DNA from: an uncultured Pelagibacteraceae bacterium
Lineage (GTDB): Bacteria > Pseudomonadota > Alphaproteobacteria > Pelagibacterales > Pelagibacteraceae
DNA length: 64,000 nucleotides
Assembly: GCA_902634885.1 (NCBI GenBank)
Contig: CACPLR010000002.1
Coordinates: 1 to 64,000 of the forward strand
Direction: 5' to 3'
In this document: positions 1-64,000 of the stretch, piece by piece
How positions within the stretch are numbered: position 1 is the first letter of the stretch
How the letters are laid out: each line of letters opens with the position of its first letter
The notes under the pieces: generated by a model
Told to the model about the DNA's origin: nothing
What the model saw: the letters and a program-made list of their open reading frames with translations, nothing else
Database searches by the model: none
Position numbers and translations under genes: made by a program

Positions 1-84
1 TTTGTTTTTTCACTGTATTTTTTTAGTATAAAAATTTATTTGATATGAAACATCAAAATTTATTAATTACATTATGTATCTATT

Positions 85-1344
85 ATGTCGATATCTTTAG
101 ATAATAATAAAGAAATAGATCTATATTATTATTCCTTAATTTTTGTAATTATTGGTGAATTATTAATATATTTTATAAGGTTTCCTGGGTTACCTGGAGC
201 TTTTTTAAAAATTTTAATTCATTCTCATATTTATTTTGCAATTTTCTTTCTAATTTTTAAGTTTCAATTCAAGAGTTTTAATAATTTTAATTCTAAAAAA
301 TTAATAATTCTATTATTCTTTTTAACTGCGGTAAGTTTATTTCAATTACTAAGACCATCTCCTGTAAACACAGAGTTGTACGTAATTAATCCTTTTTATG
401 CGAGATTTGGAAATATTTGGTATGGACCCATGTTTTTAATTCCAATTTTTCTAATTTGGACGACCTATAACAATTCTATTTATTGGTTTGAGAAAATTTC
501 ATTTGGTCTTATTAAAATTGGTATAATTATATTCGGTTTATCCTTAATTTTAAATTTTGAAGTACCTTACATTTTTTTCATATCATCTTTCTGCTTACTT
601 GCTGGATATAGTTACTCAAAACCATCAAGAAAAATTTGGATATTATTAGGTTTATTAGTATCCGTTATAATTTTTTTTATAAATGATTATAGATCTGGAA
701 TTATAAGAATTTTATTATCACTGTTATGTATTTTTGTAGTTAGTTTCGAACTTAAAATATTCAAAAAAATTTTAATAATTTTATTTTTTGTTGGTCCAGT
801 CTATATTTCATATAATACATTATTTGTTGAACCTAACATTTTTCAATTGTTATCCGAATATAATAGTAGCAATCGAAATATGTTATTTATGGATACTAGG
901 ACAATCCTTTTTAAGGAAACCTATTTTGAATTAAAGAAGGCCAAAAGTTTATTTTTAGGATTAGGATCAATGGGAAATTATTTCAGTGAATATTTTTCAA
1001 ATATTATCACAAATAATCCAAATGCTCATGCTGATTTTTATATAAGATCAAAGGTCGAAGTTGGCTTTTTACAAATGCTACTTAAAGGTGGTTTTATTTA
1101 TATTTTTTTTATTACACTAATTTATATTTATTTATTAACCAAATTAAAAAATATTAATAACAGTTATTTAGAGAAATTAAGTTTAATCTCTCTAAGTAAT
1201 TTCTTTTTCTTAAGTATAGAAAATCTTCCTGCTTTTAATTATTTAAATGCAGTGATTTGGATTATCTTGGGTATGAGTATTTGTTTTACCTTGCAAAAAA
1301 AAAATAATACAGAAATAAAAGAAATATTTAAATTTTTAAATTAG
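85..1344 (+). CDS. O-antigen polymerase/ligase-like multi-pass membrane protein (Wzy-like)
   Basis: 419-aa ORF, many hydrophobic segments, neighbourhood of polysaccharide genes; family assigned by topology and context only. Confidence 0.6.
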   Translation: MSISLDNNKEIDLYYYSLIFVIIGELLIYFIRFPGLPGAFLKILIHSHIYFAIFFLIFKFQFKSFNNFNSKKLIILLFFLTAVSLFQLLRPSPVNTELYVINPFYARFGNIWYGPMFLIPIFLIWTTYNNSIYWFEKISFGLIKIGIIIFGLSLILNFEVPYIFFISSFCLLAGYSYSKPSRKIWILLGLLVSVIIFFINDYRSGIIRILLSLLCIFVVSFELKIFKKILIILFFVGPVYISYNTLFVEPNIFQLLSEYNSSNRNMLFMDTRTILFKETYFELKKAKSLFLGLGSMGNYFSEYFSNIITNNPNAHADFYIRSKVEVGFLQMLLKGGFIYIFFITLIYIYLLTKLKNINNSYLEKLSLISLSNFFFLSIENLPAFNYLNAVIWIILGMSICFTLQKKNNTEIKEIFKFLN

Positions 1345-2059
1345 TTTTTAAAAAAAATACAATCAATTTGTAAAATTTTGCCCGTTTTTTTATTTACAAA
1401 AGTTCTTTCTATATCCCAAAGTTCAAAACCTAAATTTTCTACTATATCAAACATTTCTTTAAATAAAATTTGTTTTTTATACATAGAATAAATGCTCATC
1501 TCTATTTGTAGTCCATTTATTTTTTCCAAAATATTTTTAGAACCATTTAATACTTTGTCTTCGTATCCTTGGGTATCAATTTTTAAAAAAAGATTTTCAT
1601 ATTTTGAGAAATCATAATCATTTAATTTATCCAATCTTTTAATACTTACTAATTCACTCGAAACAAATTTTGAATCAAGATCAGACTCAAGGTGTTCATC
1701 TTGCATCTCTAAAATTGAGCTACTTAAAGAATTCTTTGATATGTTTATGTTTTTTTTTCTTCTAGATCTCCCAGCCCATAATTGAAAACTTCCCAATTTT
1801 CATCGTTTTTTGATTTTTTTTTTAAATCTAAAAAGATTGATTTTAATGGCTCAAAACTAACTATTTGATTTTTATAACCAATATTTCTTACTTTTTCTGC
1901 ATATTGTCTGGAATTTGCCCCTACATCAATTAAACAATCTATTTTTTTAATTTCAAAAAATCTAGATAACCTAAAGTCTGAACTATTTTTAATATTATAT
2001 TTTTTTATCTCAAATCCTACAGATCTTAAAATGTTTAATATTAATTTTTTTATTTTCAT
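1341..2059 (-). pseudogene. FkbM-family methyltransferase split by a frameshift at a poly-A tract
   Basis: Two overlapping - ORFs (1745..2059 and 1341..1796) that make one FkbM-like protein: 'IDCLIDVGANSRQYAEKV...FEPL' then 'LFLKIDTQGYEDKVLNGS'; junction at A9 (T1750-T1758 on +). Confidence 0.7.
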
Positions 2060-2068
2060 TAAGATAAA

Positions 2069-3484
2069 TTAATCACCTTTGTATTTAAATAGTGCGTAAA
2101 CTGTTTTAAAAATAATATAAATATCAAGTAAGATATTCCAATTGTTTAAATACCATAAATCAAATTCCATTCGCCTTTTCATTATTTCTGCTTTCGGTGT
2201 AGCACCTCTCAAACCATTAACTTGAGCCCAACCTGTTAACCCAGGATTACATTTATGTCTTTTTAAAAAATTAGTAAATAAACTCGAATAGTGAATATCA
2301 TGTTCGACCATGTGAGGTCTTGGTCCTACTATAGACATGTCTCCATACAAAACATTAAAAAATTGAGGCATTTCATCTATACTATACCTTCTTATGAACT
2401 TCCCAACTTTAAGAAGTCTTTTGTCATCCTTTGTAACTTGTTTAGTTTTGTCAAAACTCTCTTTCTTTAATGAACGTAGTTTATAAATTTTAAATCTTCT
2501 ACCATCCCAGCCGGTCCTGTTTTGTGTAAATAATAAAGGAAATCCGTCTTCAAAATAAATAAATATACATGATAAAATTAACAATGGAGATGCTAATATT
2601 ATAAAAATAATTGACAATATTTTATCCATTAAAATTTTCAAAAATAAATTTACGCCAAAAAATCTTGACCATTCATAAAAATCATACTCATATTTGTTGC
2701 CCAATAAATTTTCTCCTTTTAAATTAATGCTCTTGTTTAAATAAATATTTAACGTATCAACAGAAAATTTAATTATATTTTCAAAAATTTTTAGTTTCTT
2801 TTTTTCATCTCCATTCAAAATCCAAATTTGTCCTAAAGAGTGATATTCTAAAATTGATCTTATATCTTCATCAGGTTTAAAAATTGGAAATTTAATTTCA
2901 CTTCTCACAAATTTTAACTTTTCCGAACTTAAATCTAAAATGATACAACACTTAAAAACAAATATTTTATTAAATTTATCATTTAATATTTGCTTAATTT
3001 CAGAATAGTTTCCAACTAGTAAAACATTTTTTTGAATAATATTTTTTTCAATTAATCTGTTATATAAAAAATTAAAATATGAGTGAATAATAAATAATAC
3101 CATAGTTATAATTATAAATAATTTTAAATAATCAACATTTAGTAAAAAATTTATCTCAAATATAAAAAAAATTGAGAAAGATATTAAATTTGCAATTAAA
3201 AAACTTAAAAAATCGTCTTTTAAAAAAGATAAAAAATTTATTTTGTAATATCTTATATTTTTTATTGAATATGAGATAACTAAATAAGAGACTGTAATGC
3301 AGATTGAATAATAATAAAAATTTGAATTTTTAAATATATTTATAGATAATAAATCATATACAGTATGAGTTTTTAAAATTGTAAAAGTATAAATGGCTAA
3401 GAATATAACAATTGCTTTTATTAAACTGATAAAATGTATAAATCCACTATCATCGTTCTGAAATACCTTCTCCAGTCGAAACAT
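2069..3484 (-). CDS. Undecaprenyl-phosphate sugar phosphotransferase (WbaP/WcaJ-like)
   Basis: C-terminal bacterial sugar transferase motifs 'KIYKLRSL...RLLKVGKFIRRYSIDEMPQFFNVLYGDMSIVGPRP...NPGLTGWAQVNGLRG'. Confidence 0.9.
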   Translation of the reverse strand: MFRLEKVFQNDDSGFIHFISLIKAIVIFLAIYTFTILKTHTVYDLLSINIFKNSNFYYYSICITVSYLVISYSIKNIRYYKINFLSFLKDDFLSFLIANLISFSIFFIFEINFLLNVDYLKLFIIITMVLFIIHSYFNFLYNRLIEKNIIQKNVLLVGNYSEIKQILNDKFNKIFVFKCCIILDLSSEKLKFVRSEIKFPIFKPDEDIRSILEYHSLGQIWILNGDEKKKLKIFENIIKFSVDTLNIYLNKSINLKGENLLGNKYEYDFYEWSRFFGVNLFLKILMDKILSIIFIILASPLLILSCIFIYFEDGFPLLFTQNRTGWDGRRFKIYKLRSLKKESFDKTKQVTKDDKRLLKVGKFIRRYSIDEMPQFFNVLYGDMSIVGPRPHMVEHDIHYSSLFTNFLKRHKCNPGLTGWAQVNGLRGATPKAEIMKRRMEFDLWYLNNWNILLDIYIIFKTVYALFKYKGD

Positions 3485-3486
3485 TT

Positions 3487-5616
3487 TTAATTTTTATGAT
3501 AATAGTAATTTGGCGAATAGCTATAATAGTAACTATAATAGCTATCCTTTGATGTATCCAAATCATTTATTACTATACCATTTATTTTAGCTCCAACGTT
3601 TTGAATTTTTTTAATAGATGACATAAATGATACTGTTCTTGTTTCCTCTGATCGGACTACAAATAAATTATAATCAGCAGCTTGAGTTAAAATAAGTGTA
3701 TCTGAGACTGGTTGAACTGGGGGAGAGTCTACAATTACATAATCATAATCAAGCTTTAAAACATCTAAAAATTTTTTAATTTGCTCCTTATTCACAATGT
3801 CAGACATATCAAATCTTTTTTCGCCAGAAGTAATTATGTCTAATTCTGTACCAGGAACTTTAAAAATAGCTTTATTTATGTCAATTGTACCAGAAATAAT
3901 TTCACCAAGTCCAAGTATTTCTTTATCAAATTGATAAAATCCATTTAAGACCGATGGTCTTCTTATATCTGCTTCTATAAAAAGTACCTTGTTAGATTTT
4001 TCTAATGATAATGATAAATTAAATGCATAAGTTGTTTTGCCCTCAGAAGGATTGCTAGAAGTAACCATATAACTTTTATTTTTTTCAAATTTAGACTCAA
4101 TTATTGCCCTTGATGATCTTATTGCCTCTGAAAAACTTGATGCACCGTCTTCAACAAACATTTGTAATATGTGAAAACCTCTTTTTAATTTTTCTACTCT
4201 AGGCAAAATACCAATTTGTGGAATATTTAGAGACTCAATTGTTTCTGGGCTTTTGATTACAGACGAGTTCATCTCTCTATAATAGAGCAAACTATAAAGA
4301 CCGAAAAAAGAAACTATAAAAGCAAAAATAAAATTTCTAGATGGTCTAGGAGAAAAAGGCGATGTTGGAAGATTGGGGTTTTCAATTACTTTAAGTTTTG
4401 AAACTTGAAGATTTTGAGCTTCATTTGTCTCTTTAACTCTTTGTAAGAATGATTCATATAATTTCCTACTACTTTCGACCTCTCTTGAAAACTTTAACAT
4501 GCCAGCTTCTTTCTCTTCGATTATTCTCAGTTCATCTGTAGAATTTTGAAGCTCTTCCTCTGATAATTTAATAAAATTATCAAGGTTACTTAATTCAAAA
4601 GCTTTTTGTTGAATATTTTCATCTAAAATTTTTTTTAATTGTAATGTTAAACTATCATTTAATTCATTTGCTTGAATTATTTTTGGGTGTTTATCTGTAT
4701 ATATTAATGATAAAGATTGAATATTGCTTTCATTAGCTGTTAAACTTGCCTTAATATTAGAAATTTCCTCTCTCGATCTTAAATCTTTAATTGCAAGTAA
4801 TGCATCTACATCTCCATCAGCTACTTTTATGGATAATAGATCATTTTGTTGTTCTTGGTAATTTTTTTTTGCCTCTAATATTCTTTCAGATATAGATTGA
4901 ATTTCTTTAATTTTTAGTTCTTTTACATTACCAGTATCTACTAGGTTTTGATTTTTTTTATATTCAGAAAGTTTTTTTTGTGCCACATCCATTTGTGCAA
5001 CAAGATCATTTAATCTCTCTGAAATTTTTTGATTTGCGTAATTAGTAATTTTTATTTTACTGTCAATTTCATATCTTTGATATGAGTCTATAATCGAAAC
5101 TAGTGCCAACTGAGAAATTTTTGGATTACTAGATATAAAAGATAATTGAAGAACATCACTTCTCGGAATATTTATTACAGAGAAATTTTTCGTTAATATT
5201 GATTTTAAATGATTTTCATCAAAATTTTTAGGTTTTGAAAATATTCTTTGGAAAAAATTTATCTCTGTTTCCGCAAATAAATTTTTAAATTTTGTTGAAC
5301 TTTTTTTATCATTTACAATATATTCCTGAACCTCATCACTTTTTAAAATAGCCATTTGATTATTTATTCTATTGCTTTGGGCCTCTATTGAATAAACCTC
5401 CTCAATATTTACAATCTTGTTATCATCTGGTTCTATTACAATTGTAGCATTACTGATGTATTTTTTTTCTAGATTTAGAGAAACTATTAAAATCAGAAGA
5501 GAAATTAATATAGATAATATAATAAGATTTTTTAAATTCTTTTTTGCAACCAAGAAAAAAAACTTGACGTTTCCAACATCAAAAATACCCAGAAGAGCAT
5601 TAAATTTATTAGTCAT
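3487..5616 (-). CDS. Polysaccharide co-polymerase / BY-type tyrosine kinase (Wzz-Wzc-like)
   Basis: Wzz N-terminal region, coiled coil, Walker A-like 'SSNPSEGKTTYAFNLS', 'YDYVIVDSPPV', Tyr-rich C-terminus. Confidence 0.9.
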   Translation of the reverse strand: MTNKFNALLGIFDVGNVKFFFLVAKKNLKNLIILSILISLLILIVSLNLEKKYISNATIVIEPDDNKIVNIEEVYSIEAQSNRINNQMAILKSDEVQEYIVNDKKSSTKFKNLFAETEINFFQRIFSKPKNFDENHLKSILTKNFSVINIPRSDVLQLSFISSNPKISQLALVSIIDSYQRYEIDSKIKITNYANQKISERLNDLVAQMDVAQKKLSEYKKNQNLVDTGNVKELKIKEIQSISERILEAKKNYQEQQNDLLSIKVADGDVDALLAIKDLRSREEISNIKASLTANESNIQSLSLIYTDKHPKIIQANELNDSLTLQLKKILDENIQQKAFELSNLDNFIKLSEEELQNSTDELRIIEEKEAGMLKFSREVESSRKLYESFLQRVKETNEAQNLQVSKLKVIENPNLPTSPFSPRPSRNFIFAFIVSFFGLYSLLYYREMNSSVIKSPETIESLNIPQIGILPRVEKLKRGFHILQMFVEDGASSFSEAIRSSRAIIESKFEKNKSYMVTSSNPSEGKTTYAFNLSLSLEKSNKVLFIEADIRRPSVLNGFYQFDKEILGLGEIISGTIDINKAIFKVPGTELDIITSGEKRFDMSDIVNKEQIKKFLDVLKLDYDYVIVDSPPVQPVSDTLILTQAADYNLFVVRSEETRTVSFMSSIKKIQNVGAKINGIVINDLDTSKDSYYSYYYSYSPNYYYHKN

Positions 5617-5750
5617 TTCTATTTAAAACTTATTTTTGTTTATTTAATAAATCAATAAATTGAAAAATACTAAAAAAATAAATAAAATCTAGCATTTTGT
5701 GATGTTGATTTGTTTTGAAGCTTTTGCAGTTTGTTATAATAAGTAGTGTA

Positions 5751-6884
5751 ATGTTTTTTTTAAGAAAATACCTAATTTTTAGCTTAATTATTTTTTTAAC
5801 TGGATGTGTTTCGTTACCTGGTATTAATGAGGAAATTAATAAAAAGAAACCAAATAGTAAAGTATCCAAAAGCAATTACTCTATAAGTGATGTTGGAATA
5901 AATCTGATAAAAATTAATTCACTATCAGAAATGGAAATAGATATTTTTAATAAACAAGGCCTTGAAGAGATAGATAATAAAATAAGCAAATTCGAAAATA
6001 TTTATAATTACAAATACCAGTATATTCTAGGACCAGCAGACTCGATTTCAATTAATTTGACAGATACTGATGATTTAGATAACACATATTTGATTGATCA
6101 AGACGGTATGATTGATTTACCTTTTATAGGTAAAGTGAAATTAAACGGATTAACTTTAAATGAAGCACAAAATATTCTCATTAATGTAATAAGAGATTTT
6201 TATAAAAACCCTGACTTACAAATTAAGATTGAGGAATTCAATAGTAGCAAGGTGCATATTGTAGGAGCTGTTAAAAACCAAAAAACAATTAACTTAAATC
6301 AAAAACCGATCAGATTAATAGAAGCAGCAATAGAAGCAAATTTTAATCCCAGTTCTTCTGAAAAACTTTATGGTACAAAAGGTTTTTTACGTAGAGGTAA
6401 TCAAGTTTACAAAATTAATTTAGAAAACGCTTTCAAAAGTAAGGACGATAAGGAGAATTTCTATTTAAAAAAAGATGATGTTATATTTATAGACAGGAAT
6501 TCTGAAGCAATTCACGTATTTGGGGAAGTTAATAAACCTGGTATTTACTTTCCAAACTTAGATTATTCTTTAACAGAGTTAATTTCAACTAGTGGTTTAA
6601 ATCAACTGACTGCTAATGCAAAAAGAATTTACGTTATAAGAGAACAATTCAGCTCATTCCTCGAAGTTGATGTTTTTGAATTTGATATAAGGAACCCAAT
6701 AAATTTTATAGCAGGTAGAAAATTTATGTTACATGCGAAAGATATTGTATTTATCCCTCCTACAGAGATTGTTAAATGGAATAGAACAATAAGTTTGTTG
6801 TTGCCTCAGACAGATTTATTTAATTCATATAATCCAATCATTCAGGATGGCTTAAAAGGAGATAATCTTAATGTGACCGAATAG
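5751..6884 (+). CDS. Polysaccharide export outer-membrane lipoprotein (Wza-like)
   Basis: Lipobox 'IFLTGC', 'YILGPADSISINL...GMIDLPFIGKVKLNGLT', SLBB 'VHIVGAVKN', 'IHVFGEVNKPGIYF'; internal Met chosen to fit the signal peptide (ORF opens at 5715). Confidence 0.88.
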   Translation: MFFLRKYLIFSLIIFLTGCVSLPGINEEINKKKPNSKVSKSNYSISDVGINLIKINSLSEMEIDIFNKQGLEEIDNKISKFENIYNYKYQYILGPADSISINLTDTDDLDNTYLIDQDGMIDLPFIGKVKLNGLTLNEAQNILINVIRDFYKNPDLQIKIEEFNSSKVHIVGAVKNQKTINLNQKPIRLIEAAIEANFNPSSSEKLYGTKGFLRRGNQVYKINLENAFKSKDDKENFYLKKDDVIFIDRNSEAIHVFGEVNKPGIYFPNLDYSLTELISTSGLNQLTANAKRIYVIREQFSSFLEVDVFEFDIRNPINFIAGRKFMLHAKDIVFIPPTEIVKWNRTISLLLPQTDLFNSYNPIIQDGLKGDNLNVTE

Positions 6885-8208
6885 ACAATCTATTAGATAT
6901 AATTAAAAAAATTATAAACATGATTTGGATAATTGGTACATGTAATGAAAAGTCAAACATTAAAATAGTAATTAAGTAAAAAAATAAAATACAATTGATA
7001 AAGCTGTAACTTATTTTGTTTGTTAAAAATTTAAAAATACTGCACAAAAAAAATAAAAAACCTATTAATCCAAATTCACCTAAAAATTCAACTAAATCTG
7101 AATGGGCATGGTTTGCATATTTATTATGAAGATTTGCATAATTTAATTGAAACATTGTTTCATATGAGCCAGATCCATAACCAAATATGAAATAGTTGGA
7201 TAATTGATTTATGCTAAATTTAATTATTTCAAATCTTTTAAAATTACCATCATTATTATTCAGAGATAATATTTCCTCATTCAAAAAATAAAACCTATCA
7301 ATAAGCTCTGATGCTCCAAAATATAAACCCAGAACCATAAGATCAAAAATTATTATCAAGATTATTGATAAAATGAAGAAAGGTTTTTTTTGTTTTGTAA
7401 AAAAAAATTCGTTTAATAAGTATGACAATATTGTTATTATTAATAAAAAATTCCCAATTCTTGAAAAGCTTGTAATTATTCCGATTGTGATAAATACCAA
7501 AAATAATCTAATATAAATTTTTAAGAAAAAATTATCTTTTTTTTGATAAATTACATTTACTTGAGAATCTTTTAAGAGTTCTAAACAAGAGATTAATGAA
7601 AATAATAAAAAAACAGCAAAAACTGTCCTATTTATAAAAAAACCAGTCGATGAATTTTTATAGAAAGAGTTTTTAAATATCAATATATCTGGGTTGCCAT
7701 TTAAATAAAGTGTAACAGCAAATAAAGAAGATATAAAACCTATAAAAGCAATAAATAGAAATAATCTTCTTTTATGACTCACTGAGTAAAAAATCATTTT
7801 TAATATAAATACCAATATTAAAATAGTTAAGAAATGCAAAATTTGAAAAAAAGAGTCAGATGGTGACAAGCTTAAAGCTGATGTCTTAATATCAGAACTT
7901 AAGTTATTTATATAATGAAATTTATTTACTGAAAGAAACTTAAGAATATTTAATGGTAAAGGTATTATTTGAAATAACAGGTAAAATATAAATAGAGAAT
8001 AAAAGCCTAATGAAATTAAATTTTTTCTTACAAAATATTTTAAATGTAAAAAATAATTTTTATCCCTAAGGCAAACAAGAAAAAATAAACTTGCTAAAAT
8101 AAAATTGAATTGAATAAGTAAGTTTGAATTTCCACCATTAAAAATTATAAAGATAGATAAAATTAAAAAAAAAAAAAATTGATATTTTTTATTTTTTGAA
8201 AAATTCAT
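6868..8208 (-). CDS. O-antigen ligase/polymerase-like membrane protein
   Basis: 446 aa, ~10+ hydrophobic segments, 'NHAHSDLVEFLGEFGLIGF' typical of Wzy_C/O-antigen ligase family. Confidence 0.8.
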   Translation of the reverse strand: MNFSKNKKYQFFFFLILSIFIIFNGGNSNLLIQFNFILASLFFLVCLRDKNYFLHLKYFVRKNLISLGFYSLFIFYLLFQIIPLPLNILKFLSVNKFHYINNLSSDIKTSALSLSPSDSFFQILHFLTILILVFILKMIFYSVSHKRRLFLFIAFIGFISSLFAVTLYLNGNPDILIFKNSFYKNSSTGFFINRTVFAVFLLFSLISCLELLKDSQVNVIYQKKDNFFLKIYIRLFLVFITIGIITSFSRIGNFLLIITILSYLLNEFFFTKQKKPFFILSIILIIIFDLMVLGLYFGASELIDRFYFLNEEILSLNNNDGNFKRFEIIKFSINQLSNYFIFGYGSGSYETMFQLNYANLHNKYANHAHSDLVEFLGEFGLIGFLFFLCSIFKFLTNKISYSFINCILFFYLITILMFDFSLHVPIIQIMFIIFLIISNRLSIRSH

Positions 8209-8210
8209 AA

Positions 8211-11200
8211 TTAATTGGGAGATATGTTTGTATCAAAAACTTCATCAAAATCCTCTGTTGTTACAGCTTCTTCATTTTCGATTTTTGTTTTTATTGTTTC
8301 GGTAACCGTGTTGGTGCTTTCATTCTTTTCCAAAATTTCTACAGCTTTTTCAGGGTTCTCTTGAACAATGTCTACTATTACTTCAGTAATTTTTTTCTTA
8401 CTTTCCTCATTTTTGTTAGCACTATCAATTAATTTATTTGAGAGAGTTCCTTTACTGTTTTCTACAATATTTTTAACTTTTTCTATGTCGTTTTCTGTAT
8501 CGGCTTGTTCAACTGCTTTTTCTATCATTTTATTAATACTACTATCCACGACTGCTGATGTTACTGAAAGTATTTCAATTTTTTCTTCATAATTTTCCTT
8601 CTTAGTTAAATTTTCTACAACACTTAAAGAAAGTTTAGAATTTGTTTCCTCTGATGCTTCATTAAGTGTTTCTAAAACTTTCGCTGCTGTATCATTATCG
8701 GCTTTAGTTACAATATCTGCTACAACATCTGTTAAATCATCCTCTATAGATAGTGTTTGTCCTTCAGTTAAATTTTCTTGTTGGTTTTTAGCCGCATCTA
8801 TAGCTTGTTCAATTACTTTATCCTTGATTTCAGTATTTAGCGTTTCGATTTTAGATGGCTCTGTGTCAACAATTGCTTTTAATACTTTTGCTGATAAATC
8901 CTGCTTGTCCTCAGTCGATGTTTTGCTTACCTCTTCAACAACTTTATTTGCAATTTCATCGCTAGCGACTGAAACTACTTTTGCAATCAACTCACTATCT
9001 TCTTTGGTGCTTTTAGCAGATTGGATGGCTTTTTCAGTTAAATTATCAATATTCTCTTTATTATTTTCTGCTAGTTCATTAATTTTATCAGAGTCTTTTT
9101 CTGAAATTCCTGACATTACCTTCAGAGATAAAGAGGATTCTGTTTCTGTATTATTGACTTCTTCAATAATTTTTGATGCTGTTTCCACATCAGTTTTAAC
9201 AACAATATCAGCAACAACATCTGAAAGATTTTCTTCATCGGTAATCTGGCCTTCTTCTTGATTTTTAGCAGCTTCTAAAGTTTGTTTAATAATAGTTGTT
9301 TTTGTTTCCTCATTAATATTTTCGATTTTACTTGGCTCAGTATCGACAATCGCTTTTAAAACTTTTGCTGATAAAGTTTGTTTTTCATCGGTTGAAGTTT
9401 TGCTAACTTCTTCTACTACTTTGTTAACTAAATCATCATTTACAACGGCAACAACATTTGCAATTAATTGGCTGTCTTCAGATGTATTTTCAGCCTTTTG
9501 AACTGCATCTGTAGTTAGTTTATTCATTTGCTCTTTGTTATTATCTGAAAGTTCATTTAATTTTCCAGAGTCTTTTTCTGAAATTCCAGAAATTACCTCT
9601 AATGATAAATTAGTTTCCGTATCAATTTCATTTATTTCTTCAATCATCTTGCTAGCAGTTTCAGTGTTAGTATTAACTATAATTTCAGATACAATGTCAG
9701 TAAAATTCTCTTCCTCTTGAATACCCGTTCCTTCTTTTTGATTTTTAGCTGACTCAACAGTCTGTTTAATCATTACATCTTTTACTTCTTCACTGATAAT
9801 TTCCATTTTATCAGGTTCATTCTCTACTATTGCTTGTAATACTTTTGCAGATAACGTTTGTTTTTCATCAATTGAAGTTTTGCTCACTTCCTCTATCATA
9901 ACATTTACTAAATCATCATTTGCAACCGCAACAACTTGAGCAATTAATTCACTATCTTCAGATGTATTTTCAGCTTTTTGAACCGCGTCTATTGTTAATT
10001 CATCCATTTGTTCTTTATCAAATTCAGATAGTGTATCTATTATTTCTGAATTTTTTTCTGATATAGCTGAAATTACCTCTAAGGATAAATTAGTTTCAGT
10101 ATCAATATCATTGATTTCTTCGATTACTTTTGCAGCTGTAGTAGTATCTGTTTTCACAATTATTTCTGATACAGCATCAGTGAGATCTTCTTCCTCTATA
10201 AGGTTACCTTCTTGTTGATCTTTGGTGGCTTCGATTGCTTGCTCAATTAAATCTTCTTTAATTTCTTCATTAATTATTTCAATTTTTTTTGGTTCTGTAT
10301 CAATAATTGCTTTTAGAACTTTGACTGATAAAGATTGTTTTTCATCAATGGCTGTTTTGCTTACTTCTTCTACAACTTTATTGGCAAGTTCATCACTTGC
10401 TGCCGCCACCACATTTGCAATTAATTGACTATCCTCATTAGTATTTTCTGCTTTTTGAATTGCTGAGATGGTTAGTTTTTCAAGTTGATCTTTGTTTGTT
10501 ACAGAAAGTTCTGTAAATTTTTCTCCATCTTTTTCTGATATTCCCGCTATTACTTTTAAAGATAAATTTGTCTCTGTTTCAATGTTTGAAACCTCTTCAA
10601 TTAATTTTGATGCTGTATCATTGTCAGTGTTCACAATAATTGCTGCAACTGCATCAGTTAAATCATCTTCCAAAGCAATATTTGTTTCAGTCTCTTGTTG
10701 AGTTTTTACAGCTTCAACTGTTTGTTTAATCACTACCTCTTTTATTTCTTCATTTAAGATTTCAATTTTATTAGGCTGTGTTTCTACGATTGCCTTAAGA
10801 ACCTTTGCAGACAAATCTTGTTTTTCTAAAGTATTATTTTTACTTACTTCCTCAACAACTTTGTTTGCTAATTCATCACTTGCTACTGATACAACTTTTG
10901 CAATTAAATTTGCATCCTCATTTGAAGTGGATGCTTTTTCAACTGCTGAAACAGCTAATTTATCAATTTGATCTTTATTTGTTTCAGATAATGTCTGAAG
11001 TTTTTCCGGAGATTTTTCAGAAAAATCTGCCATTACTTTTAATGACAATTTCGATTCTTCGTTTGTATTTTTTTCTGTAATGTTATTTATAACAGAGTTA
11101 ATTGTTGCCTCATCAGATTTTGCCATCACTTTACTTAAAACCTCTGCAGATTTATCTGTTTCTTTTGCTACAATTGTTTCAAATATTTTTTCTTTAATTA

Positions 11201-12224
11201 AACCAGCACCTTCTGAAGTTGAAGTTGTTATATACTCATTGTCTTTATCTGATAAATTTCCAACCACACCTTCAACTAAGGTGTCTTTTGTCTCAATTAT
11301 TTTTTCAATAGTTTCACCAATATTTTGATCATCCGATTGATCAATTACATCTGATAAAAAAGTAGTATTTTCATCCTTACTGTTTTGAACAATAAAATCT
11401 ATTTTTTGCTTTTTTTCCTCTTTTATAATCTCTTTTGCAGCTTCAACATCACTAGCATCTACTACTCCATCATTATTTGCATCTTGAAGATTTCCTTTAG
11501 CAAGTTTTTCTTCAAGTTGTTGGGTTAATTCGTTCTCATCAATTTTTGAAATTTTAACTAAAGTTTCATTTACAGATTTAAATTCTTGTTTCTCTTCGTC
11601 TGATTGCTCACGTTGCGCAATTTCTTTAGTTTCAGTCACTTCAATAACTTGGTCTGTAGATGTTAAACTAGTTGATTGACCTTCAGATGAGATTTCTATT
11701 TGACCTACACTTCCAAAACTGTCTTCTGCAAGAGCAACCTCGGAGTTACCATTTGGTTTAATACTTGCATTAAATCTTGTCCCCCTAATACCGAGTGACA
11801 TATTTGATAAATCTATCAACATTTCTCCATTTGCATTTTTAGCGATAGCGCCTGTTTCAATAATTATTTTTCCTTTTCCAACCTTTGCTTGGAACTTTTG
11901 TTTTGCACCTGATTTCTCAAACTCACTTACATTTAGTGATGTTAATTCTTTCATCACTATTGTTGTGTTGTCATCAAACTGAATTGTTGCAGATGAACTT
12001 TCTCCAATTAAAATCTCATCTTTAAGATATATTTCATCATATACATCTAAAATTCTTTCATCTCCCTCTTCTGTGATTGCAATAACTTCTCCATTAATTT
12101 CAGTGATTGAGCCAATTTTAGTACCTTCTGAAAAAGCTATGTTGGTAAAAAATATATAAAGAAAAAATATTTTGAAAAAAAAATTTCTATAATTTAAAGT
12201 AATCTTTTTATGGCTAATATTCAT
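8211..12224 (-). CDS. Giant secreted FecR-domain protein with five ~160-aa internal repeats and a dockerin/EF-hand-like loop
   Basis: Signal peptide, FecR-like 'GSITEINGEVIAITEEGDERILDVYDEIYLKDEILIGESSSATIQFDDNTTIVMKELT', 'DANNDGVVDASDVEAAKEII', repeated 'SLKVISGISEKDS...LIAKVVSVASDELANKVVEEVSKTS...LSAKVLKAIVDTEPSKIE'. Confidence 0.88.
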   Translation of the reverse strand: MNISHKKITLNYRNFFFKIFFLYIFFTNIAFSEGTKIGSITEINGEVIAITEEGDERILDVYDEIYLKDEILIGESSSATIQFDDNTTIVMKELTSLNVSEFEKSGAKQKFQAKVGKGKIIIETGAIAKNANGEMLIDLSNMSLGIRGTRFNASIKPNGNSEVALAEDSFGSVGQIEISSEGQSTSLTSTDQVIEVTETKEIAQREQSDEEKQEFKSVNETLVKISKIDENELTQQLEEKLAKGNLQDANNDGVVDASDVEAAKEIIKEEKKQKIDFIVQNSKDENTTFLSDVIDQSDDQNIGETIEKIIETKDTLVEGVVGNLSDKDNEYITTSTSEGAGLIKEKIFETIVAKETDKSAEVLSKVMAKSDEATINSVINNITEKNTNEESKLSLKVMADFSEKSPEKLQTLSETNKDQIDKLAVSAVEKASTSNEDANLIAKVVSVASDELANKVVEEVSKNNTLEKQDLSAKVLKAIVETQPNKIEILNEEIKEVVIKQTVEAVKTQQETETNIALEDDLTDAVAAIIVNTDNDTASKLIEEVSNIETETNLSLKVIAGISEKDGEKFTELSVTNKDQLEKLTISAIQKAENTNEDSQLIANVVAAASDELANKVVEEVSKTAIDEKQSLSVKVLKAIIDTEPKKIEIINEEIKEDLIEQAIEATKDQQEGNLIEEEDLTDAVSEIIVKTDTTTAAKVIEEINDIDTETNLSLEVISAISEKNSEIIDTLSEFDKEQMDELTIDAVQKAENTSEDSELIAQVVAVANDDLVNVMIEEVSKTSIDEKQTLSAKVLQAIVENEPDKMEIISEEVKDVMIKQTVESAKNQKEGTGIQEEENFTDIVSEIIVNTNTETASKMIEEINEIDTETNLSLEVISGISEKDSGKLNELSDNNKEQMNKLTTDAVQKAENTSEDSQLIANVVAVVNDDLVNKVVEEVSKTSTDEKQTLSAKVLKAIVDTEPSKIENINEETKTTIIKQTLEAAKNQEEGQITDEENLSDVVADIVVKTDVETASKIIEEVNNTETESSLSLKVMSGISEKDSDKINELAENNKENIDNLTEKAIQSAKSTKEDSELIAKVVSVASDEIANKVVEEVSKTSTEDKQDLSAKVLKAIVDTEPSKIETLNTEIKDKVIEQAIDAAKNQQENLTEGQTLSIEDDLTDVVADIVTKADNDTAAKVLETLNEASEETNSKLSLSVVENLTKKENYEEKIEILSVTSAVVDSSINKMIEKAVEQADTENDIEKVKNIVENSKGTLSNKLIDSANKNEESKKKITEVIVDIVQENPEKAVEILEKNESTNTVTETIKTKIENEEAVTTEDFDEVFDTNISPN
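8640..11060. repeat. Coding tandem repeat, about 480 bp period (159-161 codons), five clear units plus a degenerate one
   Basis: Same landmark (ATTAC[C/T], codons of '..V[IM]..ISEK') recurs at 9115, 9592, 10072, 10549, 11032: spacings 477, 480, 477, 483, all multiples of 3. Confidence 0.9.
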
Positions 12225-12671
12225 AGTTTTAAGTATTTAAAATACTCACTAATTATATTAATTTTATATAATATTATTTCATTATTAGTCCTTTTTTTGC
12301 CCTTTAAAAGCTTGAAATACAGCCTTTGGAATATGATGCCTTATGATTACAAATACCTAGTAAACTATCCAAATGATCTTAAAAATTTATCTCTTTTAAA
12401 TTCAACAAATAGAGATTTTATTAAAGAAGGATTAAATAAAAACCTATCAAGGAACATGCTTAATATAAACTATTGGAATTATAATTTAATAATTGACAGC
12501 TATTCTAAAGAACAAAATAAAGATTTTGAAAAATCTTTTATTAATTTATTTTTTTTAACAAAAAACAATCAATTAAAAAATTTGGATTTAAAAAAATATT
12601 TCATATCAAATTTCAGTCGATTTAGTATCGATAATAGACAGAAAATATTAAAAAATTACAATTTAGAATAA
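12210..12671 (+). CDS. Hypothetical protein with N-terminal membrane anchor
   Basis: 153-aa ORF directly upstream of the acyltransferase. Confidence 0.5.
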   Translation: MANIHSFKYLKYSLIILILYNIISLLVLFLPFKSLKYSLWNMMPYDYKYLVNYPNDLKNLSLLNSTNRDFIKEGLNKNLSRNMLNINYWNYNLIIDSYSKEQNKDFEKSFINLFFLTKNNQLKNLDLKKYFISNFSRFSIDNRQKILKNYNLE

Positions 12672-12672
12672 A

Positions 12673-14499
12673 TTGATCTATAGAAAAGAAATAGATGGGC
12701 TCCGAGCATTAGCAATTATTCCTGTTGTTTTCTCACATCTTGGTACAAATATTTTAAGTGGAGGCTTTATAGGTGTAGATATTTTTTTTGTGATAAGTGG
12801 ATACTTGATAACATCAATTATTTATGAAGATTTTAAAAGTGGAAAATTTACATTAATAAATTTTTACGAAAGAAGAATTAGAAGAATAATTCCAGCTCTA
12901 TATTTAATGTTAATAATTTTTTTCATATGGGTATTTATATTTTGGAGTCCTTACGACCTTAGAAATGTATCTCAAAGTGTTGTTGCAACTACCTTTTTTG
13001 CAAATAATATTTTACTTTTTTTAGAAAATAATGATTATTTTGCTGTATTTAATAATTCAAATCAAATAAACCCACTTTTACACACATGGTCTCTTGGAGT
13101 TGAGGAACAATTTTATATTGTTTATCCAATAATACTTTTTGTATTGTTAAAATTAAGACCAAATATTATTATTTATATTTTATCATTTCTTTTAATTTTT
13201 AGTTTACTAATTAATGTTAATCGAAGTAATGCTATTCAGAATTTTTATTTACCTTACGCAAGAGCTTGGGAATTACTCTTTGGATCATTAGCATTCTATT
13301 TTTTTAATTATTTAAAAAAAAAAAATATTGACAAATTTTTTATCTCTTTTGGTGACATTGGCTTTATTCTTATTATTTTATCGCTTTTTTTATTTAGTAA
13401 CCATTTTAAATTATCAAGTATTTATTTAATTTTACCTACACTTGGAACATTTTTAATTATTATCTCAACAAATAAAAGTTCTTTATCCTATAAATTTTTA
13501 AATAATAAGATTGTTGTTTTTTTTGGTTTAATTTCTTATAGCCTGTATATTTGGCACTTACCTATTTTTGCAATCTTCGATTACAACTTATTGTCAATTC
13601 CAGGAGTTGAAAATAAACTAAATTTTTTTAATGAGTCAATGAAATTAGTATGCATTTTTTTTGTATCGTATTTATCATATAGGTATGTAGAAAATTTTTT
13701 TAGAAATAAATCAAATTTAAATAAAAAATTAATATTTATTTTATTTTTTATTTTTTCTTCATTTTTAATTAGTATTGGCATCACTGGACATAAAACAGAT
13801 GGATTTTTAAATATAAAAATAAATGATTCAAAACAATACTATATCAATCACAATATCGAAAAAAATAAAGTTCTTTCAACAAATTGGGGAAATTTAAAAA
13901 GTGAGAAAAGTGATATTTTAATAATAGGTGATTCTGTTTCGTCAGATTTACAAATGTCTTTGAAGGCAATAGGAATTAAAACTGAAAGATTTGATATCGA
14001 TGGAAATTGCTTCGAAAAAATTATTATTGATGGTAAGTGTGAAAATTTAACAATTAAAAAGTTTGAGAAAGTACTTTTAAACAAAAGATATATCATAATT
14101 GCCACAAATATACTTACCGACAAAACTTATAAAGAAATTCAGAAGATGTATTTTTACTTAGAAAAAAAATATAAAGTTTTTGTTTTGTCTGATTTGCAGT
14201 TTGCCAAACCAACTAATATATCTTTTTATGCAATCAATAATAATCGGAATTTAAATCATTTATCTTATTTGCACATGCATAAAGACATAATAAATCATGA
14301 GGAAATACTAAAGTCAATTTTGCCAAGTGAAAATATTATTTTAAAAAGAAAATTTTTTTGTAATGATGACGTAAAAGAATGTGAATTATTAGACGAAAAT
14401 AACAACGTTATTTTTCATGATCCTGTACATTTAACAACACATGGATGGAATTATTTTGGAAAAAAGTTAGTTGCATGGGCAAATCAAAATCTTAATTAG
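12673..14499 (+). CDS. OafA/YrhL-type membrane acyltransferase with C-terminal SGNH-like domain
   Basis: 'YRKEIDGLRALAIIPVVFSHL', 'GGFIGVDIFFVISGYLIT', 'RRIRRIIPALY', SGNH-like 'DILIIGDSVSSDLQ'; starts at TTG. Confidence 0.9.
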   Translation: MIYRKEIDGLRALAIIPVVFSHLGTNILSGGFIGVDIFFVISGYLITSIIYEDFKSGKFTLINFYERRIRRIIPALYLMLIIFFIWVFIFWSPYDLRNVSQSVVATTFFANNILLFLENNDYFAVFNNSNQINPLLHTWSLGVEEQFYIVYPIILFVLLKLRPNIIIYILSFLLIFSLLINVNRSNAIQNFYLPYARAWELLFGSLAFYFFNYLKKKNIDKFFISFGDIGFILIILSLFLFSNHFKLSSIYLILPTLGTFLIIISTNKSSLSYKFLNNKIVVFFGLISYSLYIWHLPIFAIFDYNLLSIPGVENKLNFFNESMKLVCIFFVSYLSYRYVENFFRNKSNLNKKLIFILFFIFSSFLISIGITGHKTDGFLNIKINDSKQYYINHNIEKNKVLSTNWGNLKSEKSDILIIGDSVSSDLQMSLKAIGIKTERFDIDGNCFEKIIIDGKCENLTIKKFEKVLLNKRYIIIATNILTDKTYKEIQKMYFYLEKKYKVFVLSDLQFAKPTNISFYAINNNRNLNHLSYLHMHKDIINHEEILKSILPSENIILKRKFFCNDDVKECELLDENNNVIFHDPVHLTTHGWNYFGKKLVAWANQNLN

Positions 14500-14516
14500 A
14501 TTCTTATTCAGTACTT

Positions 14517-16694
14517 TTATTTTTCTTTTGCTAAAATTGGTTTTTTCTTTTTTTTCTCAATTTCATTTGGATTATCAAAATTGATTGCCATGCAAGTAAT
14601 ATCATCTCTTAATTTTGGTATACCCCAATTTAAAGTTGATGTTACTTTTTCAACTAGATCTTTGGGAGTTATAGTTTCCATTTCTTTTACAACATTTTCA
14701 ACACCTTCTGCCCCAAACTCTTCACCATTTGGCAGATATCCTTCGGTTACTCCATCTGTATAAACAACAAAAGTTTTATCTTTAATATTTATAGTATTTG
14801 ATTTGACCATAGACTCTGCAAAATATTTCATTATTCCTATTGGAGGTAGATCAGATTGGATAAATTCAAATTTTTTTGATTTATCAAATAACATTATGCT
14901 TTCGTGACCTGCATTAATAAATGTCAAATCTCCTGTTTTTGGATTAAATTTACCAAACACTGCTGTTACAAACATTCCTTTAAATTTTGCTTCAATAATT
15001 TCATTGTTTACACCAAATACAACTCTTTCAAGTGGAAATTTTAAATTTGAGAGTGTTCTAAAAATAGAAGAAGCTTTTGCCATGTACATGCCGGCTTTAA
15101 CTCCTTTTCCAGATACATCTGCTAATGTAAAATAATATTCTTCAGGTCCTACTTTCATTACATCAAAATAATCTCCCGACACATCTCTTGCAGGAATATT
15201 TTTTGCATACACAAAGTTTTCAAATGCTGAGATATCTGGGAACAAGCTTTTTTGAACGCCTCCAGCAAGTTCTCTTTCTTTTAAAAGTTTTGCCTCTTTT
15301 TGAAGATTTTGAAGAGCAATTTTATTTTCTTCTAAAAACCTAAAATAAAGACCAGTTAAAAATGTTATTGAAATCATTATCATTGGATAGCTGACATCTA
15401 TTAATTCTGATCTAAATCTGTAAATTGACAATCCAATAACAAAAATAATAATTAAACCTGCAAATATAATACTTAAACTATATTTTGGCTTAATTCTTTG
15501 AGAAATTATAAATGCAGCAATAGAAATTATAATTGATAGAATTAATTCAAAAATAAAAATACCATCATTTCTTTTTAAAAAACTATTATTTAAAAGATTT
15601 TCAATTACATTTGCATGAACTTGTACTCCTGGCACTGTTTCTCCTGTTGGTATTTTTACTGTATCAAATAAACCTTTTGCTGATGCTCCAATTAAAACAT
15701 ATTTATCTTTAAAGAACTCATCGTCGAAATTATCTTCGAAGACCTTTTCTGCTGAAATATAATTGCTGTTAATTGATCTGTTGTATTTTACCCAAATTAG
15801 TGAGTTTTTATCGGTTTTGAACTCATATGGTCTGATAGTAATATTTTTTATTCCGTTATCATTCAGATTTGTAATTATAGTTCTTTTCTTCTCACCTACC
15901 CTGATCATTTCTAATCCAAATGTTGGAAATAATTTTTCATTAAATACCATGATTAAAGGTAAGGATCTCACAACAGCATCACTTTGTGTAATATAATTAA
16001 TAGAACCTAATCCTTTTACATTTTTTTCTAAAGCAGGAAGAGAACCTAAAGAATATTTATAATTATAAACATAATTTTTTATATTTCCTCCCTTTGCAAA
16101 TATTCTTGCTTTACCCTTTCTATCAAACGTGCCTTTTGTGGGAACCAAGCTTCCAAATACAGCCAAAACAGATTTTGTTTCTTTTAAAGTTTTCTGAAAT
16201 TTTTCATCATGACCCTCAATAGAATTTAATAAGTTAAGAGTGTAACTATCATCTATCGAATAAGTTTTAATAATTTCCTCTGGTGATTGTTTATCTTTTT
16301 CAGAAAAAAATATATCAAGACCAACTGCTTTTGGATTATTTTGATTGATATTATCTAATATTTTTGAAAAAACATTTCTACTCCATGGAAATTGACCAAA
16401 TTTTGCAAGACTTGGTTCGTCAATATCTACAATTACAATATTATCCTGTTTTTTATTGTATTTAAAAATTTTTTGATATGAGTCAAAGCTAATATTTGAA
16501 ATAGATTTTACAAATTCTGGATTTTGTAGCCTTAAAAGAATTAACAGAATTAAAACTGCAGCAAACGAAATATAATTAATATTTTTACCAATTATTGAAT
16601 GTGAAATAAAATTTATAAAAACTTCTTTGATTTTGATCAAAAATTGTTTTGAATTATTTACTTTTTTTTCATCATTTTTTTTTTCTTCGCTCAC
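14517..16694 (-). CDS. CHASE2 sensor - PP2C/SpoIIE-type serine phosphatase
   Basis: CHASE2-like 'IVIVDIDEPSLAKFGQFPWSRNVFSKILDNI...VGLDIFFSEKD', then 'SGDYFDVMKVGPEEYYFTLADVSGKGVKAGMYMAKASSIFR...FINAGHESIML...DGVTEGY..GEEFG'. Confidence 0.9.
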   Translation of the reverse strand: MSEEKKNDEKKVNNSKQFLIKIKEVFINFISHSIIGKNINYISFAAVLILLILLRLQNPEFVKSISNISFDSYQKIFKYNKKQDNIVIVDIDEPSLAKFGQFPWSRNVFSKILDNINQNNPKAVGLDIFFSEKDKQSPEEIIKTYSIDDSYTLNLLNSIEGHDEKFQKTLKETKSVLAVFGSLVPTKGTFDRKGKARIFAKGGNIKNYVYNYKYSLGSLPALEKNVKGLGSINYITQSDAVVRSLPLIMVFNEKLFPTFGLEMIRVGEKKRTIITNLNDNGIKNITIRPYEFKTDKNSLIWVKYNRSINSNYISAEKVFEDNFDDEFFKDKYVLIGASAKGLFDTVKIPTGETVPGVQVHANVIENLLNNSFLKRNDGIFIFELILSIIISIAAFIISQRIKPKYSLSIIFAGLIIIFVIGLSIYRFRSELIDVSYPMIMISITFLTGLYFRFLEENKIALQNLQKEAKLLKERELAGGVQKSLFPDISAFENFVYAKNIPARDVSGDYFDVMKVGPEEYYFTLADVSGKGVKAGMYMAKASSIFRTLSNLKFPLERVVFGVNNEIIEAKFKGMFVTAVFGKFNPKTGDLTFINAGHESIMLFDKSKKFEFIQSDLPPIGIMKYFAESMVKSNTINIKDKTFVVYTDGVTEGYLPNGEEFGAEGVENVVKEMETITPKDLVEKVTSTLNWGIPKLRDDITCMAINFDNPNEIEKKKKKPILAKEK

Positions 16695-16777
16695 AAAATA
16701 AACAATAACATTTGATGGGTAATTAAAAAATTAATAATATAAAGTTATATATAAAATAGCCTAATATGAACTGTAAG

Positions 16778-17836
16778 TTAAAAGCATACTATATGATCTA
16801 TATTTATAGGTCTTTTAATACCAAATTTTTCATCTACTTCATGTTGATGGATATGGTGTGAATGAACGAAGACAGGAATCAGTAAATTTGAATTAGTTTT
16901 CAAAGTATAAATAAAGTTTGTTCCTCTAAATTTTCTATCAACTACCTCTAGTTTTAAATTACTTTGATCATCGTGTTCTAGGTCCTCTGGTTGTAATAGC
17001 AATTGAACATCAGAGCCATTAGGATAATGTTTTATAAAGTTTCCTTTTATTGTACCTAAATCTTTATTTTCTAAACTATTTTCACCAGTAACTTTGGCAG
17101 GAATTAATATTCCTCTATTTAAAAAGTTTACTACCTCAATTGAATTTGGAAAGTGGTAAACATTATAAGGATCATCATACTGTTTTAGTTGGCCGTTTAA
17201 AATAATCCCACATTTAGTTCCTAAATAGAAAGCCTCATAAGAATCATGTGTAACAATGATAGTTGTTATTTTTGAGTTGTTTAATACTTGCTTTAATTCC
17301 ACTTGTATTTCCTCTTTAAAACTTTGGTCAACGTTAGATAAAGGCTCATCCAATAACAACAGATCTGGTTGTGAAATTAAAGATCTCGCTAGAGAGGCTC
17401 TTTGGGCTTCTCCTGCACTTATTTCATGAGGATATTTATTTAATATATTTTTGAGATTTAGAAATTTAATTACGTCCTTTTGATTTATTTTTTTCTTTTT
17501 TCCAATTTTTCGAGTTGATCCTAGCTCAATATTTTTCTCAACATTAAAATGTGGAAATAAAGAATTTTCTTGGAATGATAGTGCAATATTACGATATTCA
17601 GGTTCTATATGTTTGTCTTTTGATGATAGAATTTTGTTTTTTAATTTGATCTGTCCTAATTTAATTTTTTCAAGACCAGCTATTGTTCTTAATATTGTAG
17701 TTTTACCTATTCCTGAAGGACCAAGAAGACAAATAATATCACCTTCGTTTTCTATGGATAGATTTACATTATTAACTTTATTTTTTCCTCCAGCTGTAAA
17801 AGATACATTTTCAATTTCAAAATAATTTTCAGGCAT
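16778..17836 (-). CDS. fbpC: ABC transporter ATP-binding protein, ferric iron type
   Basis: Walker A 'GPSGIGKTT', signature 'ISAGEAQRASLARSL', 'LLLLDEPLSNVD'; next to FbpB and FbpA homologues. Confidence 0.9.
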   Translation of the reverse strand: MPENYFEIENVSFTAGGKNKVNNVNLSIENEGDIICLLGPSGIGKTTILRTIAGLEKIKLGQIKLKNKILSSKDKHIEPEYRNIALSFQENSLFPHFNVEKNIELGSTRKIGKKKKINQKDVIKFLNLKNILNKYPHEISAGEAQRASLARSLISQPDLLLLDEPLSNVDQSFKEEIQVELKQVLNNSKITTIIVTHDSYEAFYLGTKCGIILNGQLKQYDDPYNVYHFPNSIEVVNFLNRGILIPAKVTGENSLENKDLGTIKGNFIKHYPNGSDVQLLLQPEDLEHDDQSNLKLEVVDRKFRGTNFIYTLKTNSNLLIPVFVHSHHIHQHEVDEKFGIKRPINIDHIVCF

Positions 17837-19446
17837 CAGTCTTTCAATATATATCTAGATGTAATCAAAATAAAAGTACTTGCAATTAAAATTAAAAATA
17901 AAGATGGTACAGCTGCTGCTTCTAATAAGTCTTGAGAAGCAAATATATAAGCGGTGGTAGCAAAAGTTTCAAAATTAAAAGGTCTTAATATTAAGGTAAT
18001 AGGCAATTCTTTAATTATCTCAATAGATATAAGTATTCCAATTAAAAATATGGAATTTCGTAAATATGGCACATGAATACCTAAAAAAGTTTTTATTTTT
18101 GAATAACCTAGTAAATAAGAACTTTCATCAATAGATCTATTAATTCTCTCATACCCAGATTTTAAACCATTATATGCTAAAGAATAAAATCTAATAAAAT
18201 ATACAGTTACTAAACCTATTATCGACCCAATAAATATTTTTTTTATAGAAGTTAATTCATAATATTTAATTATGTTATTATCAAACCAAGCAACAAAAGT
18301 TATAAAAGCTACAGCTAAAATTACACCTGGAATTGCATAACCAGTTATTGAAAACATCGTGAGAAAATTTAGAAATTTACTTCTGGTCACTCTATTTCCA
18401 TAATTTGCAATAAATGAAAATATGATAAGCACAACACTAGATAAAAATACTAGATAAATTGTATTTAATGAAAGTTGCAAAATATTTAAATCAAACAAAT
18501 TTTTTGGAAAAATAATTGTCCAGTAAAGCATTTGTAAAACTGGAAATAAAAAACTTATGAAAAAAACTAGAAAACAAACCAAGAAAGCTAACATAGATTG
18601 AGGGCCTTTGAGATTAAGTTTTTTCTTTTGTTTTACGCCTCCTCTTAATGGAGAGTGATACTGTGCTTTTCTTCTTGATACATGTTCAATGAAAAATAAC
18701 CCTAAAATAAATAGTAATAGAAAAAATGACAATTGATTTGCAAAAGCTAAATCATCAAATGATATCCATGAATCATAAATTCCAGTTGTTAGAGTAGAAA
18801 TTCCGAAGAAGGATACCGCTCCAAATTCAGATAGAGTTTCCATAGCAACCAAAGCTAGTCCAGCAACTATTGCTGGTCTTGCTGAAGGCAGTATTATTGA
18901 GAAAAAAACCTTTGACCTTGAAAAACCAAGGTTCTGTCCCAATTCTAGAAGGTTTTGAGATTGATAGTGAAAGGATGCTCTTGTTAAAACATAAACATAA
19001 CCAAATAAAGAGAATGATATTGATAAAATAGCTCCAAGCATACCATCAAATTTTGGAATTAATTTATTATATTCTCCTGATCCTAGAATAGATTTTATTA
19101 TCGAATATAAAGTTCCAAAGTTTTCAAAAAAAGCTGTTAATGAGTAAGCGTATATATAAGCTGGGACTGCAAAAGATAATATTAAAGCCCATTTAAAAAA
19201 TTTAACACCAGGAAAATTGTAAAAGGAGACTATATATGCACACCCAACTCCTATTATTAGTGCAAAAATTAAAACACCAAATAAAAGTATAAATGAATTG
19301 ATTATGTATTCGTATAAAAAAGTACTTTTAAGTATTTCAAAGTAATTTGAAGTATCTTCAAAAAAACTTGAGAAAACAGTTAATATTGGAATAGATACAA
19401 CAATTGAAACTAATAAAGATGAAATGTACCAAGTGTTTATTCTCAT
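17836..19446 (-). CDS. fbpB: Ferric iron ABC transporter permease (two-half fused FbpB type)
   Basis: ~12 TM, two BPD_transp domains; ORF opens at 19488 but that Met lies in a hairpin arm, ATG at 19446 preferred. Confidence 0.88.
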   Translation of the reverse strand: MRINTWYISSLLVSIVVSIPILTVFSSFFEDTSNYFEILKSTFLYEYIINSFILLFGVLIFALIIGVGCAYIVSFYNFPGVKFFKWALILSFAVPAYIYAYSLTAFFENFGTLYSIIKSILGSGEYNKLIPKFDGMLGAILSISFSLFGYVYVLTRASFHYQSQNLLELGQNLGFSRSKVFFSIILPSARPAIVAGLALVAMETLSEFGAVSFFGISTLTTGIYDSWISFDDLAFANQLSFFLLLFILGLFFIEHVSRRKAQYHSPLRGGVKQKKKLNLKGPQSMLAFLVCFLVFFISFLFPVLQMLYWTIIFPKNLFDLNILQLSLNTIYLVFLSSVVLIIFSFIANYGNRVTRSKFLNFLTMFSITGYAIPGVILAVAFITFVAWFDNNIIKYYELTSIKKIFIGSIIGLVTVYFIRFYSLAYNGLKSGYERINRSIDESSYLLGYSKIKTFLGIHVPYLRNSIFLIGILISIEIIKELPITLILRPFNFETFATTAYIFASQDLLEAAAVPSLFLILIASTFILITSRYILKD

Positions 19447-19480
19447 ATTATAATCCGCCTTATAATCATGAAAACTAAAT

Positions 19481-19516
19481 GTGTCCATGCGAAAGGAGAA
19501 ACCTTAGCATGGACAC
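19481..19516 (-). terminator. Intercistronic hairpin (attenuator or mRNA-stabilising stem) between iron SBP and permease
   Basis: GTGTCCATGC (19481-19490) and GCATGGACAC (19507-19516): perfect 10-bp arms with nested AAGG/CCTT. Confidence 0.75.
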
Positions 19517-19528
19517 TTGTCTAGAAAA

Positions 19529-19693
19529 TCAAAAATTAAATACTTTTAGGATGTGCGGAACCTCCTTGTTTTTAATTTCTGTTAGTTTTCTATTATTTAT
19601 TCTTTTACTGATTTTTTTGCACTCCATAGAACATGCAGGACATCCTGTGGAAGATTTATTATAATCAATATTAGACATAAATTTTTTGTTCAT
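19529..19693 (-). CDS. Candidate 54-aa cysteine-containing small protein in iron ABC operon
   Basis: MNKKFMSNIDYNKSSTGCPACSMECKKISKRINNRKLTEIKNKEVPHILKVFNF, between fbpA stop and the hairpin; ORF track opens at 19720. Confidence 0.45.
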   Translation of the reverse strand: MNKKFMSNIDYNKSSTGCPACSMECKKISKRINNRKLTEIKNKEVPHILKVFNF

Positions 19694-19700
19694 GTTTTTC

Positions 19701-20723
19701 TTATTTCCATCCAGCTGCAAGCATAACTTCTAATGCGTCTGCCTGTTTAGCTCCATATGTTTTGACTGAGGTTTTATTATCTTGTTTAAAACTCATGTCT
19801 TTTCCTGGAACTAAGTCATTTGCTGAAACTCCTGAAATCATTGGATACTCAAAAGTGTTATTAACGATATGGTTTTGTGCTTCAGCAGTTAATAAATACT
19901 CAACAAGTTTTACAGCATTAGATTTATTTGGAGCGTACTTCAACATTCCAGCTCCACTAATATTCATATGTGTTCCTCTATCTTGTTGATTAGGAAAAAA
20001 AGGCATAACTTTTTTTGCTGCTTCTTGTTGCTCAGCACCTTTTTTACCAGATAGCATTAATGCATGATAATAAGTATTAGCTACAGCAATATCTGCCTCT
20101 CCTGCTGCTACTGCCATAATTTGTGCTCTATCATTTCCTTTGGGTGTTCTTGCCATATTGGCAACAACTAATTTAGCCCAATTAGCTGTATTATTTTTTC
20201 CGTTATTCTTTACTAAAGATGCAACTAAAGATTGGTTATAAATATTATTTGATTTTCTTATAACTAGTCTACCTTTCCATTTTGGATCAGCTAGACCTTC
20301 ATAAGTCATACCATTTAACTCATTTGCACTTACTCTCTCTGGTGAATAATAAATTATCCTCGCTCTCTTAGCTATTCCAGTCCACTGAGCACTTCTAAAC
20401 TGACTTGGCACGACATTTTTTATTTCTTTTGACCACCCAGCTTTTTGAAGCACTCCTTTAGCTTGAAACGCCCCCAATCTTCCAGCGTCCGCAGTGATGT
20501 ATAAATCTCCTATACAATCAGCTCCCTCTTCCATAATTCTTTTTTGAAGAGCTTTATCTTTACCTGATACGACATTAACTTTAATTCCAGTTTTAGCCGT
20601 AAACTTCTCATACAGTTGAATGTCAGAATCGTAATGTCTTGCACTAAAAACATTAACCTCCGCAGAAAATGCGAAAGATGAAATAAATGCAAAAATTATT
20701 CCAATAATTGATATTTTCCTCAT
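19701..20723 (-). CDS. fbpA: Fe(3+) ABC transporter substrate-binding protein (FbpA/FutA)
   Basis: 'MRKISIIGIIFAFISSFAFSAEVNVFSARHYDSDIQLYEKFTAKTGIKVNVVSG' signal peptide + iron-SBP fold signatures; internal Met used. Confidence 0.9.
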   Translation of the reverse strand: MRKISIIGIIFAFISSFAFSAEVNVFSARHYDSDIQLYEKFTAKTGIKVNVVSGKDKALQKRIMEEGADCIGDLYITADAGRLGAFQAKGVLQKAGWSKEIKNVVPSQFRSAQWTGIAKRARIIYYSPERVSANELNGMTYEGLADPKWKGRLVIRKSNNIYNQSLVASLVKNNGKNNTANWAKLVVANMARTPKGNDRAQIMAVAAGEADIAVANTYYHALMLSGKKGAEQQEAAKKVMPFFPNQQDRGTHMNISGAGMLKYAPNKSNAVKLVEYLLTAEAQNHIVNNTFEYPMISGVSANDLVPGKDMSFKQDNKTSVKTYGAKQADALEVMLAAGWK

Positions 20724-20774
20724 TTTTCTCTCTTTCTCCGCGCTTTTTATAATGAAACTAGTAACTATTCGCAA

Positions 20775-20789
20775 TGATAATGATTATCA
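20775..20789. promoter_or_regulatory. Fur-box-like palindrome upstream of iron transporter
   Basis: TGATAA-TGA-TTATCA, flanked by GCAA...TTGC; ~50 bp upstream of the fbpA start; resembles GATAATGATAATCATTATC. Confidence 0.75.
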
Positions 20790-20811
20790 ATTGCAATATT
20801 GACGCATCAAC

Positions 20812-21702
20812 TTAAAATTTCCACTCAGAGATTTTGCTATATAAAAAGTTTCTAAATGTGGACACCCTTGCTACATTTTTAAGGGATTGAGGGTAAACAA
20901 AATGAGCTTCTGTAATAGGTCCTTCCACTTTTGGTAATACTTTTATCAAGTTTGAGGATTGAAATACTAAGTAATCTGGAAGTGCAGCTAGACCCACCCC
21001 ACTTTCAACAGCTAAAAGCAAACCCATAACGCTATTTACCTTCATTACTGATTTTCTTTTTTTGTTATCTTTCATGCCAATTTTTAACGCCCAATCAGGA
21101 TTATAAACTGGTGAGGGTGCACCTTTTCCAAATGCAATAAATTTATGTTTGTTTAAATCATTTATGGTTTTTGGAATTCCATACTTCTCCAAATATCTAT
21201 TTGATCCATATATGTGGTAGTTAATATCTATCAATTTCTTTTGAATATAATTCAGTTGCTTGGGTCTTCTCATAAATATTCCAATATCTGCCTGTCTTGT
21301 ACTTAAATCTAACTCTTTATCATCAAATATAAGTTCAATCTCGATTTCAGGATTTAGTTGCATAAACTCTTGAATTCTTGGAGTAAGCCAGTGTGTACCA
21401 AAGCTTCTAACTGTTGTAATTGTTAATTTTCCTGAGGTTTTATGTTTTTGATCACCTAATGAAGTTTCGACCTCTTTTAATTTACTAATAACTTCATGGG
21501 CTGTTTTATAAACATATTCTCCATTTTCAGTTAAAGTTAAGCCTCTTGCGTGTCTTTCGAATAATTTGACTTTTAAATCCTCTTCTAAAGATTGAATTTG
21601 TCTACTAATTGCAGATTGGCTTAAGTTTAATATAACTGTTGCACTAGTAAAACTTCCAGCCTCTGCAACTGCGTGAAAAATTTTTAATTTATCCCAATCC
21701 AT
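20812..21702 (-). CDS. LysR-family transcriptional regulator
   Basis: 'MDWDKLKIFHAVAEAGSFTSATVILNLSQSAISRQIQSLEEDLKVKLFERHARGLTLTENG'. Confidence 0.93.
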   Translation of the reverse strand: MDWDKLKIFHAVAEAGSFTSATVILNLSQSAISRQIQSLEEDLKVKLFERHARGLTLTENGEYVYKTAHEVISKLKEVETSLGDQKHKTSGKLTITTVRSFGTHWLTPRIQEFMQLNPEIEIELIFDDKELDLSTRQADIGIFMRRPKQLNYIQKKLIDINYHIYGSNRYLEKYGIPKTINDLNKHKFIAFGKGAPSPVYNPDWALKIGMKDNKKRKSVMKVNSVMGLLLAVESGVGLAALPDYLVFQSSNLIKVLPKVEGPITEAHFVYPQSLKNVARVSTFRNFLYSKISEWKF

Positions 21703-22703
21703 TATTTATTTAAATCGATTAATACTCTTCCTGAAATTTCTCCTTTTAAAATTTTTGGATAAGTTTCAATTAATTCCTCTAAACTCAAGATTTGAATAGA
21801 TTTCTCTAATAATTCAAAATCAACTAAATCATTTGCTGCTTGCCAAACAAATTCTCTTCTTTTAATACTTGCTCCAGCAGAATCCATTCCCCATATTTTA
21901 ATTCCTCTCAACATAAAAGGTAACAAGTTTGTATTTAATTCATTGCTATTTGCATTGCCACAAACAGCAATAATACCATTTGATCTAGTTTGAGCGATAG
22001 CATTTGCGAGTATTTTTCCTCCAACTGTATCAACCACTCCATCCCATAGACCTTTATCAATTGGCCTTGGATCTTTATCAAATTCACTACGATTGATAAC
22101 GTTTTTTGCACCTAAAGACTCTAAGTAGTTTTTTTTGTCATTTTTACCGGTTACTGCGGTTACGTTATATCCCATCTTATTTAAGATCATAACTGCAACA
22201 CTTCCTACACCTCCCGTTGCTCCAGTAACAAGGACATCATTTACTTTTGCGCCAAGCAACAATTCTTCTCTTGCTTTAATTGCGAAAGCACTCATTAAAG
22301 AGGTAAATCCTGCAGTACCAAGCATCATCGCTTGTTTTGATGATAAATCTTTTGGTTTCTTAACTAGAAAATTACCATCAACTTTTGCAATTTGAGAATA
22401 TCCACCATAATAAATTTCACCTACTCTAAAACCTGTTAAAATAATTTCATCTCCTTCTTTAAATTTCTCACTTTCGCTTTCTATTACCGTTCCAGAAAAA
22501 TCTATTCCTGGAATATGAGGAAATTCTTTAACTAATCTTCCACCGTTTTTTAAGATCATTCCATCTTTGAAATTTAAATCTGAATAGTCAACTTTGATAG
22601 TGACATCGCCATGTTTAAGAAAGCTTTTATCAACCGATTTAACTTCTCTTGTAAAAGTTTCACCATCTTGATTAAGCACTAAAGCTTTGAAATTCTCTGA
22701 CAT
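21702..22703 (-). CDS. acuI: Acrylyl-CoA reductase AcuI/YhdH family
   Basis: MDR-family 'DYSDLNFKDGMILKNGGRLVKEFPHIPGIDFSGTV', 'VLVTGATGGVGSVAVMILNKMGYNVTAVTGK'. Confidence 0.85.
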   Translation of the reverse strand: MSENFKALVLNQDGETFTREVKSVDKSFLKHGDVTIKVDYSDLNFKDGMILKNGGRLVKEFPHIPGIDFSGTVIESESEKFKEGDEIILTGFRVGEIYYGGYSQIAKVDGNFLVKKPKDLSSKQAMMLGTAGFTSLMSAFAIKAREELLLGAKVNDVLVTGATGGVGSVAVMILNKMGYNVTAVTGKNDKKNYLESLGAKNVINRSEFDKDPRPIDKGLWDGVVDTVGGKILANAIAQTRSNGIIAVCGNANSNELNTNLLPFMLRGIKIWGMDSAGASIKRREFVWQAANDLVDFELLEKSIQILSLEELIETYPKILKGEISGRVLIDLNK

Positions 22704-22717
22704 GTAATTAATAAATA

Positions 22718-23320
22718 TTATTTTGCGATAAACCGCAAATATCTATTCTGATAACTTAAATCGTTCTTGAATTGACCTAAATAAAAATTTGTAACTGTTG
22801 TTGCTTGCTCTTTTTTAATTCCTCTCATAGTCATACACTGGTGAGTTGAATCTATTGTAACAGCAACACCCTTTGCATCTAATGAATCCATTAAAGTATT
22901 TGCAATTTGAACTGTAAGTCTTTCTTGCGTTTGTAATCTTTTAGAAAATACTTCAACTACTCTCGCAATTTTACTTAATCCTACAACTCTTTGATTTGGA
23001 ATATACGCAACATGAGCAATTCCAATAATTGGTGCCATATGATGTTCACAATGGCTTTGAACAGATATGTTTTTTTGAACAACCATATCGCTGTAACCTT
23101 CTACATCACCAAAAGTTTTATCAAGAACAGCTTTTGGATCCTCATGGTAGCCTTTAAAATATTCTTTAAATGCTTTCATTACTCTTTTTGGAGTTTCTAA
23201 TAAACCTTCTCTAGATGGATCCTCGCCAATCCATTTTAAAATTTTGATAAACGCCTCTTGGGCTTCTTTATCAGAAATTTCTTCTTTGTTTTTATCGTTT
23301 TCGTTTTTTACTAATTTCAT
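22718..23320 (-). CDS. folE: GTP cyclohydrolase I
   Basis: 'DPSREGLLETPKRVMKAFKEYFKGY', 'SVQSHCEHHMAPIIGIAHVAYIPNQRVVGLSKIARVVEVFSKRLQTQERLT'. Confidence 0.96.
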   Translation of the reverse strand: MKLVKNENDKNKEEISDKEAQEAFIKILKWIGEDPSREGLLETPKRVMKAFKEYFKGYHEDPKAVLDKTFGDVEGYSDMVVQKNISVQSHCEHHMAPIIGIAHVAYIPNQRVVGLSKIARVVEVFSKRLQTQERLTVQIANTLMDSLDAKGVAVTIDSTHQCMTMRGIKKEQATTVTNFYLGQFKNDLSYQNRYLRFIAK

Positions 23321-23377
23321 GAACGGTTTTTATATATATATTTACTTATTTTTAAAATATTTAATATATTAGGGAAT

Positions 23378-23866
23378 GTGCTAGATAATGCACTTTATAT
23401 GTTTAAAAAAAGAGAAAATGTCGCTGAAATAGAGGAAGGTAAGTTACTTTCACCAAAATTTGATAATGATGGATTGATTCCTGTGATCACAACATGCTCT
23501 AGAACCAAAGAAATTCTAATGCATGGCTACATGAATGTTGAAGCATTTAAATTAACAATAGAAACAAAAGAAGCCCACTATTGGAGCAGATCAAGAAAAC
23601 AAATTTGGCACAAAGGTAAAACAAGTGGTTTTGTTCAAAAAGTAAAAGAAATAAGAATTGATGATGATCAAGATGCTATTTGGATAACAGTTGATATTGG
23701 TGATGGTGCAAGTTGCCATGTAGGTTATAGATCTTGTTTTTATAGATCAGTGCCAATGGGAAAAATTGAAAACGCAAGAAATATAGAAATGAAATTTGAA
23801 GAAGATAAAAAACAATTTGACCCAGAAGAAGTTTACAAAGGTCAAATAAATCCAACAAAAATTTAG
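23378..23866 (+). CDS. hisI: Phosphoribosyl-AMP cyclohydrolase
   Basis: 'LIPVITTCSRTKEILMHGYMN...EAHYWSRSRKQIWHKGKTSG...GDGASCHVGYRSCFYR'. Confidence 0.93.
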   Translation: MLDNALYMFKKRENVAEIEEGKLLSPKFDNDGLIPVITTCSRTKEILMHGYMNVEAFKLTIETKEAHYWSRSRKQIWHKGKTSGFVQKVKEIRIDDDQDAIWITVDIGDGASCHVGYRSCFYRSVPMGKIENARNIEMKFEEDKKQFDPEEVYKGQINPTKI

Positions 23867-23870
23867 CTGA

Positions 23871-24512
23871 GTGGAAATTCATTACAAAAATCTTAAAATT
23901 TTTGGACCCGCAGTATTAAAGGTCAAAATTCCAGATGAAATTATAAAAAAATTAAATAAATATATTGATGATGTTGTTAAAGATAAGGAAAAAAGTAAAA
24001 ATTTAAATTTTGGTAATTCCCTTGCAGGTGATGTTGCACAGGAATTTTTTTTAGAAAATGAGTTCGCTAAATCATGTGGATGGTTAGACTTTATAGCAAA
24101 TTGTACAAAAATATTTATTAAACTTAATGAAGGAAAAAAAATTAAAAATTTTAATTTGATTAGATCTTGGGTGGTGAGGCAATTTCAAAACGAATATAAC
24201 CCTGTTCATTGGCATAGTGGCCATGTTTCTGGTGCAGGTTTTTTAAAACTTCCAGACACATTTGGTAATCATACTCAAGATAAACAAGAGAAACAGTATG
24301 TCGGTGGGAAATTAGAATTAATTCATGGAACGAGACAATTTTTATCATCAAGTGTTTTTAAAATTACTCCTGAGGTTGGAGATTTTTATTTGTTCCCTCA
24401 CTATATGATGCATACAGTTTATCCATTTAAAAATACTAAAGATGAAAGAAGATCAATTTCCTTTAATGCAAAAGTTGATGAAGAAGTATTTGATGTATTT
24501 GAAGTTTATTAA
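23871..24512 (+). CDS. Putative 2OG-Fe(II) oxygenase (2OG-FeII_Oxy_5-like)
   Basis: 'VVRQFQNEYNPVHWHSGHVSGAGFLKLP...MMHTVYPF...RRSISFN'. Confidence 0.75.
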   Translation: MEIHYKNLKIFGPAVLKVKIPDEIIKKLNKYIDDVVKDKEKSKNLNFGNSLAGDVAQEFFLENEFAKSCGWLDFIANCTKIFIKLNEGKKIKNFNLIRSWVVRQFQNEYNPVHWHSGHVSGAGFLKLPDTFGNHTQDKQEKQYVGGKLELIHGTRQFLSSSVFKITPEVGDFYLFPHYMMHTVYPFKNTKDERRSISFNAKVDEEVFDVFEVY

Positions 24513-24533
24513 AATAAAATTAGCGTTTGCATT

Positions 24534-25142
24534 ATGAAATTAATTAATCCATTTGGCCCAAAAATTGCAATTCTTAAAATACCAAAAAATTTAATTAATA
24601 AAATAAATAAAGAATTTGAAAAAATTTTATTAAGTAAAAAGTTAGTAAAAAAAAGAGATTATTCAAAAAAACTTGTTGGACAAGTAAGCCAAGAAATAGA
24701 ACTATCAAATAAATTTATAAATAAGTCTCTAAAGAAATATGTTAAAAAAAGTATTAATCAGTACTTATTAGAAAGTATAAATAAGAAAACTAAAAATATT
24801 AAAATCAAAAATCTTTGGATAGTAAGACAATTTAAAAATGACTATAACCCAGTTCATTTTCATAACGGAGATATTTCAGGTGTTGGTTATTTAAAAATAC
24901 CAAAAAATCTTACTAAAGGAGATAAAAAATTAAAAACTAATGGCACGATCGACTTTATCTATGGCTCAAAATCGTTTTTAAATAACAGTATTTATAATCA
25001 TATTCCTAAAGTGGGAGATCTAATTTTGTTCCCAAATTATTTGATGCATACTGCATATCCGTTTAAAATAGATGGCGAAAGAAGGTCATTTTCTTTTAAT
25101 TTAGAAATAGATAAAAAAGTATCAAATATATTTAATGACTAA
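24534..25142 (+). CDS. Putative 2OG-Fe(II) oxygenase, tandem paralogue
   Basis: 'IVRQFKNDYNPVHFHNGDISGVGYLKIP...LMHTAYPF...RRSFSFN'. Confidence 0.75.
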   Translation: MKLINPFGPKIAILKIPKNLINKINKEFEKILLSKKLVKKRDYSKKLVGQVSQEIELSNKFINKSLKKYVKKSINQYLLESINKKTKNIKIKNLWIVRQFKNDYNPVHFHNGDISGVGYLKIPKNLTKGDKKLKTNGTIDFIYGSKSFLNNSIYNHIPKVGDLILFPNYLMHTAYPFKIDGERRSFSFNLEIDKKVSNIFND

Positions 25143-25509
25143 AATTCAAAAAAATGTCTTAGGTGAAAATTTGGAAAATTGTTCAAATAATCCTTTGACT
25201 GGTTGGTATAGAGATGGGTGTTGTAATACAGATGAAAATGATCATGGCATACATACTGTATGTGCTAAAGTAAATAATGAATTCTTAGAATGGTGCAAAG
25301 AGGCAGGAAATGATTTAATCACTCCACATCCAGAATTTGGATTTCCGGGTTTGAAAGATGGTGATAGTTGGTGTGTTTGTGCTGGATGGTATGCAAAAGC
25401 TGTTGAAGCTGGCAAAGGTTGTCCAGTATATTTAAAAAAAACTCATGAGAAAACTTTAAAACTTATACCAATTGAGGTTTTGAAAAAATTTGCAATAGAC
25501 TTATCTTAA
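25135..25509 (+). CDS. DUF2237 family protein
   Basis: 'NVLGENLENCSNNPLTGWYRDGCCNTDENDHGIHTVCAKVNNEFLEW...DGDSWCVCAGWYAKA'. Confidence 0.85.
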   Translation: MTKIQKNVLGENLENCSNNPLTGWYRDGCCNTDENDHGIHTVCAKVNNEFLEWCKEAGNDLITPHPEFGFPGLKDGDSWCVCAGWYAKAVEAGKGCPVYLKKTHEKTLKLIPIEVLKKFAIDLS

Positions 25510-27129
25510 TTACATATTTCCATACTTAGGTCCACCACCACCCTCAGGGGTAACCCAAGTAATATTTTGTGAAGGCTCTTTGATATCACAGGTTTTACAA
25601 TGAATACAATTTTGAGCATTAATTACAAATTTATTTATATTATTTTCTTCCTGAACTTCATAAACTCCTGCTGGACAATATCTTTGTGCTGGCTCGTCAA
25701 ATTTTTCTAAAGTGTAACTTATAGGTAAATTTGGATCTTTTAACTTTAAATGGACAGGTTGATTATCTTCATGATTTGTGCCTGTTAGATAAACGGAGCT
25801 TGTTTTATCAAATGATATTACATTATCTGGTTTTGGATACTCAATTTTTGGCATAGAATTTGCTGGTTTTAGAGTTTCATGATCAGCATGCTTGTGTTTT
25901 AAAGTGAAAGGTAATTTTCCTCTAAACAATATCTGATCTATTCCAGTAAAAATTATACCTAAAATTAATCCCCAAGAAAAACTGGGTTTGACATTTCTTG
26001 CTTCATGTAGTTCTTTGAAGACCCAACTATTTTTAAATTTTTCTTCATATAAAGATAAAGTTTTCTTTAAATTAAAATGATCAACAATAGTTTCAGCCGC
26101 AATCATTCCACTTTTCATTGCAGTGTGTGAACCTTTAATTTTTGGCATATTTAATGTTCCTGCATCACAACCTACTAGTAGAGCACCAGGCATATACATT
26201 TTAGGTAAACTTTGAATTCCTCCTTCTATCAGAGCTCTTGCGCCATATGAAATTCTTTTTCCACCTTCAATTATTTTTTTTATAGCTGGATGAGTTTTAA
26301 ATCTTTGAAATTCATCAAAAGGTGAAAGGTGAGGATTTTTATAATCTAGACCGATTACATACCCTAAAAATATTTGTTTATTTTCAGCATGGTACATAAA
26401 ACTTCCACCATAAGTACTATTATCTAACGGCCATCCTGCTGTATGCATTACTAGGCCTTCTGTATGATTTTTTTCATCAACCTCCCAAATTTCTTTAAAC
26501 CCAATTCCATATTGTTGTGGGTCTTTTCCCTCATTAAGATTAAATTTTTTTATTAATTCTTTACCTAAATGTCCTCTACAACCTTCTGCAAATACAGTTA
26601 CTTTTGCATGTAATTCCATACCAGGTTCATAACTGTCTTTTTTATTTCCCTGTTTATCCAAACCCATATCTTGAGTAGCAATTCCTTTAACTGAGCCGTC
26701 ATCGCTATACAAAACCTCACTTGCAGGAAAACCAGGAAAAATTTCTACACCTAATGCCTCAGCTTGTTCTCCCAGCCATCTACATAAGTTTGCAAGACTT
26801 ATGATATAATTTTTGTGATTTTGTTGAACTTTGGGGAGTAACCAAGTCGGCCAACTTAAGGATTTTTCTTTTCCTAAAAATAAAAATTTTTCTTTAGTAA
26901 CTTTTGTTTTAATTGGTGAATCTAATTCTCTCCAATTTGGTAATAACTCATCTAAGGCACGTGTTTCAAATACATTGCCTGATAAAATATGGGCACCAAT
27001 TTCAGATGCTTTCTCGAGTAAGCAGACATTTATATCTGGATTTAACTGCTTTAACTTTATTGCAGTTGAAAGTCCGGATGGTCCGCCTCCTACGATTACT
27101 ACATCGTATTCCATCACTTCTCTGGACAT
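25510..27129 (-). CDS. Electron transfer flavoprotein-ubiquinone oxidoreductase
   Basis: N-terminal FAD motif 'VVIVGGGPSGLSTAIKL', C-terminal 4Fe-4S 'INAQNCIHCKTCDIKEPSQNITWVTPEGGGGPKY'. Confidence 0.95.
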   Translation of the reverse strand: MSREVMEYDVVIVGGGPSGLSTAIKLKQLNPDINVCLLEKASEIGAHILSGNVFETRALDELLPNWRELDSPIKTKVTKEKFLFLGKEKSLSWPTWLLPKVQQNHKNYIISLANLCRWLGEQAEALGVEIFPGFPASEVLYSDDGSVKGIATQDMGLDKQGNKKDSYEPGMELHAKVTVFAEGCRGHLGKELIKKFNLNEGKDPQQYGIGFKEIWEVDEKNHTEGLVMHTAGWPLDNSTYGGSFMYHAENKQIFLGYVIGLDYKNPHLSPFDEFQRFKTHPAIKKIIEGGKRISYGARALIEGGIQSLPKMYMPGALLVGCDAGTLNMPKIKGSHTAMKSGMIAAETIVDHFNLKKTLSLYEEKFKNSWVFKELHEARNVKPSFSWGLILGIIFTGIDQILFRGKLPFTLKHKHADHETLKPANSMPKIEYPKPDNVISFDKTSSVYLTGTNHEDNQPVHLKLKDPNLPISYTLEKFDEPAQRYCPAGVYEVQEENNINKFVINAQNCIHCKTCDIKEPSQNITWVTPEGGGGPKYGNM

Positions 27130-27153
27130 AATGATATTTTATTACAGGATTTG

Positions 27154-28107
27154 TTATTTTTGTATAGTGTTTAATTTGTTCAGTTCTGTTAGAAACTGTG
27201 GAAGAGCTTCAAATAAATCTGCCTCTAATCCATAATCTGCAACACTAAAAATTGGTGCTTCACCATCTTTATTTATAGCAACAATTACTTTACTTTCTTT
27301 CATTCCAGCTAGATGCTGTATGGCACCAGATATACCTACTGCGATATATAAGTCTGGTACAACTACTTTTCCAGTTTGTCCTACTTGGTGATCGTTGGTT
27401 ATATAACCTGCATCAACTGCAGCACGTGATGCACCTATTGCTGCATTAAGTTTGTCTGCAACTTGTTGAATTAGTTTGAAATTTTCTCCACTTTGCATAC
27501 CTCTTCCCCCTGATACTACCACTCTCGCTGTACCTAGTTCAGGTCTATCAGATTTAATTTCTTCTCTTTTTACAAATTGAGTTGACTCTGTTTTATCAGC
27601 TGCATCAGCTTTTATTATTTCAGCGGAACCACCCGTTGTTGGCGCAGGATCAAAAGATGTTGGTCTTATTGTAACACATTTTTTTGGATCATTGCTTTTA
27701 ACAGTTGCAAAAGCATTTCCAGCATAAATCGGTCTTAAAAATGTATCGGACGATATGACTTTAATAATGTCGCTTACCTGAGATGTATCTAGTAAAGCTG
27801 CAACTCTTGGCATTAAATTTTTTCCAAAAGTATTTGCAGAGCAAACTATATGTGAATAGTTATCTGCTTGTTTAATGATTGCAGATGTATAATTTTCTGC
27901 AATATAATTTTCATAAATTTGATTATCAACTTGAATTACTTTTTTTAAACTTGGAACTTGTGAAATAGATTTTGTAACTTCATCTGCATTATATCCAATC
28001 ACCAAAACATGAAGATCTTGATCAATTTGTGAAGCTGCAGTTATAGCATTGTAAGTAAAAGGTTTTACTTCTTTATTGTTATGTTCTGCAATTAATAAAA
28101 CTGACAT
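27154..28107 (-). CDS. etfA: Electron transfer flavoprotein alpha subunit
   Basis: '[39 protein letters not shown]...[27 protein letters not shown]'. Confidence 0.96.
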
Positions 28108-28856
28108 TATATTACTTTAGCCTCATTTTTTAATTTTTGAACTAATTCTTCAACATTTGCGACTTTAATTCCCGCTTTTCTTTTAGGTGGTTCTTCAACC
28201 TTAATTTGCTCGATTCTTGGATTTGTATCAACACCTAAATCTGATGCATTTATTTGCTCTATTGGTTTTTTCTTTGCTTTCATAATATTCGGTAAAGATG
28301 CGTATCTAGGTTCATTTAATCTTAGATCACATGTTACAATTGCAGGAACATTAACTTCAATTGTTTCTAAACCTTCATCCACTTCTCTAGTGACTTCTAA
28401 AGATTTTTCTTTAACTTCAATTTTAGATGCAAATGTTGCTTGTGGCCAATTTAAAAGAGCAGCAAGCATCTGTCCTGTTTGATTGCAATCATCATCGATT
28501 GCTTGTTTACCCATAAAAACTAAATCGGGCTTTTCTTTTTCAACAACTTTTTGTAAAATTTTTGAAACTGCTAATGGTTCAATTACTCCGTCAACTTTAA
28601 CATGAATTCCTCTATCTGCTCCAACTGCTAAAGCTTTTCTAACTGTCTCTTGTGCCTTCTCCTCGCCTACTGTTATTGCAACTATTTCTGTTGCTTTCCC
28701 GGCCTCTTTTATTTTAACAGCCTCTTCAACTGCATTATCATCAGGTGGATTAGTTGACATTTTTACGTTATCAGTAACGACACCACTACCATCTTCTTTA
28801 ACTCTGATTTGAACGTTGTAATCAATTACTCTTTTTACAGCGACTAATATTTTCAT
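28107..28856 (-). CDS. etfB: Electron transfer flavoprotein beta subunit
   Basis: '[20 protein letters not shown]', '[18 protein letters not shown]', '[23 protein letters not shown]'. Confidence 0.96.
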
Positions 28857-31288
28857 TATGCTCTTAATAAATTATTTTCAGGATCATAAGGACTTTCTTC
28901 AAGAACAGTTGCTTCATGCATTTTTCCTAAAATATCTATTTTTAGTTTTTGTCCTACATTTCCAAGTTCAGGTTTCACCATTGCTAAAGCAATAGACTTA
29001 TCCAATCTAAATCCAAAGTCACCACCAGTTGCTCTTCCAATAACACTCCCATTTTCATAAACAGGGTTGTTACCTAAAACATCTGCATCTGTTGTATTGT
29101 GAACTTCCATTGTTATCAATTTATTATTAAAACCTTTTTCTCTCCATTGATTTAAAGCCTCTAAACCAATAAACTTTCCTTTATTTGGATGAACAAAACG
29201 ATCCAAACCACTTTCGTAAGGTGAATATTCAATAGACAGTTCTGTTCCAACCAATTTATAAGATTTTTCAACTCTTAAACTATTCATTGCTCTAATTCCG
29301 TATGGTTTGATACCTAGATCTTGTCCTGCTTCCATTAATTTATCAAATATATGATTTTGGTACTCAATTGGATGATGAAGTTCCCAGCCAAGTTCACCTA
29401 CAAAATTTACCCTCATTGCATTGACAGGTGCGTAACCAATATTAACCATTTTTGCACTTAACCATTTAAAATTTTCATTTGAAAAATCATCAGTAGAAAC
29501 TCTTTGCATTAACTCTCTTGCTTTTGGACCAGAAACCACAAGAACTCCATTGCTGTTTGTTAAATTTTCAAATTGTACTGATCCATCCTTTGGCATCCAT
29601 CTATGTATCCAGTCATGATCTAATCTTTGAAAGGCTCCTGCAGATACAAGATAAAAACTGTCTTCAGCCTCCCTCATAATTGTAAACTCAGAGTGTACTC
29701 CGCCTTTAGTATTTAATGCGTGACAAAGATTTATTCTTCCTATTTTTTTTGGAAGTTTATTTGCAACTAAATTATCTAAAAATTCTTCAGCTCCAGGGCC
29801 TTTAATTCTACATTTTGCAAAGGCAGTCATGTCTAATAAACCAACATTTTGCTTTACATTTTTACACTCTTTCTTGATTGCTTCAAACCACTTTGATCTT
29901 CTAAAAGACCAATCATCTTTTTGTTCCATGCCATCAGTTGCAAAAAAGTTTGGTCTTTCCCATCCAAATTTTTGACCAAATACAGCACCTAATTTTTTCA
30001 TTCTGTCATAACACGGTGCAGTTCTTAAAGGTCTAGCCGCACCTCTTTCCTCATCAGGATAATGAATAATGAATACATTTCTATAAGCTTCTTCATTCTT
30101 TTCTTTTAAATATGATTTAGAGCAATAATCACCATACCTTCTTGGTTCTACTCCAAGCATATCAATAGTTGGTTCACCATCTACAATCCATTCTGCTAAT
30201 TGCCAACCTGCTCCACCCGCTGCTGTTATTCCAAAACTATGACCTTCATTAATCCAGAAATTTTTTAATCCCCAAGCAGGTCCAACAATTGGGTTTCCAT
30301 CTGGGGTATAACATATTGCGCCGTTGTAAACTTTTTTTACACCAACTTCACCAAAAGCTGGAACTCTATGAATTGCACCTTCGATATGTGGAGCTAGTCT
30401 ATCTAAATCTTCCTGGAAAAGTTCATACTCAGAATCTTTTGAAGGTCCATCTACATAACAACATGGCGCACCATCTTCGTAAGGACCTAGAATTAATCCT
30501 CCTGCTTCTTCTCTCATATACCATCTGCTATCGCTATCTCTTAAAACTCCCATTTCTGGAAGTCCTTCTTTTTTTCTTTTTTGAATTTCAGGATGTGGTT
30601 CTGTAACAATATATTGATGTTCAACTGGTATAACTGGAATATCTAAACCCACCATCTTTCCAGTTTGCCTTGCAAAATTTCCAGAACAAGAAATAACATG
30701 TTCACATTCAATAGTTCCTTTATCCGTTTCAACAACCCAACCATCTTTAGATTGTTTCATTCCAACTACACTTGTGTTTCTGTAAATTTCTGCACCTCTA
30801 TTTCTTGCGCCTGTTGCTAAAGCTTGAGTTAGATCAGCAGGTTGAATATATCCATCTTCAGGGTGTTGTATTGCCCCAACTAAATCTGAAGTATTACACA
30901 AAGGCCAAATTTCTTTTACTTGATCTGGTGTTAAAAATTTTACATCAACTCCTATTGTTTGAGCAACTCCTGCATATTGATGATACTCATCCATTCTATC
31001 TTTTGTGCTTGCTAATCTGATATTTGAAACAACACTGAAACCTACGTTTTTTCCTGTTTCTTCCTCTAAAGTTTTATAAAGATTGACCGCATACTTATGT
31101 AATTGTCCAACTGAATAGCTCATGTTGAATAAAGGAAGTAGACCAGCTGCATGCCATGTTGAACCTGAAGTTAATTCTTTTCTCTCTATTAGGACTACGT
31201 CTGACCAACCTTTTTTTGCTAGATGGTAAAGAGCACTTACACCTACTACGCCACCACCAACAATAACAACTTTTGCTTTTGATTTCAT
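28856..31288 (-). CDS. Dimethylglycine dehydrogenase-like FAD/GcvT flavoprotein
   Basis: DAO domain '[46 protein letters not shown]' + C-terminal GcvT/folate-binding domain. Confidence 0.9.
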
Positions 31289-31331
31289 TTAGCGATTCCT
31301 ACTAAATTTTCAATTTGAACGAAACAAAATT

Positions 31332-31538
31332 CTATTCATCATCATCTGCGTCACGCCAGCCCAATATGTACATCAGATAAGCTGCCACGGACACTGAAAT
31401 TACTCCAACAACCATACCTATATTTACACCGACTTCACTTCCAAAAAAGTACCAACCTAATTGAGTTGATGATATTGGTGGAAAACACAAAACAAACATT
31501 ACTATCGCGTATTTTATGTACATTGGAAGTTTTTTCAT
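31332..31538 (-). CDS. Small two-TM hypothetical protein
   Basis: 68 aa, two hydrophobic segments, ATG overlap with neighbour. Confidence 0.6.
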   Translation of the reverse strand: MKKLPMYIKYAIVMFVLCFPPISSTQLGWYFFGSEVGVNIGMVVGVISVSVAAYLMYILGWRDADDDE

Positions 31539-32026
31539 TATATAGACGAACCCAAATTAAAAGGTTGAGAGACTCCAGTAGTTAACCAACAGTCTTTGGT
31601 TGGACCATCTTGAGCATTTTTTTCTACTTGCCATTTAAATTTGAAATAGTTTTTATCTGAACCTAAAATGGTTACTTCATAGGTTGCTACATTGTCATTT
31701 TTAAAAATTTCAATGATCTCATTCTGTTGATGGTTAAGTAACATTGCGTATGAATTACCCTTCAACATAGTTTTAAATCTTTCAATTGGACCAGTATATC
31801 TTTGATTTTTCGGATGGGCAAATTCCCAGGTTTGTAATATACCCCTATCTTTATACGGACTATCATTTTTCATAAGAGCATTTAATTGAATTTTCACTAC
31901 TTCTTTTGGTGAAATATTTTTTTTCGGTTTTAGGACATCTGCATGTGTGTTTGTCGATGTAATTAAAATAAATGTTAGAAATAATAAAAAAATTCTAAAT
32001 TTTTGAGGTTGTTTTTTTAACATCAT
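31538..32026 (-). CDS. DUF4864-like secreted protein
   Basis: Signal peptide 'FRIFLLFLTFILITSTNTHA', 'VVKIQLNALMKNDSPYKDRGILQTWEFAHPKNQRYTGP'; internal Met used. Confidence 0.65.
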   Translation of the reverse strand: MMLKKQPQKFRIFLLFLTFILITSTNTHADVLKPKKNISPKEVVKIQLNALMKNDSPYKDRGILQTWEFAHPKNQRYTGPIERFKTMLKGNSYAMLLNHQQNEIIEIFKNDNVATYEVTILGSDKNYFKFKWQVEKNAQDGPTKDCWLTTGVSQPFNLGSSI

Positions 32027-32564
32027 CAAGAAATTTTTTTCTTTTTTCATCTGACACAAATGGTACAGCAAAGTATCTTCTATATGTAACATCCGTTATG
32101 CCGCATATATTGAAAACTCCTCTTCTTAATCTTTTTGTCGGCATATTATAAAAGAAGGTTTTTACAGCAAACTGAGGAGATCCGTATGTGCAAAAAACTA
32201 CAGCTTTTTTTCCTTTAAGATTTCCAATAGGGTATCCATAATTTCCAAATAATTTTTTAAATCTAAAAGCCCATGGCGGTGCAAGCACTTTATCGATCCA
32301 ACCCTCAACAATTGCTGGCATTCGAAAATTCCAGATAGGAGCTATTAATGTAATAACATCACTTTCTTCTATTCTTCTTCTATGATCTTTTACAGTTTGA
32401 TCTTTATCTTCACCATCAAATACAGGATCAAATTTTTCCTTATACAAGTCAACAAAATCAACCTTGTGACCAATTTCATTTGCTTTTTTGATGAAGGTAT
32501 CTTTTATCGCTGCATTAAAAGAGCTATCATTATAATGCCCATATATTAAAAATATTTTTTTCAT
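31995..32564 (-). CDS. NAD(P)H quinone oxidoreductase, flavodoxin-like fold
   Basis: 'MKKIFLIYGHYNDSSFNAAIKDTFIKKANEIGHKVDFVDLYKEKFDPVF', 'LIAPIWNFRMPAIVEGWIDKVLAPPWAFRF'. Confidence 0.85.
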   Translation of the reverse strand: MKKIFLIYGHYNDSSFNAAIKDTFIKKANEIGHKVDFVDLYKEKFDPVFDGEDKDQTVKDHRRRIEESDVITLIAPIWNFRMPAIVEGWIDKVLAPPWAFRFKKLFGNYGYPIGNLKGKKAVVFCTYGSPQFAVKTFFYNMPTKRLRRGVFNICGITDVTYRRYFAVPFVSDEKRKKFLDDVKKTTSKI

Positions 32565-32565
32565 T

Positions 32566-32991
32566 TTAAATTTTTCTAAAAAGTCTCTCGTACTCAATTT
32601 TTATACATTTATTGGAAATATAATAAATTTTATTTTCACTAACTATCTTTGCTGCGTTTTCATTGTGTATACCAAGTTGTAACCATAAAACATTCGCCTT
32701 AATATTTATTGTTTGTTTGGCAATATCCTCTACTTCTTCAATGGGTCTGAAAACATTAACAATTCCCACATGATCATTTATTTCCTTTAGGCTCTTATAT
32801 ACCTTTTCACCATTAATAATTTTATTATCTGTGTGTGGATTTATTGGGTAAACTTTGTAACCAGTATTTCTTAAAAATTTCATTATTCTATTTGAGTCTT
32901 TATTTGTATCTGCGCTTACTCCTACTATTGCAATAGTCCTATAACTTACAAATAATTCTTTAATTTTGTCATCCACTAAACTGTTATTCAT
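32566..32991 (-). CDS. CoA-binding (YccU-like) protein, paralogue 1
   Basis: 'TIAIVGVSADTNKDSNRIMKFLRNTGYKVYPINPHTD...DIAKQTINIKANVLWLQLGI'. Confidence 0.85.
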   Translation of the reverse strand: MNNSLVDDKIKELFVSYRTIAIVGVSADTNKDSNRIMKFLRNTGYKVYPINPHTDNKIINGEKVYKSLKEINDHVGIVNVFRPIEEVEDIAKQTINIKANVLWLQLGIHNENAAKIVSENKIYYISNKCIKIEYERLFRKI

Positions 32992-33005
32992 AGAGCTTAT
33001 TATAT

Positions 33006-33473
33006 TTAATTTTTAAGTACGGGAAATACAGGATTAGATTTTAAAAAAATCTTTTGATAATCTTGTTTGATACATCTATTTGAAACGAATTTTATATTTG
33101 CCTCATTAATTATTTTCTTTGCATCATCATTGTGAATTCCATACTGAAGCCAAAAAACTTTAACTTTTTTTTTAATCGCTTCTTTTGCAATATTTAGCGC
33201 CTCTTTAGATGGTCTAAAGACATCAAGAATATCGATTTCCTCCTCAATATCATCTAAACTTCCTAAGACTGTTTCACCATTAATAGTTTCACCAATTGCA
33301 AAAGGATTAATCGGATAAACTTTATAACCAAAATCTTGCATATATTTCATAACAACATTTGCAGGTTTTCTTTTTAAATTATTTTTGTCTTCTCCTTTTT
33401 TCTCTGAGCTTACTCCAATCATCGCAATAGTTTTTGAATTTTTCAGAACTTCTTTAATTTGTGTTTCGTTCAT
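33006..33473 (-). CDS. CoA-binding (YccU-like) protein, paralogue 2
   Basis: 'TIAMIGVSSEKKG...VMKYMQDFGYKVYPINPFAIGETINGETVLGSL...VFWLQYGIHND'. Confidence 0.87.
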   Translation of the reverse strand: MNETQIKEVLKNSKTIAMIGVSSEKKGEDKNNLKRKPANVVMKYMQDFGYKVYPINPFAIGETINGETVLGSLDDIEEEIDILDVFRPSKEALNIAKEAIKKKVKVFWLQYGIHNDDAKKIINEANIKFVSNRCIKQDYQKIFLKSNPVFPVLKN

Positions 33474-33477
33474 TTTT

Positions 33478-34251
33478 TTATTTATTTTTCCACTTAGGTT
33501 GTCTTTTTTCTAAGAATGCAGAAATTCCCTCTTGTGCATCTTGTGCCATCATATTTAATGTCATCATTTTACTAGTAAATTGATAAGCCTTTTTTAAAGG
33601 CATCTCTAGTTGTTTATAAAAAGCTTTTTTTCCAATTCTAATCGTTAAATTAGATTTCGAAGCAATTACATTCGCTAATTTTAATACTTCTTTATTTAAT
33701 TTTTTTTTTGGAAAATAATCATTTATTAATCCAATATCTTTTGCAAGTTTTGCTTTTATTGGTTCTCCTGTTAACAACATCTTCATCATATGTTTCCTAT
33801 TAACCTTTCTGCTCACGGCCACCATTGGAGTGCTGCAAAACAAACCAATGTTAACTCCAGGTGTTGCAAATACAGCTGAATTTGAACTGTATGCAAGATC
33901 ACAGCTTGCAACCAATTGACAACCAGCAGCATAAGAGGCCCCATGTACCTTTGCTATCACTGGTTTGTTGCCTTCAACTATTTGTAACATTAATTTTGAA
34001 CACAAATTAAAAAGCCTTTGATGATTGGATCTATTCTTATGACCCCTTACTTCTTTTAAGTTGTGACCTGCACTAAAACCATTTCCTGAACCTTCAAGAA
34101 TAATTACTTTTGTATTTTTATCCTTATCTAACTTTTTAAATACTTTAATTAAATCTCCCAAGGTCCTATATGAAAGAGAATTATAAGTTTTGGGGTCATT
34201 AATAATTACGCTTTTAATACCATTGTTTAAATTTTTGATTATAACATTCAT
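33478..34251 (-). CDS. Enoyl-CoA hydratase/isomerase family protein
   Basis: 'VIILEGSGNGFSAGHNLKEV', 'PVIAKVHGASYAAGCQLVASCDLAYSSNSAVFATPGVNIGL'. Confidence 0.9.
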   Translation of the reverse strand: MNVIIKNLNNGIKSVIINDPKTYNSLSYRTLGDLIKVFKKLDKDKNTKVIILEGSGNGFSAGHNLKEVRGHKNRSNHQRLFNLCSKLMLQIVEGNKPVIAKVHGASYAAGCQLVASCDLAYSSNSAVFATPGVNIGLFCSTPMVAVSRKVNRKHMMKMLLTGEPIKAKLAKDIGLINDYFPKKKLNKEVLKLANVIASKSNLTIRIGKKAFYKQLEMPLKKAYQFTSKMMTLNMMAQDAQEGISAFLEKRQPKWKNK

Positions 34252-34260
34252 TATTTAAAA

Positions 34261-34635
34261 CTACTTAAGTTCTCCATCTTCTCTCATTTTTGCTCTAATT
34301 TTAGTTGCAGAGATTTTTTGTATCTCCTCTGAAAGTTCAATCTCTTCAATCTTGTAACCTACTCCTCTGCCATAACAAATATTTGTTATGTTTGGGACAA
34401 GCATTATTTTAAATCTTCCTTCAAACTCTGGATTAAGTCTTTCTTCAATTTTTTTTTTAACTGTTTCAAAATCAAACGGATTATCATCTACTCCTTGAAC
34501 ATCTCTGATTTGGATACAAACTTGACCAGTTTTTCTAATAATCTCTTTAAACAAAGTATAATGTCCATCATGAAAAGGTTGCCACCTTCCTAACATTTGT
34601 GCTGTAGGCTTTTTGTTATCCCACTGATAAGTCAT
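34261..34635 (-). CDS. Small nucleotidyltransferase (cytidylyltransferase-like fold)
   Basis: 'QMLGRWQPFHDGHYTLFKEI' = GxxxPxHxGH-type motif; C-terminal 'ISATKIRAKMREDG' = ISxTxxR. Confidence 0.8.
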   Translation of the reverse strand: MTYQWDNKKPTAQMLGRWQPFHDGHYTLFKEIIRKTGQVCIQIRDVQGVDDNPFDFETVKKKIEERLNPEFEGRFKIMLVPNITNICYGRGVGYKIEEIELSEEIQKISATKIRAKMREDGELK

Positions 34636-35042
34636 TTTTTTATCTCCTCTACTATTTTAGGTGCCCATTTTTTTGCATCTTGAGTTGTGACATGAAAATC
34701 AAAATTTTTTGGTTTTACAAACATTTGATTTGTATCTTCAAATCTGCCTTTTTGAATTGTATCTACCCACACTCTAAAGTCTGCTGGAAACAAACTTCTA
34801 GCTTCAGGTGTTGGTGCTACAAAATCGGCTATTACGAAATTACCCTCTGACTTAAGTTTTAATGCAAATTCAGCCATTCTTTTTGCTTGTCTAACTCTTC
34901 CCTCTTCAGAAAAATCCCAATCATCAGCAGCTTTTCTAACTTCATCAGCATTGAGTCTTTTTGCATTTAATAAAGGAGCCATCTCATCAGCAAGAGTTGT
35001 TTTGCCTGCTCCCGGCAGACCCATGACTAATATAATTTTCAT
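34632..35042 (-). CDS. P-loop kinase, APS-kinase-like
   Basis: 'VMGLPGAGKTTLADEMAPLLNAKRLNADEVRKAADDWDFSEEGRVRQAKRMAEFALKL'. Confidence 0.8.
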   Translation of the reverse strand: MKIILVMGLPGAGKTTLADEMAPLLNAKRLNADEVRKAADDWDFSEEGRVRQAKRMAEFALKLKSEGNFVIADFVAPTPEARSLFPADFRVWVDTIQKGRFEDTNQMFVKPKNFDFHVTTQDAKKWAPKIVEEIKK

Positions 35043-35060
35043 TTAATTTTTTTTTGATTA

Positions 35061-36296
35061 TTAAATATCTTCTAACGGATGATGGGACATCAATTCAAGT
35101 CCATTTTCTCCAACTAAATATTGCTGTTCAAGTTTTACACCCTCTTTGCCTCCAACTTTACCTATGTAACTTTCAACAGTAATGGTCATATTTTTAAGAA
35201 ATCTACCACTTATATCTCCCCCATCTGTTGGATATCTAATTGAAGGCCATTCATCACACAAACCTATTCCATGAACCATAACTGAATATCTATTGCCGTA
35301 ATATTCTTCAGGTAATTTCCATGATTTTTCTGAAAACTCTCTAAAAGATACATCCGCTTTGATAAGATTAGAATTATGATTAATTTGTTCTAAAGACATT
35401 GAATAAAGTGCTTTTTGATTCTTATTAAAATCGTTTCCACATACAAATGTTCTGGATATATCTGCGCAATATCCATAAGGACCAACCATATCTGTGTCAA
35501 AAGAAACAATCTCTCCTTGTTGAATTATCTTATTACTACTTTCTTGCATCCAAGGATTTGTTCTTTCACCTGATGATAAAATTCTACACTCAATCCATTC
35601 GCCACCATTTTCTATATTCGTTTTATGAAGTATTGACCATAACTCGTCCTCGGTCATACCTGCTTTAAGCTCTTCTCTCATTTTTCTTACACCTATTTCT
35701 GCAACTTCTATTGCAGCCCTCATGCATTTTAATTCCTCTGATGATTTTATAACTCTTGCTTGCTCCAATATAGATTTTGCATCTACTACTTCTATACCAC
35801 ATTTATTTAGTTCAGTAACTGCTGGACCATTTAAAACATCGATTGCAATTTTTTTGGATTTAAAAAACTTATTTGAAAGATCTTTAATCTCTGTAATCCA
35901 TTTTCTTAACTGTAAACTAGCCTGATCTCCATGAGAGAAATAATCCCAAGTAATTGCTGGTCTAATTTCATTAATTAAATTTAAATGTTCAGATAATTTT
36001 TCGCAATTAAAATATTCATAGAGAATTGTTGGTCCATCCACTGGAATAAAACAGTATCTAGAAAGATTGTGCATATTGAACACACTCATATTTACAGTGT
36101 CTAATGCATAACGTACATTGACTGGGTCAAATAAAATACACGCTTCTAAATTTTTTTTTTCTAATTCTTTTTTTACTCTTTCTAAACGATAAGATCTTAA
36201 TTTATCAAAGTCAATTTCATCTTCTCTAATTCTTTTTTTAGAGAGAAAGTTTGTAAAAGTTTTATATTCTGGATTTATTTTTCTACTAAATTTCAT
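35061..36296 (-). CDS. dddP: M24-peptidase-fold DMSP lyase DddP-like protein
   Basis: 'ILFDPVNVRYALDTVNMSVFNMHN', 'NGGEWIECRILSSGERTNPWMQE', 'SFDTDMVGPYGYCADISR', 'MVHGIGLCDEWPSIRYP', close to DddP signatures I recall from roseobacters. Confidence 0.75.
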   Translation of the reverse strand: MKFSRKINPEYKTFTNFLSKKRIREDEIDFDKLRSYRLERVKKELEKKNLEACILFDPVNVRYALDTVNMSVFNMHNLSRYCFIPVDGPTILYEYFNCEKLSEHLNLINEIRPAITWDYFSHGDQASLQLRKWITEIKDLSNKFFKSKKIAIDVLNGPAVTELNKCGIEVVDAKSILEQARVIKSSEELKCMRAAIEVAEIGVRKMREELKAGMTEDELWSILHKTNIENGGEWIECRILSSGERTNPWMQESSNKIIQQGEIVSFDTDMVGPYGYCADISRTFVCGNDFNKNQKALYSMSLEQINHNSNLIKADVSFREFSEKSWKLPEEYYGNRYSVMVHGIGLCDEWPSIRYPTDGGDISGRFLKNMTITVESYIGKVGGKEGVKLEQQYLVGENGLELMSHHPLEDI

Positions 36297-37471
36297 TAAA
36301 CTATATTTGTTACGACCCATTTATGGAAATGATGTGTAGGGTTATCCATTACAGGAGAAAAATTTCCTCCGTTATAAACACTTGAATTTCTACCTATTTG
36401 CATTCCTTGTATAATATCAACATCCTCTTTTTGTATATCTTCCCAAAGTTTAAAATTTTGTTTTCTCAAAGATTTATATTTTTTTGAATTTGCCGCATCA
36501 CCACCTACGTAATATATTTCCATATGCTCCAAAGTTAAATCGTTACTTTTTGGCTCTAACCAATATGCATAAAAATGATCTTTATGAATACCAAGCATAA
36601 CATTTGGGAATAATGCAACGTATTCTGCTATATTTTGCTTATTTTTGGGCCATTTTGGAAAACATGGAAATTTCTCTTTTCCTTTTAGTCTTGGATTATA
36701 AACAACAGTTCCTTGGCCTGCAAAACGATTTGGCAACCCTTGTATGTGGTAATGATCCTCAATTTTAGAATAAGAATTTAAACCAGGGTGAACCCATGGG
36801 AGATGATAACTTTCACAATAATTTTCAATTGCAAACTTCCAATTACACTTTGCCTCTAATTTAAAATAACCATAATCATTTGAATGTTTGATCATATCTC
36901 TATCAGAATTTTTCCAAAATTTACTCCATCTATCACTTAAAGGTTTTATGTATTTATCAAAAGGCATTTCATTACCGCTAATATTAACCATAATTAAATC
37001 TAACCAAATATAAGATCTTATTTCTTTTAGATTACTCTTTGATTTATTAAATTTTGGATGAGCGTGTTTATTCATACCACCAATGTGGGGTGTTGATATA
37101 AGCTCCCCATCAAAATTATATGACCATGAATGATAAGGGCACCTAATAACATTTCTAATTTTTCCTTCTTTATGAACAAGTTTTACTCCTCTATGACTAC
37201 AGATATTATGAAAAACTTTTATTTTATTTTGTTTATTTCTAACTATTAATAAGGGTAAATCTAACAAATCATAAGGTTTGGCGTCACCTATGTTTGGAAG
37301 TGAACTTGCAACACCAATCACAACCCATTTATCTTCAAAAAGTTTTTTTCTCTCTATTAAGGTATAGTCTTTATTTGTATAACACTCATTAGGCAAACCA
37401 TGAGCTTTTGAAATAGGTTTAGTTACAACATCTAATTTTTTTTTGTCTATAATATTGTATAATTCAGACAT
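36296..37471 (-). CDS. Rieske non-heme iron oxygenase alpha subunit
   Basis: Rieske 'CSHRGVKLVHKEGKIRNVIRCPYHSW' (CxH..CxxH); mononuclear Fe site 'ENYCESYHLPWVH'. Confidence 0.9.
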   Translation of the reverse strand: MSELYNIIDKKKLDVVTKPISKAHGLPNECYTNKDYTLIERKKLFEDKWVVIGVASSLPNIGDAKPYDLLDLPLLIVRNKQNKIKVFHNICSHRGVKLVHKEGKIRNVIRCPYHSWSYNFDGELISTPHIGGMNKHAHPKFNKSKSNLKEIRSYIWLDLIMVNISGNEMPFDKYIKPLSDRWSKFWKNSDRDMIKHSNDYGYFKLEAKCNWKFAIENYCESYHLPWVHPGLNSYSKIEDHYHIQGLPNRFAGQGTVVYNPRLKGKEKFPCFPKWPKNKQNIAEYVALFPNVMLGIHKDHFYAYWLEPKSNDLTLEHMEIYYVGGDAANSKKYKSLRKQNFKLWEDIQKEDVDIIQGMQIGRNSSVYNGGNFSPVMDNPTHHFHKWVVTNIV

Positions 37472-37473
37472 AA

Positions 37474-38100
37474 TTAAATGACTTCATAAAGCCCTAACCA
37501 TGCATTAACATCTTTGCTTGCAATATAATTAGATTTAAAGAACTCGATCTCACGCCATTTGTTATTATTGTTTAATTCATTTATTTTTTTATCAAATCCA
37601 TATTCTTCATGAATACCCTCGTTTATTGTAAAGCAAATGTATCCTCCTGGTTTTGTAATTCTTATAAATTCATCCAGTGCAGGTGGTTTTACATGACCAA
37701 AAGTAAAAGTGCCAACGCAAAGAACTGCATCGTATGTATTATCTTCCTCTTCTATTTTTTTGTTTAAGTCTACTTGATCTAATTTTTTATACAGATTAGC
37801 TGGGACTAAATCTAATAATTTTCTTGAAAGGTCTGCACCGTAAAAATTTGTAAAACCATATTTTTTAAGTTCAACACCAACCAACCCTGTACCACAACCT
37901 GCATCATAAATTTTAGCATCTTTATTTTTTTCGTACTTAATAAAAACTTCAGAGGTTTCTTTAGGTCCAGTATAATTCCAATCAACCATATCTTGATCGT
38001 ATTTATTATCCTTTCCCCACTCATCATAGTATTCCATGACTTCATCTGTTTTTGTTAATTTATAAATTGGTACTTTGTTACCAACGTCTTTTTGTGCCAT
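37474..38100 (-). CDS. Class I SAM-dependent methyltransferase
   Basis: 'KIYDAGCGTGLVGVELKKYGFTNFYGADLS', 'YDAVLCVGTFTFGHV...ITKPGGYICFTI'. Confidence 0.87.
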   Translation of the reverse strand: MAQKDVGNKVPIYKLTKTDEVMEYYDEWGKDNKYDQDMVDWNYTGPKETSEVFIKYEKNKDAKIYDAGCGTGLVGVELKKYGFTNFYGADLSRKLLDLVPANLYKKLDQVDLNKKIEEEDNTYDAVLCVGTFTFGHVKPPALDEFIRITKPGGYICFTINEGIHEEYGFDKKINELNNNNKWREIEFFKSNYIASKDVNAWLGLYEVI

Positions 38101-40505
38101 TAGCTTCTCATTTTCTGTCCACTTGGATCATAAAGAGGTTCTTTAATTACCGAACAATTAAATAAATCTCCATTTATCTCAATTTGGATTTTATTTTCTG
38201 ATTTAATTTTATTCTGATCAATAAAAGTAAAAGCAACACTTTTATTTACGAAATGTGCAAACCCACCTGATGTTACATAGCCTATACTTTGATCTCCATT
38301 CATTACAGCTTCATTATTTGTTACATCAATATCATTTGTTTCAACAATTAATGGAGTAAGTTTGCTAGAACTATTTTCTGATTTGGCTTTTTCTTTTCCA
38401 ATAAAATCTTTATCCCAATTTATAAACATGTCCAAACCTGTTTGTTTTGCTGTAAAATCGGGCCTATAATCTAAAGTCCATGCCCCCCAATTTTTTTCCA
38501 ATCTCATTGACATTAGGGCTCTTCCTCCAAAGGGTTTAATATTAAACTCTCTTCCTGCATCCATTAACTCTTCATAAAGTTTTATTTGATAGTGTGGCGC
38601 AACATAAATTTCGTAACCAAGTTCACCTGTAAATGAAATTCGGTTTATTATTGCAGGTACGCCACCAACAAACATTCTTCGAGAGTCTCTGAATTTGAAT
38701 TTTTCATTGGAGACATCGTCTCTTACTATTTTTTCCAACACTTTTCTCGAATTTGGACCAGCTATAGATATGCCGTGAAATTCATCAGATCTATTTTTGT
38801 AATTAACATCAAATTTATCCAAGTGACTTTCAAACCAACGTCTATGCATTTCTTGCGCTGCACCAGATCCAAAAACCATAAATTCATTTTCATCAAAACA
38901 GGCAACTGTTAGGTCTCCACACAATTTTCCTCTATAAGACAACATTGGAGACAAGGATATTCTCCCAGGTTTTGGAAGTTTACCTGCCATTACGTGATCT
39001 AAAAATTTTCTTGCATCAGTTCCTTTAAATTCATGTTTTGAAAAATTAGCTACTTCTATTAAGCCTACATTCTCCCTTACATTAATAACTTCTCTCGAAA
39101 CATAATCATGTGACCTAGATCTTTTTATAGTTGGTTCCTCATGTGCATCTTCTTTATTATTTGCAAACCACAAAACATTTTCTAAACCAAAACTATCTCC
39201 CATAACTGCACCCTGATTTACAAATCTATCATAGAGAGCTGTCGTTTTTTGTTTTCTACCTTTAGGCAAGGTTTCATTTGGAAATGTCATTATGAATCTT
39301 CTCTCATAATTTTCAGATGATTTTATTGTTCCATATTGTGGTGAAGCGTAATCTCCAAATCTTGCAACATCCATTGCCCAAACATCTATCGATGGTTCTC
39401 CATCAATTATCCATTCAGCAATACATTTTCCAACTCCTCCTCCTTGACAAAATCCAGCCATAATACCTACAGCTACCCAGTAATTTTTCATACCTGGCAC
39501 AGGACCAATTAATGGAGATCCATCTGGTCCAAAAGTAAATGGTCCATTAACAATATTTTTTATTCCTGCTTTCTCTAATGCAGGCATTCTTTCAAAACCT
39601 ATTGCCAATCTATCTTCAATGTTATCTAACTTTGGTTCTAATAACTCATGGCCAAAATTCATTGGCGTTCCTTCAACTTTCCAAGGAGTTGATTTGGGTT
39701 CATATGTTCCAAGAAGCATTCCTTTTGCTTCTTGTCTAAAATAAATATTTCCTTCAAAGTCAGTACCTATTGGTAGTCTTTGATCACCCATTGCCTCTAT
39801 TTCTGGAATTGTCTCAGTAATCAAATAATGATGTTCCATTGGCTGAACTGGTAGATTTATTCCAGCAAGTTGACCCACTTCTCTTGCCCATAATCCTCCG
39901 GCGTTGATTACTATTTCAGCATTGATATTGCCCTTCTCGGTAATTACATCCCAAGTCCCATCTTCTTTTTGTTTTGTATCTTTAACCACAGTGTGAGTGA
40001 AATATTTTCCACCATGAACTTTTGCTGCTTTTGCAAAAGCGTAAGTTACTCCCGATGGATCAACTTCTCCATCAATTGGATCCCACAATGCTAAAAGATA
40101 TCTAGAAGGGTCAATTAATGGGTGTTTTTTTTTAACTTCCTCAAGAGATATAAATTCCTGATCTAAGCCCATATATCTTGCTTTCGATCTCTCTCTTTTT
40201 AAATAATCGGCCCAAACTTCATTTGATGCTAGATAAAATCCTCCACTAGGTTTGAAACCTACTGAATGACCAGATTCCTTCTCAATATCTTTATAAAGCC
40301 CAATTGTATAAGCCATCATTCTTGAAATGTTTGGATCTGAGGAAATTACGTGCACATTTCCTGCTGCATGCCAGGAAGAGCCAGATGTAAGCTCATTTCT
40401 TTCAAGAAGAATGCAATCCTTAAGACCAAATTTTGATAAATGATAAAGAATTGAGCAGCCAACAACACCACCACCAATGATAACTACTTTTGCATGATTT
40501 TGCAT
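38100..40505 (-). CDS. Sarcosine/dimethylglycine dehydrogenase-like FAD/GcvT flavoprotein
   Basis: 'VVIIGGGVVGCSILYHLSKFGLKDCILLERNELTSGSSWHAAGNVH' plus C-terminal GcvT domain. Confidence 0.9.
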   Translation of the reverse strand: MQNHAKVVIIGGGVVGCSILYHLSKFGLKDCILLERNELTSGSSWHAAGNVHVISSDPNISRMMAYTIGLYKDIEKESGHSVGFKPSGGFYLASNEVWADYLKRERSKARYMGLDQEFISLEEVKKKHPLIDPSRYLLALWDPIDGEVDPSGVTYAFAKAAKVHGGKYFTHTVVKDTKQKEDGTWDVITEKGNINAEIVINAGGLWAREVGQLAGINLPVQPMEHHYLITETIPEIEAMGDQRLPIGTDFEGNIYFRQEAKGMLLGTYEPKSTPWKVEGTPMNFGHELLEPKLDNIEDRLAIGFERMPALEKAGIKNIVNGPFTFGPDGSPLIGPVPGMKNYWVAVGIMAGFCQGGGVGKCIAEWIIDGEPSIDVWAMDVARFGDYASPQYGTIKSSENYERRFIMTFPNETLPKGRKQKTTALYDRFVNQGAVMGDSFGLENVLWFANNKEDAHEEPTIKRSRSHDYVSREVINVRENVGLIEVANFSKHEFKGTDARKFLDHVMAGKLPKPGRISLSPMLSYRGKLCGDLTVACFDENEFMVFGSGAAQEMHRRWFESHLDKFDVNYKNRSDEFHGISIAGPNSRKVLEKIVRDDVSNEKFKFRDSRRMFVGGVPAIINRISFTGELGYEIYVAPHYQIKLYEELMDAGREFNIKPFGGRALMSMRLEKNWGAWTLDYRPDFTAKQTGLDMFINWDKDFIGKEKAKSENSSSKLTPLIVETNDIDVTNNEAVMNGDQSIGYVTSGGFAHFVNKSVAFTFIDQNKIKSENKIQIEINGDLFNCSVIKEPLYDPSGQKMRS

Positions 40506-40506
40506 T

Positions 40507-41547
40507 TTAGTATTTTATTTCTTTATTTACATCCTTCAATGACTTGTCTGTCCCATGGTGAAAGTGCTTACTCATATCTGGCATGTATTTCATCGCTATT
40601 GGTTTTTTACCAACAGCAACAGCCATTTCTCTCACATGATGAGCTTCAGCACCACAACAGATACCTATTAAATTAATTTTTTCTTTTAGACATTCTTTTG
40701 CAAATTCAGCCATTTCAAATCTGTTACAAAATAAATTGTCTAAAGCTACAGGAAAAGCATTTCCTCCCGGAATGCAATCACATCCATGGTCTGTTTGATT
40801 TAAAAATCCTGGTTCTTCCTCTGTTGTCCTATAAGGAACGGGTAACCCTGCAACATGGCATGAAACTTTTTTTCTAACTTGTTTTAAAAGTTTCATTGTC
40901 ATTTTTGGACCTCTGTAACAATTTAAACCTACAACATCTGCTCCGAGATCCTCGACTATTTTACATGCGTCTTCAGCGGTATGACCATCTCTTGTCAAAT
41001 CACCACGAGGTATTGCATAATTGGCAACTGCAATCAAACCTTCATCCTTAATTGCTTTTAAAGCTATTTTCATTTCATCTACCCAATTGATTGTTTCTGC
41101 AACTACAAAGTCAACTCCTGCTTCTTTTGCCCAAAGCACCTGTTCTTCGTACATTCTTTGACATTCTTTAAAAGAATTCTTATCTTTTGGATCAAAAATA
41201 TTTGTATTAGCTACATCACCACAAACCATTAAGTCTAAATCTTTAAATTCATTTGCAGCATCCTTTGCTATTTGAAGAGCATTTTTTTGCATTGGTTCAA
41301 GTAAATGTTCTTTTCCTATAATTCTAAGTTTTTCTCTATGTCCATAATAAGTGAATGCTTGAACAACATCTGAGCCAGCTCTAATAAATTCTCTATGCAA
41401 TTGTGTAACTACATCTGGATGTTCTAGCACCACCTCAGGAACAAAAGGTCCGGCAGAAAGGTATCCTCTTCTTTCCATTGCAAATAAATATCCTTCTGCA
41501 AAGATAACTGGACCAGCGTCTAATCTTGATATTAAATCTTTTTTCAT
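40507..41547 (-). CDS. bhmT: Betaine-homocysteine S-methyltransferase-type protein
   Basis: 'VIFAEGYLFAMERRGYLSAGPFVPEVVLEHPDVVTQLHREFIRAGSDVVQAFTYYGHREKL', Zn motif 'GICCGAEAHHVREMA'. Confidence 0.9.
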   Translation of the reverse strand: MKKDLISRLDAGPVIFAEGYLFAMERRGYLSAGPFVPEVVLEHPDVVTQLHREFIRAGSDVVQAFTYYGHREKLRIIGKEHLLEPMQKNALQIAKDAANEFKDLDLMVCGDVANTNIFDPKDKNSFKECQRMYEEQVLWAKEAGVDFVVAETINWVDEMKIALKAIKDEGLIAVANYAIPRGDLTRDGHTAEDACKIVEDLGADVVGLNCYRGPKMTMKLLKQVRKKVSCHVAGLPVPYRTTEEEPGFLNQTDHGCDCIPGGNAFPVALDNLFCNRFEMAEFAKECLKEKINLIGICCGAEAHHVREMAVAVGKKPIAMKYMPDMSKHFHHGTDKSLKDVNKEIKY

Positions 41548-41630
41548 TTTCCTCCCTTAGTTTTATTTTTTTTAAATTTGAGGAAAAAATTTAATAACTG
41601 TCTCTTATAATTGATTGTTGAAAAACAGTT
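41548..41630 (-). promoter_or_regulatory. Candidate SAM-II/SAM-V-like pseudoknot riboswitch in bhmT leader
   Basis: On - strand: hairpin TTAAATTT-TTTCCTC-AAATTTAA; loop TTTCCTC is complementary to GAGGAAA in the SD region CTAAGGGAGGAAAATG; upstream stem AACTGT/ACAGTT. Confidence 0.55.
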
Positions 41631-41816
41631 TTGCAATTTAAATTGAAATAAAATCCTAAAAAAAAATTTTTACTGATTAATTTCATTACCAATAATATTA
41701 TTTAAAAAAAATAGTGTGATAAAGACATTTTTACTGCAACTTTTAGTTGAAAGAAGTTTGCAATTTGATTGGGTATATGTTCTCTTTAAGGATAATTAAT
41801 TAATTAGGAGAGTATA

Positions 41817-42827
41817 ATGAATATTAAAAAAGTAATTCTCACAATCGCTGTTATTTTCGGACTGTCAAGTTTTGGAAATGTTGCAAATGCGAAATGTGGG
41901 GACATAACTATCGCTAATATGAACTGGGCTTCTGCAAACTTTATGGCTGAAGTTGATAAAATCATATTAGAAGAGGGATATGGATGCAGTGTGGAATTGG
42001 TGCCGGGTGCAACTATGCCAACTTTTACATCTATGCAAGAAAAAGGTGAGCCAGATGTTGCTCCAGAATTTTGGGCAAATGCTGCAATCGTTGCTTTAAA
42101 TAAAGCAGTAGACGAAGGTAAAATGCATACGCTTAATAAAGCACCAATTACTGGTTTAGGTGAAGGTTGGTGGGTATTACCTGCAACTTTAGAAAAGCAT
42201 CCAGAACTAACAACTGCTGATGCAATTTTAAAAAGACCAGACTTATTTCCACATCCAGAAGATCCATCAAAAGGTGGTTTTCATATCTGCCCTCCAGGTT
42301 GGAACTGTGAATTAAGTAACAGAAACCACTTTAGAGCATGGGGTATGGAAGAAAAAGGTTGGGCTATTGTTGAAACAGGTTCTGCTGCAGGACTTGACGG
42401 ATCAATAGCAAAAGCTGCTGAAAGAGGTGAGAACTGGTTTGGATACTATTGGTCTCCAACAGCTTTAATTGGTAAATATAACATGCAAGCTGTAGACATG
42501 GGAGCATGGGGTGGAAAAGATAACTGGGACAAATGTATAGTTTTACCAGAGCAAGAATGTGCTGACCCTAAAAAAACTTCATGGGTAAAATCTGAGGTAT
42601 TTACAATTACGACTGATAATTTCAAAAAAACAGCTGGTAAAGATGGTATGAAATATCTTGAGAACAGAACTTACCCTGGTCCGGTTATGAATGGAATGTT
42701 AGTTTGGATGGGTGAAAACCAAGCAGAAGGTGCTGATGCTGCAATTGAATTCTTAAAAACACAAGAAGATGTGTGGACTAAGTGGGTTTCAAGTTCAGCT
42801 GCTAAAAAAATAAAAAAAGCACTTTAA
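41817..42827 (+). CDS. Betaine-type ABC transporter substrate-binding protein (ProX/OpuAC)
   Basis: Signal peptide, 'ITIANMNWASANFMAEVDKIILEEGYGCSVELVPGATMPTFTSMQEKGEPDVAPEFW'. Confidence 0.9.
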   Translation: MNIKKVILTIAVIFGLSSFGNVANAKCGDITIANMNWASANFMAEVDKIILEEGYGCSVELVPGATMPTFTSMQEKGEPDVAPEFWANAAIVALNKAVDEGKMHTLNKAPITGLGEGWWVLPATLEKHPELTTADAILKRPDLFPHPEDPSKGGFHICPPGWNCELSNRNHFRAWGMEEKGWAIVETGSAAGLDGSIAKAAERGENWFGYYWSPTALIGKYNMQAVDMGAWGGKDNWDKCIVLPEQECADPKKTSWVKSEVFTITTDNFKKTAGKDGMKYLENRTYPGPVMNGMLVWMGENQAEGADAAIEFLKTQEDVWTKWVSSSAAKKIKKAL

Positions 42828-42841
42828 TTCAATAAAATTTT

Positions 42842-42863
42842 GAACCCGTTGAAAAACGGGTTC
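42842..42863 (+). terminator. Intercistronic hairpin between SBP and permease
   Basis: GAACCCGTT-GAAA-AACGGGTTC, perfect 9-bp stem with GAAA tetraloop. Confidence 0.8.
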
Positions 42864-42883
42864 AAATCCAATAAAATATTATA

Positions 42884-43768
42884 ATGGATTTCTTTAGCAA
42901 AATTCCGGTAATGGATAGAACCGCATTGCGAGAGTTAAAGAAAGGTATAGATTTAAGTTTTAAAGATTTTTCAAGAGCATATGGAGACGGCATAGAATCT
43001 TTTTTTGATCCATTACTTTATTTTTTAATTTGGTTAGAAAAATTATTAGTAAATAGTCCATGGCCAATAGTAATTGGAGTTTTTGGATTATTGGCATGGG
43101 TCGGTTCAAGAAGCATTAAGCTTGTAATTGGAACAGTCGTTTGTTTTATTGTAATTGGCTATTTTGGCATGTGGAAGAATTGCATGGCGACAGTGGCCAT
43201 AATATCAGTATCTACACTTGTATGTATTGTTGTTGGAATTCCAATAGGAGTTCTTATGTCTAAGTCAAGTAGAGCTGAGAAAGCTATATTACCAGTTCTA
43301 GATATGATGCAAACGATACCGAGTTTTGTATATTTAATTCCCATAATAATGTTACTTGGAATTGGTAAAGTGCCTGGTCTATTAGCTGTATGTATTTATG
43401 CTCTACCCCCAATTGTAAGATTAACCAATCTTGGTATCAGAGAGGTTGATAAAGAAACTCTAGAAGCTAGTGAGGCATTTGGTGCAACTCCATTACAGAA
43501 ATTGAAATCTGTTCAGATACCCCTATCACTTCCAACAATTTTCGCAGGTGTAAACCAAACGATCATGATGGCTTTGGCTATGGTTGTGATAGCATCAATG
43601 ATTGGGGTTAAAGGCCTAGGGGTCCCTATTTTACAGGCTATTTCAAACCAGTATTTGGCTCTTGGAATGATGAATGGTTTAGCAATTGTTGCCCTAGCAA
43701 TTATTTTCGATAGAGTTACACAGCAGTACGGGAAGCGGATCCAAAAACACAGAGGTCAAAAAAAATAA
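42884..43768 (+). CDS. Betaine-type ABC transporter permease (ProW-like)
   Basis: 'MATVAIISVSTLVCIVVGIPIGVLMSKS', 'MMQTIPSFVYLIPIIMLLGIGKVPG', 'EASEAFGATPLQKLKSVQIPLSLPTIFAGVNQTIMMALAMVVIASMIG'. Confidence 0.92.
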   Translation: MDFFSKIPVMDRTALRELKKGIDLSFKDFSRAYGDGIESFFDPLLYFLIWLEKLLVNSPWPIVIGVFGLLAWVGSRSIKLVIGTVVCFIVIGYFGMWKNCMATVAIISVSTLVCIVVGIPIGVLMSKSSRAEKAILPVLDMMQTIPSFVYLIPIIMLLGIGKVPGLLAVCIYALPPIVRLTNLGIREVDKETLEASEAFGATPLQKLKSVQIPLSLPTIFAGVNQTIMMALAMVVIASMIGVKGLGVPILQAISNQYLALGMMNGLAIVALAIIFDRVTQQYGKRIQKHRGQKK

Positions 43769-43834
43769 TAAGCCCAGTTTGGATATCGATTTTTCTAGAC
43801 TCATATTTCAAAATAAATAAAGATCCAAAAAATA

Positions 43835-44563
43835 ATGAAATTTTCTTTAGAAATTGGACCACAATCGACTCTTGAAAACTTGCCGCCAGTTAAAGATGTT
43901 TACATAACTATGTTGCCAGGAGGTGACTATAAAGAAACTGCTGCAAAGTCAGGAGAGTTAGTTGAAAAAGGTTTTAATCCTGTTCCACATTTTCCAGCAA
44001 GATCAATCAATGATGATAATGAATTAAAAGATTATGTAAAAAGATGCAAGGATTTAGGAGTTAAACAAGCTTTAGTGATCGGTGGAGGTAGAGAGCCAAT
44101 AGGAAAATTTGATAGCTCATATCAAATGCTAGAAACAGGATTTTTTGATGGAATTAAAATAGGAATAGCGGGACATCCTGAGGGTAGTCCTGATATATCC
44201 GATACAGATTTAGAAAAAGCAATGATAGATAAGAAGCCTTATGCTGATTATATAGTGACGCAATGGTTATTAGACAGTCAGCCTATTATTGATTTCATTT
44301 CTAAACAAACAGTACCAGTGCATGTAGGAATTACTGGGCCAATGAAAATATCTAGCTTGATAAAATTTGCTAATATTGTAGGGGCAAAAAATTCCATAAA
44401 CTTTCTTAAATCTAATTTTAGTAAGGCGTTAGATTTATTAAAACCTAAAGACCCTAATGATTTAATTGGGAAAGTTAAATCGCATACTGATTATTTTCAC
44501 ATTTATACATTCGGCGGCTTGAAGGAAACAAACAAGTGGTTGAAGGAGAATAACTATGTCTAA
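43835..44563 (+). CDS. Methylenetetrahydrofolate reductase-like (MetF family, short)
   Basis: 'FSLEIGPQ', 'YITMLPGGDYKETAAKSGELVEKGFNPVPHFPARSI', 'LVIGGG', 'GIAGHPEGSPDI', 'TQWLLDSQPIIDF'. Confidence 0.75.
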   Translation: MKFSLEIGPQSTLENLPPVKDVYITMLPGGDYKETAAKSGELVEKGFNPVPHFPARSINDDNELKDYVKRCKDLGVKQALVIGGGREPIGKFDSSYQMLETGFFDGIKIGIAGHPEGSPDISDTDLEKAMIDKKPYADYIVTQWLLDSQPIIDFISKQTVPVHVGITGPMKISSLIKFANIVGAKNSINFLKSNFSKALDLLKPKDPNDLIGKVKSHTDYFHIYTFGGLKETNKWLKENNYV

Positions 44564-45914
44564 GGAGTTTGACTATAGTAAAGTAAGACACGTAACATCA
44601 GTAGATCAGTCTGATAGAAACGTACCTTACAATTTAAGACAAAGCGGTCCAACAAAAGTTGAAATGCTAATTTCAACAAGGGTAAGAAAATCACCATACT
44701 GGCATTTATCAATGAAAGCTGGATGTTGGAGAGCAACAGTTTACAATCGTATTTATCATCCAAGAGGATATGTAAAACCTGAGGACGGTGGAGCGATGGT
44801 TGAGTACGATGCAATTGTTAATCACGTTACAATGTGGAACGTTGCAGTTGAAAGACAAATAAGGGTAAAGGGTCCTGATGCGGAAAAATTTGTGGACTAT
44901 GTAATCACTAGAGATGCAACTAAAATTTCACCTATGAGAGCAAGGTATGTAATTCTTTGTAATGCATATGGTGGAGTATTAAATGATCCAATTCTTCTTA
45001 GAATTTCTAAAGATGAGTTTTGGTTTAGTTTGTCTGATAGTGATATTGGTCTTTATCTTCAAGGTGTAAATGCAGATGAAAGATTTAATGTAAACATTGA
45101 TGAAATTGATGTGAGCCCTGTTCAAATACAAGGTCCTAAATCAAAAGCATTAATGAAAGATTTATGTGGTGATCATGTAGATTTTGACAACATGCCTTTC
45201 TATGGTCTTGCAGAGGCTAAAGTTGGAGGAAGAAGTGTGGTAATTTCACAATCTGGTTTTTCAGGTGAAGCTGGTTTTGAAATATATTTAAGAGAATCTA
45301 CTTTATATGCTGAAGATATGTGGAATGCTGTTCTAGAAGCAGGTAAAAAACATAACTTGATGGTTATTGCTCCAGCACACCATAGAAGAATTCAAGCAGG
45401 AATTCTTTCTTGGGGTCAGGATATGGATAACCAACATAATCCATTTCAGTGTAACTTGGGTTATCAGGTTTCGTTATCAGGAAAAGGCGAGTGGGATAAA
45501 AAAGGAGATTATGTGGGTAAAAAAGCTTTGGAGAAAATGAAAGCTGATCTTAAAGCAGGTCATAAACCCTATAAACTTCAATTGGTTGGTCTTGAACTTG
45601 GAGGAAAACCAATTGAAGAATATGCTCCAGATTTTTGGTTAATTTCAGGTGAAAACGGTGGAGAGCCAGTAGGTTTTATAACTTCTCCTTGGTATCACCC
45701 AGAAAAGAAACAAAATATTGCAATGGGCTATGTGCCATTTGATGGAACTTTGAACGCAAATGGCTTCCCTAAAGGTAAAGCTGGCTCAAAATACAAAGTG
45801 CATTTGCCTGAAAAATACTCTGATACTCCAGGGCAACCAGTCGATGCAGTTGTAGTAGATATTCCATTTACAGAGTCTTACAACGCAAATACAAGAGAAG
45901 TTGTAAAAGGATAA
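44556..45914 (+). CDS. GcvT-fold aminomethyltransferase/demethylase (DmdA/LigM-like)
   Basis: 'YDAIVNHVTMWNVAVERQIRVKGPDAEKFVDYVITRDATKISPMRARYVILCNAYGGVLNDPILLRI', 'GFSGEAGFEIYL'. Confidence 0.8.
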   Translation: MSKEFDYSKVRHVTSVDQSDRNVPYNLRQSGPTKVEMLISTRVRKSPYWHLSMKAGCWRATVYNRIYHPRGYVKPEDGGAMVEYDAIVNHVTMWNVAVERQIRVKGPDAEKFVDYVITRDATKISPMRARYVILCNAYGGVLNDPILLRISKDEFWFSLSDSDIGLYLQGVNADERFNVNIDEIDVSPVQIQGPKSKALMKDLCGDHVDFDNMPFYGLAEAKVGGRSVVISQSGFSGEAGFEIYLRESTLYAEDMWNAVLEAGKKHNLMVIAPAHHRRIQAGILSWGQDMDNQHNPFQCNLGYQVSLSGKGEWDKKGDYVGKKALEKMKADLKAGHKPYKLQLVGLELGGKPIEEYAPDFWLISGENGGEPVGFITSPWYHPEKKQNIAMGYVPFDGTLNANGFPKGKAGSKYKVHLPEKYSDTPGQPVDAVVVDIPFTESYNANTREVVKG

Positions 45915-45921
45915 AATTTAT

Positions 45922-45950
45922 TTTAGGGGGGTAAAATTTCCCCCCCTAAA
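45922..45950 (+). terminator. G6/C6 hairpin 3' of the GcvT-like gene
   Basis: TTTAGGGGGG-TAAAATTTC-CCCCCCTAAA, perfect 10-bp stem; no poly-T tail. Confidence 0.7.
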
Positions 45951-45952
45951 TT

Positions 45953-46060
45953 ATGACCAAAACTTTCTTAATTGTTGTTTGCATATTTATAGCCATTGGA
46001 TTAATACTTTTTCCATTAATAGTTTCTTATAAAGCACAAAAAAAAGACCAAAAAAAATAA
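45953..46060 (+). CDS. 35-aa single-TM small protein, missing from ORF track
   Basis: MTKTFLIVVCIFIAIGLILFPLIVSYKAQKKDQKK; stop overlaps ATG of the next gene (TAATG). Confidence 0.55.
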   Translation: MTKTFLIVVCIFIAIGLILFPLIVSYKAQKKDQKK

Positions 46061-46605
46061 TGTTTGCACAATTTTTAGATATAGTTTTCAGATCATTAAA
46101 ATTAGATAGAAATTTATATAAAGATCAAAGATACTTTGGTGAAGCTGCAATTTATTTTGCAGGTTTAATTATGATTTTAGATGGTGTTGCTGGAGCTTTT
46201 GCAGCAAATACTATTGTTAAAACTTCAATTGGTATTTCAGGTCTTACTGCTATTTTAACTTGGTTAGTATGGTCGATATTCATTTACGTTATAGGAGTTA
46301 AAATTTTTTCAGATAAAGAGAGCAAAATACCTTTTAAGAAAGTTTTAATTGCTGTCGGATATGCTCATGCACCAGGTTTACTTAGATTTTTTGCAGTCAC
46401 ACCTGATCTTGTTATTTCAATTATATTTTTAACCCAGTTTTGGATTTTTGCTTCTCTAATAATATCAACAAAACAAATATTAAATATCAAATCTAGTTTT
46501 AAAGCTTTTGGAATTATATTTTTGTCTTTTTTGATTATTGCTTTCTTGTCTGTTTCGTTCGTAATGAGTAGAATGAACGCTCTTCCGATAAGCAATATAA
46601 GCTAA
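46060..46605 (+). CDS. Yip1-domain-like integral membrane protein
   Basis: 181 aa, five hydrophobic segments, 'VGYAHAPGLLRFFAV' typical of YIP1 family. Confidence 0.7.
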   Translation: MFAQFLDIVFRSLKLDRNLYKDQRYFGEAAIYFAGLIMILDGVAGAFAANTIVKTSIGISGLTAILTWLVWSIFIYVIGVKIFSDKESKIPFKKVLIAVGYAHAPGLLRFFAVTPDLVISIIFLTQFWIFASLIISTKQILNIKSSFKAFGIIFLSFLIIAFLSVSFVMSRMNALPISNIS

Positions 46606-46772
46606 ATTGGAAAAATAGTCTTTGAAGTTCTACAAGATTTACAGAGTTTAAATCCTGTTAATATCAAATTTTGAGAAACGCTTTCATCTTCTTTTTTACA
46701 CTCGTCACATTTATTATTGAAGTCTCTTAAGTCTTCCTCTTTAATGTTTTCAAAAGGATCTTTCTTAGTCAT
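46602..46772 (-). CDS. 56-aa zinc-ribbon-like small protein, missing from ORF track
   Basis: MTKKDPFENIKEEDLRDFNNKCDECKKEDESVSQNLILTGFKLCKSCRTSKTIFPI; CxxC-CxxC; start overlaps the upstream gene stop. Confidence 0.65.
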   Translation of the reverse strand: MTKKDPFENIKEEDLRDFNNKCDECKKEDESVSQNLILTGFKLCKSCRTSKTIFPI

Positions 46773-47373
46773 TATCTGTTAAACCTGCTCCTGCTGCAGA
46801 TTGCTTTAGTTCGTCCGTTTCTTCAACGAAAGTATCTTCTGACAATTTATAAAGTTCAGACCATTCTTCTTCACTGAATAAATTATTATTTTCCATAAAC
46901 TTTAGTTCAGTTTTTTCACCTTTCTCGACAATGTCACCACTTAAATAATTCGAGTAAACTGCTTGATTGAAGTTGAATAGAAATTCTTTGTTATCTATTT
47001 TCAAAAATATTCTTTTACCTATAATTTCAGATGTGCGGCTTACAAATGGAATAAATAGTAAAGGAAAACCAAGGTTGTTAATTTGAATATTATTTGCATC
47101 TTTTAAGTGGATTGATTGGTCAAAAAAATTTAATCCCATTGTAATTGGGCAATATAAACTTTTTGAATTATTAATAGTTGAAATAGTAGAAATTTTTTCA
47201 AAGTCTTGATTTCTTAAAACTTTGAAATATTGATTAATATTTTTAAATCCAGGAAGTCCAAACATTTCTAGCAAACGAATATTTTTTCCAACTTCCTCCG
47301 CTACACCCCAAGAAAATCCTATTCCTCGCGTAGCTCTTTTAACTGCTGTTTCTATTTCGCTAAAACTTCTCAT
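46765..47373 (-). CDS. DUF3726-like conserved hypothetical protein
   Basis: 'MRSFSEIETAVKRATRGIGFSWGVAEEVGKNIRLLEMFGLPGF'. Confidence 0.6.
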   Translation of the reverse strand: MRSFSEIETAVKRATRGIGFSWGVAEEVGKNIRLLEMFGLPGFKNINQYFKVLRNQDFEKISTISTINNSKSLYCPITMGLNFFDQSIHLKDANNIQINNLGFPLLFIPFVSRTSEIIGKRIFLKIDNKEFLFNFNQAVYSNYLSGDIVEKGEKTELKFMENNNLFSEEEWSELYKLSEDTFVEETDELKQSAAGAGLTDND

Positions 47374-49034
47374 GAATTTAATGAGTTATATACCCAGTGA
47401 CTATCAAATGATTTCAATTCATTTGGTAATGGCGCACCTTGGAACATACAAATTCTGAGCCATTTATCTGAGCGTGGGTCGAACTTTAGTGCTCCAAAGA
47501 AAGATAATTTTAGTCTTAACATATCAATAGGCATCAAATTTGAACCTATGGTGTTATCTTGAATTTCTGCGTAAGGATATTTTTCAGTAATAAATGCCCT
47601 TCTGACTACATGACGATATTCATTATGATCCATTAAAAATTTGCCAATAGTTAAACTATTTTTCGATATAAATAAGATTTCATATAATTTTTTTATATCC
47701 CTTGCTATAGCAAGCGGTTGTTCTAAATCTGATCCATGATCTTTATATCTATCAGCTAATCTAGGCTCCTCTTTATTTTTAGAAATAAACCAAAAATTTT
47801 GATTATTCTCATTTTTTGAAAAATCAATTTTTAGAATATTTGGGTAATTTTTTTCAATAATACTCCTTAATTCTTCAACAGTTCTGTATATTGGGATATT
47901 AAAACTTAACTCTTCATCAGCACTCATGTTTTTTAATAGTGGATTAACAATATTGTCATAGGGTTCCATCATCATAGATACAATATATTCAATACATTCA
48001 TCATTTAAATTATCCTCAATCCATGTGTAAATTTCATTAAACAAGAAAGGTTTATTTTCTAATGAACCCTTATTTAAAAAATCTATAAATTTTTCTAGGT
48101 CATTTAATAGACTTTTAATTTTATTATTTTGATATTCACTTTCTGTGTGCCAACTAGTTACATTTTTAAGAGATTTAATTAAACAATCTTTAAAAATATT
48201 AAAATCTTTATTTGAAACCTTTTCTATTTGTCTTATTTTTTTTAAAGCAGTTTCTCTTGCAAAGATCCAATTATTCAAAAGTTCTGGGTGATTTACAATA
48301 AATGGAGCCATACCTAACCCCGTTGAATTACCTATGCCTAGATTTCTGCAAATATTTGGGTCTAATTGAACTGCTAAGCCTGGATTTTTATTTTTTGCAA
48401 TATGATTAACTTGATCAAAAGTAAATTGCCTTACTAAATAAACTAGCATCATTTCCAATCTAAATGGACCTAAAATTTCATCACGGTTTTTTATTCTAAA
48501 TCTGTCTGCTAAACCAAATTTTCCTGATCCATAAACTGCAGTGGTTCTATATAAATAACCAACTTTAGATAAATTATTCACATCAGGTTGTTGACCATTT
48601 GACAAACAATCTACAACATAGTTAAAAAGTCTTAATGATTTATTAGCCCTTGAAAGTGTTAATTCTTTGTAAGACAATCTTCCAACTTCCTGTTTTGGAA
48701 CTTCATTAGCTAATCGATCTATATCCTGATCTGTAGGTATACCATCGTACAATGTAAATGCAGCATCCCACTTTGTGGCAATTACCCTATCTGATCTTTC
48801 CTCATCTTTAATTTCATTTGCAAAACAAATTAAGGAGTAAGTTCTATTATTTTTTGAAAAAGAATATACTGCTCTTCCATATCCGTTTTGGTTTAGGTTA
48901 AATAAATCTCTTCTATATTCCCAATCTTTAAATTCATTTAAAAAAGATCGTAAGAATGAAAGTTTTGATTGATGAAATGATCCAAGTTTGGATAATTTCA
49001 TTAACATTTTTGGGTCTCTTAAACTTACTTCCAT
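47370..49034 (-). CDS. Large conserved hypothetical protein
   Basis: 554-aa ORF, ATG/stop overlaps with both neighbours; no family recognised. Confidence 0.7.
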   Translation of the reverse strand: MEVSLRDPKMLMKLSKLGSFHQSKLSFLRSFLNEFKDWEYRRDLFNLNQNGYGRAVYSFSKNNRTYSLICFANEIKDEERSDRVIATKWDAAFTLYDGIPTDQDIDRLANEVPKQEVGRLSYKELTLSRANKSLRLFNYVVDCLSNGQQPDVNNLSKVGYLYRTTAVYGSGKFGLADRFRIKNRDEILGPFRLEMMLVYLVRQFTFDQVNHIAKNKNPGLAVQLDPNICRNLGIGNSTGLGMAPFIVNHPELLNNWIFARETALKKIRQIEKVSNKDFNIFKDCLIKSLKNVTSWHTESEYQNNKIKSLLNDLEKFIDFLNKGSLENKPFLFNEIYTWIEDNLNDECIEYIVSMMMEPYDNIVNPLLKNMSADEELSFNIPIYRTVEELRSIIEKNYPNILKIDFSKNENNQNFWFISKNKEEPRLADRYKDHGSDLEQPLAIARDIKKLYEILFISKNSLTIGKFLMDHNEYRHVVRRAFITEKYPYAEIQDNTIGSNLMPIDMLRLKLSFFGALKFDPRSDKWLRICMFQGAPLPNELKSFDSHWVYNSLNS

Positions 49035-50002
49035 TAATTAATATTTTTATAAAAATTGAACCAATTATTTCCTAATATATTTTTAATTTCTTCGTCATTA
49101 AATCCAATTTTATTTAAACCTTTTTCAATATTATTAAAACCTCTAGCATCTATAAACCAATCTGGTTGATCTGGGAAACCAGGTTTATCTTTGCTCCCTT
49201 CTCCAAAATTTTTTGCCTTAGCCCAAGTTCCATTTCTCATCCATTCGACTATGCTGTCTGGCTGATTTAGACATAAATCAGATCCTATGCCTACATTCTT
49301 TGATCCCATTATATCAACTGTTCTAGCCACCATCTCACAAAAGCTATCGAGTTTACAATTAGTACTATCTTTTAAATGATGCGCATACAAAGATAGTCCA
49401 AGAATACCCCCGCTTTCTGCTAGTTTCTTCAAAACTGTATTAGATTTATTTCTTTTTGCTTCATGCCAAAAAGAAGGGTTAGCATGTGTTATCGCTATTG
49501 GTTTTTCACTTAAATCAATTGCATCAAGTGTACTTTGCTCAGCAGAATGTGACATATCAATAACTATTCCTACTCTATTCATTTCTTTGATTACTTCCCT
49601 TCCAAAGTTTGTAACCCCACTATCATTTTTTTCGTAACAACCAGTGGCCAGCAATGATTGGTTATTGTATGTAAGTTGCATAAATCTACATCCCAATTGA
49701 TGAACTTTTTCAACTAAATTAATGTCATCTTCTATTGGTGAGCAATTTTGAAAACCAAAAAATACTGCTGTTTTATTTTCTTTTTGAGCTTTAGTTATAT
49801 CTTCATATGACTTTCCTAAAAATATTAAGTCATTATTTTTATTAAATAACTCATCCCATTCTTTAACTCGATTTAAAAATTCGTCGTAGTCTTCATGGTA
49901 AACTACTGTAACGTGAATAGCATCTAATCCTGCCTCTCTATTAATTTCAAATATTTCTCTAGACCAATTGCAGTATTGTAAATTGTCAATTCGATAATTC
50001 AT
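49034..50002 (-). CDS. Membrane dipeptidase family (peptidase M19)
   Basis: 'VHQLGCRFMQLTYNNQSLLATGC', 'GIVIDMSHSAEQSTLDAIDLSEKPIAITHANP', 'VGIGSDLC'. Confidence 0.9.
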   Translation of the reverse strand: MNYRIDNLQYCNWSREIFEINREAGLDAIHVTVVYHEDYDEFLNRVKEWDELFNKNNDLIFLGKSYEDITKAQKENKTAVFFGFQNCSPIEDDINLVEKVHQLGCRFMQLTYNNQSLLATGCYEKNDSGVTNFGREVIKEMNRVGIVIDMSHSAEQSTLDAIDLSEKPIAITHANPSFWHEAKRNKSNTVLKKLAESGGILGLSLYAHHLKDSTNCKLDSFCEMVARTVDIMGSKNVGIGSDLCLNQPDSIVEWMRNGTWAKAKNFGEGSKDKPGFPDQPDWFIDARGFNNIEKGLNKIGFNDEEIKNILGNNWFNFYKNIN

Positions 50003-50130
50003 ATGAGTTGATTAAACTTATTACAGTATTTAAACGCTTGTTGATATGTAAATTGAAGACACACATAAATCTATTGAAATTTTGGGGTATTTTGTAATAA
50101 ATGTAAAAAGTTAAGCAATATAATCTTAAA

Positions 50131-50625
50131 ATGAAAAACAGAAAAAATAACCAGAAAGTTGCTATTGTTATGGGTAGTCAATCAGACTATTCGACAATGA
50201 AATTTTGTGAAAAAGTTCTAACAGTTTTAAAAATAAAATTTAAAACCAAAATTGTATCTGCTCATAGAACACCCGATAGAATGTATCAATTTGCAAGAAT
50301 GGCAGAAAAAAATGGAATTTCTGTAATTGTTGCAGGAGCTGGTGGATCTGCTCATTTACCTGGAATGATAGCTGCGTTAACAAGCATACCAGTAATTGGA
50401 GTACCAATAGAAAGTAAAAAACTTAAAGGTTTGGATAGTTTGTTGTCAATTGCTCAAATGCCAAAAGGTATACCAGTAGGAACTGTAGCAATTGGTAAAG
50501 ATGGTGCTATTAATGCTGGTCTATTTGCGGCTTCAATTCTTGCTAGCTCAAATATTCAAATAAAAAAAAATCTTAATAATTGGCGCACAAAACAATCAAA
50601 GTCTGTAATGAAAAAACCTAAATAA
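50131..50625 (+). CDS. purE: N5-carboxyaminoimidazole ribonucleotide mutase
   Basis: 'VAIVMGSQSDYSTMKFCEKVL...SAHRTPDRMYQFA...VIVAGAGGSAHLPGMIAALTSIPVIGVPIES'. Confidence 0.97.
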   Translation: MKNRKNNQKVAIVMGSQSDYSTMKFCEKVLTVLKIKFKTKIVSAHRTPDRMYQFARMAEKNGISVIVAGAGGSAHLPGMIAALTSIPVIGVPIESKKLKGLDSLLSIAQMPKGIPVGTVAIGKDGAINAGLFAASILASSNIQIKKNLNNWRTKQSKSVMKKPK

Positions 50626-51675
50626 ATGTCAGATATCACTTTAGGTATAATAGGTGGGGGTCAATTAGGATCCTTATTATCTGTAGCTGCAAATAAATTA
50701 AATATTGATACTGTAATCTTTAGTGATGATAAAAATTCTCCGGCAAAAAATTTTACAAAACATTTTATTTCTGGAAATTATGATGATGAAAAATTAATTA
50801 AAGAGTTTTTAAGTAAAGTAAATGTAATTACTTATGAGTTTGAAAATATTCCTTACAAAATATTAAAGAAATTAAATGAAATTAAACCAGTATTACCAAA
50901 ACCAGAAGTAAATAAATTAATTCAAAATAGATACACTGAAAAAGATTTTCTTAACAAAAATAACATTAGAACTACAAGATATTCCCTTATAAAAGACGAA
51001 GATGATATTAAAATAAATGACGGGTTAATTCCTGGTTTATTAAAAACTTGCACTTTAGGTTATGATGGAAAAGGACAATTCAAAATTGATAAAAAAGAAA
51101 ATATTAGTTCTGAAATTGATTTTACTAATGAATATATTCTAGAAAAATTTATTAAACTAAAAAAAGAGATTTCTGTAATTATCACACGATTTGGTCATCA
51201 AAGATATGAAATTTATGAACCAATTGAAAATTTACATGAAGATCAAATTTTAAAACATTCAAAAATTCCTGCTCAAATATCAGAGAAAATTAAAAATCAG
51301 GCAACCGATTGGGCGACTATAATTGCTGAAGAGCTCGATTATGTTGGAACGTTATGTGTTGAATATTTTATTGATAATAAAGACAATTTATATGCAAATG
51401 AAATAGCTCCAAGAGTTCATAACTCAGGTCATTTAACAATAAATTCTCATAATGTAAGTCAATTTGAAAATCATATTAGAGCTGTATGTGGACTAGAAAA
51501 AATAGAAACAAAAAAAATATACAATGCTAGAATGCTTAATCTAATTGGAAATGATATTAAGGATTTTAGGGTGAAAAGTTTCAAAGATAATGAATTTTTT
51601 TTTGATTACCAAAAAACTGAAATAAAAGAAAAAAGAAAGATGGGTCATTTCACAATTATTGAAAAAGAAAATTAA
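50626..51675 (+). CDS. purK: N5-carboxyaminoimidazole ribonucleotide synthase
   Basis: 'LGIIGGGQLGSLLSVAANKL', ATP-grasp domain, 'NEIAPRVHNSGHLTINS'. Confidence 0.96.
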   Translation: MSDITLGIIGGGQLGSLLSVAANKLNIDTVIFSDDKNSPAKNFTKHFISGNYDDEKLIKEFLSKVNVITYEFENIPYKILKKLNEIKPVLPKPEVNKLIQNRYTEKDFLNKNNIRTTRYSLIKDEDDIKINDGLIPGLLKTCTLGYDGKGQFKIDKKENISSEIDFTNEYILEKFIKLKKEISVIITRFGHQRYEIYEPIENLHEDQILKHSKIPAQISEKIKNQATDWATIIAEELDYVGTLCVEYFIDNKDNLYANEIAPRVHNSGHLTINSHNVSQFENHIRAVCGLEKIETKKIYNARMLNLIGNDIKDFRVKSFKDNEFFFDYQKTEIKEKRKMGHFTIIEKEN

Positions 51676-52292
51676 ATTTTTTGGATTAAAGATAAACTGT
51701 TATTAGCAGGTTTATTGACATCTTTTGAAACTTCGTAAAAATTTAAAGTTGGTTTTTTACATTCATTTAAGATGTTTGAACCGGAAAGTTCCAAATTTAA
51801 ATATCTGTTCACATCATTCTCGTTTAAAATAACAGGTTGTCTATGATGAATTTCACTAATATTGCTTGATGCTTGTTCTGTTATTAAACAGAATTGTTTA
51901 TTTTCAAATATAGCTGCAAAATATATAAGTTTTTTGTCTACTCTTTGAAAATAAAAAGGAGTTTTAATTTTATCTTCCCTTTTCCATTCATAAAATCCAT
52001 CCGCAATAGCAATACATCTTGAGACTTTTATTAATTTTTTAAAAGAGATTTTTTCATCAATTGTTTCAAGTCTTGCATTAGTTAATGGTTTAAAATCCTT
52101 CTTTTTAGACCAAGAAGGGATTATTCCCCATGTTAAATTCTCAAGTGTATTTCCATTAATATATTTTTTTATAACTGGAAGTTTTTGATAAGGATGAGCA
52201 TTATAATTTTCATTATCCTCAACTTGAATTGCAGATTTAACTATTTTCTTTGTTTTTGAAACAGGGTTAGTAATAACATATCTCCCACACAT
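51672..52292 (-). CDS. SRAP/HMCES family protein (YedK-like)
   Basis: N-terminal 'MCGRYVIT', 'NAHPYQKLPVIK', 'LTWGIIPSW', 'NARLETI', 'CIAIADGFYEWK'. Confidence 0.93.
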   Translation of the reverse strand: MCGRYVITNPVSKTKKIVKSAIQVEDNENYNAHPYQKLPVIKKYINGNTLENLTWGIIPSWSKKKDFKPLTNARLETIDEKISFKKLIKVSRCIAIADGFYEWKREDKIKTPFYFQRVDKKLIYFAAIFENKQFCLITEQASSNISEIHHRQPVILNENDVNRYLNLELSGSNILNECKKPTLNFYEVSKDVNKPANNSLSLIQKI

Positions 52293-52314
52293 AATAATTT
52301 GTTCTTGGCTTAAT

Positions 52315-52800
52315 TTGTATTTAGATTATATGTTCATCGAAATAATGAAATCAATAGAAAATAACTTTGATGATCCAAAAGTAAATGAGCTTCTTAATAA
52401 GCATTTTATTGAATTAAGATCAGTATCTCCAGAAGGAAGTTCTCATGTATTAGACATTCCAGGTCTTAAAGATCCAACTATTAGATTTTGGAGTTTGTGG
52501 GAAGAGGAGGAGTTAATTGGATGTGGTGCATTAAAAACATTGGAACCTAATCATGGAGAATTTAAATCAATTAGAGTAGCTGACAAGTTTAGAAAGCAAA
52601 AAATAGGACAAAAAATTGTATCACACTTAATTGACCGTTCTAAACAGCTTGGATTTAAAAAATTAAGTGTAGAGACTGGGTCTGGAGAATTTTTTGCACC
52701 TGCGAGAAAATTATTTACGAGTTTTGGATTTGAAACTTGTAAACCCTTTGCTCATTACAAAGAAGATATAAATTCCTGTTACTATTCTTTAAATTTATAA
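52315..52800 (+). CDS. GNAT family N-acetyltransferase
   Basis: 'LIGCGALKTLEPNHGEFKSIRVADKFRKQKIGQKIVSHLIDRSKQLGFKKLSVETGSGEFFAPARKLFTSFGFE'. Confidence 0.9.
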   Translation: MYLDYMFIEIMKSIENNFDDPKVNELLNKHFIELRSVSPEGSSHVLDIPGLKDPTIRFWSLWEEEELIGCGALKTLEPNHGEFKSIRVADKFRKQKIGQKIVSHLIDRSKQLGFKKLSVETGSGEFFAPARKLFTSFGFETCKPFAHYKEDINSCYYSLNL

Positions 52801-52809
52801 ATAAGTATT

Positions 52810-53250
52810 TTGAAAAAAGATTTAACATTACCGCATGTGCTTTATGTTGCAAAGTTTATATATCTAAAAATTTATGAAATAAAAAATAAAAATAAAGATT
52901 TAAGCAACATAGATGCTTTTGAAATGTTTATAGGTACAAAGGATTTTGATGAAATTAGTTCAGGTAAATTTCATGAAGATTGGTTTAATAGTTTAATTGA
53001 TAATAACTACACTGATAAATCTACAGGTAAAAAAATTAATAGCGAGACAATGAAATTGCTTGAAATCCAAAAAAAATCAATGATTAGAGAATTACTTAAA
53101 ATTCCTAAACTTTATTATGCTAAAAGTCATTTTCCTTTAGAACTTTCGCAGCGAGCTTTTAATCATCTTTGGCGTGTGTGTGAAAGTTACGAACTTTGGT
53201 GCAAAGAAACCAAACAAGATGATTTGATTTTATTAAATCTTTCCTCTTAA
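52810..53250 (+). CDS. Hypothetical protein
   Basis: 146-aa ORF starting TTG; no family recognised. Confidence 0.5.
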   Translation: MKKDLTLPHVLYVAKFIYLKIYEIKNKNKDLSNIDAFEMFIGTKDFDEISSGKFHEDWFNSLIDNNYTDKSTGKKINSETMKLLEIQKKSMIRELLKIPKLYYAKSHFPLELSQRAFNHLWRVCESYELWCKETKQDDLILLNLSS

Positions 53251-53289
53251 TTAATTTTTTTTTTCTTATAAATCAGTTAAAATATATCT

Positions 53290-54906
53290 ATGAGATCCAA
53301 GTTCTACGCATTTGTTGACAAAACACTTTTTGATCTAGGTAGACAATTTAAATGGAGTTATTTGCCTCCATTGATGATTTATATTGCTGCTGGAATATCA
53401 GGTTTAACAGGAATAGTTGGTACTTTTTTTGTTAAAGATTATTTAAATCTTTCTGCTGCTTTTTTAGCTGGTCTTGGTTTTTGGGTAGGTATCCCTTGGG
53501 CTCTTAAAATGCCACTTGGTCATTTAGTTGATTTAATTTGGAATAAGAAAAACTATATGGTTTTTGTTGGTGCTTCTCTTATCTCTCTTAGCTTATTAAT
53601 TATGTACGGATTAATTATACACACTGAGTGGATGTCAACAATTTTAACTGTCGAGACTTGGTTTGTAATCAGCGTTTTATTGTCTCCAATTGGATACGTA
53701 GTTCAAGACGTAGTTGCAGATGCAATGACTGTTGAAGCTGTTCCACTGGTTGATGATAATGGGGAAAATTTTAGCAGGAATGAAATAAAATTAATGCATA
53801 CAACTATGCAAACTCTAGGTAGATTTGCAATAATAGGTGGTACAGTTTTAGTGGCTTTAGCTAATGTAATTCTCTTTAAAGGTGTTGACGACTTAGAACA
53901 AACAGAAAAAATTTCTTTGTATGGCTCAATATATATTTATGCTCTTATTATACCAATCGTATCAGTAATGGGTATATTTTTGGCTTCATTTCTTAAAAGT
54001 CAAAAAAGAAAGAAATTAATTCAAAAAGGATTTTCAGGTTTAGAGTCAGAGATGTCAAAAGAAAAAACAGAAATAAATTGGTGGATATTAGGTGGAAGTT
54101 TAGTATTTGTTATTTTTACTCTAAGTGTTGGTTCATTTAGACTGCCATTTGCTCAAGAGATAGTCTTCTTAGGTTCTATGATAATCATTTTATTCTTAAT
54201 GAATAAATTAATAAAAGAACTTCCAAAAGATTTAAGATTAACTGTGGTTGGAACAGCTATAATAATATTTATATTTCGTGCTATGCCTGGTCCCGGACCT
54301 GGATTATCATGGTTTGAGATAGATGTACTTGAATTTAATGAACAGTTTTTTTCAGTTTTATCACTAATAGCATCTGTTCTTACTTTGGTTGGTATAATTG
54401 TATTAAGGCCATTTATGGCAAATAATTCTATAGCCAAAATAATAATAATTTTATCAATTGCTGGTGCAGTATTATTTTTACCAAGTGTTGGAATGTATTA
54501 CGGTTTTCATAACTGGACATCATCAATAACTAATGGTGTTGTTGATGCAAAATTTATAGCAATATTTAATACTGCGCTCGAATCGCCTTTGGGACAAGTT
54601 TCAATGATACCATTGCTAGCATGGATCGCCAAAAATGCGCCTGCTCATTTAAAAGCAACTTTCTTTGCAGTGTTTGCATCTTTTACAAACTTAGCACTAT
54701 CTGCAAGTTCATTAGGAACAAAATATTTAAATGAAATATTCACGATCACCCGTGAAGTTAAAGATAAAGTTTCAAATGCTATTTTAACAATGGCAGATTA
54801 TTCAGAACTAGGTTTATTGCTAATTACAGTGACACTCTTAACTTTACTAATTCCAATAATATTTGTTAATATTATACAAAAAACAAAATTTAAAACAAAC
54901 GAATGA
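53290..54906 (+). CDS. BT1-type folate/biopterin transporter family (MFS-like)
   Basis: ~12 TM; 'SPIGYVVQDVVADAMTVEAVP', 'PLGHLVDLIW'. Confidence 0.7.
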   Translation: MRSKFYAFVDKTLFDLGRQFKWSYLPPLMIYIAAGISGLTGIVGTFFVKDYLNLSAAFLAGLGFWVGIPWALKMPLGHLVDLIWNKKNYMVFVGASLISLSLLIMYGLIIHTEWMSTILTVETWFVISVLLSPIGYVVQDVVADAMTVEAVPLVDDNGENFSRNEIKLMHTTMQTLGRFAIIGGTVLVALANVILFKGVDDLEQTEKISLYGSIYIYALIIPIVSVMGIFLASFLKSQKRKKLIQKGFSGLESEMSKEKTEINWWILGGSLVFVIFTLSVGSFRLPFAQEIVFLGSMIIILFLMNKLIKELPKDLRLTVVGTAIIIFIFRAMPGPGPGLSWFEIDVLEFNEQFFSVLSLIASVLTLVGIIVLRPFMANNSIAKIIIILSIAGAVLFLPSVGMYYGFHNWTSSITNGVVDAKFIAIFNTALESPLGQVSMIPLLAWIAKNAPAHLKATFFAVFASFTNLALSASSLGTKYLNEIFTITREVKDKVSNAILTMADYSELGLLLITVTLLTLLIPIIFVNIIQKTKFKTNE

Positions 54907-55898
54907 TATTTAAACAATTTTTTGATAAGTTCTCATCAACTTATACGTATCTCATTAGTTCTGGAAAAGGTAGAGAGGCATTAATTATTGACCCAGTATT
55001 AGAGAATGTTGAAACATATATTAGCTATTTAAAAGAATTAGATCTCAAACTTGTAAAAGTGATAGATACACATATTCATGCGGATCATATTTCTGGCATG
55101 GCTGAATTAAGAGATAAAACAAATTGTGTAACTATAATGGGTGACAAAGCACCAGCTAATGTTGTTGCCATGAAAGTAGCTGACAATGAGAATATCAAGA
55201 TTGAAAATATAAATATTAAAGCACTATTTACACCAGGTCACACGTCCGAAAGCTTTTGTTTTTTGATGAATGATAGGGTTTTTACTGGAGATACTTTATT
55301 AATTAAAGGTACAGGCAGAACAGATTTTCAAAATGGAGATGCAAGAGATGCCTATAATTCTATTTTCAATGTTCTATTAAAACTACCTGAGGACACAAAA
55401 GTATATCCTGCACATGATTATAAAGGAGAAACTGTAAGTACTATTGGTGAAGAAAAAAAACTAAATCCTCGTTTACAAGTCAAATCTGTTGACGAATATG
55501 TGAATATTATGAATAATTTAAATTTACCAAACCCAAAAATGATGGATATTGCAGTTCCTGGAAATCTCAGTTTAGGTATCAGTTTAGAAAAACAGAAATT
55601 AAGTAACGGTTTAGAAAAAAAAGATTTTTTAAAGAAGATAAAAGATCAAAACAGTTTGCTGATAGATTTAAGAGAAAAACAAGAAATCGAAAAAGATGGA
55701 AAAATTGAAGGAGGGCTTGAAATTCCTTTTACCGATATTAACGAATACATAAAAAATAATAAACAAGATCTTTCGAATAAAAATTTATTATTTTATTGTA
55801 GAGTTGGTCATAGATCGGCATTAGCTGTTCAAATTTCGAAAAATTATAATCTTGAAAATAGTCATCATTTAATTGGTGGGATGAAAAACTTAAATTAG
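54903..55898 (+). CDS. MBL-fold persulfide dioxygenase-like + rhodanese domain
   Basis: 'DTHIHADHISG', 'FTPGHTSESFCF', 'VFTGDTLLIKGTGRTDFQNGD', rhodanese 'LLFYCRVGHRSALAVQIS'. Confidence 0.9.
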   Translation: MIFKQFFDKFSSTYTYLISSGKGREALIIDPVLENVETYISYLKELDLKLVKVIDTHIHADHISGMAELRDKTNCVTIMGDKAPANVVAMKVADNENIKIENINIKALFTPGHTSESFCFLMNDRVFTGDTLLIKGTGRTDFQNGDARDAYNSIFNVLLKLPEDTKVYPAHDYKGETVSTIGEEKKLNPRLQVKSVDEYVNIMNNLNLPNPKMMDIAVPGNLSLGISLEKQKLSNGLEKKDFLKKIKDQNSLLIDLREKQEIEKDGKIEGGLEIPFTDINEYIKNNKQDLSNKNLLFYCRVGHRSALAVQISKNYNLENSHHLIGGMKNLN

Positions 55899-55905
55899 TA
55901 AAATT

Positions 55906-56490
55906 TTAAACTGACTTAAAACCAAATTCTAAACAAGCATCAGTCAGTGAATGATGCAAAGACTCTCCAAAACTTCTTAAAGCTAGAACTCTAATAACCT
56001 GAGGATTATCAGATATAAAATCTAATGTTATGGTTATTGCGTGGAAAACTGAATTAGAACAGTCCCCCTTTCCTAATTCATTAATATTTAATGGGGATCC
56101 TTTTTTAATTACCTCTCTTGCAAGATTGCCTTCTACCTCAATTATAGTTCTTGAATGAGAAAGATCAGTAATTGCAAAATCTTTATCAGTAAAATCATTT
56201 TTAAAGATATCAAAAATATTTTTTTTATCTGATATAACTAGCCAATTATCTGGTCCCATCCACAATAGTCTTGTACTAGAGTTATGTTTTACTTTTAATG
56301 GATCAGGTAATCTTAAACCATCTAAGTTCATTTTTGAAACATCAATTGTAGAATTTTTATACTTAACAATTTGATAAATTATCAAATTTTTAACTTCTTT
56401 TAATTTAAGCAAATCATTCTCATTTTTATTTTCATAATCACCAAATGTTCCATGTTTATGAATATTTTGTAATGATGAAATGTATGTCAT
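55906..56490 (-). CDS. soxG: Sarcosine oxidase gamma subunit
   Basis: Position 3' of soxA; 'LLWMGPDNWLVIS...AITDLSHSRTIIEVEGNLAREVIKKGSPLN'. Confidence 0.87.
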   Translation of the reverse strand: MTYISSLQNIHKHGTFGDYENKNENDLLKLKEVKNLIIYQIVKYKNSTIDVSKMNLDGLRLPDPLKVKHNSSTRLLWMGPDNWLVISDKKNIFDIFKNDFTDKDFAITDLSHSRTIIEVEGNLAREVIKKGSPLNINELGKGDCSNSVFHAITITLDFISDNPQVIRVLALRSFGESLHHSLTDACLEFGFKSV

Positions 56491-59483
56491 GATCGAACTC
56501 TTTTTCCTTCTGGGTCAACATAATGAGATGAAATTATTTCAACCTCTATTGAAGTATTTTTAAGAGGCGAAACTGCAAATAATTTTTTTCCAATCATATT
56601 CTTTCCATCATTTACGATTGCAAGAGAAAATGGATTATTATTTTCTACACTCCAACAAGATGATGAGACATGGCCTAGTTTAGGATTTGGAAGTTTTGCC
56701 TTTTCGTTTTCAACTAAATGGGATCCCTCTGGTATACTGGACTTTCTATCTGTTGGAACTAATCCAACTATTTTTTGCCTATTTTCTAATACGAATGCAT
56801 CTTTACCTAAAGAATTTTTTCCAATGAAATCTTTTTTCTTTGAAACTAATCCATCTAATGAAACATCTTGTGGAATTGTTCTTCCATCTAATTCTGGGCC
56901 GGCAACGTGCCCCATTTCAATTCTTAAAGTTGATAGGGCTTCAGTTCCATATGGTTGATTGTTAAATTCTCGACCAATTTCCATCATTTTTTCCCACATA
57001 AACAAACCATAATTTGACTCAACATTAACCTCGTAAGCAAGCTCGCCTGAAAATGAAATTCTAAAAATTCTTGCTGGCACACCAAATAAATTACTTTCGA
57101 TATAACCCATAAAAGGTAAAGCTTCATTAGAAACATCTAAATCTGGAAATAATTTTGATAACATGTCTCTTGATTTAGGACCAGCTATTGCTGCGCCTGC
57201 CCATTGTTCTGTTGTAGATACAACATTTACATTTAATTCTGGCCATACAATTTGAAGATAATATTCGAGATGAGATAATACATTTGCAGCTTGTGCTGTT
57301 GTCGTAGTCATATGATAATGATTTTCAGAAATCCTTGTTGTAGTACCATCGTCCATTATCATGCCATCTTCTCTCAACATCACTCCATATCTTGCCTTAC
57401 CAACTGGGAGTTTTAACCAAGCATTTGTGTACACTCTATTTAAAAATTCAGCGGCATCTGGGCCTTTAATATCTATTTTACCAAGTGTAGTTACATCACA
57501 TATTCCAACATTCTCTCTTACATTTTTTGCTTCACGCTTTGAAGCCTCTAACAAAGTTTCATTTCCTTTTTTGTAATATCTAGGTCTTTTCCATGCACCT
57601 GCATCAACAAACACTGCATTATTTTTTTCATGCCACTCGTGCATTGGTGTTTTTCTGGTTGGCATAAATTCCATACCCACTTCTCTTCCAACAATTGTAC
57701 CAATAGTAATTGGAGTAAATGGTGGTCTAAAAGTTGTGTGCCCTACTTCAGGTACAATTTTATTTTCAATATTAGAGACCATTTGAAGACCATTAAGATT
57801 ACTTGTTCTTCCTTGATCAGTGGCCATGCCTAATGTTGTATACCTTTTTACGTGCTCGATGGATCTATAACCTTCTCTTAAAGCTATCTCTATATCAGAA
57901 ACTGCAACATCATTTTGAAAATCTACAAATCTTTTTGGATTTTCATTTTTAGGAAGTGGCATACACCAAAATTTATCATGCACACTGTATTTAGTTTCAG
58001 TTACTGTAGGTATTTTGTTCTCATTATTTTTATCAGTTATTTTGCTTGATAATTCTGAACCGGTTTTAAAACCACTTTCAATAGTTTCTTGAAGTGTAAA
58101 ACTTCCATTTGCAGCACCTATTGTTTTTTCTTTTTGTTTAGATTTATCTGGAATAAAAGCATCTATTTTTTCATCAAATTTTAATTTATTTCCAGATTGC
58201 GATGCCAAATGAACAGTTGGCGTCCAAAAACCTGAAACACATATACAATCACACTTAATTGTTTCAGTACTTTCAAAAGATTTTTTATCTTTAGTTAATT
58301 TACCTATTTTTGCTGATTTTACTTTTTTGTATCCATTTGCAACAATTACACCGTAAGAAAATTTTATTTGTATACCTTTATTTTTTGCTTCTTGTACGAC
58401 CTCGGAATCGTGCTCTTCTCTTGTATCTAATATTATTGGTTCAACGTTATTTTTCTTAAATTCAAAAGCAGTTTCATAAGCACTATCGTTATTGGTAAAT
58501 ATAATTGGTTTTCTTCCAACTAAAACGCCATATACTTTCATATATTCTTTAGCTGCTGATGATAAAACTACGCCAGGTGTATCATTGTTTCCAAAAACAA
58601 TTGGTCGTTCTATTGATCCTGTTGATAAAATAGTCTCTTTAGCTCTTATATACCAAAGTCTTTGTCTTGGAGTATATTTTGATTTATTTGATAAGTGGTC
58701 GCCTACTCTTTCAAACATAACCATCATATTATGATCGTAATAACCAAATACTTGAGATCTATTTTTTAATGTCACGTTTGGCATTTTTTTTAGCTCAGAT
58801 ATGATTTTTTCAGACCAGTCTTTTCCGGACATATTATCTATACTAACGTCATCGGTTAATAAGGTTCCGCCATATCTTGGTTTATCTTCAGCAAGAATTA
58901 CTTTTGCTCCATTTTTTGCTGCAGCATAAGCACTTGCTAACCCGGAGGGTCCTGAGCCAGTTACTAATAGATCGCAATATTCAAATTTATGTTCATATCG
59001 TTCCTTATCTTTTTCTAAAGAAGCAACACCTAATCCAGCTGCTTTACGAATAAATGGTTCATAAACTTTATACCAAAAACTTTTTGGCCACATAAATGTT
59101 TTATAATAAAACCCTGCTGGGAAAAATCTTTTTAGAAAATTGTTTATCGCTCCAATATCAAATTCAACTGATGGCCAACAATTTTGGCTAGTTGCCGACA
59201 ATCCCTCTACTAATTCAATTTCAGTTGCATTTATGTTTGGTTCTGAATGTCCATTGATTGTAACTTGAAGTTTGGCATTTGGTTCATCAACTCCTGCTCC
59301 AATAAAACCTCTTGGTCTATGATATTTAAAACTTCTTCCTACTAAGTGAACTCCATTTGCAAGTAATGCCGAAGCTAGAGTATCTCCCTCATAACCTTGA
59401 TATGATTTTCCATTAAAGTTAAATGTAATTACTTTATCTCTATTTATGAGCCCAATATTATTTAACCTGTGTGATTGTCTCAT
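56487..59483 (-). CDS. soxA: Sarcosine oxidase alpha subunit
   Basis: 'FNFNGKSYQGYEGDTLASALLANGVHLVGRSFKYHRPRGFIGAGVDEPNAKLQV', FAD/NAD domain, GcvT C-terminus. Confidence 0.96.
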   Translation of the reverse strand: MRQSHRLNNIGLINRDKVITFNFNGKSYQGYEGDTLASALLANGVHLVGRSFKYHRPRGFIGAGVDEPNAKLQVTINGHSEPNINATEIELVEGLSATSQNCWPSVEFDIGAINNFLKRFFPAGFYYKTFMWPKSFWYKVYEPFIRKAAGLGVASLEKDKERYEHKFEYCDLLVTGSGPSGLASAYAAAKNGAKVILAEDKPRYGGTLLTDDVSIDNMSGKDWSEKIISELKKMPNVTLKNRSQVFGYYDHNMMVMFERVGDHLSNKSKYTPRQRLWYIRAKETILSTGSIERPIVFGNNDTPGVVLSSAAKEYMKVYGVLVGRKPIIFTNNDSAYETAFEFKKNNVEPIILDTREEHDSEVVQEAKNKGIQIKFSYGVIVANGYKKVKSAKIGKLTKDKKSFESTETIKCDCICVSGFWTPTVHLASQSGNKLKFDEKIDAFIPDKSKQKEKTIGAANGSFTLQETIESGFKTGSELSSKITDKNNENKIPTVTETKYSVHDKFWCMPLPKNENPKRFVDFQNDVAVSDIEIALREGYRSIEHVKRYTTLGMATDQGRTSNLNGLQMVSNIENKIVPEVGHTTFRPPFTPITIGTIVGREVGMEFMPTRKTPMHEWHEKNNAVFVDAGAWKRPRYYKKGNETLLEASKREAKNVRENVGICDVTTLGKIDIKGPDAAEFLNRVYTNAWLKLPVGKARYGVMLREDGMIMDDGTTTRISENHYHMTTTTAQAANVLSHLEYYLQIVWPELNVNVVSTTEQWAGAAIAGPKSRDMLSKLFPDLDVSNEALPFMGYIESNLFGVPARIFRISFSGELAYEVNVESNYGLFMWEKMMEIGREFNNQPYGTEALSTLRIEMGHVAGPELDGRTIPQDVSLDGLVSKKKDFIGKNSLGKDAFVLENRQKIVGLVPTDRKSSIPEGSHLVENEKAKLPNPKLGHVSSSCWSVENNNPFSLAIVNDGKNMIGKKLFAVSPLKNTSIEVEIISSHYVDPEGKRVRS

Positions 59484-59749
59484 ACTATTTCTTCACTCAT
59501 TTTAGCTGTTTTAAATATTTCATGCGTTGCAGTATCTCTTTGAACTTTAAACCATTGCCTACATCCTGAGATATGATGCCAAAGTTCAATGTGTTTTCCT
59601 CTTGGACTTTTTCTCATATAAACAAAATTATCCCATTCCTCTTTTGAAACTTCTTTGTTAATTTCTGGTCTCTTAACTGTTGCGTCTCCACCATAAGCAA
59701 ACTCTTTTTGCGCTCTTAATCCACAGAATGGACAATTAATATGTAGCAT
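59480..59749 (-). CDS. soxD: Sarcosine oxidase delta subunit
   Basis: 'INCPFCGLRAQKEFAYGGDATVKRP...LWHHISGCRQWFKVQRDTATHEI'. Confidence 0.95.
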   Translation of the reverse strand: MLHINCPFCGLRAQKEFAYGGDATVKRPEINKEVSKEEWDNFVYMRKSPRGKHIELWHHISGCRQWFKVQRDTATHEIFKTAKMSEEIV

Positions 59750-59752
59750 AAA

Positions 59753-61009
59753 TTATGAGATCCAAGTTTTAGTGCCTAAGCCTTTTTCGTCTAAAAGATA
59801 TCCATTTGAAAATCTATTTAATGTAAGATCAGCATTTAATTCATGAAGTCTATCTTGGGCAATAGTATGGGCAAAAGTCCATCCTGAAACAGGAGTTGAT
59901 TTAAAACCACCATAACACCATCCGCAATTTAAATATAATCCCTCAATATGTGTTTTGTCTATTATTGGTGAACCATCCATAGACATATCCATTATACCAC
60001 CCCATGTTCTAAGCATTTTAAGTCTACTTAAGAAAGGAAATAACGCTAACCCACCAGTTAAAACATGCTGAATAGTTGGCAGATTACCTCTTTGAGCATA
60101 ACTATTATAACCATCAAGATCTCCTCCCATAACCATTTCGCCTTTATCAGATTGACTTATGTAGAAATGTCCAGCTCCAAATGTAACAACTCCATCTAAT
60201 ACAGGTTTAACTGGTTCAGAAACACATGCTTGTAGTAAATGTGTTTCAATTGGCAGTGTCATATTTAATTTTTCTGCAAGAATATTTGTGCTTCCTGCCA
60301 CACATAGGCCAACTTTCTTGGCTTTAATAACACCTTTAGAAGTTCTTACTCCTTTAATTTTTCCACCTTCAACATCAAATCCCTCTACTTCACAATGTTG
60401 TATAATATCAACGCCCATACTATCTGCTTGTCTTGCATATCCCCAAGCCACACCATCGTGTCTCGCAGTCCCAGCACTTGGCTGCATTAGTCCTCCAAAA
60501 ATAGGAAATCTCACTTCATCTGAAAAATCTGCCATTGGAATTAATTTTTTAACTTCATCTCTATTTAAAAGCTTTGCATCAATTCCATTTAATCTCATAG
60601 AATTTCCTCTTCTTGCATAAGCATTCATTTGTGCATCAGAGTGAGCTAAATTAATTATTCCTCTTGGAGAAAACATCACATTAAAATTTAGTTCCTGGCT
60701 AAGATTTCTCCATAAGTCCATACCAAATTCATTAAATCTTGCATTAGCATCATACATAAAGTTTGATCTGATAATTGTAGTATTTCGACCAACATTTCCT
60801 CCACCTATCCAACCTTTTTCAATGACTGCAACGTTCGTAATGTTATGCTCTTTTGCAAGATAATATGCAGTTGCGAGACCATGGCCTCCACCACCAATGA
60901 TGACTACATCATATTTACTTTTTGGTGTTGGATCCTTCCAAGCAACTTCCCAGTTTTGATGATCTGTGAATGCATTTTTAATCAAACTAAAAACAGAATA
61001 TTTTTGCAT
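59753..61009 (-). CDS. soxB: Sarcosine oxidase beta subunit
   Basis: 'YDVVIIGGGGHGLATAYYLAKEHNITNVAVIEKGWIGGGNVGRNTTIIRSNF'. Confidence 0.96.
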   Translation of the reverse strand: MQKYSVFSLIKNAFTDHQNWEVAWKDPTPKSKYDVVIIGGGGHGLATAYYLAKEHNITNVAVIEKGWIGGGNVGRNTTIIRSNFMYDANARFNEFGMDLWRNLSQELNFNVMFSPRGIINLAHSDAQMNAYARRGNSMRLNGIDAKLLNRDEVKKLIPMADFSDEVRFPIFGGLMQPSAGTARHDGVAWGYARQADSMGVDIIQHCEVEGFDVEGGKIKGVRTSKGVIKAKKVGLCVAGSTNILAEKLNMTLPIETHLLQACVSEPVKPVLDGVVTFGAGHFYISQSDKGEMVMGGDLDGYNSYAQRGNLPTIQHVLTGGLALFPFLSRLKMLRTWGGIMDMSMDGSPIIDKTHIEGLYLNCGWCYGGFKSTPVSGWTFAHTIAQDRLHELNADLTLNRFSNGYLLDEKGLGTKTWIS

Positions 61010-61065
61010 GTTTGGATTTTACAGTAAGAAATACATATTTTTCTTATTTTTTATATATATATATT

Positions 61066-61106
61066 TTAGAAGTTTAAAAACCAAAAAAATTAGAAGTTTA
61101 AAAACC
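61066..61106. repeat. Pair of 17-bp perfect direct repeats upstream of fhs
   Basis: TTAGAAGTTTAAAAACC at 61066-61082 and 61090-61106, separated by AAAAAAA. Confidence 0.9.
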
Positions 61107-61160
61107 TTACAAAAAAGGATAAGAATTCTCCACGTTTAACTAACCAACAAAAATATTCTT

Positions 61161-62840
61161 ATGTCAAAAACTGATATCCAAATAGCCAGGGAAGCTAAAA
61201 TGAAACCCATAGATGAAATTTTAGCTAAAATAAATGTACCTGATGAACCAAATGCTTTCAGTCCAATGGGAAGACATATCGCAAAAATAAATTTAGGGTA
61301 TTTAGATCAGCTCAAAGATAAAAAAAATGGAAAATTAATTTTAGTAACTGCTATAACTCCCACCCCTGCTGGTGAGGGTAAAACAACAACTTCTGTAGGT
61401 TTAAGTGATGGATTGAATAAAATTGGAAAAAAATCAATTGTATGTCTTAGGGAACCAAGCCTTGGTCCTTCTTTTGGATTAAAAGGCGGTGCAGCTGGAG
61501 GAGGATATGCTCAAGTTGTGCCGATGGAACAAATTAATTTACATTTTACCGGTGATTTTCATGCAATTACCTCAGCTCATAATTTATTATCAGCTCTTAT
61601 TGATAACCATATTTATTGGGGAAATAAATTAAATATAGATGTGAGAAGAGTTTCTTGGAGAAGAATTATGGACATGAATGATAGATCATTAAGATCAATC
61701 ATTGTTGATCTTGGAGGTGTAGCTAATGGTTATCCTCGTCAAGATAGTTTTGATATCACCGTAGCTTCAGAACTGATGGCAATTTTCTGTTTAGCAACAG
61801 ATTTAAAAGATTTAGAGAAAAGAATTTCTAATATAACGATTGGGTACACAAGAGATAAAACACCCATATATGCTAAGGATTTAAATGCACATGGTCCGAT
61901 GACTGTGTTATTGAAAGAAGCAATCAGACCAAATGTAACCCAAACTTTAGAAAATAACCCAGCTATAATCCATGGTGGTCCCTTTGCAAATATTGCTCAT
62001 GGATGTAACTCTGTGATAGCTACGAAGGCTGGTCTAAAATTAGCAGACTATGTTGTTACTGAAGCTGGATTTGGTGCAGATCTTGGAGCAGAAAAGTTTT
62101 TAAATATAAAGTGTAGAAAATCTGGTATTAAACCTGATTGTGTAGTCATTGTTGCAACAATTAGAGCTCTTAAAATGCATGGTGGTGCAACAAAAGATGA
62201 ATTAAAAAATGAAAATGTTAGAGCATTAAAAAAAGGATTAGTTAACCTCGAAAGACATATAAATAATACAAGAAAATTTGGTCTACCAGTCACAATAGCA
62301 GTTAATCATTTTATTACAGATACAGAAAAAGAAATGAAAACATTATTAAATTTTTGTAAAACTCAAGGTGTAAAAGCATCTAAGTGTACGCACTGGAGTA
62401 ATGGAAGTGAAGGAACAAAAGAACTTGCAAATAATGTAGTAAATATTTGTGAAGATGACCAAGATACATTTAAATATTTATACGAAGATAAATTATCATT
62501 ATTCAAAAAAATTGAGAAAATTGCTCAAGAAATTTATCACGCAAGTGAAGTAGTTGCTGATACAAAAGTAAGGCAGCAATTAAAAGAATTTGAAGAAAAA
62601 GGTTATGGTAATCTTCCCGTGTGCATCGCTAAAACTCAATATAGTTTTTCAACAGACCCTAATTTGAAAGGTGCACCAACAGGTCATGTGCTACCAGTTC
62701 GAGAAGTTCGTTTGTCATCTGGTGCTGAATTTGTTGTCGTTGTTTGTGGAGAAATAATGACAATGCCTGGATTGCCAAAAGTGCCAGCTGCAGATTCTAT
62801 TAAACTAAATGATGAAGGTGAGATTGAAGGACTATTTTAA
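61161..62840 (+). CDS. fhs: Formate-tetrahydrofolate ligase
   Basis: '[76 protein letters not shown]'. Confidence 0.98.
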
Positions 62841-62858
62841 TCTTAGCAAATTAAATAT

Positions 62859-63647
62859 TTAGTTCAAATCGATAAACTTTAACCAATTTTCTAACTCTCT
62901 CATTCGAGCATCAAGTTTAGAAACTTTAATTTCATCCTCAATTATTTTAACATGATTATCAATCTCATTTTGATCTTTAAAAGCTTTGTTATTAAGAAGT
63001 CTTTCTGTTCTGAAATGAATTAAGCTAATCATTTTTTCGTATGAAATTTCAGGATGATATTGAATTCCCCAAACATTACTTACACCTGCTTTAAAAGATA
63101 CGCCCATTACTTTATTAATTGAGTTTGAAGCTAACAATGTTGAATTTGCAGGCAAAGTTACAACCTCATCAAAGTTGAATGCTGGAGTATTAAATATTTT
63201 GTTTTTATTTTTATAGATTTTATGTTTCAAGCCTTCTTCATTAATCTCAATATCATGAGCTATTCCTCTATGAGCCCCCTTTTGACATCTTTTAACTTCG
63301 CCTCCGGCAACTGTTACAGCAACTTGCATGCCCCAACAAATAGCTAAAATATTTTTAATATTACTCTGACATTTTTTCATAAAATCAAGTTGTCTTCTAA
63401 TTTCGGGTGTATCATTATAAATGTTTAGACTACTGCCTCCCCATATCATTCCATCGTATTTATTTAAATTTTTTACAACATCAGATACATTTGTATCTGA
63501 AGAAGGATTAACAACATCTATTTCTATATCTTTTGTAAAGTAGCTAATACTGTCCTTTAGGCTTTCTGTATGTGTTTTAATACCACCATCAGTAAAGCTC
63601 TGATTTTCCTCTCTTAAATTTCCTTCAACTATTAATATTTTTTTCAC
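62859..63647 (-). CDS. Class I glutamine amidotransferase (GMP synthase-like)
   Basis: 'ILAICWGMQVAVTVAGGEV', 'VWGIQYHPEIS'. Confidence 0.87.
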   Translation of the reverse strand: MKKILIVEGNLREENQSFTDGGIKTHTESLKDSISYFTKDIEIDVVNPSSDTNVSDVVKNLNKYDGMIWGGSSLNIYNDTPEIRRQLDFMKKCQSNIKNILAICWGMQVAVTVAGGEVKRCQKGAHRGIAHDIEINEEGLKHKIYKNKNKIFNTPAFNFDEVVTLPANSTLLASNSINKVMGVSFKAGVSNVWGIQYHPEISYEKMISLIHFRTERLLNNKAFKDQNEIDNHVKIIEDEIKVSKLDARMRELENWLKFIDLN

Positions 63648-63660
63648 TTTAAAAACTTAA

Positions 63661-64000
63661 TTACCAATCAATTATTAATTTTTTGTTATTACAAATCGCT
63701 TCAAGCATACAAAATAGTAATGGAAAATCTTTTTTATCGAATTCTTTAAGTATTTTTGGACCAATTTCAAAAGCCAAGTCTGCACCCTCAACTGTTATTT
63801 CTTTCATGTATTTTTCTTTAGCATCATTATAAAGCAATCCTTTACCAAGATAATGACCCATCATACTATTTCTCCCACCTGCAGCACTTACATGTAAATC
63901 ACCTAATCCAGCTAGTCCAAAAACTGTTTCATCTTTGCCTTTTAATTTTTTTGTCAATTTTTTCATTTCTGACAGTGATTTGTAAATTAAAGAGGCGGCT
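63661..64000 (-). CDS. Glycerol-3-phosphate dehydrogenase-like, C-terminal part; gene runs off the window edge
   Basis: 'TVFGLAGLGDLHVSAAGGRNSMMGHYLGKG' typical of GpsA; the frame stays open upstream of the listed Met (AASLIYKSLSEM...). Confidence 0.75.
   Translation of the reverse strand, partial: AASLIYKSLSEMKKLTKKLKGKDETVFGLAGLGDLHVSAAGGRNSMMGHYLGKGLLYNDAKEKYMKEITVEGADLAFEIGPKILKEFDKKDFPLLFCMLEAICNNKKLIIDW

Follow-up and report, generated by a model that had tools for sequence, protein, structure and literature searches.

Within the 64,000-nucleotide stretch of DNA analysed here (the window), four genes follow one another on the plus strand, and open reading frames together with Pfam and NCBIfam searches, which agree on all four, place them as the first-pass annotation had. 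They encode an OpuAC-type substrate-binding protein (SBP) that is DmpX-like (41817..42827; PF04069, 161 bits), a ProW-type ABC permease (42884..43768; PF00528), a short MetF-type methylenetetrahydrofolate reductase of 242 residues (43835..44563), and a GcvT-fold methyltransferase of 452 residues with GCV_T and GCV_T_C domains (44556..45914), referred to here as gcvT*, whose start overlaps the end of metF by 8 nt. The short MetF scores 20.4 bits on PF02219 (cut-off 24 bits) and matches, over nearly its full length, the solved reductase PDB 7XG9 (118 bits, E 4e-33), which we take to be the MetF that serves the LigM pathway in Sphingobium SYK-6. A membrane protein of 181 residues (46060..46605, plus strand), an open reading frame with no family match, is kept 3' of gcvT* within this genus. 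No Rfam match indicative of a riboswitch 5' of the cassette was obtained in the window, nor in 41400-46200 at E <= 0.1.

The sole PDB match of the SBP is the DMSP-binding DmpX (7YLE, 209 bits) of the DmpXWV DMSP ABC transporter (Li et al. 2023, PMC10030565). Seven of the eight DMSP-pocket residues compared (W35, T64, W84, E113, W152, A153, Y200, W202) are kept, including the aromatic cage and Tyr200, the exception being A153, which is replaced by Asn (N163). A further difference from DmpXWV is that the cluster contains no ATPase. The permease has ProW as its best NCBIfam model (271 bits, below the cut-off). As had been remarked at first reading, the window holds no ProV-type ATPase, the only candidate being a generic ABC ATPase with 29% identity (17027-17776, minus strand). 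The search for a separate proV proposed at that time does find one, at contig positions 76059-77084, outside the window and 31 kb beyond the cassette (TIGR01186, 345.9 bits; cut-off 326.6), where it adjoins a TmoX-like SBP and a TMAO demethylase.

Among genus-mates gcvT* is 83-95% identical; the figure is about 85% for a second family of the order and 62-72% beyond the order, and this breadth of conservation rules out a chance open reading frame. The metF-gcvT* pair is the only part of the cassette conserved as a unit, with metF directly 5' of gcvT* in every SAR11 locus examined. Fewer than half of the genus-mates have the transporter next to the pair, and it is missing from that position at all five loci examined in the second family; it is thus a variable neighbour. 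Of the cassette originally suggested, the metF-gcvT* core therefore stands as a conserved unit, while a conserved four-gene operon uniting transporter and demethylase is rejected.

Family, fold and clade of gcvT*

The length and C-terminus of gcvT* had been read as more LigM-like than DmdA-like, a view that the sequence and fold comparisons contradict. NCBIfam models give 241 bits for DmdA versus 38 bits for LigM, PDB sequences 157 bits for DmdA (3TFH) versus 34 bits for LigM, and the predicted structure (pLDDT 86.8, pTM 0.87) superposes on 3TFH with a TMt of 0.93 versus a TM of about 0.60 on LigM. Since the alignment also retains the folate-site Glu and Tyr, fold and residues together predict a THF-dependent methyltransferase of the GcvT-fold type. 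Identity with LigM/DesA is rejected (38-46 bits against cut-offs of 580-800), as is a glycine-cleavage T protein (129-153 bits on GcvT equivalog and subfamily models, cut-offs 236-300); a separate GcvT-type protein is encoded in the same genome.

DmdA (P. ubique SAR11_0246; PDB 3TFH) shares with gcvT* the fold, the folate-site residues and a predicted redox-neutral methyl transfer yielding 5-methyl-THF. Identity between the two is nevertheless only 27-40%, and gcvT* has a conserved N-terminal extension of about 30 residues, a C-terminal extension and other gene neighbours. On the DmdA equivalog model NF009133 (cut-off 410 bits), the window protein scores 241 and an orthologue from another alphaproteobacterium 275. 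In a tree with some long branches elsewhere, gcvT* forms its own clade (support 100/100) beside but outside that of DmdA and its paralogues (99/96), so that the phylogeny proposed as a check puts it inside no characterised clade. The DMSP-specific Trp of DmdA (P. ubique W197, equivalent to W171 in the alignment of PMC7487153) is conserved in DmdA and the other paralogues, whereas the corresponding position is Phe235 in 23/23 gcvT* rows. Canonical DmdA identity is rejected on model score, clade and this residue, which bears out the earlier caution that DMSP should not be assumed. Other aromatics, among them W49, W58, W286, W361 and W379, are invariant and specific to the gcvT* clade. Apparent gcvT*-metF-fhs fusions at three loci (L146/L154/L155) were discarded as regards gcvT*, since the long open reading frame there runs in another frame and contains no Pfam GCV_T; at L154/L155, metF and fhs are nonetheless in a single frame.

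Genomic context

The window carries further genes of betaine and one-carbon metabolism. Divergent from the cassette lies a human-BHMT-like betaine-homocysteine methyltransferase (40507..41547, minus strand; PDB 1LT7, 158 bits; PF02574), and also on the minus strand are two FAD + GcvT proteins, one resembling dimethylglycine (DMG) dehydrogenase (38100..40505; human DMGDH PDB 5L46, 590 bits) and one resembling DMG/sarcosine dehydrogenases (28856..31288; DMGDH PDB 4P9S, 659 bits). A soxBDAG operon of the heterotetrameric sarcosine oxidase type (55906..61009, minus strand) comprises soxG (55906-56490, assigned by place and length in the operon), soxA (56487-59483; 1312 bits, over cut-off), soxD (about 59489-59749, by tblastn) and soxB (59753-61009; 664 bits, over cut-off). 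Next to it lies fhs, encoding formate-tetrahydrofolate ligase (61161..62840, plus strand; NF010030, 912 bits, cut-off 652). A Rieske protein in the window scores 118 on the GbcA-type model (cut-off 670).

Relatives of gcvT* occur across at least six phyla. A DMG oxidase/dehydrogenase-like gene lies within 5 kb in 53/67 named loci, and the same 67 contain metF (43), fhs (20) and the betaine regulator GbdR (15; the one tested scored 501 against a curated cut-off of 480); serine dehydratase is also among the neighbours. In HIMB59-type genomes a single operon runs soxBDAG - DMG oxidase - metF - gcvT*, the oxidase matching PDB 1PJ5 at full length (732 bits). The Arthrobacter order is glyA-folD-gcvT*-fhs-FTCD_C, and in Actinomycetota and Marinobacter the relatives adjoin DMG oxidase, sox and GbdR. 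The gene is thus genomically associated with DMG/sarcosine demethylation and betaine regulation. This linkage is loose in SAR11 (DMGDH at 7/15 f1 loci and 1/5 f2 loci).

Among 385 alphaproteobacteria, all 19 with gcvT* carry soxB (P 7e-9), and the MtgB/MttB family is found in 2/19 of them versus 78/130 other genomes with soxB (P 4e-5), both P values being optimistic because the genomes, many of them MAGs or SAGs, are phylogenetically non-independent. GbcA exceeds its cut-off in 4/25 gcvT* genomes tested. A search of the Arthrobacter castelli genome recovered no GbcA, MttB or PF02574 protein, and MttB and a true GbcA are likewise missing from Rhodospira trueperi and Tamilnaduibacter salinus, whose PF02574 proteins are all of MetH size.

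Substrate and proposed pathway

We propose, as the probable reading given this conserved neighbourhood, that gcvT* is a THF-dependent glycine betaine demethylase whose product methyl-THF is oxidised by MetF. The first-pass annotation had already postulated a THF-dependent demethylase with MetF oxidising 5-methyl-THF, which is consistent with the family and fold of gcvT* and with its conserved pairing with metF; glycine betaine goes beyond it and is named as the most likely substrate by the wider gene context. In this scheme, gcvT* would transfer one methyl of glycine betaine directly to THF, as DmdA does with DMSP, giving dimethylglycine and 5-methyl-THF. The short MetF would run oxidatively to 5,10-methylene-THF, which could feed THF-linked C1 oxidation (FolD, Fhs), and dimethylglycine and then sarcosine would be demethylated to glycine by the DMGDH-type and SoxBDAG enzymes of the window. 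The SBP and permease probably import a betaine or DMSP, with an ATPase encoded elsewhere.

Several observations argue for this assignment. BHMT, DMGDH, soxBDAG and fhs all lie in the window, the HIMB59-type operon lacks only the betaine-to-DMG step, and some gcvT* genomes have no BHMT, GbcA or MtgB. DMG and sarcosine oxidases yield methylene-THF directly and would not need MetF, whereas redox-neutral methyl transfer does, so the invariant coupling to metF favours methyl transfer by gcvT*. Against a role in betaine demethylation, besides the loose SAR11 linkage, the nearest solved relative of the SBP binds DMSP and not betaine, Halomonas relatives carry GbcA too, Marinobacter-type genomes lack soxB and with it an evident means of using sarcosine, and the BHMT-like protein also present in SAR11 and HIMB59 genomes could perform the same step, making gcvT* redundant there. 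To our knowledge, no enzyme has been proven to pass a methyl group directly from a quaternary amine to THF, and searches of the open-access literature yielded no THF-dependent betaine demethylase.

The clade-specific invariant aromatics would suit any trimethylammonium group, and several substrates are known for the transporter family. It is nonetheless unlikely that gcvT* demethylates another quaternary donor onto THF (carnitine, a proline betaine or other N-methylated osmolyte, with MetF acting as proposed), since its companions DMG oxidase, SoxBDAG, GbdR and serine dehydratase indicate a betaine-to-glycine path, and annotation of the clusters next to gcvT* revealed neither carnitine nor aromatic genes. 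Similarly improbable, and marginally more so, is a unit for importing and demethylating DMSP, in which gcvT* acts on DMSP or on its product methylmercaptopropionate (MMPA). DmdA is the closest characterised enzyme, and the DmpX-like pocket and the MMPA proposal made in 2011 (PMC3160333) for Pelagibacter SAR11_1265 agree with such a unit. However, the genome already encodes a canonical DmdA elsewhere (557 bits, cut-off 410) with dmdC/dmdB-like genes upstream (dmdC-dmdB-dmdA), the DmdA-model scores and the Phe substitution speak against it, relatives adjoin betaine-pathway genes in Actinomycetota and Marinobacter, and the transporter adjoins the pair at a minority of loci. O-demethylation of methoxy-aromatics in the manner of LigM/DesA is highly improbable despite the closeness of the short MetF to 7XG9 and a total length similar to LigM, given the model and fold scores and no aromatic catabolic genes recognised nearby.

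Relation to known systems and significance

Glycine betaine, which ranks among the major osmolytes of the sea, is oxidised to CO2 by SAR11. Bacterial removal of its first methyl was poorly resolved as of 2025, with only BHMT assigned to SAR11 (PMC12478193). BHMT, like the proposed gcvT* reaction, is cobalamin-free, but it belongs to an unrelated family, and its flux is tied to methionine demand because it methylates homocysteine to methionine. In MtgBCD with MetF2 of Ruegeria pomeroyi, the betaine methyl likewise ends on THF and is oxidised by a dedicated MetF (Mausz et al. 2025, PMC12478193); that system, however, is a corrinoid-dependent set of three proteins, seldom shares an alphaproteobacterial genome with gcvT* and is absent from SAR11. 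The Rieske monooxygenase GbcAB performs the same metabolic step in GbdR-regulated organisms, but depends on O2 and releases formaldehyde. On balance we lean towards gcvT* being a fourth family of enzymes that take the first methyl off glycine betaine in aerobic bacteria, predicted to be independent of cobalamin, oxygen and homocysteine and present in SAR11 and at least six phyla.

The Pelagibacter genes SAR11_1264/SAR11_1265 (metF and a 'putative aminomethyltransferase') form the same gene pair and are almost certainly orthologues of metF-gcvT*, judging from the second-family SAR11 loci, where the pair is present and gcvT* is about 85% identical. Their substrate was listed as unknown, with MMPA as speculation (Sun et al. 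2011, PMC3160333), and we found no biochemical test of them in the literature searched. If our proposal is true, it would explain a gene pair left open since 2011, show that quaternary amines are among the substrates of the DmdA-type fold, and provide a marker gene with which betaine turnover could be followed in metagenomes. A THF-dependent demethylase beside MetF would decouple betaine use from homocysteine supply, by a route without vitamin B12 or an oxygen step, and SAR11 could then draw energy and glycine from betaine at a rate not capped by its need for methionine.

The cassette and its transporter

The 64-kb window comes from a genome that is low in GC, 1.17 Mb in size and 79% complete; its small size and base composition, together with a DmdA very similar to the Pelagibacter ubique enzyme, suggest a SAR11-type bacterium. 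ORF and family searches recovered the four genes described in the first-pass annotation, in the same order: an OpuAC-type substrate-binding protein (SBP, 41817-42827), a permease (42884-43768), a short MetF (43835-44563) and, overlapping metF by 8 nt, gcvT*, a 452-aa GCV_T protein (44556-45914), all on the + strand. On the opposite strand lie a protein resembling human BHMT (1LT7, 158 bits), divergent from the SBP, and, on that side of the cassette, a dimethylglycine dehydrogenase (DMGDH)-like protein (human DMGDH, 590 bits). The window additionally carries a second DMGDH-like gene, the sarcosine-oxidase-type operon soxBDAG and formate-THF ligase (fhs). A Rieske oxygenase (36296-37471, - strand; GbcA 118 bits, cut-off 670) belongs, like a SAM methyltransferase, to the run of genes on the BHMT-DMGDH side and is kept in many genus-mates. 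Directly behind gcvT* throughout the genus, and not in the second SAR11 family, is a 181-aa membrane protein without a family match (46060-46605, + strand).

The proposed conservation of the cassette as a unit held in part: metF is immediately upstream of gcvT* in all SAR11 loci read, whereas the SBP-permease pair precedes them in the window and, among the loci read, in seven others of the genus and none of five from the second family. The SBP is DmpX-like by sequence, its sole solved relative being the DMSP-binding DmpX (7YLE, 209 bits), of which it keeps 7/8 pocket residues. The genome's two other clear OpuAC proteins are not DmpX-like. One, TmoX-like, adjoins a ProV ATPase, a type of gene absent from the window, together with a 717-aa permease and a TMAO demethylase (1114 bits, over cut-off), outside the window (genome C2:73902-81589), a predicted TMAO uptake and demethylation cluster. 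The cassette's ATPase would therefore be encoded elsewhere, unless its gene falls in the portion of the genome that was not recovered.

Placement of gcvT* relative to DmdA and LigM

The suggested affinity to LigM was not upheld. NCBIfam models give gcvT* 241 bits for DmdA, against a cut-off of 410, with 129-153 for GcvT and 38 for LigM. Among solved structures it is closest to P. ubique DmdA (157 bits; LigM 34), and its AlphaFold model (pLDDT 86.8) fits the DmdA fold with a TMt of 0.93, compared with about 0.60 for LigM. The phylogeny proposed in that annotation, built by maximum likelihood, unites the gcvT* sequences of SAR11, other Alphaproteobacteria, Gammaproteobacteria, Actinomycetota and further groups in a single clade (100/100). 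Canonical DmdA groups with additional SAR11 paralogues in a clade (99/96) that excludes gcvT*; some branches elsewhere in the tree are long. Relative to DmdA, gcvT* is extended at both its N- and C-termini, in a conserved manner, and many of its aromatic residues are specific to the clade. One Trp is key for DMSP in DmdA (PMC7487153); this position is Trp in DmdA and its paralogues and Phe in 23/23 aligned gcvT* sequences. At least three DmdA-related proteins occur in this 1.2-Mb genome; the third is a DmdA-like paralogue whose 399 bits, on a partial match, fall slightly short of the DmdA cut-off (L101:10267-11403, genome C1:155384-156382, - strand).

Gene neighbourhoods and co-occurrence

Scanning named genomes, many of them MAGs, with the family alignment gave 80 gcvT* loci in Pseudomonadota, Actinomycetota, Gemmatimonadota, Acidobacteriota, Nitrospinota and Latescibacterota. 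In the 67 loci flanked by 3 kb or more of sequence on each side, a search within 5 kb found a DMGDH-like gene in 53, metF in 43, fhs in 20, soxA in 19 and the betaine regulator GbdR in 15; fhs was this close in 5/5 second-family SAR11 loci. HIMB59-type genomes carry a single run, soxB-soxD-soxA-soxG-DMG oxidase-metF-gcvT*, whose 824-aa oxidase aligns along its whole length with Arthrobacter DMG oxidase (732 bits). In Marinobacter, GbdR (501 bits, cut-off 480) lies opposite gcvT*-metF-fhs, with a DMGDH-like gene further out and, at several loci, a serine dehydratase. Arthrobacter castelli has glyA, folD, gcvT*, fhs and an FTCD_C protein in succession. At two loci (L154:9913-13923, L155:3900-7820) metF and fhs, located behind gcvT*, share a single open frame and may form a natural MetF-FTHFS fusion.

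Among 385 alphaproteobacterial genomes (149 with soxB), all 19 with gcvT* have soxB (hypergeometric 7e-9), and the corrinoid-route MttB/MtgB family occurs in 2/19 of them vs 78/130 soxB genomes lacking gcvT* (Fisher 4e-5), both values being optimistic because the genomes are related. Across 25 named gcvT* genomes, GbcA exceeds its cut-off in four and MttB is present in one. No soxB over cut-off was found in five gcvT*-bearing Marinobacter genomes (G808, G814, G817, G818, G819) or Tamilnaduibacter G815; the Marinobacter loci nevertheless carry GbdR and a DMGDH-like gene.

Proposed reaction and substrate

DMG oxidase and SoxBDAG yield methylene-THF themselves, without need for MetF. A DmdA-type gcvT* would make methyl-THF, and MetF, whose direction here we infer, would be required once methyl-THF is made. 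Glycine betaine is the compound that gives DMG when demethylated, and it stands upstream both of the oxidation of DMG and sarcosine and of control by GbdR. The MetF pairing, the DmdA type and this context therefore point to gcvT* as probably a glycine betaine:THF methyltransferase. We go no further than probable because these SAR11 and HIMB59 genomes also encode BHMT-like proteins, the DmpX-like transporter speaks for DMSP, the gene linkage is less tight in SAR11 than in other groups and Marinobacter lacks soxB.

Action on another quaternary methyl donor is unlikely. About equally unlikely is DMSP or methylmercaptopropionate (MMPA), since a separate canonical DmdA (557 bits, closely resembling P. 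ubique DmdA) with dmdC/dmdB-like genes upstream already covers DMSP demethylation.

Sun et al. 2011 (PMC3160333) noted that metF SAR11_1264 adjoins the AMT gene SAR11_1265 near dmdA, giving the latter's substrate as unknown, possibly MMPA; both genes are listed among those whose expression differs strongly from that in exponential phase (PMC5069961). Mausz et al. 2025 (PMC12478193) describe three betaine demethylases, GbcAB, MtgBCD and Bhmt, and credit SAR11 with Bhmt alone, and our search of openly readable papers found none assigning the gcvT* family to betaine. A search of the Arthrobacter castelli genome returned no homocysteine-methyltransferase-family protein, and those of Rhodospira and Tamilnaduibacter are MetH-sized only; in these three, gcvT* is the only nameable candidate for betaine demethylation.
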